Shown piece after piece: positions 1-36,557 of a stretch of 36,557 bases of DNA. Positions within the stretch are counted from its first letter, which is position 1; every line of letters begins with the position of its first letter. The position numbers and the translations under genes are program-made. The notes beneath the pieces were generated by a model that saw only the letters and a list, made by a program, of their open reading frames with translations, did not search any database and had not been told where the DNA came from. The stretch comes from an uncultured Erwinia sp. (GTDB lineage: Bacteria > Pseudomonadota > Gammaproteobacteria > Enterobacterales > Enterobacteriaceae): positions 1-36,557 of the forward strand of contig CALYQW010000030.1 of the NCBI GenBank assembly GCA_945290265.1, given 5' to 3'.

Positions 1-2318
1 ACCGTTTCTGTTTCAGTCTCAGTTTCAGTCTCAGTAACCGTTACCGATTCTGTTTCCGTTTCCGGCGGTGTCGGAATTGGCAGCGGCGGTAGCGGAATCG
101 GCAGACCGATAAAACCAAAGAAAAGGGACGGGATCGGTACAGCGCCTACACCAGCCAGGGAGGCCAGCGCGCCTAATCCACCACCCTTATAGCCACGACA
201 ACAGCCATCATCACACGGGTTAATCTCAACCACACCTCCCTGGATAACGACTTTGCTTTTGCCGACAATTTTAACCACGTTACCGGTTAACAGCAGTTCG
301 CCTCCGGCACCGACAGCCGTACAGCCTCCCCCAAGCAGGGTGGCGGCACCACCAGCAGCGACCTGCCAGGCACCACCAACACAGGTACCATGGTAGCCCC
401 CCACCGCCGTCGTATGGGCACCACCGACAGCAGTAGTCACAGCGCCCCCCACAGACAGAGAGTGCGCTCCACCAATCACCACGCTGTGTGCCAGACCCAC
501 TTCAAAGCCGGAAAAACCACCAATCAGTTTGGTGCAGTCACCGAGAATGTCTTTGCTATAGTCCCCCCCCACCACCACTGTACGGTTGGATCCCACGTTA
601 AGGCTGGAGTCAACACCAATGTTATAACTGGCATTAATTCCAACATCTTTAACGTAATTGCAACCGACATTCACATTACGGTTGCTGCCCACCGTCAAAG
701 CTGAGTCAACACCAATAGTCTGACTTTCGTTACGCTTAGTCAGACGAGCCATATCACGTTCTGCCTGCTCCCAGTACTGCTCAATACCGGGCTTATCTTC
801 AAAACGCAGGCCGTTATAGTTGGATTTTCCTTTACCCACGCTGCGGCTAATCAGACCACTCTGGGTAGCATTAGCCGGCAGATCCCAGGGGGGTAAGGTG
901 ATGTTGTTATACAGACTGCCGATAATCAGAGGGCGATCGGGATCGCCATTGATAAAATCAACAATAACTTCATGACCCACGCGGGGAATATAGATCCCAC
1001 CAAAACTGTTACCTGCCCAGGCCTGGCTGACGCGGATCCAGCAGGAATCAGATTCATCATTATGTCCGTAGCGATCCCATGTAAAACGCACTTTGACCCG
1101 GCCATATTCATCCGTCCAGATTTCCTCGCCCGGCGGACCGACGACCAGCGCATTCTGCGGTCCGTGGGTACGCGGTTTTGGAATGGTCTGCGGATGGCGA
1201 TAAATTTTGGTGGTGGGCTGCACGGTAAACCGACACATTACCGAGTAATGATCGTCACGCGTCACCTGATTCACTTCCTGAATAATCAGCTGGCTGGTGA
1301 TCACCATATATTCACGGTTTACTTTATCGACCGGATACCCCAGCAGGTTAAAGTTGCAGCCACAAACAATACCACGCAGTTCCCCGCTGCCGACCGCGCG
1401 CGAACCGATGGCACCACGCTCTTCAATGCGCACTCTTGCCAGCTGTTCACCAATTCCCGGCTGCTCATAATCACCTGGCCAGTGATACACTTCCTGCTCA
1501 TTGAAACTGGTTCTACGCGGTTTAAAGTCCAGCGCCAGAATATCCGCACGCGATTTGGTGAAGTCATAGTCATTGGTCACCCAACGTCCACTGGTCAGCG
1601 TTTCCTGATGATGGAACTGCTCGATATACTCCACATCGGCTTTCGGTTCATCCGGAATATAATGAATATCGCGGTAAGCTTCACTGGAGTACACTTTATG
1701 GGCACCAACATGATCCACCAGGATCAGATTATGCTTCCCGTCCTGGTGTTCAAAGAACCAGTATATGCCCCACTCTTCCATCAGGCGTTCAATAAACGCA
1801 AAGTCGGTTTCTCCGTACTGCACCTGGAAATCCATTTGCGGATAGGTTCCGGCCAGGCGTTTCTCAAATGAAAAGCTGTAGTCCGATAAAACTTCTTCAA
1901 TGATGTCAACTACGGTTTTTGTCTGAAATATTTTAAAGTCAGTAGTTAACTCTAAGAGATAGAGCCAGGGACGAATAACGATCTCAAACATGGCCTGGTT
2001 TGCATCACGTCCGATATAACGCGATTTCTCAACCAGACCGGATATTTCACGCGAGCCCTTACCAACGCCACGGATATAGTGCAGCCCGTTACCGTCGAGT
2101 TCAATCGTAACTGTCATTTCTTTACCGACCAGGGCTTTTAGATCGACATTCGATGCAGACTGCCAGGGAATTTGCGGATTAGCGGGTGTTTTTACCGTTA
2201 ATGTATATTCATAGAGTGTTGAAAAGGATTCCTCCCCTTCCAACCTCGTTATTATAAGCGCAGGCTCGCCCAGTAAATAGGGCATCGCCGGGCTGCTTAA
2301 TGTAATCGTTCGCGACAT
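1..2318 (-). CDS. vgrG: T6SS spike protein VgrG (TssI), C-terminus cut by window edge
   Basis: This is the trimeric spike at the tip of the T6SS tube, which carries effectors. The ATG at 2318 opens a frame that stays open to position 1, giving at least 772 residues, so the 3' end is missing. The N-terminus (MSRTITLSSPAMPYLLGEPA) leads into the gp27/gp5-like body, with typical stretches such as 'YGETDFAFIERLMEEWGIYW' and 'WAGNSFGGIYIPRVGHEVIV'. It is followed by a glycine-rich beta-helix region (about 190-750 on the DNA) containing a near-duplicated unit, GVDSALTVGSNRNV and GVDSSLNVGSNRTV. After the needle come a Cys cluster (CDDGCC), a Pro/Leu-rich linker and a Thr-Glu dipeptide repeat that reaches the edge. 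It is the last gene of the minus-strand arm, 59 bases after the unknown gene. The family call is secure; the role of the tail is unknown. Confidence 0.95.
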   Translation of the reverse strand, partial: MSRTITLSSPAMPYLLGEPALIITRLEGEESFSTLYEYTLTVKTPANPQIPWQSASNVDLKALVGKEMTVTIELDGNGLHYIRGVGKGSREISGLVEKSRYIGRDANQAMFEIVIRPWLYLLELTTDFKIFQTKTVVDIIEEVLSDYSFSFEKRLAGTYPQMDFQVQYGETDFAFIERLMEEWGIYWFFEHQDGKHNLILVDHVGAHKVYSSEAYRDIHYIPDEPKADVEYIEQFHHQETLTSGRWVTNDYDFTKSRADILALDFKPRRTSFNEQEVYHWPGDYEQPGIGEQLARVRIEERGAIGSRAVGSGELRGIVCGCNFNLLGYPVDKVNREYMVITSQLIIQEVNQVTRDDHYSVMCRFTVQPTTKIYRHPQTIPKPRTHGPQNALVVGPPGEEIWTDEYGRVKVRFTWDRYGHNDESDSCWIRVSQAWAGNSFGGIYIPRVGHEVIVDFINGDPDRPLIIGSLYNNITLPPWDLPANATQSGLISRSVGKGKSNYNGLRFEDKPGIEQYWEQAERDMARLTKRNESQTIGVDSALTVGSNRNVNVGCNYVKDVGINASYNIGVDSSLNVGSNRTVVVGGDYSKDILGDCTKLIGGFSGFEVGLAHSVVIGGAHSLSVGGAVTTAVGGAHTTAVGGYHGTCVGGAWQVAAGGAATLLGGGCTAVGAGGELLLTGNVVKIVGKSKVVIQGGVVEINPCDDGCCRGYKGGGLGALASLAGVGAVPIPSLFFGFIGLPIPLPPLPIPTPPETETESVTVTETETETETET

Positions 2319-2377
2319 AGAAATACCTGTACCTGGTTTATTTATCGCAAAGTGCGGGGTCACACTTTCAATTGTGG

Positions 2378-3055
2378 TTAATTCAATTTATTGATTTTTT
2401 GCGATTCAACTACTTTTCCATACCTGCTTTGCCTCCACAGCCAGATCGTTGCTTCATTCCGAATGCAGCCAGGCCAGTCCATCCATGGCATCGCATCCAC
2501 TCCATGTTGTTCTTTCAGTTCTGCGTCAGCATCACACTGTACTTCTCCCAGGCTCTGGAGCAGGCGTTCCACCACCGCAGAAGGCGCGTGTTGCGGCCCG
2601 TTTCCTTTTGATACCAGCAGGTGCGGCAGAGCGCGGCATGCCCGCCGTACCTCCTGATAGTGATAAGTCTGTGGTTTGCGGATCATTAACGGCATCAGCG
2701 CTCTCGCCATCGCCAGAGGCAGGTTGGCGCGTTGGGTCATATGCCTGAGCAGCCAGGCCTCATTGACCACGGTGTATATCATTCCGGGCAGCAGAGACTC
2801 CCCCGCAGCGGGCGGAATAAAAGCCCCGATAAAATAGCGTTTCTTCTTTTTTGCCCGCCGATCCCTGGCAATAAAACACCAGGGATAGCGCGTAAATGCC
2901 TCTGCCGTCAGAATGGAAGGCGACATTTGCGCCGTCACCTGCAGCAGTAGCATCTTCACTTCAGGCGTTGCCCGGCGATAATCGAGGACACGTCTTGCCA
3001 GCGCAGGCTGGTCAGGCAGACAGGGAGTAACACGCGAACAAAAGATGTTCAGCAT
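2378..3055 (-). CDS. T6SS-associated protein of unknown function, downstream of tssM
   Basis: This 225-residue protein has no signal peptide or clear membrane segment, so it is probably cytoplasmic. The ATG shares one base with the tssM stop (TAATG), so the two are very likely translationally coupled, and vgrG follows 59 bases downstream. It contains a basic patch (RRAKKKKR, about residues 67-74) followed by 'YFIGAFIPPAAGESLLPG'. The stretch from about 58 to 95 is faintly reminiscent of the core of TagF/SciT-type T6SS regulators, but the usual N-terminal GKLPxxGDF motif is absent, so I do not assign the family. Position between tssM and vgrG matches the unassigned sci genes in the Salmonella SPI-6 T6SS. 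The gene is real by coupling and context; its function is unknown. Confidence 0.75.
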   Translation of the reverse strand: MLNIFCSRVTPCLPDQPALARRVLDYRRATPEVKMLLLQVTAQMSPSILTAEAFTRYPWCFIARDRRAKKKKRYFIGAFIPPAAGESLLPGMIYTVVNEAWLLRHMTQRANLPLAMARALMPLMIRKPQTYHYQEVRRACRALPHLLVSKGNGPQHAPSAVVERLLQSLGEVQCDADAELKEQHGVDAMPWMDWPGCIRNEATIWLWRQSRYGKVVESQKINKLN

Positions 3056-6000
3056 TACTGCGCTCCCGGCGCGTTACCTTCCGGGCAACGGAAGGCACTT
3101 AACAGCTCGCCTGGGGTCATCCCATCATCTCCCAGGCCAGTCACGTGCAGGCGAACCTGCTGATCCCCCATATTCCAGCCAATCAGGAAGCGGTTGTCGC
3201 CAGATTCTTCAATCGTGTCGGCCGCATCCAGCCAGTGAAACAGCGCCCAGGGTCCACGCCACAAATGGTCAGGTAATGCCGCTGCCGGCTGTTTACGGGC
3301 AATCATACTGATCAGACTGCCGCGACGTGCGCCAGGCCAGGCCAGAGACTGTTCCATTTCCGGCCCATGGCTATAGTTCAGCTTAATACCGTCCATATTG
3401 AGGATAAACTGCGTGACAGACGGTGAAAGGAATTCCACACTGGCGGTAAAGTTAAGCGCCATTTTTCTTCCCTCACCTTCGTTAAAGAAAATGTGACGAA
3501 TGCGTTCAACCTGTTCAAAGAATTCCAGCCCGCTACTGTTATTACTGCCTTTAAAATGCCAGGGGTAGCTGGAGGTATCAACTTTGGCTGCCAGGTTTTG
3601 TTTGAACCAGCTGTCTACCACCCCACCTGCGCTGAAGAAGCGTTCGAAATCAGCCAGAGAGACTTCTTTGTCGCTTTCTGCCGCAAAAGGATATTTACCC
3701 GCCAGCGTAGTGCGGCAAATTTCTCCCGGGCCATCATTAATCGAGGCGATACTTTGCTCGACCGAGCGTTGCTGAATTTTTTCAAACGAGTTGAGTAACA
3801 GCGGTGAAACAATATTGCGCACCGGTTCAGGCCAGCTGGCCGATTCAGCCTGGATACGCGCAGACTCTTCACCCAGCGGGGGAACAGGGGCATCGCTTAA
3901 CGCACTGTTGTAGACCACGAAGCGGGTATACTGCGCGCTCAATAAGCCCAGAACGCGACTGAGGGCGGTGCTTTGCATCTGGGCAAAGTCGCCGTTTTTC
4001 CCGCCAGAAGACTGCTCACCGCGAACAAACTGGCGCAGTCCGCTGAATTGGTCGTCAAGATGTTGGCGGATCAGCTGTTGCTGGCGAAAGTCCATCGCCT
4101 GCTGCACCCTTTGCGCATTGTGCAGTAGTCGTACCTGACTGATTTCATGGTCAATAATTTGATTAGAGTCTTTCTGGCTGGTGCCCAGAGTGGTTTCGTC
4201 AACTGCGCGGGTAAACAGCGTTCGCAGCGGAGAACTATCCGCCACCAGAGTGCGTAACAAAGCAATATCCAGCGCGGCGCTGGACATAACGCTATCCTGC
4301 TGGGTGCCGTTAATCGATACCAGGCGCACACTATTTAAAAAATGCTGCCAGTTGTCAGCGTATTCCTCTAAGTAACGCACCAGTACCGCCTCACCCAACG
4401 CCACCGGCGTGGGTGAAGGCGCTCTGGTGCCCATTACCCAACGGTCCTCATCCTGTAATATGAGCACTAAGGTGAGAATTTTTTTTTTAACAACCGTGTT
4501 CCAGCCCTCGCGGGTAAAAATGCCGGGGATACCGCGTTGCAGTAAATCATCGTCGTTAAGCGTAAACACCAGGGGAGTATCACTCCCCATTATGCTGCGT
4601 AAGGTCAAATTAGCCGGCGCATCCTCACCAATGCTGTCTTTAATCAGCGCCCAGATACGGGCGCTTTCCGGTTTATCAACCAGCTTTTCACGCGCCATCT
4701 TAATCAGATAGCTGTCGGGTTCCCGGCCATACTGGCGCCAATTCGGCATCACAAGCAGCTGAGTCAGATGGGTGATAAAGATACTTTTGTGCTGATAAGG
4801 GCGGATCGCCCCGCTAAACTCCCAGGCATCAGCGGTGTTCGTCACCAGCCATTTGACATCGAGCTTACCGACACCGCTGATCATCAAATAGCGTTTTAAT
4901 GCCAGCCACAGTTGATCGTCAGTGCCCGACTGCAGCGCCGTCTGCAGGCTCTCTTTGGCCTGATCTTCCAGCTGTGGTAGCAGATAACGCTGTAAAAAGA
5001 AGCGATACAGCGAATCCGTGCCTTCCGCTACCGCATGACCTGTGTATAAACCGTAACGCCAGTCCCACTCCGGATTTTCCACATACAGGTCGTCATAATC
5101 GTCGAGTTCCTGCGTGCCGCTCAATACCGCAGGCAGCAGTTCAACTCCCGGTTTGGTGATGTAGTGCGCCACTTTTCCGGCCAGAATATCCAGCTTGCCC
5201 GCCAGTGACTGTAGGTAGTCACGGTTAAGCTGATAGCTGGTCATCAGTGCCATGCATAACCAGACAGCAATGCCCCAGGAAAAGAGATGACCAAACAAAT
5301 TTCTGAAGCGATGACGGGTTTGCTGTTGCAGGTTATAGCTAACCAAATCGCGATCGCGGGCAATCACATCGCTGAACAGCGCTTTCAGGAAGTAATGTTT
5401 TCCCCATGCCGTATCACCGATCAGACCTTCATCATCATGGCGTGATACCAGTGAAGCCGGCGTCTGCGGTCTGGTTTGCGAGATCAGATTACGCCATTTT
5501 TGCATCAGCGTGCTGTTACTGTGCAGCCCCACATTATGTGGCTGGCAGTTGCTTAGGAAATACAGCCCTCTCAGGGTCGGATGGAACTGCGTTTCATCGT
5601 AGCGCGAGGCAAAAAAGATATTCTGTACCACTTCAGTCAGGTTCTGAGAGAGCAATCCGAAATCCTGCGGCAACGCGTACATCTGCTTACGATCAACAAC
5701 GTTATATTCTTCCTGCTGACGCAGATGCATCGCCTGGCTTAAACGCTCCTGCAATAGCAGCAGTTCTTCCGTCAGCTTATCTTTCAACATGCCCATCTGC
5801 GTCGGCTTCTGGTGTTCCCAGGGCAGCGTAATGCCCCAAATCTGCTCTCTTTCGCTGGTGGTCAGATTACGGAAGAACTCTTCAAATCCGGCCAACAGAT
5901 CCATTTTTGTAATGGTGACGTAAACCGGAAAATGAACGCCTAACTGAGCGCGCAAATCGTCAAGACGCGAGCGTAATGTTGATGCCAGCGCCAGACGCTC

Positions 6001-6882
6001 ACTTTGACTTTTATGCAGAATGTCTTCTACTGACAGCGTCACCAGCACACCGTTAACCCCTCTGACCGGGCGGTATTTTTTTAATGCCTTAACCAGGCTG
6101 GCCCACTCGAGGCTGGCTAAGGCGTCGTCCTGACAGTATTTACCGGCAGTATCCAGAAACAGCGCATCATTGGTGTAAAGACATTCGCAATGCGTCGTTG
6201 GCGGGTTTTCTTTATTCTGACGGTTAAGCTGCTCAGGTAAGGGGAATTCCTGCTCTGAGCAGAACAGCATGGCAGTTTTACCGGCAGCCGGAGCGCCCAG
6301 CACCAGAAACCAGGGCAACCAGCTGCGATGCTGATTCCCGGCAAAAAACCGTTTCCACCACGGCAATGCCCGATGAATACGCTGCATATAGCGCACACCG
6401 CTGGCAATAACTGACATGATGGCCTTATGGTCAATCGGATCTTCGACCTCCACCGCTTGTTTTTTGATAAAGTTATCCAGCAGCGCAGGGTTCAGTGCCA
6501 GCGCGCGCATAAAGCGCCATACACCGTACAGCAGCGTGATCACCGCCACGATGCCCACCGCAATCAGCCGGTAGCTCAACTGCTCCAGCGGGTGCCCTTT
6601 ACCGACCAGAATATGCGGCCCTATCACCCAGACAGCGGTGATGATACCCAGTGCCAGACTGAGGAAAAACGGCAGACGGCACCAGAACAGCAGCAGCATT
6701 AAAAACAGTGATACCAGTATCAGAATACGCGGATTCTGTTCAGCCAGAGGACGGACATCACCAAATCCAAACCATGGGCCCAAAAACCAACAGACAGCCC
6801 CCAGTAAAGCAAAACAGGCAATCAGCCAAAAACGCTGCAAAAAGCGGCCTGAAAATAAACGATTCAACACAGATGTGAGCAT
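3055..6882 (-). CDS. tssM: T6SS inner-membrane complex protein TssM (IcmF family)
   Basis: TssM spans the inner membrane and joins TssL to the lipoprotein TssJ to form the trans-envelope channel. At 1275 residues it has full family length. Several hydrophobic segments lie in the first 125 residues (about 20-37, 52-90, 106-122). A cytoplasmic NTPase-like domain follows with an intact Walker A, GAPAAGKT (196-203), LDTAGKY near 245 and TKMD near 325. A further membrane segment near 530-555 (WGIAVWLCMALMTSY) precedes the large periplasmic domain. The start is 10 bases after tssL. A run of ten A residues on the coding strand (4479-4488, codons 799-802) lies in the periplasmic part; gain or loss of one base would stop translation within about 15 codons. 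The gene is intact as written. Confidence 0.97.
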   Translation of the reverse strand: MLTSVLNRLFSGRFLQRFWLIACFALLGAVCWFLGPWFGFGDVRPLAEQNPRILILVSLFLMLLLFWCRLPFFLSLALGIITAVWVIGPHILVGKGHPLEQLSYRLIAVGIVAVITLLYGVWRFMRALALNPALLDNFIKKQAVEVEDPIDHKAIMSVIASGVRYMQRIHRALPWWKRFFAGNQHRSWLPWFLVLGAPAAGKTAMLFCSEQEFPLPEQLNRQNKENPPTTHCECLYTNDALFLDTAGKYCQDDALASLEWASLVKALKKYRPVRGVNGVLVTLSVEDILHKSQSERLALASTLRSRLDDLRAQLGVHFPVYVTITKMDLLAGFEEFFRNLTTSEREQIWGITLPWEHQKPTQMGMLKDKLTEELLLLQERLSQAMHLRQQEEYNVVDRKQMYALPQDFGLLSQNLTEVVQNIFFASRYDETQFHPTLRGLYFLSNCQPHNVGLHSNSTLMQKWRNLISQTRPQTPASLVSRHDDEGLIGDTAWGKHYFLKALFSDVIARDRDLVSYNLQQQTRHRFRNLFGHLFSWGIAVWLCMALMTSYQLNRDYLQSLAGKLDILAGKVAHYITKPGVELLPAVLSGTQELDDYDDLYVENPEWDWRYGLYTGHAVAEGTDSLYRFFLQRYLLPQLEDQAKESLQTALQSGTDDQLWLALKRYLMISGVGKLDVKWLVTNTADAWEFSGAIRPYQHKSIFITHLTQLLVMPNWRQYGREPDSYLIKMAREKLVDKPESARIWALIKDSIGEDAPANLTLRSIMGSDTPLVFTLNDDDLLQRGIPGIFTREGWNTVVKKKILTLVLILQDEDRWVMGTRAPSPTPVALGEAVLVRYLEEYADNWQHFLNSVRLVSINGTQQDSVMSSAALDIALLRTLVADSSPLRTLFTRAVDETTLGTSQKDSNQIIDHEISQVRLLHNAQRVQQAMDFRQQQLIRQHLDDQFSGLRQFVRGEQSSGGKNGDFAQMQSTALSRVLGLLSAQYTRFVVYNSALSDAPVPPLGEESARIQAESASWPEPVRNIVSPLLLNSFEKIQQRSVEQSIASINDGPGEICRTTLAGKYPFAAESDKEVSLADFERFFSAGGVVDSWFKQNLAAKVDTSSYPWHFKGSNNSSGLEFFEQVERIRHIFFNEGEGRKMALNFTASVEFLSPSVTQFILNMDGIKLNYSHGPEMEQSLAWPGARRGSLISMIARKQPAAALPDHLWRGPWALFHWLDAADTIEESGDNRFLIGWNMGDQQVRLHVTGLGDDGMTPGELLSAFRCPEGNAPGAQ

Positions 6883-6892
6883 GAGACGTCCA

Positions 6893-8251
6893 TCAATAAT
6901 TTACAAAAATATCTACCCGGCGGTTCTTCGCCCGTCCTGCAGCAGTCTGGTTGTCAGCAACAGGATCCCGATCGCCACGGCCTTCATATTTTACATTGCC
7001 GGCAATCATGCCCTGTTGCTGTAGCAGTAGCGCGATACTGGCCGCACGTTTTTCCGACAGTACCTTGTTGTTCGGCAAGCCTGGTTTGTAGATCGGCGTT
7101 GAATCGGTATAACCGACAATGCGCACCTGCCCCTTTACGCGCATAATTTCTTCGGCGACGCGTTTCAGGATCGGCATCATCTCAGGCTGAACATCGGTTT
7201 TACCCACAGCAAACATGGCATCACCACGGAAAGTCACCTGACTGCGCCCCGCTGTTTCATCAACGCTGACCAGATTTTTTTCAATTTCAGGGCGCAGCAG
7301 CATGGCCAGATCCAGGCGTTCAACCTGCTGTGTCGGGACTTTCGCCAGCGACTGCATCTGAGCCAGCAGGCCGGACTCCGGCACCATCAAAAGATATTTA
7401 CAGGCAATAAACGAGCCTGCCGCCAGACAGCAGGCAAACAGCAGCGACACCCGCACCGGAACAAAGATCCACTGGCGTTTTTTCTCACCACGTTCAGGTA
7501 TACCATGCGGTGAAAGCGCAGCCGGTATGCTGTCACGGGTACTTTGCAACAGGGTCAGCAGGCGCTGGCGGATTTTCGTCAGCTGTCGTTCACCGTTCTC
7601 AATGATGCTGTAACGCCCTTCAAAACCCAGCCCCAGTATGCACAGCAAAATATCCAACACATCGGCATATTCATGCGGCGTCATGGACAGGCGGCCAACC
7701 AGCAGGAAGAATTTATTCCCGCCGTCATTGTCGCCCTCAAAGTGGTTTAACAGGTTGCTTTGCGACCATGCCGCATCCATGCCCCAGGGGCGGGCATGGG
7801 CAGATTCATCCAGCGCGGTGCACAAGCAGTAGCGCACAATGGCCATCTTCTTCCACGAGATATCGGCTTCATCACACACCACGCCAAACAGGGTAATTTC
7901 GTTCTTCAGCCCCTGCTTAAGCAGCGTAACCTGCTCCCTGTCTTTGACCGTTTCCGGCATTTCACTCAGCGCACGTAACAGCGGCCTGGCCGCTTCCTGT
8001 AACGGAGTGGCAGATGCGGTCACTTTTGCCACGCGCTGCTGCACACTTTCACTACGAAGCTGGTTGGCATCGTAACGCGCACTTATTACCGGCTCATCAA
8101 ACTGTAAGGTGCCGTTGGCTTTATTGACCCCGGGAACCGCCGGGGAGTCATCGAGCAGAAACTGCCCGAGTGACTGACTGCTGGTGTCTTCGCCCATTTG
8201 CGGGGCAAAAAGAAAATCCCCGTCCAGATTCAGTTCGCTGCTGTCGCTCAT
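6893..8251 (-). CDS. tssL: T6SS protein TssL with C-terminal OmpA-like peptidoglycan-binding domain
   Basis: TssL is the DotU-family partner of TssM in the inner membrane. This 452-residue form is the extended type. A cytoplasmic DotU domain (about 75-230, with ALDESAHARPWG and the phenylalanine/glycine-rich FEGDNDGGNKFF) is followed by a single membrane segment (about 265-288, SLLFACCLAAGSFIACKYLL). A periplasmic OmpA-like domain (about 340-452) carries GYTDSTP and the terminal AKNRRVDIFV motif used for peptidoglycan binding. The ATG overlaps the tssK stop by one base (TGATG), so it is coupled to tssK. A second peptidoglycan-binding protein of TagL type is encoded at 28183-29817, which makes the anchoring unusually redundant. 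Confidence 0.96.
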   Translation of the reverse strand: MSDSSELNLDGDFLFAPQMGEDTSSQSLGQFLLDDSPAVPGVNKANGTLQFDEPVISARYDANQLRSESVQQRVAKVTASATPLQEAARPLLRALSEMPETVKDREQVTLLKQGLKNEITLFGVVCDEADISWKKMAIVRYCLCTALDESAHARPWGMDAAWSQSNLLNHFEGDNDGGNKFFLLVGRLSMTPHEYADVLDILLCILGLGFEGRYSIIENGERQLTKIRQRLLTLLQSTRDSIPAALSPHGIPERGEKKRQWIFVPVRVSLLFACCLAAGSFIACKYLLMVPESGLLAQMQSLAKVPTQQVERLDLAMLLRPEIEKNLVSVDETAGRSQVTFRGDAMFAVGKTDVQPEMMPILKRVAEEIMRVKGQVRIVGYTDSTPIYKPGLPNNKVLSEKRAASIALLLQQQGMIAGNVKYEGRGDRDPVADNQTAAGRAKNRRVDIFVNY

Positions 8252-9597
8252 CAGTCTCTAATTCCCCAGAGCTCCATCTTCAGCCCCGGGAAGTCTCCTG
8301 CAACGTGTATGGCAATGGCCCCCGTGCTAAGAATTTTTTCCCAGAAAGGGCCACTCTTAATTAATTCAAAGTAAACGTAACCCGAGCTGTAAGGGATCTG
8401 CCTTGGTGGTACCGGCAGGGCATGTAATTCCAGCCCGGGCAGATGCGAACGCACCAGCTCATGAAGCTGCTGTGGGGCACTGAATTTACTTTGCGCTGCA
8501 AACTGATGTTGCAGCACATCCATCGGCAGCTGCGCCGTGGCCGCCAGCACCATACTGGAGAAACTTTTCAATTCTCCCGGCAGCACGCTAGCTGACCAGA
8601 CGCCGTTTCCTCTCGATTCCAGCACGATCATCTGACCTGCACGCACCAGAATCTGGTTGAGCATTTCGTGAACATCATCCACCAGCGGTCGGATGGAAGG
8701 ATAAAGACGGGCATGGTCATAGCCCGGAGCCGGACGCGGACGCCGGGTTTTTACCCGCACAAAGGTCGACAGTTCACCGGCAAATTTGGCCAGTTCCTGA
8801 TACAGCACAATTGGTGATAATTCAGGAATATGGCGCAGATGGTCAAGGATCGGCTCATATTTGTTGAAAATTTGCAGCAGCAGGTAGTCAACAATTTCCG
8901 CACTGGCGCTGGCCTTGCCATCGCTGCTCGCCAGCCTTTTGGCCAGCATTTCAGCACGCATTTTCACCAGACCATTAAGGTGGGTCAGCCATTCGGTGAG
9001 CAGCGAACTCGCGGCATAGCCGGTGACCGGGGGAATGTAGTCATCGGTGTGCAGCAGCACGCTGCCATCGGGCTGAATGGCGCGTATCCGTGCCAGCGGC
9101 AGGCCGATCCATGACTCGTTCATTTCTGTTTCTGACAGCAGACGGAAACGCAGTTCGCCCAGCTGGACCGGTTTCGGCCCCTGGCGGATAGCATTGGTAT
9201 CGTGCAACTCCGCCTCCAGCGCGCAAAAACGCGCCAGCGAACTGCTGTCGGATTCGTCAAAAATAGTTTCGTCACTATTATCCATACGCAATGGCACGGC
9301 CAGATAGATCAACTTGCCTAGATGTTCAGACGTTATCGTTAATGGTTCAGGTAAAGCGGCATGCCCCGGAATATCGAAGGGCGTCCCATCAGGAAGTACC
9401 CCCCGTCCGGTACGCATAACCAGCTTGCCATACGAGAGCGCCTCATGATCAATCTCATACTGAGAAAAACCCCAAAAGAAGGGCGTGATCGTGGAAGCAC
9501 GCTTATGGGCAAAGTATTCCAGATAGCGTTCCTGCTGCTGAAAAAGCTGCGGGCGAAGAAACAGTCCTTCACTCCAAACGACTTTATTAGTTCTCAC
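8251..9597 (-). CDS. tssK: T6SS baseplate protein TssK
   Basis: TssK trimers link the baseplate wedge (TssF/TssG/TssE) to the TssL/TssM membrane complex in the cytoplasm. The 448 residues match the usual family length, and the N-terminus NKVVWSEGLFLRPQLFQQQERYLE is the hallmark start of the family. The start is GTG at 9597, three bases after the tssJ stop, with only a weak ribosome-binding site, so it is probably read by coupling from tssJ. It overlaps tssL by one base at its end. Confidence 0.97.
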   Translation of the reverse strand: MRTNKVVWSEGLFLRPQLFQQQERYLEYFAHKRASTITPFFWGFSQYEIDHEALSYGKLVMRTGRGVLPDGTPFDIPGHAALPEPLTITSEHLGKLIYLAVPLRMDNSDETIFDESDSSSLARFCALEAELHDTNAIRQGPKPVQLGELRFRLLSETEMNESWIGLPLARIRAIQPDGSVLLHTDDYIPPVTGYAASSLLTEWLTHLNGLVKMRAEMLAKRLASSDGKASASAEIVDYLLLQIFNKYEPILDHLRHIPELSPIVLYQELAKFAGELSTFVRVKTRRPRPAPGYDHARLYPSIRPLVDDVHEMLNQILVRAGQMIVLESRGNGVWSASVLPGELKSFSSMVLAATAQLPMDVLQHQFAAQSKFSAPQQLHELVRSHLPGLELHALPVPPRQIPYSSGYVYFELIKSGPFWEKILSTGAIAIHVAGDFPGLKMELWGIRD

Positions 9598-9600
9598 GTC

Positions 9601-10155
9601 TTAATTCACTTTATCAATTGAGGTAGTCAAATGTTCAATATGAACAACTATTTTTGGCTGCCAGATCGGGTCATGCATCAGCCATAATTTTTTATACCAG
9701 GGATCTTTCGGTCGTTCAGGAATATCCTGAACAAGCTTCCATTGCGATTCTGAGATCTCGCGGTAATTGGTAATAATGCCGATGGCGGCAGTATCCTCTT
9801 TCAGCTTCAGAGTAACTTCTTTCTTTTCTCCCGGAAGCATAATTAAATCATAAGACTTGCTCATCTGAGCATTTAAATCAGGATCACTGCTGTCATGCAG
9901 GCTGAAATAATCGCTGGAGATAAAATCATCCGTTTGCATTAACTGATAAATCGATACCCGCACCGGATTAGCCTGGCCGGTTTTATTTGGATTAATATCA
10001 CTTCTTGCCTGCAGCTCAATTTTTAAGGGTAGTGTTGGCGTTGTGCTTACCGGTTCAGAACTACAGCCTGTCAGCAACAATAACATGCAGGTTAAAACAA
10101 AGTGCATCCCTGAACGGGCAAAGATAGCCAGGGTGAGTTTTTTATTTTTTTTCAC
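9601..10155 (-). CDS. tssJ: T6SS outer-membrane lipoprotein TssJ
   Basis: TssJ (SciN/VasD family) is the lipoprotein that tethers TssM to the outer membrane. The 184-residue precursor has a basic N-terminus, a hydrophobic stretch and a lipobox LLTGC with the lipidated Cys at residue 31. The mature part shows the family pattern of a small transthyretin-like fold, with 'NPVRVSIYQL' and 'SQWKLVQDIP'. It lies 57 bases beyond the hcp terminator hairpin, so it is reached by read-through or from its own promoter. It begins the tightly packed run tssJ-tssK-tssL-tssM. Confidence 0.93.
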   Translation of the reverse strand: MKKNKKLTLAIFARSGMHFVLTCMLLLLTGCSSEPVSTTPTLPLKIELQARSDINPNKTGQANPVRVSIYQLMQTDDFISSDYFSLHDSSDPDLNAQMSKSYDLIMLPGEKKEVTLKLKEDTAAIGIITNYREISESQWKLVQDIPERPKDPWYKKLWLMHDPIWQPKIVVHIEHLTTSIDKVN

Positions 10156-10211
10156 TGTTCACACCTTACTGAGAACCCATTCCAATAAATTCCTGTTTGC
10201 ACGCTGATGGT

Positions 10212-10242
10212 AAAAAATCCTGCCGCCCACTGGCGGCAGGAT
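10212..10242 (-). terminator. Rho-independent terminator after hcp
   Basis: A perfect 11-bp stem (arms ATCCTGCCGCC, 10217-10227 and 10232-10242) with a 4-base loop is followed on the minus strand by a run of six T (the last base of the stem plus five more). It sits 20 bases past the hcp stop and before tssJ. It should end most hcp transcripts and let only a fraction continue into tssJ-tssM, matching the high Hcp demand relative to the membrane complex. Confidence 0.9.
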
Positions 10243-10261
10243 AGTTTACTGCTGACGGTAA

Positions 10262-10768
10262 TCAGCGGTGGCCGCTGATGGTGACGTTTTCGCTATTAGC
10301 TTTAACATCATAGCAGAAAGAAACATTACCAGTTTGACCACCGGCACGATTCTGAAGAACGTAATCCTGGCACACTGCGCTAAAGGAAAAACGTACGGCT
10401 TCAAGCGGATGTTCTTCATCCGTAAGAGAGCCAGATATATCAACACTAGTAATGATTACATCAGAAAATGACATTTTCAGATATTCCAGTGGAGTGCCAC
10501 CGGCTTTACGGATCACAAACTGAACATTTCTAATATGCTTACCGTTTAAGCAGTACTTCGTCAGATTCGGAGTAGATTTATCGCAGTAATGTTCAAAGTA
10601 GAAATCTGAAACAGTTGCTTTACCTGAACCACCACCAGAACCAGAGTGCATACTTGAATTCTGTGAAACATCCCAGTGCCAGGCTAGAACCTGAATTTCG
10701 TTTCCATGAAAATCATCATGTGCTTCCCCTTCGATACCATCAAACTTAATGAACATATCTTGTGCCAT
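10262..10768 (-). CDS. hcp: T6SS tube protein Hcp (TssD)
   Basis: Hcp forms the stacked hexameric inner tube that is fired with VgrG. The 168 residues are of family length. The start MAQDMFIKFDGIEGEAHDD and the loop HSGSGGGSGKATVSDFYF are typical of the family. The ATG has a good ribosome-binding site (AAGAGGAT). It is preceded by a 164-base non-coding stretch with two perfect inverted repeats and followed by a strong terminator, so it is probably expressed as its own strong transcript. Four Cys residues (in HYCDK, KYCLN, AVCQD, SFCYD) are more than is common in Hcp; whether they pair is unknown. Confidence 0.97.
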   Translation of the reverse strand: MAQDMFIKFDGIEGEAHDDFHGNEIQVLAWHWDVSQNSSMHSGSGGGSGKATVSDFYFEHYCDKSTPNLTKYCLNGKHIRNVQFVIRKAGGTPLEYLKMSFSDVIITSVDISGSLTDEEHPLEAVRFSFSAVCQDYVLQNRAGGQTGNVSFCYDVKANSENVTISGHR

Positions 10769-10792
10769 AATATCCTCTTACGCACGTTGATT

Positions 10793-10811
10793 ATATTGCT
10801 TCATGCAATAT
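10793..10811. repeat. Inverted repeat in hcp leader
   Basis: Perfect 7-bp arms ATATTGC and GCAATAT are separated by 5 bases, 25 bases upstream of the hcp ATG. It could be a leader-RNA stem just before the ribosome-binding site or a protein-binding site. It has no T-run and is not a terminator. Confidence 0.6.
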
Positions 10812-10861
10812 TTTAATTGAATAGCTGCCAGTACCTTTCAGTAACTTAAGCCACCTTATAA

Positions 10862-10883
10862 TTGTAATGTAACGACATTACAA
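10862..10883. promoter_or_regulatory. Perfect inverted repeat between tssC and hcp, candidate operator
   Basis: Perfect 9-bp arms TTGTAATGT and ACATTACAA are separated by AACG. It lies 94 bases upstream of the hcp start, where a promoter for hcp is expected. The symmetry and spacing suit a dimeric repressor or activator site. The AT-rich arms and lack of a following T-run argue against a terminator. Which protein binds is not known. Confidence 0.5.
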
Positions 10884-10932
10884 AATTTAATCTTTGCTAC
10901 ACAGATTTAATAACTCGTTGTCACCGTTATTA

Positions 10933-12447
10933 TCAGCCAGCCTCTTTCAGCGAGGGTAATTTAGCAACCATACGCAGAGATACTGTCAGACCTTCCAGCT
11001 GGTAGTGCGGACGCAGGAAGAATTTAGCCTGGTAATAGCCAGGATTTCCTTCGACATCTTCCACAATCACTTCTGCCGCAGCCAGTGGACGACGCGCTTT
11101 GATGCTCACCGACGAGTTTGCCGGGTCACCATCAACGTAGTTCATCACCCAGTCATTCAGCCAGCGCTGCATATCGTCACGCTCTTTGAATGAGCCGATT
11201 TTGTCACGCACGATGCACTTCAGATAATGTGCAAAACGCGAGCAGGCGAACATGTAAGGCAGACGTGCTGACAGGTTGGCGTTAGCCGTAGCATCCGGAT
11301 CGTAATACTCTGCAGGTTTCTGCAGTGACTGGGCGCCGATAAAGGCCGCATAGTCTGTGTTTTTACGATGGATCAGCGGAATAAAGCCATTTTTGGCCAG
11401 TTCTGCTTCACGGCGGTCAGAAATCGCGATTTCTGTCGGGCATTTCATGTCTACGCCGCCATCATCGGTTGGGAAAGTATGGCAAGGCAGACCTTCCACC
11501 ACACCACCGCTTTCCACACCACGGATGAGAGTACACCAGCCATATTGTTTGAAAGAACGGTTGATATTTACCGCCATCGCATACGCGGCATTCGACCAGA
11601 CGTACTTACTGTGGTCGGCACCATCGGTGGTTTCTTCAAAATCGAAGGCATCAACCGGGTTGGTTTTTATGCCATACGGCAGACGCGCCAGGAAGCGCGG
11701 CATCGCCAGACCGATATAGCGTGAGTCTTCTGACTGGCGCAGTGAGTTCCAGGCGGCATATTCCAGGTTCTGGGTGAAGATTTTGGTCAAATCACGTGGA
11801 TTTGACAGCTCCTGCCAGGATTCCATTTGTAGTACGCTTGGCGCCGCACCAGCTATGAAGGGCACATGCGCAGAAGCCGCAACTTTGCCCAGTGAAGCCA
11901 GCAGATCAACGTCCGGCGCAGTATGGTCAAAGAAGTAGTCGCCGATCAGACAGCCATAAGGTTCACCACCCAGCTGACCATATTCTTCTTCATAGATCTT
12001 TTTAAACAGCGGGCTCTGATCCCAGGAGACCCCTTTATAACGTCTCATGCTATTGCGCAGATCTGTTTTAGAGATATCCATAAAACGCAGCTTCAGCTTT
12101 TCATCGGTTTCGGTATTGTTCACCAGATGATGCAGACCACGCCACGCACTTTCCAGCGACTGGAAATCGTTATGATGCAGAATAAGGTTAACCTGCTCAG
12201 ACAGTTTGCGATCAATTTCAGCAATGATAGTAGCAATGCTTTTATACGCATCATCCGAGATAGTTACAGTATTTGCTAACGCTTGTTCTGCCAGCGTTTT
12301 TACTGCACTCTGAACCGCAGATTTCGTCTGATCTGTTTTAACTTTAAATTCCTGTGTCAGTAAAGAATTAAAATCATCAAAGCGCGTGGCTGCTGCCGCT
12401 GCGTTTTGATGCTGTTGCTGATTTGCCGGAGTCTTTGGTGTGGACAT
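10933..12447 (-). CDS. tssC: T6SS contractile sheath large subunit TssC
   Basis: TssC (VipB) assembles with TssB into the contractile sheath around the Hcp tube in the cytoplasm. The 504 residues are of normal length, with the family stretches 'ESAWRGLHHLV', 'GCLIGDYFFDHTAPDVDLL' and the C-terminal 'AKFFLRPHYQLEGLTVSLRM'. It follows tssB after 14 bases, and its ATG has the ribosome-binding site AGGAA. A weak AT-rich inverted repeat (TAATAAC/GTTATTA) flanks the stop. Confidence 0.98.
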   Translation of the reverse strand: MSTPKTPANQQQHQNAAAAATRFDDFNSLLTQEFKVKTDQTKSAVQSAVKTLAEQALANTVTISDDAYKSIATIIAEIDRKLSEQVNLILHHNDFQSLESAWRGLHHLVNNTETDEKLKLRFMDISKTDLRNSMRRYKGVSWDQSPLFKKIYEEEYGQLGGEPYGCLIGDYFFDHTAPDVDLLASLGKVAASAHVPFIAGAAPSVLQMESWQELSNPRDLTKIFTQNLEYAAWNSLRQSEDSRYIGLAMPRFLARLPYGIKTNPVDAFDFEETTDGADHSKYVWSNAAYAMAVNINRSFKQYGWCTLIRGVESGGVVEGLPCHTFPTDDGGVDMKCPTEIAISDRREAELAKNGFIPLIHRKNTDYAAFIGAQSLQKPAEYYDPDATANANLSARLPYMFACSRFAHYLKCIVRDKIGSFKERDDMQRWLNDWVMNYVDGDPANSSVSIKARRPLAAAEVIVEDVEGNPGYYQAKFFLRPHYQLEGLTVSLRMVAKLPSLKEAG

Positions 12448-12461
12448 AATTTCCTCTTTAT

Positions 12462-12992
12462 TTAGTCTTCTTGTGTCACATCAACAAATGCATCTTTTTT
12501 TGGTGCTGATGCCAGTGCTTTTAATAAAGAATTGTCCTTCAACAAAGACATAACCAGTTCTTCGGCGCCTGCTTTACCATCCATATAGGTTTGGAGATTG
12601 GCCAGCTGGGTACGTGCTTCTAAAAGTTGTGATAATGAATCAACTTTTTTAGCAATTGCATCCGGAGCAAAGTCATCCATGCTTTCGAATGTCATATCAA
12701 CCATTAACTGACCTTCACCTGTCAACGTATTAGGTACGGCAAAGGCCACGCGTGGACGCATTGCCCGCATACGCTCATCAAAGTTATCAATGTCAATATC
12801 AAGGAAATGACGATCGGCTACTGATGGTAACGGCTCAAGTGGTTTACCGGATAAATCCGCCAGCACGCCCATAACAAATGGCAGCTCAATTTTTTTCTCT
12901 GAACCATAGATTTCCACATCATATTCTATCTGCACACGGGGTGCACGATTTCGCGCAATAAATTTTTGCGAGTTAGTTGTTTTGCTGGACAT
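12462..12992 (-). CDS. tssB: T6SS contractile sheath small subunit TssB
   Basis: TssB (VipA) is the small sheath subunit that co-folds with TssC; ClpV acts on the contracted TssB/TssC sheath. The 176 residues are of normal length, with RAPRVQIEYDVEIYGSEKKIELPFVMGVLADLSG at the N-terminus (key family pattern 'LPFVMGVLADLSG'). The ATG has an AAAGGG ribosome-binding site. It is the first T6SS gene after the inserted fimbrial block, and an 89-base leader with two inverted repeats separates it from the fimbrial minor subunit. Confidence 0.97.
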   Translation of the reverse strand: MSSKTTNSQKFIARNRAPRVQIEYDVEIYGSEKKIELPFVMGVLADLSGKPLEPLPSVADRHFLDIDIDNFDERMRAMRPRVAFAVPNTLTGEGQLMVDMTFESMDDFAPDAIAKKVDSLSQLLEARTQLANLQTYMDGKAGAEELVMSLLKDNSLLKALASAPKKDAFVDVTQED

Positions 12993-13023
12993 AATACCCT
13001 TTCACTATTTCGTCTTTTAGAAA

Positions 13024-13043
13024 ACCCGTACTGCATTGCGGGT
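13024..13043 (-). terminator. Possible weak terminator between fimbrial operon and tssB
   Basis: A 5-bp stem (ACCCG/CGGGT) with a 10-base loop is followed on the minus strand by TTTCT. It is short and the T-run is poor, so it may only attenuate transcription from the fimbrial genes into tssB. Confidence 0.35.
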
Positions 13044-13056
13044 AAGCGGACAACAG

Positions 13057-13075
13057 GGGTAATAATATATTACCC
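13057..13075. promoter_or_regulatory. Perfect palindrome upstream of tssB
   Basis: GGGTAATA-ATA-TATTACCC is a perfect 8-bp inverted repeat 6 bases after the stop of the fimbrial minor subunit and 65 bases upstream of the tssB start. There is no T-run on either strand. It could be an operator controlling tssB or a transcript 3'-end stabiliser for the fimbrial mRNA. Confidence 0.45.
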
Positions 13076-13081
13076 TAATCC

Positions 13082-13681
13082 TTATTTATACAACAACAGG
13101 ATCCCTGCGGTGGTATTCACCAACCCTGGGGTTATACTGCCAGAACCATTCGCATAATAACTGGCAGTATATTCGTGCGTCACATCTGCCCCGTCAGCCG
13201 GGATCAGATATCTTTGATAACTGCTGATGTCATCAATACGCATTAAACTATTTGCTGAATTACGCAGCCTGACCTGGACATTTTCACTCATATCCTTGGC
13301 CGTGCTATTGATTAAATTCCCTGTCACCGAATCAACAGTCGAGGATGCATAGACAAACATCAAATCTACCGTTTTACTAACCGGACAGGATTTCAATGTA
13401 ATGTTAAATTTACTCGCCCCTGCCTCACTGCCATCACTCTGTAATAAACCGGTTGAAACTTCCGTTAAATTAACGGTGTTATCCGATGGTCCACCATCAA
13501 TACTCACGATGCAGGTTTCTTCCAAATAAATTCCGGTAAAGTCCACCTGAATACTACAGCCGCTGTTTTTACCACCAGTACATTTCGTCGGCTGACGATT
13601 TGCATGTGCGCTACAGCCAATAATCAGTAATACGGCTGCAGCCATCACCCGCAATAAATTTAATGGCCACTGCGTGAACAT
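13082..13681 (-). CDS. Chaperone-usher fimbrial minor subunit
   Basis: This is a predicted periplasmic pilin of 199 residues with a signal peptide (hydrophobic core MAAAVLLIIGC, likely cleavage after SAHA near 27). The pilin pattern is visible: a Cys near the start of the fold (EETCIVSIDGG) pairs with another after about 50 residues (LKSCPVSKTVD), and the C-terminus ILLLYK has the penultimate Tyr recognised by PapD-type chaperones. An additional Cys pair (KCTGGKNSGC) near the mature N-terminus is unusual. The start overlaps the usher by 22 bases. It resembles FimF/FimG-type adaptor subunits by position and length; the exact role is inferred. Confidence 0.85.
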   Translation of the reverse strand: MFTQWPLNLLRVMAAAVLLIIGCSAHANRQPTKCTGGKNSGCSIQVDFTGIYLEETCIVSIDGGPSDNTVNLTEVSTGLLQSDGSEAGASKFNITLKSCPVSKTVDLMFVYASSTVDSVTGNLINSTAKDMSENVQVRLRNSANSLMRIDDISSYQRYLIPADGADVTHEYTASYYANGSGSITPGLVNTTAGILLLYK

Positions 13682-16296
13682 ATCACCTCCACCTGTTGAA
13701 TCTGTTGCACTTTCCCTTTTTGATCAACTGGCATTGTGCGTGGCACACAGCGTACCTTTCCACTTTCTGTATTGGCGTACAGCACCTGTTTTTGTGGATC
13801 CCAGCCACGAATAAATGCCTGTCCACCCTGACCAATGATCCCCTGGCTCACGTCGTCTTCATTCAGCAAATCGGTACCAATTGGCAGCGTGTTTTGCTGT
13901 TGGTCTTTAACAATTAATATCATTGGTGTACCGATTATTGTGCGCATATTCACCACAATACCGGCCCCCTGGCGTGGCACAACTTTTCTTCCACTTTCCA
14001 GAATATCCACACTTTCAGGCAAACCCCGGGGGTCCAGTGACACTTCATTTTCACGGTACGGGGTCAGTGAAGGCATAATCGCATAGCCGTTACCGTCGAT
14101 ACGGCCGCCGTAGCCATTCAGCAGCTTCGCCCCTTTCGCGCCCTTTGCGCCAATTACGGCAAACGGTGAATCACCGATTGACGGACCGGCAGTCATCCCC
14201 CCTGAGTGCGCCACCAGGCTGCCGCCACCAGAGAGAGAAAGCTGCTGGTGGTTATGATTACTGACTGAACCTGTCGCCCCCAGGCGACCAAATCCGCTTT
14301 GATAATTCAGGTTACCGGTGACTGAACGGTCACGGGTATTGCCGCGGGTATTGCCGCTGCTGTTGGCCATTGATGCTCCCAGGCCGTAGTTAAGCTCACT
14401 CTGCTCTCCCTGACTGCCGTTAACCATAGTCTGAAACTGAGTACTACCATTATTGTTATGGCTGGCAGTGGTATACAGTGAGTTAAACAGCGGGTTAGAG
14501 TAGACGGTTCTTCTTCCCAGCGGCACACTCAACGTCAACATCACACTGTTTTCTTCTTTATTACTTTCATTGCGTGAACGCATCATCGTCAGTCCGTAAT
14601 TAAACCATTTCAGCGACTGATTCAGCGTGACAGAATACTGCCGCGAGTCACTGCGCCCCCCCCAGTAGGTGTACATGCTGCCGGTAAAATAGAGCGACAG
14701 ACTATTCGTTAGCGGCTGATTTATCGTTGCGGTGAAACGGTGCTTAGTCCGGTAATCGGAGCCGAGCATATCATTGTTATTGCGCCCTTCTCTATCCTGG
14801 CTGGCCTCACGGAAGGTATAAAATCCCCGTGACGAATAGCGATATGCCGCCAGCGTCAGGTTGGTATCCATACTGTCCAGATGTTTTGTATAGTTCACCT
14901 GATAACTGTTACCGGACGCTTTGCTGTTTTTATGCAGGTCGCTCCAGGCACGGGTAACATCAATTGAGAATCCACCCAGCGAAGTATTAAAGGCATTACC
15001 CAGCGCGACTGAACGATACCGTTGTCCTAACTGAGCCCCTCCGAACAGTGTCAGGCCGTTGGCCACGCCGTAACGGTAAGTTCCCTGGAATATTCCCGGA
15101 TTTTTGCTCACTGCTTCATCCTTGAGCTGACCTGCAGCCACTGCGAAATTAGAAACTCCCTCGTGTAACAAACGTGGTGGTGCCGAAAACGGTATTTCCT
15201 GACGACGCTGACGACCATCTGCCTCAGTGACAACCAGTACTAAATCCCCCCCGTAGCCCATGGTACCGATATCACTTAATTGAAACGGACCCGGCGGCAC
15301 CACGGTTTCATAAATACTCAGTCCACGCTGCATCACGGTCACTTTGGCATTGGTTTCAGCAATCCCGCGAATAACCGGAGTATATTGCCGCAGTGAATCC
15401 GGCAGCATACGATCATCGGTATTCAGCATGGCGCCACGCAGGCTGAAACTCTCAAATATATCACCGGTGGTGCTACTTTCCCCCAGCGTCAGTTCCGCGT
15501 TTAACGGCGTAATATCGCGCTGAACATAACCAAGCAGGTTATGAGTTTTCGGTGAGCGGCCGCTGTCCCAAGTGGTATTTAGTCGCTTACGTACGCGCCA
15601 GTCACCAAAGTTAAAGCCGGCAAATAAATTTAAGTTTCCGTTATAGCTATTTTGCCGCTCTGAATAACCGCGCGCCCCCTGAAATGAGGAGTACACATTA
15701 CCGTTATAATCCAGGAAACCTAACGTATTACCCGCCTCCCATAAACTGGGATCGATATACCCATTCGGGATTTGCACCACGTTTATTTGCGGTAAAGTCA
15801 GATCCAGATAAAAATCACCGCTGTTAAACCGACTGCTGCTTTGGTCAACCCAATCTTCAATGAATGCACACCGGGCTTTAGCATCCCGTAGCTCAGGCAT
15901 TTTTGTATTATCGCTGAGCTTTATCCCCAGTTGTTTCAGCTGTTCGGCGGTTAAACAGGCCTGCGCGCCCTGGTTAACTGCCGGTACCACAAACAGAATG
16001 CTTTTTTTACTGGTTTCCTTGCCATTAATGGCAACAGTCACATCATACTGGCCAGGAAGTGCCGGGTTACCTTCAGTAAATCGGGAAATATCAATCCCGC
16101 TCCCATGGATAAATGATGGATTATATTCTATTGACGCCACTGCGGCGTTATTCTTATCATCCTCTGTTTTATCCGGCTCTGCAGCCCATCCATGATGACT
16201 GAAAACCACCGTGCTGGCTAACGTGACACAGGCCGGTAAAAGCATCAGATACGATGCTTTTAGCTTCCATGCAGGTATCTCAATACAACATTTCAC
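13660..16296 (-). CDS. Fimbrial outer-membrane usher (FimD/PapC family)
   Basis: The usher is the outer-membrane pore that receives chaperone-subunit complexes and extrudes the pilus. The 878 residues match the family. A signal peptide (cleavage near GWAAEP) precedes the N-terminal domain (EYNPSFIHGSGIDISRF near 57-73), then the 24-strand barrel, the plug, and C-terminal domains with YRENEVSLDPRGLPESVDI and a terminal Cys pair (RCVPRTMP, EVICSRSG). It follows the chaperone by 99 bases and overlaps the minor subunit. The coding strand has a G8 run at 14656-14663 (Y-W-G-G-R) and a G7 run at 15246-15252; loss of one G in the former brings a stop within about 12 codons. The frame is intact here. 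Confidence 0.97.
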   Translation of the reverse strand: MKCCIEIPAWKLKASYLMLLPACVTLASTVVFSHHGWAAEPDKTEDDKNNAAVASIEYNPSFIHGSGIDISRFTEGNPALPGQYDVTVAINGKETSKKSILFVVPAVNQGAQACLTAEQLKQLGIKLSDNTKMPELRDAKARCAFIEDWVDQSSSRFNSGDFYLDLTLPQINVVQIPNGYIDPSLWEAGNTLGFLDYNGNVYSSFQGARGYSERQNSYNGNLNLFAGFNFGDWRVRKRLNTTWDSGRSPKTHNLLGYVQRDITPLNAELTLGESSTTGDIFESFSLRGAMLNTDDRMLPDSLRQYTPVIRGIAETNAKVTVMQRGLSIYETVVPPGPFQLSDIGTMGYGGDLVLVVTEADGRQRRQEIPFSAPPRLLHEGVSNFAVAAGQLKDEAVSKNPGIFQGTYRYGVANGLTLFGGAQLGQRYRSVALGNAFNTSLGGFSIDVTRAWSDLHKNSKASGNSYQVNYTKHLDSMDTNLTLAAYRYSSRGFYTFREASQDREGRNNNDMLGSDYRTKHRFTATINQPLTNSLSLYFTGSMYTYWGGRSDSRQYSVTLNQSLKWFNYGLTMMRSRNESNKEENSVMLTLSVPLGRRTVYSNPLFNSLYTTASHNNNGSTQFQTMVNGSQGEQSELNYGLGASMANSSGNTRGNTRDRSVTGNLNYQSGFGRLGATGSVSNHNHQQLSLSGGGSLVAHSGGMTAGPSIGDSPFAVIGAKGAKGAKLLNGYGGRIDGNGYAIMPSLTPYRENEVSLDPRGLPESVDILESGRKVVPRQGAGIVVNMRTIIGTPMILIVKDQQQNTLPIGTDLLNEDDVSQGIIGQGGQAFIRGWDPQKQVLYANTESGKVRCVPRTMPVDQKGKVQQIQQVEVICSRSGH

Positions 16297-16395
16297 GGCA
16301 CACTCCTGTTATGCACCGCTCTGTCTTTACAAAATTTCTAACAGAGCCAGCGAGAAAATCCTTTTCTGCTTCGTTATCAAATGCTATATCCGTAG

Positions 16396-17178
16396 TTATT
16401 TATTCTTAATAACGAAACCTTGAGAATCATTCCATGTCAATGTTCTCTTAATATATGCGCCGTAGTCGTTAACCACTTGAAAATCAAGTGATGAAAATTT
16501 TCCATCCATTTTCAGCTTGTTCCTTGGATAAAAGGTTGCTGAACTTTTTGGTGCTACCATATCGCTGTCCAGTTCCACTGAACGCCCCTGACTGGTGACA
16601 CTTATCGGACCAAAAGAGAAATAATAAGGGCTGTTATTAGTGACTTTGATTCCTTTACCGCGCGCCCCTTCGGTGACCATTTCCCATTTCAACTGATCAA
16701 CTTCGTTACTAGAATTATTTTTCTCCAGCGACTGTGGTCGGTAAAACACTTTAATTCTGGTACGGAATGCCAGCTCCAGCTTTTGACCACTGCTGTGATT
16801 TTTATTTTGCGGCGGTATCTCCAGCATATTAAACCAGAACACTGATTCACGATCCTGTGGCAATGACATACCGTTATAAATAACCCGAACTGTTTGCCCT
16901 TTCCCCGGCTCCACACGATAGACCGGCGGGGTAACAATAAACGGCGTTTTTACGTTATTGATATTGGCATCGACTGAACCATCATCAATCCATACCTGTG
17001 CCAGCGCGGGCCTATTCCCTTTATTATTGGTACGTACACTGACTTCTCTTTCAGAGCCAGGAAAGATCACCCGTGTACCGCTAATGGTAATGGAAGCAAC
17101 AGCCTGACTGAGCCCACCAAAAACCATTAATAACAGCAATAAAATTCTCAACATATTATCTGCGAACCCTGGTAGCAT
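16396..17178 (-). CDS. Periplasmic fimbrial chaperone (PapD/FimC family)
   Basis: It binds fimbrial subunits in the periplasm by donor-strand complementation and delivers them to the usher. The signal peptide is best read from the second Met (MLRILLLLLMVFGG, start at 17154), which would give 252 residues; the upstream ATG at 17178 adds eight residues with no better ribosome-binding site. The mature protein has the family signature VFWFNMLEIPP and the conserved IKVFYRP containing the Lys that anchors the subunit C-terminus. It lies 84 bases downstream of the major subunit, after a strong hairpin, and 99 bases before the usher. Confidence 0.95.
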   Translation of the reverse strand: MLPGFADNMLRILLLLLMVFGGLSQAVASITISGTRVIFPGSEREVSVRTNNKGNRPALAQVWIDDGSVDANINNVKTPFIVTPPVYRVEPGKGQTVRVIYNGMSLPQDRESVFWFNMLEIPPQNKNHSSGQKLELAFRTRIKVFYRPQSLEKNNSSNEVDQLKWEMVTEGARGKGIKVTNNSPYYFSFGPISVTSQGRSVELDSDMVAPKSSATFYPRNKLKMDGKFSSLDFQVVNDYGAYIKRTLTWNDSQGFVIKNK

Positions 17179-17214
17179 TTATCCCGAAATAAAAATCTGA
17201 TTATCGTTCCGGTG

Positions 17215-17238
17215 AAGTCTCACCCGAAGGTGAGACTT
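17215..17238 (-). repeat. Intercistronic hairpin between major fimbrial subunit and chaperone
   Basis: A perfect 10-bp stem (AAGTCTCACC/GGTGAGACTT) closes, on the minus strand, with a TTCG loop flanked by C and G, which is the very stable UUCG tetraloop. It begins 25 bases after the major-subunit stop. No T-run follows on the minus strand, so it is more likely an mRNA-stabilising or processing stem than a strict terminator. Such stems set the excess of shaft subunit over chaperone and usher in pilus operons. Confidence 0.8.
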
Positions 17239-17262
17239 TTATATTACGGTTAAGTAACGCTA

Positions 17263-17814
17263 TCAGGGGTAGGCCAGTACATAGGTCACCTGAGCGGTCA
17301 CATCACCCACGGTAGGGACGCCGGTTGAATAGTAACCACCTGCATAGGTCAAAGTGGCGTCACCGAGAGGATTCGTACCCGTTCCTGGTGTGACTGTAAA
17401 GTATTTTTTACCGGTATCGCCCACGCGCAGCTGGGTGTGGTCATCGTTATACAGACGTACCTCAATATTTGTTGCCGCATTTGTTGTGGCCGAATTGGTC
17501 AGGTTATAGGTACTGGTATTAACCCCGCTGTTGATATTCGCTTCAAAGTGAGCGGCCACGCCGGTTATAGTTGACGGACATTTTGTCACTTTGATCTCGA
17601 AGAATTTAGTCCCTAATTCCACGCCAGCTTTCGGGAAGCTCTGCACACTCAGATGAGGCAGGGGAACGGTGATATTTTCCAGATTATCAACGATCTGGCA
17701 AGTATCGGCTTCCAACTTACCGTTAAAAGTTACCGTACCGCTCGACCCAGCAGCGTAAGAACCCGCAGATACGGACATAGCTACTGCGCAGATTGCACAC
17801 TGAATTTTACGCAT
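17263..17814 (-). CDS. Major fimbrial subunit (FimA-like pilin)
   Basis: This is the shaft pilin, secreted to the periplasm and polymerised outside the cell. The 183-residue precursor has a signal peptide (cleavage near AGSYA-AG, about residue 22). The pilin fold shows the Cys pair (ADTCQIVDN and VTKCPSTI), the beta-zipper near the end and a terminal aromatic strand VTYVLAYP. The ribosome-binding site AAGGATGG precedes the ATG. The gene starts 62 bases past the clpV stop with no terminator between them, so it may be transcribed with clpV, although a promoter in the gap cannot be excluded. First gene of the four-gene fimbrial block. Confidence 0.93.
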   Translation of the reverse strand: MRKIQCAICAVAMSVSAGSYAAGSSGTVTFNGKLEADTCQIVDNLENITVPLPHLSVQSFPKAGVELGTKFFEIKVTKCPSTITGVAAHFEANINSGVNTSTYNLTNSATTNAATNIEVRLYNDDHTQLRVGDTGKKYFTVTPGTGTNPLGDATLTYAGGYYSTGVPTVGDVTAQVTYVLAYP

Positions 17815-17876
17815 ATTTAAACCATCCTTATTAATGTTTACTGTAAAAAAAACGACTCATCATCCATTGCGAAATT

Positions 17877-20552
17877 TTATTTACTGTGTGTTACTTCCAT
17901 TTTTAATTCAGTAGTGAATCCATCAACATTGTGGTCAAGCACCATGGTAAAACCTGCTAACTCTCCCTGACGTTCCAGTACTTTTTTACTTAACAGTGGC
18001 GTTATATTTTGTTCAATATAACGAATCAGCAGACGGGCACCAGTTTCCGCTACCGGACATTGCGCGACTACATGTTCTGTTACCGCCTCACTCCAGCTAA
18101 ATTCCATATTATGCTGGCTGTTAAGCCGGTCACGAACTCTTTTAAGGTGCAGATTCACTATATGATTCAGTGTCTCTGCCTGCAGTGGCAAATAAGGTGC
18201 CACAGTGACCCTGCCGAGAAATGCTGCCGGGAATACCTTCAGCAGTTCTGGTTGCAACGCGCCGGTTAGCCCTTCACTGTCCGGTGCCGTTTCTTCATCG
18301 GCATACAGCTGGCTAATCAGTTCACTGCCGGTATTACTGGTCAGCAGAATAATGGTGTTTTTGAAGTCAATAACCCGACCTTCCCCATCTTCCATCTGAC
18401 CTTTATCAAACACCTGGTAAAACAGTTCATGGACATCAGGATGCGCTTTTTCAACTTCATCCAGCAGCACCACGCTGTAAGGCTTACGACGCACCGCTTC
18501 GGTTAACACGCCGCCCTCACCATAGCCAACATAACCTGGAGGTGAACCCTTCAGCGACGAAATGGTGTGCGATTCCTGATACTCGCTCATATTGATAGTG
18601 ATCAGGTTCTGTTCACCGCCATACATACTTTCCGCAATAGCCAGTGCCGTTTCGGTCTTACCCACACCCGACGGTCCCACCAGCATAAATACCCCCAGCG
18701 GTTTGCGGGGATCGGACAGACCGGCGCGGGCGGTCATAATACTTTCGCTAAGCTGGTCAATGGCTGTCGGCTGACCAATGACCCGACTGTTCAGACGCTG
18801 CGGCAATTCCATAACCGCCCGATATTCATCTTTCAGCATCTGACCCACCGGAATACCTGTCCAGTCACCGACGATTTTGGCGATCACTTCGGCATTCACT
18901 TCGGCCTGAACCAGCAGTTGGTCATTGCGCAGCGCGTTCAGGGCGTTTTCCTGCTCCAGCAAATGTGCACGCAGGGTCTGCAGTTCTGCTTCATCCGTTT
19001 CTTCACCAGCCACCTGACCGGCAATTTCCTGACGGATTGCCACAATGGCTTCCACACAGCTGCGCTCCGCCTGCCAGCACGCATCAAGGCGGACAATTTC
19101 ATCCTCAGCCTGGGCAATATCCGCTTTCAGTTCAGCAATCCGACCACCCTGCTCTTTACCAAATTGACGGGCTTTCTCCAGAGATTCCAGTTCAGCCTGA
19201 GCGGTTTCACGGCGCCATACCAGCTTTTGCAGTTCAGCCGGCGGAGCAAACTGCGCCACGGCGATACGCGCACAGGCAGTATCCAGCAGGCTGATGGCTT
19301 TATCCGGTAGCTGACGTGCCGGAATATAACGGTGGGACAGTTTGACTGCCGCCTGCACCGCTTCATCCATAATCCAGACGCCGTGGTGCTTCTCCAGCGA
19401 GGCCACCAGGCCACGCAGCATAGCAATCGCGCTATCTTCGCCAGGTTCGTCGACCTGCAGCACCTGGAAACGGCGGGTTAGTGCCGGATCTTTCTCGATA
19501 TGGCGCTTAAATTCACTCCAGGTGGTAGCACCAATGGTACGCAACTGTCCGCGCGCCAGTGCCGGCTTCAGCAGGTTAGCTGCATCCCCGGTACCGGCGT
19601 TACCTCCGGCCCCCACCAGGGTATGTACTTCATCAATAAACAGAATGACCGGTTGCTCGGCACCCATTGCCTCGTCGAGGACGCTTTTCAGACGCGCTTC
19701 AAATTCCCCTTTCATGCTGGCACCCGCCGACAGCGCCACCACATCCAGTGCCAACAGACGCACCTGACTTAAGGCGGGCGGCACATTACCGGCAACAATC
19801 GCCTGCGCCAGCCCCTCCACCACTGCCGTTTTACCCACTCCGGCTTCGCCGGTTAACAGCGGGTTATTCTGGCGACGACGCAGCAGAATATCGGTCATGG
19901 TAGTAATTTCCTGGCTTCTGCCCAGTACCGGATCGATTTTTCCTTCGCGGGCTAACGCCGTCAGATCGGTGGTGTACTGTGTAAGCGTTGCACCGCTGGT
20001 GCCGGAGAGCGCATTACTGGCTTCACCCGGCAGTTCGCCGCTGTAGCTGCCTGAGCCATCGGTGGGTGCTTCTTCAGCTTCAGGAGACTCACGGGTGATG
20101 TAATTGAGTTCTGTGCTCAATACATCCAGTGCGACTTTATCCAGTCCGGGAATGATCGCCAGCAAAGCACGGCGCAATTCCATATTGCTCAGCATCGCCA
20201 GTAACAAATGACCGCTGCGAATACGGTAATCCAGGCATTCCAGGCTGGCACATACCCACGCCCGCTCGATAGCCAGTTCAATATGGTAGGAGAAATCTGA
20301 GATTGAAGATGCGCCAGCTGGCAGTTTAGCCATCGCCTGAGCAAGACCACGCTCCAGCGTTTCAGCATCGACTTCAAAATAACGAACGATATGTTTAAAG
20401 TCGTTATCTTCGTGGTGCCAGAGTTGATTGATCCAGTGAACCAGCTCGACGTAGGGGTTGCCGCGCAGTTTACAAAGTGTGGTTGCACTCTCAATAGCTT
20501 TGAAGAGTGTTGTATCTAACTTTCCAAATAAATTCTTCCTGAGAACAGCCAC
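17877..20552 (-). CDS. clpV: T6SS AAA+ ATPase ClpV (TssH)
   Basis: ClpV disassembles the contracted TssB/TssC sheath so it can be reused. The 891 residues hold a Clp N-terminal domain, a first AAA+ module with Walker A GEAGVGKT (near 235-242) and Walker B VILFIDEVHTLVGAG, a coiled-coil middle region (about 410-540), and a second AAA+ module with GPSGVGKTE (near 630) and VVLLDEVEKAHPDV. The start is GTG at 20552 with AAGGA upstream. It is the first gene of the minus-strand arm and reads away from tssF across the 509-base control region. Confidence 0.98.
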   Translation of the reverse strand: MAVLRKNLFGKLDTTLFKAIESATTLCKLRGNPYVELVHWINQLWHHEDNDFKHIVRYFEVDAETLERGLAQAMAKLPAGASSISDFSYHIELAIERAWVCASLECLDYRIRSGHLLLAMLSNMELRRALLAIIPGLDKVALDVLSTELNYITRESPEAEEAPTDGSGSYSGELPGEASNALSGTSGATLTQYTTDLTALAREGKIDPVLGRSQEITTMTDILLRRRQNNPLLTGEAGVGKTAVVEGLAQAIVAGNVPPALSQVRLLALDVVALSAGASMKGEFEARLKSVLDEAMGAEQPVILFIDEVHTLVGAGGNAGTGDAANLLKPALARGQLRTIGATTWSEFKRHIEKDPALTRRFQVLQVDEPGEDSAIAMLRGLVASLEKHHGVWIMDEAVQAAVKLSHRYIPARQLPDKAISLLDTACARIAVAQFAPPAELQKLVWRRETAQAELESLEKARQFGKEQGGRIAELKADIAQAEDEIVRLDACWQAERSCVEAIVAIRQEIAGQVAGEETDEAELQTLRAHLLEQENALNALRNDQLLVQAEVNAEVIAKIVGDWTGIPVGQMLKDEYRAVMELPQRLNSRVIGQPTAIDQLSESIMTARAGLSDPRKPLGVFMLVGPSGVGKTETALAIAESMYGGEQNLITINMSEYQESHTISSLKGSPPGYVGYGEGGVLTEAVRRKPYSVVLLDEVEKAHPDVHELFYQVFDKGQMEDGEGRVIDFKNTIILLTSNTGSELISQLYADEETAPDSEGLTGALQPELLKVFPAAFLGRVTVAPYLPLQAETLNHIVNLHLKRVRDRLNSQHNMEFSWSEAVTEHVVAQCPVAETGARLLIRYIEQNITPLLSKKVLERQGELAGFTMVLDHNVDGFTTELKMEVTHSK

Positions 20553-20820
20553 GTTATATCCTTATTTTACCGTGCGTTTTCTGTCCATGATAATTTGTTA
20601 TTTAAAAGTTAACATTATGCTATCATGGGTAACTTTGTTATTTACATTCCACAACTGACCAAACTGAGGGCGCATTCCCCGGCGCACCTGCTCAAACAGA
20701 TGAGGAACAACAAGATTACAAACAGATATCCTTTAAATCCAGTGAACGTAAGTAAGTTCCAAATTACAACCGCACAAAATCTACAACAATGATCATTTTT
20801 TTTAAAGCATTGCCGCTTCA

Positions 20821-20851
20821 TTTAGGATTTTCTTCTTACAAAAATCCTAAA
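20821..20851. repeat. Perfect 11-bp inverted repeat in clpV-tssF region
   Basis: Arms TTTAGGATTTT (20821-20831) and AAAATCCTAAA (20841-20851) are separated by 9 bases. The centre-to-centre distance of the arms is 20 bases, about two helical turns, which suits a dimeric regulator. No T-run follows on either strand. Candidate operator for the divergent T6SS promoters. Confidence 0.6.
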
Positions 20852-20891
20852 ATACGGAAGCAAAGAGATTGAGCTTGAAAAAGGCAGAACA

Positions 20892-20945
20892 ATGAAATAT
20901 AAGTTCGCTCTCAATCTGGCTGAATTCGATAACAATACCGGCTAA
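20892..20945 (+). CDS. Possible 17-residue leader peptide
   Basis: ATG at 20892 follows AAGG with 7-base spacing and encodes MKYKFALNLAEFDNNTG before TAA. It lies 116 bases upstream of tssF on the same strand. No conservation can be judged from the sequence, and a frame this short arises easily by chance. Listed as a candidate only. Confidence 0.2.
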   Translation: MKYKFALNLAEFDNNTG

Positions 20946-21061
20946 ATCACCAGGATTAAGGATGCTCTGTGGCGGAAAGGTTACAGAATATCAATAGTTA
21001 ACTTAGCGGCAGATAAATCTCTGATCTCCTTTAACACTCATTTTTTACACCAGGTATTCGC

Positions 21062-22942
21062 GTGGATCATAAATTCCTTGACTACTACAATAAAGAACTC
21101 ACCTTCATGCGCGAGATGGCTCATGAATTCGCTGACAAACACCCGAAAATTGCCGGGCGTCTTGGTATGCGTGGTATTGAAGTAGCCGATCCTTTTGTCG
21201 AGCGCCTGATTGAATCATTCTGCTTTATGTCTGCCAGAACCCAGCTGAAGCTCGATGCGGAATTTCCGCCCTTCACCCGCAGACTACTGGATATTATTTA
21301 CCCCAATTATACCGCCCCAACGCCATCAATGGGCGTTATCCAGTTGCAACCGAGCCTGAAAGAAGGTGATCTAACTCACGGTTATTCTGTAAAAAGGAAC
21401 ACTGCGTTTTTAACACCTATCGCGCCCGGAGAATTAACCCGCTGTGAATTCCGCAGTGGGCAGGATGTGCAACTTTGGCCGTTGGAAATTGCCGACGCGC
21501 GTTTAACATCCCTGCCACCGGACATGCCTAATCTGGAGCGTCATCGTATTCCGTTACAGCGCTTAAAAAGTGCGTTGCGCATCAAATTAAAACTGCCTGA
21601 CGAGATAAAATTTAGCCAGTTAACCGGACTGGACAGACTGCCTGTCTATATTGATGGTGACGAACGCATTGTCTCGCAAATATTTGAGTTACTGCACGCC
21701 AATCATGTTGCCACTATCATTCGTAACGGACAGGGAGAAAAGTCTCACGACACAATTATCAGCAAATCGGCACTGGATTTTGAGGGTCTTTCACCAGATC
21801 AAAGCCTGCTACCTGTCGCATGGAATATTTTCCAGGGACATAACCTGATTCAGGAATATTTCTCCTGCCGGCAGCGCTTTTACTTTTTCACCCTGACACA
21901 GCTGGCTCAGGGGCTTAAGCATAACCACTCCAGTGAAGCTGAAATCATAATCCTGCTGGACAAACAGTCGTCTGAATTAACTGGTCATGTCTCAGCATCA
22001 CGGTTTTTGCTGTACTGCACCCCTGTGATTAACCTGTTTCCGCGCCGTATGGATAAGCTGGAAATAAATCCGTCTCAGAATGAGTTTCATGTGGTTCCCG
22101 ATCGCAGCCGCCCGCTGGATTTTGAAATTTTCTCGATTAATAAAGTTTTTGGGCAGAAGGCAGAAACCAGCAAAGAAGTGGTGTTCAATTCATTATATCA
22201 GACGCGCCACAGCGACCGCGGTAACTTTGGCCGCTATTTTTCCACCCTGCGCAAAACCCGCCAGGGAAACAATAATGCCAGGAAATACGATACTCGTACT
22301 CCTTATGCCGGCACGGAAATTTTTCTGTCACTGGTTGATCAGCAGGAAGCGCCATACAGCGATACTATGCGCTATTTGTCAATCGACGCGATGGTGACCA
22401 ACCGCGATCTGCCGCGTCTTATTGCCGCCAGCGGTAATTTTTCGCTCACCATGCCGGATTCGGCACCGGTACAGGGCGCTCGTTTTGTGTTCCAGCCCAG
22501 TGCGCCGCGCGCGCCCTTTGCCAACGGTGAATCCGCCTGGCGCTTAATTCGCCAGCTCAGCTTTAACTATATTCCGCTGTCTGATATGCCACACAGCGAA
22601 GGGGGGGAATGCCTGCGCAATATGCTACGGCTGTTTATTAGTGATTTCGATCATGAATCTGCCGCACAGGTTGATGCGCTGGTCGGCTGTAAGACCGAAT
22701 CGATCATTCGTCGTTTGCCGGGTAACAGCCTGCTGGTGTACGCCCGTGGGGTACGCTGCGAACTCACCATTGATGAAGAAAATTTTTCCGGGATCAGCCC
22801 CTATCTGTTCGGCATGATTATGGAAAACTATCTGGCCCGCCATGCGGCAATTAATGTCTTTACGGAAACGGCGCTCTATTCCATGCAACGCGGACTGGTT
22901 GGCCAGTGGCAGGCACGTCCCGGACGCCGGGGAGTGCTGTAA
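21062..22942 (+). CDS. tssF: T6SS baseplate protein TssF
   Basis: TssF is the large wedge component of the baseplate, bound to TssG. The 626 residues are of usual length. Family features are the N-terminus DHKFLDYYNKELTFMREMAHEFA, PFVERLIESFCFMSARTQLKLD and the C-terminal FSGISPYLFGMIMENYLARHAAINVFTET. The start is GTG at 21062, chosen because DxxxLxYYNxEL is the conserved family beginning; the ribosome-binding site is weak. The stop overlaps the tssG ATG (TAATG). A G7 run lies at 22601-22607. Confidence 0.97.
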   Translation: MDHKFLDYYNKELTFMREMAHEFADKHPKIAGRLGMRGIEVADPFVERLIESFCFMSARTQLKLDAEFPPFTRRLLDIIYPNYTAPTPSMGVIQLQPSLKEGDLTHGYSVKRNTAFLTPIAPGELTRCEFRSGQDVQLWPLEIADARLTSLPPDMPNLERHRIPLQRLKSALRIKLKLPDEIKFSQLTGLDRLPVYIDGDERIVSQIFELLHANHVATIIRNGQGEKSHDTIISKSALDFEGLSPDQSLLPVAWNIFQGHNLIQEYFSCRQRFYFFTLTQLAQGLKHNHSSEAEIIILLDKQSSELTGHVSASRFLLYCTPVINLFPRRMDKLEINPSQNEFHVVPDRSRPLDFEIFSINKVFGQKAETSKEVVFNSLYQTRHSDRGNFGRYFSTLRKTRQGNNNARKYDTRTPYAGTEIFLSLVDQQEAPYSDTMRYLSIDAMVTNRDLPRLIAASGNFSLTMPDSAPVQGARFVFQPSAPRAPFANGESAWRLIRQLSFNYIPLSDMPHSEGGECLRNMLRLFISDFDHESAAQVDALVGCKTESIIRRLPGNSLLVYARGVRCELTIDEENFSGISPYLFGMIMENYLARHAAINVFTETALYSMQRGLVGQWQARPGRRGVL

Positions 22943-23952
22943 TGACTGACAACCGTTTTCAGTCAGAACAACAGCAAGCATCGTCTGAGACTGAACCACT
23001 GCAAAGTGGTTTTATCAGTATTATGCGTAAGCTCGCCGCGCGTTCACCGCAACGGCCACTGCCCGGCAAAGCCGAGCTGCCCTCGCAGGAAAATTTTCGT
23101 CTTGGTCAGTCGGCACATATGGTCTTTGCGCCGCGTGAAATTGCCGGGATAGATTATCAGGATGGTAAAACTGAACTGGACCTGTTCTCTCTGGGACTTT
23201 GGGGGCCTCAGGGCGCACTGCCACTCCATCTTACCGAGTTGGCTTATTCGCGTGCCGAATCCCACGACAATACGCTCATCGACTTTGTTAATCTGTTTCA
23301 TCATCGTGCGTTATCTCAGTTCTGGCGTGCATGGTTTGTTTCTCAGGACACGGCCTCTCTCGATCGTCGGGATGATGAACGCTTTTCCTTTTATGTTGGC
23401 AGTCTGATGGGCATGGATCCCGCTGAGCTGACTGAGAGTGAGTTGCCACTTCATCCTCGCCTCGCCTCCTCGGCACATGTCATCCGCGAAGCCCGTAATC
23501 CTGAAGGGCTGGCCGGCGCGCTTCAGTACTATTTCGAAGTCCCGGTACAGCTAAATGAGTACGCAACGCAATGGATTATTCTGCAAAACAGCGATCTGTC
23601 GCAGTTAGGTAACGACAACAGCTCGCTGACACTGGCCGATGGTGCCATTCTTGGCGATACCGTGCTCGACCGTCAGCATAAGTTTCAGATGATTTTTGGG
23701 CCACTCAGCCTGCAGCAATATCTGCGCTTCAGCCCGTGGGGGCAGGATTTGCCGGTACTGCGTGAGTGGGTACGAAATTTTGTCGGTTATGAATATGCCT
23801 GGGAAGTGGGGCTGGTGCTGGCAGCAGATGAAGTCCCCTACGCCACGCTGGGAGAGACACATCAGTTGGGGTATACCAGTTGGCTGGATCGCACGGATAA
23901 AAGTACGCCTCTGGCAGGGATGAGTTTCGATCCGGAAAGCTCCGGGCGTTAA
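22942..23952 (+). CDS. tssG: T6SS baseplate protein TssG
   Basis: TssG (VasB/ImpH) is the small wedge component of the baseplate. The chosen ATG at 22942 gives 336 residues, overlaps the tssF stop by one base and has GGGGAG just upstream; an earlier GTG at 22906 lies inside tssF and is unlikely. Family hallmarks are FISIMRKLAARSP, the VFAPREIAGIDY segment, LFSLGLWGPQGALPLHLTEL and FVNLFHHRALSQFWRAW. Confidence 0.96.
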   Translation: MTDNRFQSEQQQASSETEPLQSGFISIMRKLAARSPQRPLPGKAELPSQENFRLGQSAHMVFAPREIAGIDYQDGKTELDLFSLGLWGPQGALPLHLTELAYSRAESHDNTLIDFVNLFHHRALSQFWRAWFVSQDTASLDRRDDERFSFYVGSLMGMDPAELTESELPLHPRLASSAHVIREARNPEGLAGALQYYFEVPVQLNEYATQWIILQNSDLSQLGNDNSSLTLADGAILGDTVLDRQHKFQMIFGPLSLQQYLRFSPWGQDLPVLREWVRNFVGYEYAWEVGLVLAADEVPYATLGETHQLGYTSWLDRTDKSTPLAGMSFDPESSGR

Positions 23953-23983
23953 CGCTTGTTACGACATTATGAAGGGAAGCAAA

Positions 23984-25054
23984 GTGAGTGAGTTAACCAT
24001 TCCGTGTCCTGACTGGTATCAGTCAATACTAAAACCCAGTACCGTTCATCCTCCCTGTGGCGAAAGCCTGGAATATGATTCCGCCTTTCTTATGTTGCAG
24101 AGTCATCTACAGCCCCGGCTGGGCGCAGAATACGGCGATTTTGTCGAAGCCATTGAACCGATTAACTGGCCCGAAATTGAGCGGGAAGCCAGCGCTTTAC
24201 TGGTAAAAAGTAAGGATGTTCGCCTGGTAATTATGCTGATCCGTTGCAGGATGCGTCAGGTCGGCGTTAGCGCGCTCTGCGAAGGGATTGAAGCCCTGCT
24301 GTGTTTACTGGAAACCTGGCCAGAAGCGCTGCATCCTCAGCTGTATGATGAAGGAGAATATATACCTATCATACGTGCCAATGCCTTCGCCGAAATGGAG
24401 TCGGTTGAGGGTTTGATGTCCGATTTTCGTCAGCAAATGCTGCCGCGTGCCACCGGTCTACAGCTTAGCGTACGTGATGTAGAAAAAGCCTCCACCTTTC
24501 CCCGTGAAGAAGGGGCACATAACGATCTGACCATGAATGCTGTGCGCCTGTCCTGGCAACAGGAGCCGGCGATTGTCTCACTTCAGCTGGCGGCACAGCG
24601 TCTGACTTTGTTAACCAAGCGTCTGCGCGAGTCACTGGGTGAAGATGCCCCTGAATTCAATCAGTTGCAGACCCTGCTGGGCTATTTTGGTTCAGCGCCC
24701 GCGGCCGCGCCAGCCCCGGAAATTACTGATGCCGCGCCAGTAATAGAATCCACGGTATATCATCAGAAGACGGCAGAAACCATGACCGTTTCCGCTGCGC
24801 AGATTAATCCTCTGCCCGCCAGCCTGAACTCAGTAAGCGCTCCGAGAGCGATTGAAAGCCGGGCCGATGCCCTGAACCGGTTACGCGAAGTTCGTAGTTG
24901 GTTCAGTCAGACAGAGCCCAGCAGCCCGGTGATCTGTCTGCTGGCCTTTACCGAAAAAACCATAGGTAAAAGTTTTACTGAGCTGTTGCAGTTTCTGCCA
25001 CAGGAATTAATTAGCCGTCTGGAACCCGGTCAGGGGGAGGGGCAGTCATCATGA
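23984..25054 (+). CDS. tssA: T6SS protein TssA (ImpA family)
   Basis: TssA primes and caps assembly of the sheath and tube at the baseplate. The GTG at 23984 is preferred, giving 356 residues, because GAAGGGA sits at ideal spacing; the ATG at 23969 precedes that site. The N-terminal ImpA domain is clear (CGESLEYDSAFLML, INWPEIEREASALLVKSKDVRLVIML). A linker rich in Ala/Pro (about 232-290) leads to a short C-terminal segment (RADALNRLREVRSWFSQTEPSSPV). The stop overlaps the start of the fimbrial adhesin gene as ATGA, an unexpected neighbour for a T6SS gene. Confidence 0.94.
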   Translation: MSELTIPCPDWYQSILKPSTVHPPCGESLEYDSAFLMLQSHLQPRLGAEYGDFVEAIEPINWPEIEREASALLVKSKDVRLVIMLIRCRMRQVGVSALCEGIEALLCLLETWPEALHPQLYDEGEYIPIIRANAFAEMESVEGLMSDFRQQMLPRATGLQLSVRDVEKASTFPREEGAHNDLTMNAVRLSWQQEPAIVSLQLAAQRLTLLTKRLRESLGEDAPEFNQLQTLLGYFGSAPAAAPAPEITDAAPVIESTVYHQKTAETMTVSAAQINPLPASLNSVSAPRAIESRADALNRLREVRSWFSQTEPSSPVICLLAFTEKTIGKSFTELLQFLPQELISRLEPGQGEGQSS

Positions 25055-26043
25055 AAAAACGTAATCGGTTAGCTGTGCTAATTCCCTTACTGTTCAATAC
25101 GCCGGTAATGGCGCTTTGTGTCCTTGACAAGGTGCCACCGCTGGGGGGGGTAGATCCAATGACTTTATCCAGTCCAGCGTTAACGATTTATATTGATGCT
25201 GATCAGAAGGCAAGCACAACAACGCCCATTGATGTAGTAAGCACCCCAACGAGTCAGCTGATCAGTTATCTCTGCATAAAAGATCAGGATATATATGGTA
25301 AAAATGTTTTGCCACCACTAACTTCAGCGGGTGCGGCGGGCATGTTTACCACCCTGATTGACGGTATCGCTATCAAACCTTTATTTGGCAACAATAAAGG
25401 TATGGGGACATTTAATTCGGAAAGGACGGTCAGTCAGGCTCGTATGAACTTCTCGACAGCATCCTTTTATAAGGCGGAATTTTACAAAACTCGGGATCGT
25501 TTGGATTTACAAAATCCCGATGGCGATATTGTAATGAATTCAGGGCCGATTGCTTTTAACTGGATGAATATTGCCAACCAGGACAATGCCGCTTTGACAT
25601 TCAACCTGGGCGAGATCCATATTATCAGTACCCCCGTTTGTCGCCTGGATGGGACACGAACCGTCGATTTCAATAATGTCAACTCCAGTCAACTGCGTGC
25701 CGGCGTTAGCAGACCGTTAAATTTTAGTCTGGTGTGTGCCACCGATTATGGGTCGTACACTGCGAAAGCCGCGCTGACAACGCAAACAGCCACCAGCGAT
25801 AATAAATTTATTAAGGTCTTTGACAGTCTAGATAATCCGGATGTGATGAAAATAGAAGTACGTGACAGTAAAGGGAAAAGCTTACCACTGGATGGCCTTA
25901 CCGGTGAGGTACAGCAAAATGTGACCAGTGAGGTCCCTGCTGATTTTAACTGGACGGCGATCCTGTCTGCCGCGTCTGATACTGAGCTACCACAAAATGG
26001 TAAGTTCAGAGCACAGGCCGAAATTGTCCTGGACTTGAATTAA
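25051..26043 (+). CDS. Two-domain fimbrial tip adhesin
   Basis: This 330-residue secreted protein is built like a chaperone-usher tip adhesin. A signal peptide (MKKRNRLAVLIPLLFNTPVMA) is followed by an N-terminal receptor-binding-type domain (about 22-195, with Cys in ALCVLDK and YLCIKDQ). A C-terminal pilin domain follows (about 205-330), with a Cys pair (TPVCRLDG and SLVCATDY), the FimH-like stretch RAGVSRPLNFSLVC and a final strand GKFRAQAEIVLDLN. Usual pilin-type adhesin length is about 300. It has no chaperone or usher next to it; those are on the other strand 8 kb away at 13660-17178. Its ATG is coupled to tssA by ATGA. A G8 run at 25143-25150 (codons 31-34) would place TAG in frame on loss of one G. 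No homologue named; ligand unknown. Confidence 0.85.
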   Translation: MKKRNRLAVLIPLLFNTPVMALCVLDKVPPLGGVDPMTLSSPALTIYIDADQKASTTTPIDVVSTPTSQLISYLCIKDQDIYGKNVLPPLTSAGAAGMFTTLIDGIAIKPLFGNNKGMGTFNSERTVSQARMNFSTASFYKAEFYKTRDRLDLQNPDGDIVMNSGPIAFNWMNIANQDNAALTFNLGEIHIISTPVCRLDGTRTVDFNNVNSSQLRAGVSRPLNFSLVCATDYGSYTAKAALTTQTATSDNKFIKVFDSLDNPDVMKIEVRDSKGKSLPLDGLTGEVQQNVTSEVPADFNWTAILSAASDTELPQNGKFRAQAEIVLDLN

Positions 26044-26221
26044 CTGAAGATCAACTTCTGTCTGATATAACCGACACAGCATCCAGGGTACAAACAAAAT
26101 ATCGCTGGTTTTTTGCTTTGTCTGCCACCGTACACTTTATAAGCAGCGTTTAAACAGGATAAATTTAAATCAGGTCCGATCAGGACGGCCTGAATTATAA
26201 TCAGAAAAACATGGATACGTT

Positions 26222-27559
26222 ATGACTTCAGAAGCAACTTTATTTGTCAGTATTGCCAGTTACCGCGATCCGGAGCTGATTCCAACTCTTCGTAATATGA
26301 TTGAAGAAGCAGAAAACCCGGCACGCCTGCATATTGCAGTATGTTGGCAGGACGACTGTGATATTAAACCTTTTCTTGACGCCGGATTTTCTCTGCTCAC
26401 CCCTTTTCAACATAATGAAACCGAATGTTTTCGCTTCGGGTATCGTCAGGCACAAATTGAAGTGCTGCCGGTTCATTACTACACTAGTCAGGGCGCATGC
26501 TGGGCACGTTATCAGGTTGAAGCACGTTATCAACAGGAAGATTACTTTCTGCAGATAGATTCTCACTGTCGCTTTGCCCCACAGTGGGAAAGCACGATGA
26601 TTGAAATTCTGGAAAGTTTACGTGGCCAGAGTAAATGGCCGGTGCTCTCAACTTATCCCCCGGGATATGTTCCCGGAGAAAATGAAGATCGCAAACAACA
26701 TGTCAGCCGCCTGATCTTTAATGGCTTTAACAACAACGGTATTTTGCGCCTCACCGCCACCCGTTATAACAATCCTGAACCCAAACGCTGTGGTTATCTG
26801 GCCGCTGGCTTTGTCTTTGCCGACGGTCATTTTGTCAGCAATGTGCCTAACGATCCGCAAATCTTCTTTATGGGCGAAGAAATCACCATGGCCGCGCGCG
26901 CCTGGACCAGTGGATACGATTTCTGGACCCCACATAAGCTGATGGTCTGGCATTATTACGCCCGCAAATCATCCCCTAAAGTCTGGGGTGATCACAGCAA
27001 TAAGGCAAAAACGGACGGACTGGTGGATAAAGCCTGGTGGGAGCATGATCTTGTCGCCCGCGAACGCATCGCCAGCGTATTACAAACCACCGATAACCCG
27101 GTTGATGTGGGTAAATGGAAACTGGGTACCCATCGCAGTCTGCAGGATTATCAGTATCACCTCGGGGTGGATTTCCGTGAAAAACGGGTTCATCCTGCGC
27201 TGGTCAGCGGCGAAAAGGAGAGCTGGTTTAACGAATTGCCGGAAAGCCACGAGCACTGGCTGCAGTCCCTGCAGCATATCAATGAAAAACTGCTGCGTCT
27301 GAAGCGCGACGAAATTGATTTCAACCGCAACGATGTTGACTGGTGGCATGTCGGCATTTACGACAAAAATAATACCGCAGTGAAAGTTTTCCAGTATTCA
27401 ACTAAAGAGATAAAAGCCCAGGTAAAAGAGTTGGATGATAAACATATCGAACTGAAAGTCCGGTTTATTACCCCATTGTCTGTTGATACCAATAACATCC
27501 GCATCTGTCCTTATCTGACCGATAACGGATGGGGTGATGTTCTGGAGAAACCCTGGTGA
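26222..27559 (+). CDS. GT60-like glycosyltransferase (GlcNAc family, PF11397 type)
   Basis: This 445-residue protein lacks a signal peptide and membrane segments, so it is probably cytoplasmic. The N-terminal two-thirds match the family of the eukaryotic Skp1 hydroxyproline GlcNAc-transferase: FVSIASYRDPELIPTL (8-23), AVCWQDD (39-45), GACWARY (91-97) and the DXD-like metal/sugar-nucleotide motif QIDSHCRF (111-118), then a large beta-strand core. In that family UDP-GlcNAc is the donor; donor and acceptor here are inferred. The C-terminal 150 residues are not recognised. It lies 178 bases after the adhesin gene, and its stop overlaps the next T6SS gene (GTGA), so it is part of the T6SS operon. 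Possible targets are the adhesin, a T6SS part or an effector. Confidence 0.8.
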   Translation: MTSEATLFVSIASYRDPELIPTLRNMIEEAENPARLHIAVCWQDDCDIKPFLDAGFSLLTPFQHNETECFRFGYRQAQIEVLPVHYYTSQGACWARYQVEARYQQEDYFLQIDSHCRFAPQWESTMIEILESLRGQSKWPVLSTYPPGYVPGENEDRKQHVSRLIFNGFNNNGILRLTATRYNNPEPKRCGYLAAGFVFADGHFVSNVPNDPQIFFMGEEITMAARAWTSGYDFWTPHKLMVWHYYARKSSPKVWGDHSNKAKTDGLVDKAWWEHDLVARERIASVLQTTDNPVDVGKWKLGTHRSLQDYQYHLGVDFREKRVHPALVSGEKESWFNELPESHEHWLQSLQHINEKLLRLKRDEIDFNRNDVDWWHVGIYDKNNTAVKVFQYSTKEIKAQVKELDDKHIELKVRFITPLSVDTNNIRICPYLTDNGWGDVLEKPW

Positions 27560-28182
27560 AAACATCTCCAAAGTTCGAAGAAATAGTCGCAATCTGTATG
27601 CTGGTATCGATGCGCGGCGTTATTCCTTCTCTGCTTGAATACCAGTATCAAATTAAACATCGCGTCGAAGGTCTGTTTGAGGAGTTGAAAAAAAAGAGCT
27701 ACTCCTCAGATGCCCTTGATGCCTTGTGCCGTCTTATTTGTTTGGTGGTGGATTTGAATACCCGTCACTGCCTTGAGGAGCAGGGTATCCGCTGGTACGG
27801 CTACGAACTTGAGCATGTTTTTTATGGCTTCGGCAGCGAGCAGTTATTTACCGAACGGCACGCTAAATTACTGTTTACCTGTGAGTCTGACGAACTTGCG
27901 GATTATACCCGTCTGCTGTTTACCTTATCTCCGATGCCATTACCCGGCAGTAAATTAAATCTGCCGCGCGCCAGCATTGTCCCGGAGGAGGAGGATGCCT
28001 CTTTCATCGCGCTGGAAGAGGCTGGCACAGGCGAAACTTGCGCCGCCGAGGAACAGAAAGAAGCGGTGAAACCGCTCCGCGCTTTTTTCCGCCCGGCATT
28101 TTTTATTCAATTATTTGCTGCTGTTGCGTTGCTGGCCTGCCTGTGGGCTGGTTGTTGGTTTTATCTTAAGGATGGGATGTAA
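27556..28182 (+). CDS. DotU/TssL-like inner-membrane protein, short form
   Basis: A 208-residue protein with a cytoplasmic helical N-terminal region (about 1-130) and a single C-terminal membrane anchor (about 178-203, FFIQLFAAVALLACLWAGCWF). The layout and the segment ALCRLICLVVDLNTRHCLEEQGIRWYGYELEHVFYG resemble the DotU domain of TssL (ALC..LDE..L...PWG...W....L...F.G), but the usual D-E pair is replaced by V-D, so it is diverged. The GTG start overlaps the glycosyltransferase stop, and the next gene follows with no gap. A genuine TssL is present at 6893-8251, so this is a second, probably specialised, copy. Confidence 0.7.
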   Translation: MKTSPKFEEIVAICMLVSMRGVIPSLLEYQYQIKHRVEGLFEELKKKSYSSDALDALCRLICLVVDLNTRHCLEEQGIRWYGYELEHVFYGFGSEQLFTERHAKLLFTCESDELADYTRLLFTLSPMPLPGSKLNLPRASIVPEEEDASFIALEEAGTGETCAAEEQKEAVKPLRAFFRPAFFIQLFAAVALLACLWAGCWFYLKDGM

Positions 28183-29817
28183 ATGCGTCTTTCCGCCATA
28201 CCATACCCCCTGCTTGCTGTTTCTGCTGTTATTATGTTCACCCTGGTGGCCATTCTAATCTATGCCTTTCACTTAACGCCCGCTCTGTTTTTGCTTGTCC
28301 CGCTGGCATTGCTGGCGCTCGGTTTACACCTGCATCAGCAGCAGCCTTTACCAGAAGCGACAGATATCGCTGCTAATACCGCTAAGCCAGAAAGGCCCGT
28401 TGTGCTGATTATTGGCCCCTATGCCGCTAAGTGGTTTAGTCAGTCCGGACAATATGATAAAGCACGCTACGCTGACCAAACTACCTGGTTACTGATCGCC
28501 GAGGCTAAAGAATTACTGTTGCGCCTGAATTATCTGCGTGGCAATGCACCTAATGCCCCTTTACGGGCTTTCTTTCCGTTTTTACCTGACGGACACGAAA
28601 CCAGCGATCAGATCGTGAAGCAATTAGAGTTGTGGCAGCAGTCACTCACCGCTATTGCGCCCACGTTTTCTCTGCCCTGTACGTTTGCAATTTATGCACG
28701 CCTGAGCAATGAGCGCCGGAATAACTCCCCGGATAATGCCACCTGGAGTGGCGACCTAGACCTTAGACAAGCGTCATTCACCGATTATGACAAGGCGTTG
28801 AGTCGGCTGAAAAAACAGCTAAAATCGCGCATGTTAGTCAATATACACAGTGCACAACGCGCGATTATGGGTGACCATCTTTTTCGCTGGTTAAATGAAA
28901 GCGGAATCGGCAACCGTCTGAGTCTGTTATTTACTCAGTCAGCTCTGCCGCTGAATGATATTATTCTGTGCGACTATGGTAATGGTTTTACCCGTCATGG
29001 GGCCTGGTCGCACTGGCTTGAACAGCATTATGCCATTTTGCCTGCCCTGGGCAGCAGTTTAACGCTGCCGCCAACACCCCATGTTTTACTGCCAGAGATA
29101 ATTGACGGCATACCAACACTGCCGGAATCCCCTCCTCCTGCGGCACCAAAAATGTACTGGAGTGTGATTCTGATTTTCTTATTGCTGTGTGCACATTTGC
29201 TGAATACCACCTGGACGGTTCAGCAACAGCAACTGAAATTCCAGCATCAAATGTTGAACGTTCCCGGGCTGGACTCGTTGTCGATAAATAAAGTACAGGG
29301 CTACGTTGCCAATATGCAGAATATGCAGCGCCAGTGGTCTGACTGTAAAGATCGACCACTGGTCAATAGCTGGGGGCTTTCGCCCTGCAAGACATATTCA
29401 CGCACGATCGACGAACGTATCTCACAACTCAAAAATATGCCTTCGCTGACCACGGCCGGGAGTGGACCCACGTTTAGTAGCGGTAGCGCTGTACTGCTGC
29501 CAGCAGCGTTACCCACCCTGTTGGAAATTGCCAGTCTGGCGAGAGAATATCCCCAGCATAAATTGTTAATTATCGGTCATACAGATAATACCGGCAGTGA
29601 TAATTTTAACCTTTCCATCGCAGCTCAGCGTGCCATTAGTGTACGCGACTGGCTGCTTAAAGAGCATATTCCGGCAAGTCAGCTGGCAACCCGTTCTGCC
29701 GGGGCTACAGAACCTGTTGCCAGCAATGACACAGCAAACGGACGGCAACAAAACCGCCGGGTGGAAGTCCTGATTTTACCGACATTTATTGATAACAAGG
29801 AGTTTACACGCAAATGA
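28183..29817 (+). CDS. TagL-like T6SS protein: three membrane segments plus OmpA peptidoglycan-binding domain
   Basis: The 544-residue protein has two N-terminal membrane segments (about 6-28 and 31-48), a cytoplasmic domain of about 270 residues, a third membrane segment (about 325-343, WSVILIFLLLCAHLL), then a periplasmic part ending in an OmpA-like domain (about 430-538: GHTDNTG, AAQRAISVRDWL, NRRVEVLIL). This matches the topology of TagL, which anchors the enteroaggregative E. coli Sci-1 T6SS to peptidoglycan. The cytoplasmic domain begins VVLIIGPYAAKWF, which looks like a decayed version of the TssM P-loop region (FLVLGAPAAGKT), so it could also be viewed as a reduced TssM. Starts directly after the DotU-like gene and overlaps the Eag gene (ATGA). 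Confidence 0.8.
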   Translation: MRLSAIPYPLLAVSAVIMFTLVAILIYAFHLTPALFLLVPLALLALGLHLHQQQPLPEATDIAANTAKPERPVVLIIGPYAAKWFSQSGQYDKARYADQTTWLLIAEAKELLLRLNYLRGNAPNAPLRAFFPFLPDGHETSDQIVKQLELWQQSLTAIAPTFSLPCTFAIYARLSNERRNNSPDNATWSGDLDLRQASFTDYDKALSRLKKQLKSRMLVNIHSAQRAIMGDHLFRWLNESGIGNRLSLLFTQSALPLNDIILCDYGNGFTRHGAWSHWLEQHYAILPALGSSLTLPPTPHVLLPEIIDGIPTLPESPPPAAPKMYWSVILIFLLLCAHLLNTTWTVQQQQLKFQHQMLNVPGLDSLSINKVQGYVANMQNMQRQWSDCKDRPLVNSWGLSPCKTYSRTIDERISQLKNMPSLTTAGSGPTFSSGSAVLLPAALPTLLEIASLAREYPQHKLLIIGHTDNTGSDNFNLSIAAQRAISVRDWLLKEHIPASQLATRSAGATEPVASNDTANGRQQNRRVEVLILPTFIDNKEFTRK

Positions 29818-30293
29818 AAATGCAGAAATACAGCTATAACCTGTACGAAGGTACATTTATCAGCGAACAGCCCGTTCTTGACCGCAGCATTCAGATACTG
29901 ATGTTTCGTGATCCTGCCAACAATGAGTACCAAATTATCATCAACCGTGCCACGTTAGGCGAAGATCAGGATATTGAAGCCTGGTGTAATAGTGAGATGG
30001 ATTCATTACGTAACAAGCTGCCGGGTTTCGATATGGAGGGTAAAATGCTCAAACATGAAATTGGCCCGGCAAAGCTGCAAGTGATTCAGGTTGCTAATCA
30101 TTTCCTCTCTGACGGAGATACCGTGCGCCAGGTACAATCAGTGATGAAATTACCCATGAATCCGCGTTATAACCCGCTGGGTAACGATATTCTTATTTTT
30201 ACACTGAATGCACTGAACGAATTCACTGAATATCAGCGCAAACATTACGTTAAGGTAATTAATAGTTTCTCACCCGACATCAGCGGATTTTGA
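29814..30293 (+). CDS. Eag-type T6SS effector chaperone (DUF1795/DcrB domain)
   Basis: A 159-residue cytoplasmic protein with the DUF1795 pattern: YNLYEGTFISEQPVLDRSIQILMFRDP near the N-terminus, EYQIIINRATL, and a C-terminal strand-helix pair ending FTEYQRKHYVKVINSFS. Proteins of this family (EagR; SciW in Salmonella) hold the N-terminal transmembrane region of Rhs/PAAR-type effectors before loading on VgrG. It overlaps the TagL-like gene by ATGA. An internal ATG at 29820 is possible. No Rhs, PAAR or other candidate client is in the window, so the client is presumably encoded elsewhere or beyond vgrG. Confidence 0.85.
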   Translation: MKMQKYSYNLYEGTFISEQPVLDRSIQILMFRDPANNEYQIIINRATLGEDQDIEAWCNSEMDSLRNKLPGFDMEGKMLKHEIGPAKLQVIQVANHFLSDGDTVRQVQSVMKLPMNPRYNPLGNDILIFTLNALNEFTEYQRKHYVKVINSFSPDISGF

Positions 30294-30316
30294 TTTTTTT
30301 AAGCCCAAAAAATATT

Positions 30317-30343
30317 AAACGGAACTAAAGCTCCGTTTTGTTT
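30317..30343 (+). terminator. Terminator at end of the plus-strand T6SS operon
   Basis: A 10-bp stem with one mismatch (AAACGGAACT, loop AA, AGCTCCGTTT) is followed by TGTTT, 24 bases after the Eag stop. It closes the tssF-to-eag transcript and separates it from the regulator gene. Confidence 0.7.
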
Positions 30344-30350
30344 CAAAACT

Positions 30351-30366
30351 GGCCTGAAGTCAGGCC
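30351..30366. repeat. GC-rich hairpin upstream of LuxR-type gene
   Basis: GGCCTG-AAGT-CAGGCC is a perfect 6-bp stem with a tight loop, 8 bases beyond the preceding terminator. It has no T-run on the plus strand, so it may be a second processing stem or an operator in front of the regulator gene. Confidence 0.5.
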
Positions 30367-30558
30367 GGATTTAGGTTAACGCAGTATTTTCATCGGAACA
30401 TCGCCTTCATTCAGAGACTAAAAAGTCAAAGATGATCAACCTTCCCTGACCAGTTAGAAATACAAATTGATTGGAGATGGATAATTCTTATAATGATGTT
30501 TCCGCAGCAAGGAGTGTTGCTTTTATTCTTTTTTTTAGAATGACAAGGAGTCTAATGA

Positions 30559-31155
30559 ATGGTACGTATTTTGGTAAGGTCTCAAAACGAATTTTACAAG
30601 CTTGGCTTGATGAGTGTTGCCGAAAAATTAATCACCCCGCAGCATCATTTTACCTGCATCACAGATAAAGAGACTGATAAGGGTCTTGCCACCGCATTAC
30701 CCCCGCCTAACCTTATCTTTCTGGAAAACATGGCGATTATCAATGTGTATGACAAAGAGGCGAAGCAAGGCGCCGAACTGCCTTATACTCGTGTTTATAT
30801 CACCTTTAACACCAGCTCTCTGCTGCAGGAAGAAGTCTCAGGTCTGGTGGGAAAAATAATTAAATTTTCCTCAATGGATTATAAACAACTGCTGCGTGAC
30901 TACCATTTCTGCAAAATAATGTCGCGTAATAATGCGCATCTGTCATCGAAAGAAAGCAGGATACTGGCCCTGATGGGCCAGGGACATGACACAGAGAAAA
31001 TATCAAGAATACTTAACTGTTCCCAGGGAAATATCTACACACACCGGCGCAATCTCATCAAGAAATTGGGGATTATTAATCGCCTGGATTTATATAAATA
31101 CGTTCTCACATTAAAAAACTTCTGCCTTCAGGATAATATTTTCCTATCTCTTTAG
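30559..31155 (+). CDS. LuxR-type transcriptional regulator
   Basis: A 198-residue protein with a C-terminal LuxR/FixJ helix-turn-helix (about 133-188: LSSKESRILALMGQGHDTEKISRILNCSQGNIYTHRRNLIKKLG). The N-terminal 125 residues are not a canonical receiver domain; the phosphoacceptor Asp/Lys pattern is not evident, as in RcsA/BglJ/FimZ-like regulators with degenerate N-domains. ATG 30559 is chosen because AAGGAG lies 8 bases upstream; the ATG at 30555 is out of frame. Position at the end of the locus suggests control of the T6SS or fimbriae, which is inference. Confidence 0.85.
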   Translation: MVRILVRSQNEFYKLGLMSVAEKLITPQHHFTCITDKETDKGLATALPPPNLIFLENMAIINVYDKEAKQGAELPYTRVYITFNTSSLLQEEVSGLVGKIIKFSSMDYKQLLRDYHFCKIMSRNNAHLSSKESRILALMGQGHDTEKISRILNCSQGNIYTHRRNLIKKLGIINRLDLYKYVLTLKNFCLQDNIFLSL

Positions 31156-31225
31156 CTCAAAGGGCTAACTGCCCTCGCCCATCGGAGGTTACTGTTGAAA
31201 TGATGGGTAGCTTCCACCATAACAG

Positions 31226-31259
31226 AAAAACCCCCATTTGCTGCAACGAATGGGGGGTT
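31226..31259 (-). terminator. Terminator of ahpF
   Basis: A stem of AACCCCCATT and AATGGGGGGTT (one bulged base) around a 10-base loop is followed on the minus strand by TTTTTCTG. It lies 38 bases past the ahpF stop. The stem could also act for the convergent LuxR-type gene. Confidence 0.8.
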
Positions 31260-31296
31260 ATACCTGTCACGCCAGCTCAGGGCGCGTTGCAGGGAT

Positions 31297-32856
31297 TTAA
31301 CGGGTACGGATCAGATAGTCAAAGGCACTGAGTGACGCTTTTGCGCCTTCACCGCTGGCAATAATAATCTGTTTGTACGGTACCGTGGTGCAGTCACCTG
31401 CCGCAAATACCCCTTTCAGGCTGGATTCGCATTTAGCATCAATGAGAATTTCACCCATACGGTTGCGCTCGATAACGCCTTCCAGCCAGTTGGTGTTCGG
31501 TAACAGACCAATCTGCACAAAGATACCGGCAACGGACAGATGATGGATGTCACCGCTGATACGATCCTGATAATCCATCCCGGTCAGTTTTTCACCGTCA
31601 CCGCGCACTTCGGTAGTCTGCGCATTAAGGATGATATTAACATTGCTCAGACTGCGGACTTTATCCTGCAGTACCCGATCGGCTTTCATTTCAGCGGCAA
31701 ATTCCAGCAGGGTTACGTGTTCGACAATACCGGCCAAATCAATCGCTGCTTCAACCCCGGAGTTACCGCCACCGATCACCGCCACGCGTTTTCCTTTAAA
31801 CAGCGGGCCATCGCAATGCGGGCAATAGGTCACGCCACGAGTGCGGTACTGATCTTCTCCTGGTACGTTCATATTACGCCAGCGGGCACCGGTCGCCAGA
31901 ATCAGGCTGCGCGCCTTAAGCACCGCGCCAGAGGCGGTTTCAATCTGATGCAGGCCGCCTTCGACAGGCGCCGGGATCAGGCGGGTAGCGCTCTGTGAAT
32001 CGATAACATCAACGCTGTAATCATCAACGTGCGCTTTCAGTGCGCCAGCCAGCCTGGCACCTTCGGTTTTCGGTATGGAGATATAGTTCTCAATGTCCAC
32101 CGTATCCAGTACCTGACCACCAAAACGCTCTCCCATCAGGCCGGTACGAATACCCTTACGCGCCGAGTAGATGGCAGCAGCAGCGCCGGCAGGGCCGCTG
32201 CCCACAATCAGCACATCATAGGCTTCACGACTGTTCAGTGCCGCAGCGGCTTTTTTGTCCGCTTCCACATCGACCTTACTGACGATTTCCGCCAGCGTCA
32301 GACGTCCCTGACCAAAAGGCTGACCGTTCAGGAATACGGCAGGAACGCCCATAATATTGCGTTCGCTGATTTCGTTCTGGAATACCGCACCATCAATAGC
32401 GGTATGTTTAATATTCGGGTTCAGGATCGCCATTAAATTCAGCGCCTGAACAACATCCGGGCAATTATGGCAGGAGAGCGAATAGTAAGTTTCAAAATTC
32501 AGCTCTGTATCCAGCTCACGCACCTGCGTCAGCAGTTGCTGCGCCTCTTTCGAAGGGTGCCCACCAGTCTGTAACAGCGCAAGTACCAGTGAGGTAAACT
32601 CATGGCCAAGCGGCGAACCGGCAAAACGGGGCCCCTGCTCCGATCCCGGATTGGTGATCAGAAAGGACGGTTTACGTTCAGCGCGGTCATTTTGTTCCAG
32701 AAAGCTGACTTTGTCAGACAGCCCGGCAATTTGTACCAACAGTTCACGGATTTCTGCCGACTGTTTGCTGTCATCCAGTGTCGCGATTAGCTCAACCGGC
32801 TTAGTCAGTTTTTCCAGATAAGCCTGTAACTGGGTGGTCATAGTAGTATCGAGCAT
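31297..32856 (-). CDS. ahpF: Alkyl hydroperoxide reductase subunit F
   Basis: AhpF is the NADH-dependent flavoprotein that re-reduces the peroxiredoxin AhpC. The ATG at 32856 gives 519 residues (E. coli AhpF is 521) beginning [20 protein letters not shown], with GGGGA upstream; an in-frame upstream codon at 32871 would add five residues and is unlikely. Visible motifs are the N-terminal thioredoxin-fold CHNC, the FAD-binding [10 protein letters not shown], the redox CPHC, the NADH-binding [10 protein letters not shown] and the C-terminal FAD motif [15 protein letters not shown]. It lies 72 bases downstream of ahpC, with a terminator hairpin in between. Confidence 0.99.
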
Positions 32857-32869
32857 GGTGTTCCCCGGC

Positions 32870-32892
32870 AAAAAAAAGGGTGCGCAGCACCC
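32870..32892 (-). terminator. Intercistronic terminator between ahpC and ahpF
   Basis: A 6-bp GC-rich stem (GGGTGC/GCACCC, 3-base loop, 32878-32892) is followed on the minus strand by eight T. The T-run ends only 13 bases before the ahpF ATG. Partial termination here would yield much more ahpC than ahpF mRNA. Confidence 0.85.
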
Positions 32893-32928
32893 GTGAATAT
32901 TGATATCAATGATAAACAGCAGGCTGGC

Positions 32929-33492
32929 TTAGATTTTACCAACCAGATCCAGCGAAGGAGCCAGCGTGGCTTCGCCTTCTTTCCATTTAGCCGGGCATAC
33001 TTCACCTGGGTGAGAAGCCACGTACTGAGCCGCTTTGATTTTACGCAGCAGGTCGGACGCGTCACGGCCAATACCTTCAGCAGTGATTTCAATCGCCTGA
33101 ATGATGCCCTGTGGGTCAACGATAAAGGTACCGCGATCCGCCAGACCTTCGTCTTCACGCAGGATTTCGAAGTTACGTGACAGTGTGGCAGTCGGGTCAC
33201 CGATCATCGCATATTTGATTTTTGCGATGGTGTCAGAGCTACCGTGCCATGCTTTGTGCGTGAAATGGGTATCGGTAGAAACAGAGTAAACGTCCACACC
33301 CAGTTTCTGCAGTTCTTCGTAGTGATCTGCTACGTCACCCAGTTCAGTCGGGCAAACAAAGGTAAAGTCAGCAGGATAGAAGAAGAACACGCTCCAGCGA
33401 CCTTCAGTGTCTTTCTCAGTCACTTCAATGAACTGTCCATCTTTGAATGCCTGGTTTTTAAAAGGTTTAATCTTGGTATTAATCAGGGACAT
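32929..33492 (-). CDS. ahpC: Alkyl hydroperoxide reductase subunit C (peroxiredoxin)
   Basis: AhpC is the 2-Cys peroxiredoxin that reduces hydrogen peroxide, organic peroxides and peroxynitrite in the cytoplasm, with AhpF as its reductant. The 187 residues match E. coli AhpC in length. The peroxidatic Cys lies in [10 protein letters not shown] (near 47) and the resolving Cys in GEVCPAKW (near 166). The ATG has a strong GGAGGAAAA ribosome-binding site. It is preceded by a promoter and an OxyR-like site. Confidence 0.99.
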
Positions 33493-33523
33493 CGTTTTTC
33501 CTCCACAAATGATTAAAATGTAA

Positions 33524-33551
33524 ATTATCTAAAAATTAGAATTTCAGCCAA
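33524..33551 (-). promoter_or_regulatory. Candidate ahpC promoter
   Basis: On the minus strand TTGGCT (33551-33546) and GATAAT (33529-33524) are 16 bases apart, ending 32 bases before the ahpC start. The -35 element is poor, as expected for an activator-dependent promoter, and it abuts the OxyR-like site. Confidence 0.55.
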
Positions 33552-33587
33552 TAGATTAGATGTATCAAATCGATAAGTGATACCCAC
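33551..33587 (-). promoter_or_regulatory. OxyR-like binding site upstream of ahpC
   Basis: The OxyR pattern is ATAGnTnnnAnCTAT twice with a 7-base spacer. On the minus strand GTGGGTATCACTTAT matches 7 of 10 fixed bases and ATACATCTAATCTAT matches 9 of 10, with exactly 7 bases between them. The downstream half ends at the -35 element, the usual position for OxyR activation. Binding is inferred. Confidence 0.65.
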
Positions 33588-33764
33588 AACCGCTCGTTTT
33601 CAACCAGTTACGCTGGTGGCCGGTAGTATAACGCCGAAAACACCGGCACGGGAACCGACAAACTGTCAGCTGCGAGTGCCCCTGCATTTTCTTGTCTGTG
33701 CAGCCTGCACATTAGCGAAACATCATTTACCGCCATCAACAACCCGCCGAAGCCATGATATTTG

Positions 33765-33780
33765 TGTGATAAGAATCACA
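33765..33780. promoter_or_regulatory. CRP binding site upstream of tsx
   Basis: TGTGA-TAAGAA-TCACA has both consensus CRP half-sites with the standard 6-base spacer. It is 36 bases before TTGACA (33809-33814) and about 200 bases before the tsx start. E. coli tsx is controlled by cAMP-CRP and CytR, so the site fits the gene. No good -10 follows, consistent with activator dependence. Confidence 0.8.
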
Positions 33781-33850
33781 TTTCAACCTGTTTTAAATGA
33801 AACAGAAATTGACAATCCGAAGTGATCGCTATTTCCTATGTGCCTGCTAA

Positions 33851-33875
33851 TGCTATCCGGCCGGGTCGGATAGCA
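33851..33875. repeat. Perfect hairpin in the tsx leader
   Basis: Arms TGCTATCCG and CGGATAGCA are 9 bp, perfect, with a 7-base GC-rich loop, 104 bases before the tsx start. There is no T-run on either strand. It probably forms a stable stem in a tsx leader RNA or serves as an operator. Confidence 0.6.
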
Positions 33876-33979
33876 GGTGATTGACTTATCGCCAAAGAAA
33901 TCTGTTATTCCCTGTAGATAATCCAATCTGGCTTGCACCTGTCCTGACGGTGTTAGGCCCATAAGCATGTGGTAATGTG

Positions 33980-34843
33980 ATGAAATATAGAATAATGATA
34001 GCGGCTGCACTGGCAACCCTGTCCTGCACCCAGGCGTCCGTTGCCCAGGCAGGCGAGGGTGAATATCTTTCTGACTGGTGGCACCAGAGCGTCAACGTTG
34101 TCGGCAGCTACCATACCCGCTTTGGGCCGCGGCTGAATAATGACCTCTATCTGGAATACGAAGCGTTTGCCCATAAAGACTGGTTTGATTTCTACGGCTA
34201 TATTGATGTCCCCAAATTTTTTGGTACCGGTAATGGCCCAGATAGCGGTGCCTGGGATAACGGTTCACCGTTCTTTATGGAGATTGAACCGCGTTTTTCC
34301 ATCGATAGGCTGACCGGTACTGATCTGAGCATTGGGCCGTTTAAGGAGTGGTACTTCGCCAATAACTATATCTATGACATGGGTGACAATAAGGCTAACC
34401 GACAGAATACCTGGTATATGGGTCTGGGCACCGATATTGATACCCATTCTGATATTGGTTTATCGCTTAACGTTTATGCGAAATATCAGTGGGAAAACTA
34501 CGGGGCAGCGAATGAAGACAGCTGGGATGGCTATCGCTTTAAGGTGAAGTATATGGTGCCGCTGACCACGTTGTGGGGCGGTAATCTGAGTTATATCGGT
34601 TTTACCAACTTTGACTGGGGTTCCGATCTGGGGGATAACAGTACGTCACGCAGCAGTAATTCCATTGCGTCGAGCCATATTTTGTCGCTGGCTTACAGTC
34701 ACTGGCATTATTCGGTGGTGGCCCGTTATTTCCATAATGGCGGTCAGTGGAAGGATGGTTCTGAGCTGGATTTCGGCGATGGTCCGTTCCATACCAAATC
34801 TAACGGTTTTGGTTATTATCTGGTGGCTGGGTATAATTTTTGA
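33980..34843 (+). CDS. tsx: Nucleoside-specific outer-membrane channel Tsx
   Basis: Tsx is the 12-stranded outer-membrane channel for nucleosides and a phage and colicin receptor in E. coli. ATG 33980 is chosen over GTG 33977, giving 287 residues with a signal peptide ([16 protein letters not shown], cleavage near VAQA-GE). The mature protein follows E. coli Tsx closely: [92 protein letters not shown] and the terminal Phe of outer-membrane proteins. No strong ribosome-binding site is seen. Confidence 0.98.
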
Positions 34844-34879
34844 TGGGTTAGCTGCGTAGCCGCCGATCGTGGACGATGA

Positions 34880-34910
34880 AGCCTGCATCTTTGATGCGGG
34901 CTTTTTTATT
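34880..34910 (+). terminator. Terminator of tsx
   Basis: A 9-bp stem with one wobble pair (GCCTGCATC/GATGCGGGC, 3-base loop) is followed by TTTTTTATTTTT, 37 bases past the tsx stop. Confidence 0.9.
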
Positions 34911-34924
34911 TTTGAAGCCAGGGC

Positions 34925-34960
<36 letters not shown>

Positions 34961-34998
34961 AAAGGCCTGGGGTGTCTTTTTTATCCTGCTTAACTCGC

Positions 34999-35004
34999 TA
35001 TACT
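34999..35004 (+). promoter_or_regulatory. Candidate -10 element of speG
   Basis: TATACT lies 31 bases before the speG start. A T-rich stretch (34977-34982) is at the right distance for a weak -35. The assignment rests on the -10 only. Confidence 0.4.
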
Positions 35005-35035
35005 AATGAGAAATTCGTGTAAAAAAGGAAAATTT

Positions 35036-35602
35036 ATGCCCAAAAAGTTTGCTGAGTCTGGCGTCAGACTGCGCCCGCTGGAGCGGGAAGATCTGCATTT
35101 TGTTCATCAGTTAGATAATAACGCCAGCGTGATGCGTTACTGGTTTGAAGAACCTTATGAGGCGTTTGTTGAGCTAATCGATCTGTATGATAAGCATATT
35201 CACGATCAGAGCGAGCGCCGCTTTGTGGTGGAGCATGAAGGAGTGAATGCCGGGCTGGTGGAACTGGTGGAAATTAACCATATCCACCGCCGGGCTGAGT
35301 TTCAGATCATTATCGCCCCCAGCCACCAGGGCAAAGGGCTGGCCAGTAAAGCGGTCAAAATGGCTATGGATTATGGTTTTTCCGTTCTTAACCTCTACAA
35401 GCTCTATCTGATTGTCGATAAAGAGAACGAAAAGGCGATCCATATTTACCGTAAGCTGGGTTTCAACGTGGAAGGCGAACTTATCCACGAGTTTTTTATC
35501 AACGGCGAATACCGCAATACCATTCGTATGTGTATTTTCCAGCATCAGTATCTGGAAAAATATCCGCCCAAGCATACCCTCGTTCAGCCAACAGCCCAGT
35601 AA
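35036..35602 (+). CDS. speG: Spermidine N1-acetyltransferase
   Basis: SpeG acetylates spermidine with acetyl-CoA, detoxifying excess polyamine in the cytoplasm. ATG 35036 with GGAA six bases upstream gives 188 residues (E. coli SpeG is 186); an in-frame upstream ATG at 35006 is unlikely. The GNAT acetyl-CoA loop HQGKGLA is present, and [36 protein letters not shown] follows E. coli SpeG almost exactly (key pattern [11 protein letters not shown]). It converges on mmuP with only 7 bases between stops and no terminator in the gap. Confidence 0.98.
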
Positions 35603-35609
35603 TGCCGGG

Positions 35610-36557
35610 TTACTCTGCCAGTTCCTGTGCTGTCTGGCGCCGGTTGCGCGTCCACTCCGTGACCCACCATGCCAGGTAGCACAGCGCCACAAAAGGAATG
35701 CCACACCACAGCGCAATCCGCTGTTCCGGATCAAATGCCAGCCCGACACAGGCCAGCAGGCAAAGGGCAAAACCCAACAGCGGGATTAACGGGAACCAGG
35801 GTGCGCGATACTTCAGATCGTTCAACGTATGCCCTTCCCGCAGCCAGGCGCGGCGGAAACGATAGTGAGAAGCACAGATACTCAGCCATACCGCCACCAC
35901 GGCAAAGCCGGAAATTGCCGACAGCGCCACAAACACCGTGTCCGGTGCCACTACGCTGGTAAACAGCGCCAGCAAGCCACCCAGCATACTGAACGAAATC
36001 GCATTCAGCGGAATGCCTTTGGTCGTCAGGCGTGCAAAACCACGTGGCAGGGTGTTCTGGTTGGCCAGCGACCACAGCATTCTGCCGGAAGCATACAGCC
36101 CTGAATTGGCCGCAGAGAGGATGGCGGTCAGGATAACAAAGTTAATGATATCGGCGGCATAAGGAATACCGATCTTCTCAAACACCAGCACAAACGGGCT
36201 TTTCACTATTCCTGCCTGCTCTGCCGGGATTAAGGCCGCCAGGATCAGCACCGTGCCGATAAAGAAAATAATTAACCGTGCCACCGTGGTGCGGATCGCC
36301 AGCGGCAGGACTTTGTGTGGCTGTTCAGTTTCACCGGCAGCAATACCAATCAGCTCAGTGCCGGAAAACGCAAAGTTAACCGCCACCATAGTCATCAAAA
36401 TAGGCAGTACGCCGTGTGGCAGCCAGCCGCTGGCGGTCAGATTATGGAAAAACGGTGGCGGTGTACCATCGCGTAACGGGATCAAACCGAATACTGCTGC
36501 GCCCCCCAGCACCAGAAATGCCAGGATAGTGACCACTTTAATTATTGAAAACCAAAA
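35610..36557 (-). CDS. mmuP: S-methylmethionine permease MmuP, N-terminus cut by window edge
   Basis: MmuP is an APC-family amino-acid transporter for S-methylmethionine. The frame is open through the right edge (FWFSIIK precedes the first in-window GTG codon), so the start and about the first third of the protein are missing. The remaining part has about seven or eight membrane segments and follows E. coli MmuP closely, for example [53 protein letters not shown] (key pattern [16 protein letters not shown]) and [23 protein letters not shown]. The stop is 7 bases from speG, so mmuM, which follows mmuP in E. coli, is not downstream here. Confidence 0.95.

Follow-up and report, generated by a model that had tools for sequence, protein, structure and literature searches.

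The T6SS locus of an uncultured Erwinia sp. encodes a GT60/PF11397 glycosyltransferase that is read here, with a probability of about 0.7, as a dedicated cytoplasmic mucin-type polypeptide O-glycosyltransferase of one T6SS subtype, modifying the tail of the spike protein VgrG. This reading draws on the sequence of the enzyme, its GT27-like predicted fold, a D-S-H motif, the linkage of the gene to the T6SS subtype and the Thr/Ser-rich tail of VgrG; none of the VgrGs examined outside this subtype has a Thr/Ser-rich repeat tail. Inspection by eye shows no signal peptide, so the enzyme is expected to work in the cytoplasm, the compartment in which VgrG is synthesized. It would add α-linked GlcNAc from UDP-GlcNAc to threonines (and serines) of the tail before the spike is mounted, resulting in three glycosylated, stiffened tails around the PAAR tip. 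More speculatively, the coat might keep the repeats soluble and protease resistant, form a hydrated brush or extension at the tip, or present a ligand for target-cell lectins; each of these roles taken singly (a gain in solubility or in protease resistance, a longer tip, or attachment to glycan receptors of the target) has a likelihood well below one-half.

Repeat tails on the spike together with a GT60 gene in the locus suggest a bacterium that sugar-coats the tip of its injector. We know of no T6SS spike that has been described as a glycoprotein. In the literature collection searched, no paper joins type VI secretion with a GlcNAc-transferase, and there is no co-mention of VgrG and mucin-like; papers co-mentioning VgrG, glycosylation and T6SS exist. 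If the reading is true, a bacterium builds mucin-like glycoproteins at an injector tip with the enzyme family that initiates mucin glycosylation in protists, which would add a new variable to how a T6SS meets its targets and offer a simple cytoplasmic model of mucin-type O-glycosylation.

The GT60 protein and its T6SS locus

The GT60 gene (26222..27559, plus strand, ATG start) encodes a protein of 445 residues. Residues 6 to 318 match PF11397 of Pfam over profile positions 1 to 350 of 352, and the score of 248.1 bits against a cut-off of 21 excludes chance. The sequence-only reading had assigned the protein to the Skp1 GlcNAc-transferase type, and this match across nearly the whole model upholds the assignment; the motifs that it named are present in the translation as SIASYRDPEL (residues 10 to 19), GACWARY (91 to 97) and QIDSH (111 to 115). 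NCBIfam yields no match at an E value of ≤0.01. The predicted structure (pLDDT 94.0) shows a GT-A domain (residues ∼1 to 325), which contains the D113-S-H115 motif, and a β-sandwich (∼350 to 445). Its best structural matches are GT-A glycosyltransferases, so the proposed glycosyltransferase survived the check by structure prediction. D113 and H115 are invariant in all 20 rows of one alignment and D113-S114-H115 in 59 of 59 rows of another, a putative metal-binding motif of the D-x-D/H type. Searches for sequence relatives in the PDB gave no credible candidate: one profile search returned a single match with an E value of 0.78, and a second returned 21 matches with E values of at least 0.014, 20 of them fatty-acid-binding proteins aligned approximately from the linker into the C-terminal region. 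No GT27 chain is listed in these PDB sequence searches (E values of ≤1 and ≤10). Inspection by eye revealed no N-terminal signal or membrane segment.

The C-terminal part had been described as 150 unrecognized residues that might hold targeting information. The part beyond the Pfam match amounts to ∼127 residues (319 to 445), and the predicted β-sandwich within it has weak Ig-like structural matches. A fold alignment places at least 80 residues past position ∼350 in all 58 other rows (CwR94 and 57 proteins from phage contigs), aligning at low identity. Because the phage GT60s carry this aligning extension too, the domain is probably not a T6SS-specific targeting signal, and that candidate role was dropped. 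The GT60 of a Klebsiella aerogenes plasmid (348 residues) lacks the extension.

The window, i.e., the whole stretch of 36,557 nucleotides analyzed, is the entire contig C30 of a 3.44-Mb genome. On the plus strand, GT60 is preceded by TssF (21062..22942; Pfam and co-occurrence with GT60), TssG (22906..23952; Pfam), TssA (23969..25054; Pfam and NCBIfam) and an adhesin-like protein of a fimbrial family directly upstream (25051..26043; PF00419, E value of 6.9e-9), in agreement with the earlier statement that it follows an adhesin gene. A hypothetical protein with a C-terminal hydrophobic segment (27556..28182), an OmpA-domain protein with hydrophobic segments (28183..29817; Pfam) and a DcrB family protein (29814..30293; PF08786) follow. 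The opposite strand holds a T6SS half-operon with embedded chaperone-usher fimbriae: the VgrG spike (TssI; 3..2363), ∼24 kb from GT60 rather than adjoining it; a hypothetical 225-residue protein with TssM, TssL, TssK, TssJ, Hcp, TssC and TssB (2378..12992); the fimbrial genes for two pilin-type proteins, an usher and a chaperone (13082..17814); and TssH (ClpV; 17877..20552). Of the core set TssA, -B, -C, -E, -F, -G, -H, -J, -K, -L and -M, Hcp, VgrG and PAAR, the window contains all except TssE and PAAR, both of which are found on contig C17, so the genome has the complete set.

The sequence-only reading also held that the GT60 stop codon overlaps the next T6SS gene. The GTGA overlap is confirmed, with the next gene starting with GTG at position 27556, but the T6SS identity of that gene is not: it has no Pfam family above the cut-off and resembles DotU only weakly (hhalign probabilities of 13.4 and 1.4). 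The hypothetical and OmpA-domain pair (27556 to 29817) is perhaps a second membrane module. A DotU-family protein and an OmpA protein also occur in the Paraburkholderia sprentiae locus (L186), and the pair is missing from this place in L017 and L041. The PF08786 protein is constant across 14 enterobacterial loci; the family includes the EagR effector chaperones, i.e., chaperones of Rhs effectors, and no Rhs gene is recognized in the window.

Linkage of GT60 to one T6SS subtype

Matches to PF11397 occur in 13 of the 37 genomes of the genus, 12 of which were retained. The thirteenth (G020) was dropped as weak: its match reaches 20.7 bits (21.4 with neighbors) in a 113-residue frame with three TGA codons, and 15 kb of surroundings contain no match to any window protein. 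A TssF profile that was derived from GT60-linked loci and takes no account of GT60 itself scores 12 genomes at 1,227 bits or more and the next at 650, and these are identical to the 12 GT60 genomes (one of them, G417, with 10% contamination). The VgrGs of the same genomes separate as cleanly, with at least 1,098 bits versus 535. In the order (394 genomes), the two genomes with PF11397 are also the two with the TssF subtype, with at most a few TssF candidates scored per genome and an E-value cut of 1e-200. Of 99 plasmid records with TssF at an E value of ≤1e-100, three show at least 75% identity to the Burkholderia ambifaria query, the query itself included, and all three bear GT60: B. ambifaria, P. 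sprentiae and Cupriavidus campinensis. Their genes are arranged as TssA-fimbrial protein-GT60. A single-protein scan of genome contigs gave one locus only, and an alignment query might reach further. PF11397 also has matches on Methylobacterium and Phyllobacterium plasmids and two in Stenotrophomonas phages.

The TssF proteins of all 17 GT60 loci form one clade (100/99) when set against one outgroup and four sister loci (L179 to L182), in whose 20 kb read no GT60 appears. GT60 is thus tied to the same T6SS elsewhere, and the supposed association stood up to this check. The slot after TssA, or after TssA and the adhesin, is constant in 17 of 17 loci. This constancy disfavors the earlier suggestion that GT60 is a delivered effector glycosylating proteins of the target cell, which is now quite improbable. 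Its encoding within a T6SS locus would fit such a role, as would the precedent of Afp18, a toxin with glycosylating activity from a phage-tail-like injection system (PMC4518317). Against it, all loci examined in the TssF clade have GT60, which would not be expected of variable cargo; a Pfam scan of the protein detects none of the domains PAAR, Rhs, Hcp and VgrG; and related phage enzymes often lie near repeat proteins.

One group (100/99) unites the GT60s of the enterobacterial T6SSs and also takes in the K. aerogenes plasmid protein, and the three Burkholderiales GT60s nest among phage enzymes. Constraining both T6SS sets to one clade is worse by 94 log-likelihood units (AU test, p = 0.00026), in a test chosen after the grouping had been seen in a quick tree. 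Because TssF forms one clade and GT60 two lineages, an exchange of the GT60 gene within an unchanged slot is probable and would point to selection for GT60 activity. The nesting of the Burkholderiales copies among phage GT60s could alternatively mark the gene as a passenger, for example from a phage, working on surface polysaccharide. This is very improbable, given that two lineages share one slot, that no polysaccharide-synthesis family is recognized among the window proteins scanned and that in the samples searched GT60 and the TssF subtype always occur together.

VgrG and other candidate substrates

Three functions had been proposed for the enzyme, and modification of a T6SS component is the best of them, with VgrG, through its repeat tail, as the probable main substrate. 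The sequence-only reading had passed over this tail, the beginning of which is part of the window. The VgrG tails of this subtype are mucin-like, built of densely spaced Ser/Thr(/Pro) tandem repeats whose unit varies. In the window, the contig start cuts VgrG off in ...PIPTPPETETESVTVTETETETETET, where a P-rich part is followed by a TE stretch (positions ∼3 to 110). As far as it can be read, this tail consists chiefly of Thr-Glu and is poor in proline. At the right end of contig C17 (L188; last ∼180 bases), a long (TE)n repeat closes with a stop codon; PAAR, a protein in the TagK position, TagJ and TssE come next, an order seen downstream of VgrG in several relatives. The break between C30 and C17, whose ends were read separately and left unjoined, appears to fall inside the VgrG repeat tail. 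Contig ends or unknown bases also occur in or near the same VgrG region in the relatives L190, L191, L197 and L357.

After the β-helix, the VgrG tails of the relatives consist of repeats or near-repeats with units such as PTPT, TETP, SVTP, PPVTKPPVTE, TTPPA, PTEA, TTPEP, PTPPEP, PPPTD, SSEPPPP and STEEPEP. A composition rule (at least 60% P+S+T over 40 residues, with at least 20% S/T and at least 15% P) is passed by 13 of 17 tails (12 of 16 plus CwR94 at 0.875). The window VgrG stays below it at 0.48 up to the contig end; L190 is unreadable, since the contig ends before the tail; and in L193 (11952 to 14311, genome G009) a frame break ahead of the repeat tail splits VgrG into two open reading frames, with a PTEA repeat at 0.55 in the second. 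For Cupriavidus, L184 is cut, and the longer L367 shows a collagen-like GPTGST repeat at 0.625 together with a PTPTPP repeat in broken frames. Overall, 16 of 17 loci show a repeat tail, 13 by the rule and 3 by eye or in broken frames, the seventeenth being the unreadable one. The Burkholderiales tails, with SSEPPPP, STEEPEP and the Cupriavidus repeats, differ from one another; the enterobacterial ones are mostly Thr rich.

No control VgrG has a tail that passes the rule: 0 of 20 paralogs from GT60-positive genomes, 0 of 38 from GT60-negative congeners, and 0 of 3 and 0 of 7 from other loci. Of these 68 open reading frames, 65 reach a stop in the stretch read, the exceptions being L245, L369 and L371. 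The difference between 13/17 and 0/68 gives a Fisher value of 3e-12, which overstates independence because the species share ancestry. The sample consists of 30 listed loci (12 of them GT60 linked) and 40 hand-picked stretches chosen from the listing, i.e., a part of the VgrGs of the genus.

The tail could instead be a flexible linker or a product of slippage, with GT60 modifying the TssA linker, Hcp, the OmpA-domain protein or a minor pilin. Threonine codons were counted in nine tails, and in four of them a single codon dominates or threonine is absent, the pattern that slippage would leave; the interdomain linker of TssA is rich in A/P/S/T, and the OmpA-domain protein reaches 15 P/S/T per 30-residue window, compared to 17 for VgrG. 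On the other side, several threonine codons are used in the remaining five tails, and such tails are missing from the 68 other VgrGs. The TssA linker was dropped as a substrate, since the GT60-negative sister T6SSs possess the same linker. With these points weighed, this family of explanations is unlikely, at roughly the same level as that of an adhesin substrate or slightly below.

The adhesin lies directly upstream of GT60 in 14 of 17 loci, including the three Burkholderiales loci, and by analogy to HMW1C the enzyme might glycosylate it in the cytoplasm before export. This explanation is unlikely, although still the most probable of the rivals. Two loci, L038 (G416) and L042 (G425), keep a full-length GT60 within the T6SS locus and have neither the adhesin nor fimbrial genes between TssH and TssB. 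They are separate on the TssF tree, where L038 pairs with the fimbriated L014 (98/97) apart from L042. Elsewhere in these two genomes, no full-length adhesin was found (the best remaining match reaches 34 bits in one genome, and the other has none). In the 21 kb read of CwR94 (L021), genes for pilin, chaperone and usher are present and the adhesin is missing. Furthermore, the adhesin contains no tandem P/T repeat, its best stretch having 14 P/S/T in 30 residues. Modification of the adhesin as the sole role, one of the functions first suggested, is therefore disfavored: GT60 is kept without it in 3 of 17 loci, and in two of the three genomes a search found no full-length copy elsewhere. As the main reading it was rejected on L038, L042 and L021. 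The chaperone-usher set between TssH and TssB looks complete and is kept in relatives other than L038 and L042. The main text of De Maayer 2011 (PMC3235180) does not mention fimbriae, usher, adhesin, pilus, GlcNAc or glycosylation.

GT60 beyond this T6SS and comparison with known systems

Phage GT60 loci (best 80; 61 after dereplication) contain a P/S/T-rich open reading frame in 30 cases, in 22 as the immediate neighbor, compared to none in RNase-H-anchored phage control loci (best 80; 54 after dereplication), a comparison in which the control anchor is a replication gene and phage GT60 lies partly among structural genes, where repeats may be commoner. An RNase-H alignment served as the anchor, because single-protein queries had brought in no more than 3 and 4 phage loci. 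Inside the GT60 loci, P/S/T-rich genes concentrate close to the enzyme, at 34 of 229 for genes at most two places from GT60 versus 15 of 506 (p = 1.9e-8). Part of this signal may come from structural modules, because 60 other phage neighbors scanned include Hoc-like head decorations, tail fibers and a baseplate protein, besides carbamoyltransferases. In L037 (phage XacN1) and L097 (a phage contig), GT60 adjoins a gene for a Nol-like carbamoyltransferase, a family accounting for 3 of the 60 neighbors.

In other bacterial loci, pairing of GT60 with a repeat protein is rare: a repeat gene occurs in 2 of 17 anchored loci (20 fetched) and is adjacent in 1, and three further anchored loci (K. aerogenes plasmid, Granulicella plasmid and phage XacN1) have no gene passing the rule. 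On the K. aerogenes plasmid, GT60 lies beside a gene with a short PTPTPSPTPTPTPTPEPTPE stretch, below the rule. Next to cellular GT60s, an open reading frame with (PTPTPE)n and RTX-type repeats (L095, 10549 to 12279) was missed by the gene caller behind the counts, and another carries (TEAPTEPP)n (L091, 2 to 787). On a plasmid of Azospirillum thermophilum (L033 and L368), GT60 stands in one line with the genes for an extracellular contractile injection system, and two adjacent sheath open reading frames of that system contain (PT)n.

At slightly less than even odds, bacteria and phages run their own mucin-type O-glycosylation by GT60, in many cases paired with a repeat protein of a contractile or surface machine (the VgrG spikes of the T6SS subtype, sheath loops of extracellular injection systems, phage structural proteins). 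A spike coat would then help to meet or enter the target, and the pathway of protists and animals may go back to prokaryotes or viruses. If the reading of VgrG as the substrate is true, the repeat protein of the same locus is a lead to the substrates of unstudied bacterial and phage GT60 genes.

The activity expected of a GT60 enzyme is a retaining transfer of GlcNAc from UDP-GlcNAc to threonine or hydroxyproline. α-GlcNAc transfer is described both for cytosolic Skp1 and for the mucin domains of protists (PMC8724618), so the earlier remark that the family is best known from eukaryotic cytoplasmic glycosylation is correct for Skp1 and omits the protist mucin-type polypeptide α-GlcNAc-transferases. 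The acceptor of the T. cruzi GT60 is threonine (PMC3769586), and mucin-type members act on Thr-rich proteins (PMC8724618, PMC3769586). The window enzyme belongs to the same Pfam family as Dictyostelium Gnt1/Gnt2 and Trypanosoma cruzi TcOGNT2; in contrast to the protist enzymes, it is bacterial, lies in a T6SS operon and has a C-terminal β-sandwich. The GT27 mucin-type polypeptide GalNAc-transferases of animals and Toxoplasma resemble its predicted fold at 12 to 16% identity in the structural rows. In place of a ricin-type lectin domain, which is absent among the structural rows listed and may still exist, the window enzyme has the β-sandwich.

Two Salmonella records have TssF proteins ∼60% identical to that of B. 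ambifaria and belong to a T6SS that we take to be of the SPI-6 type. SPI-6-type systems share the core genes, and three sister loci of the four (L180 to L182) also show the order TssE-F-G-A (no TssG open reading frame was called in L179). Unlike the GT60 loci, the sister loci, which are not from Salmonella, contain neither GT60 nor an adhesin nor an embedded usher across the 20 kb read, and 10 related VgrGs show no repeat tail as far as read. HMW1C glycosylates the HMW1 adhesin in the cytoplasm before export. That system differs from the window GT60 in enzyme family, in linkage and in having an adhesin rather than an injection spike as its substrate, but it offers the same arrangement as the one proposed here, a dedicated cytoplasmic enzyme encoded with its exported substrate.
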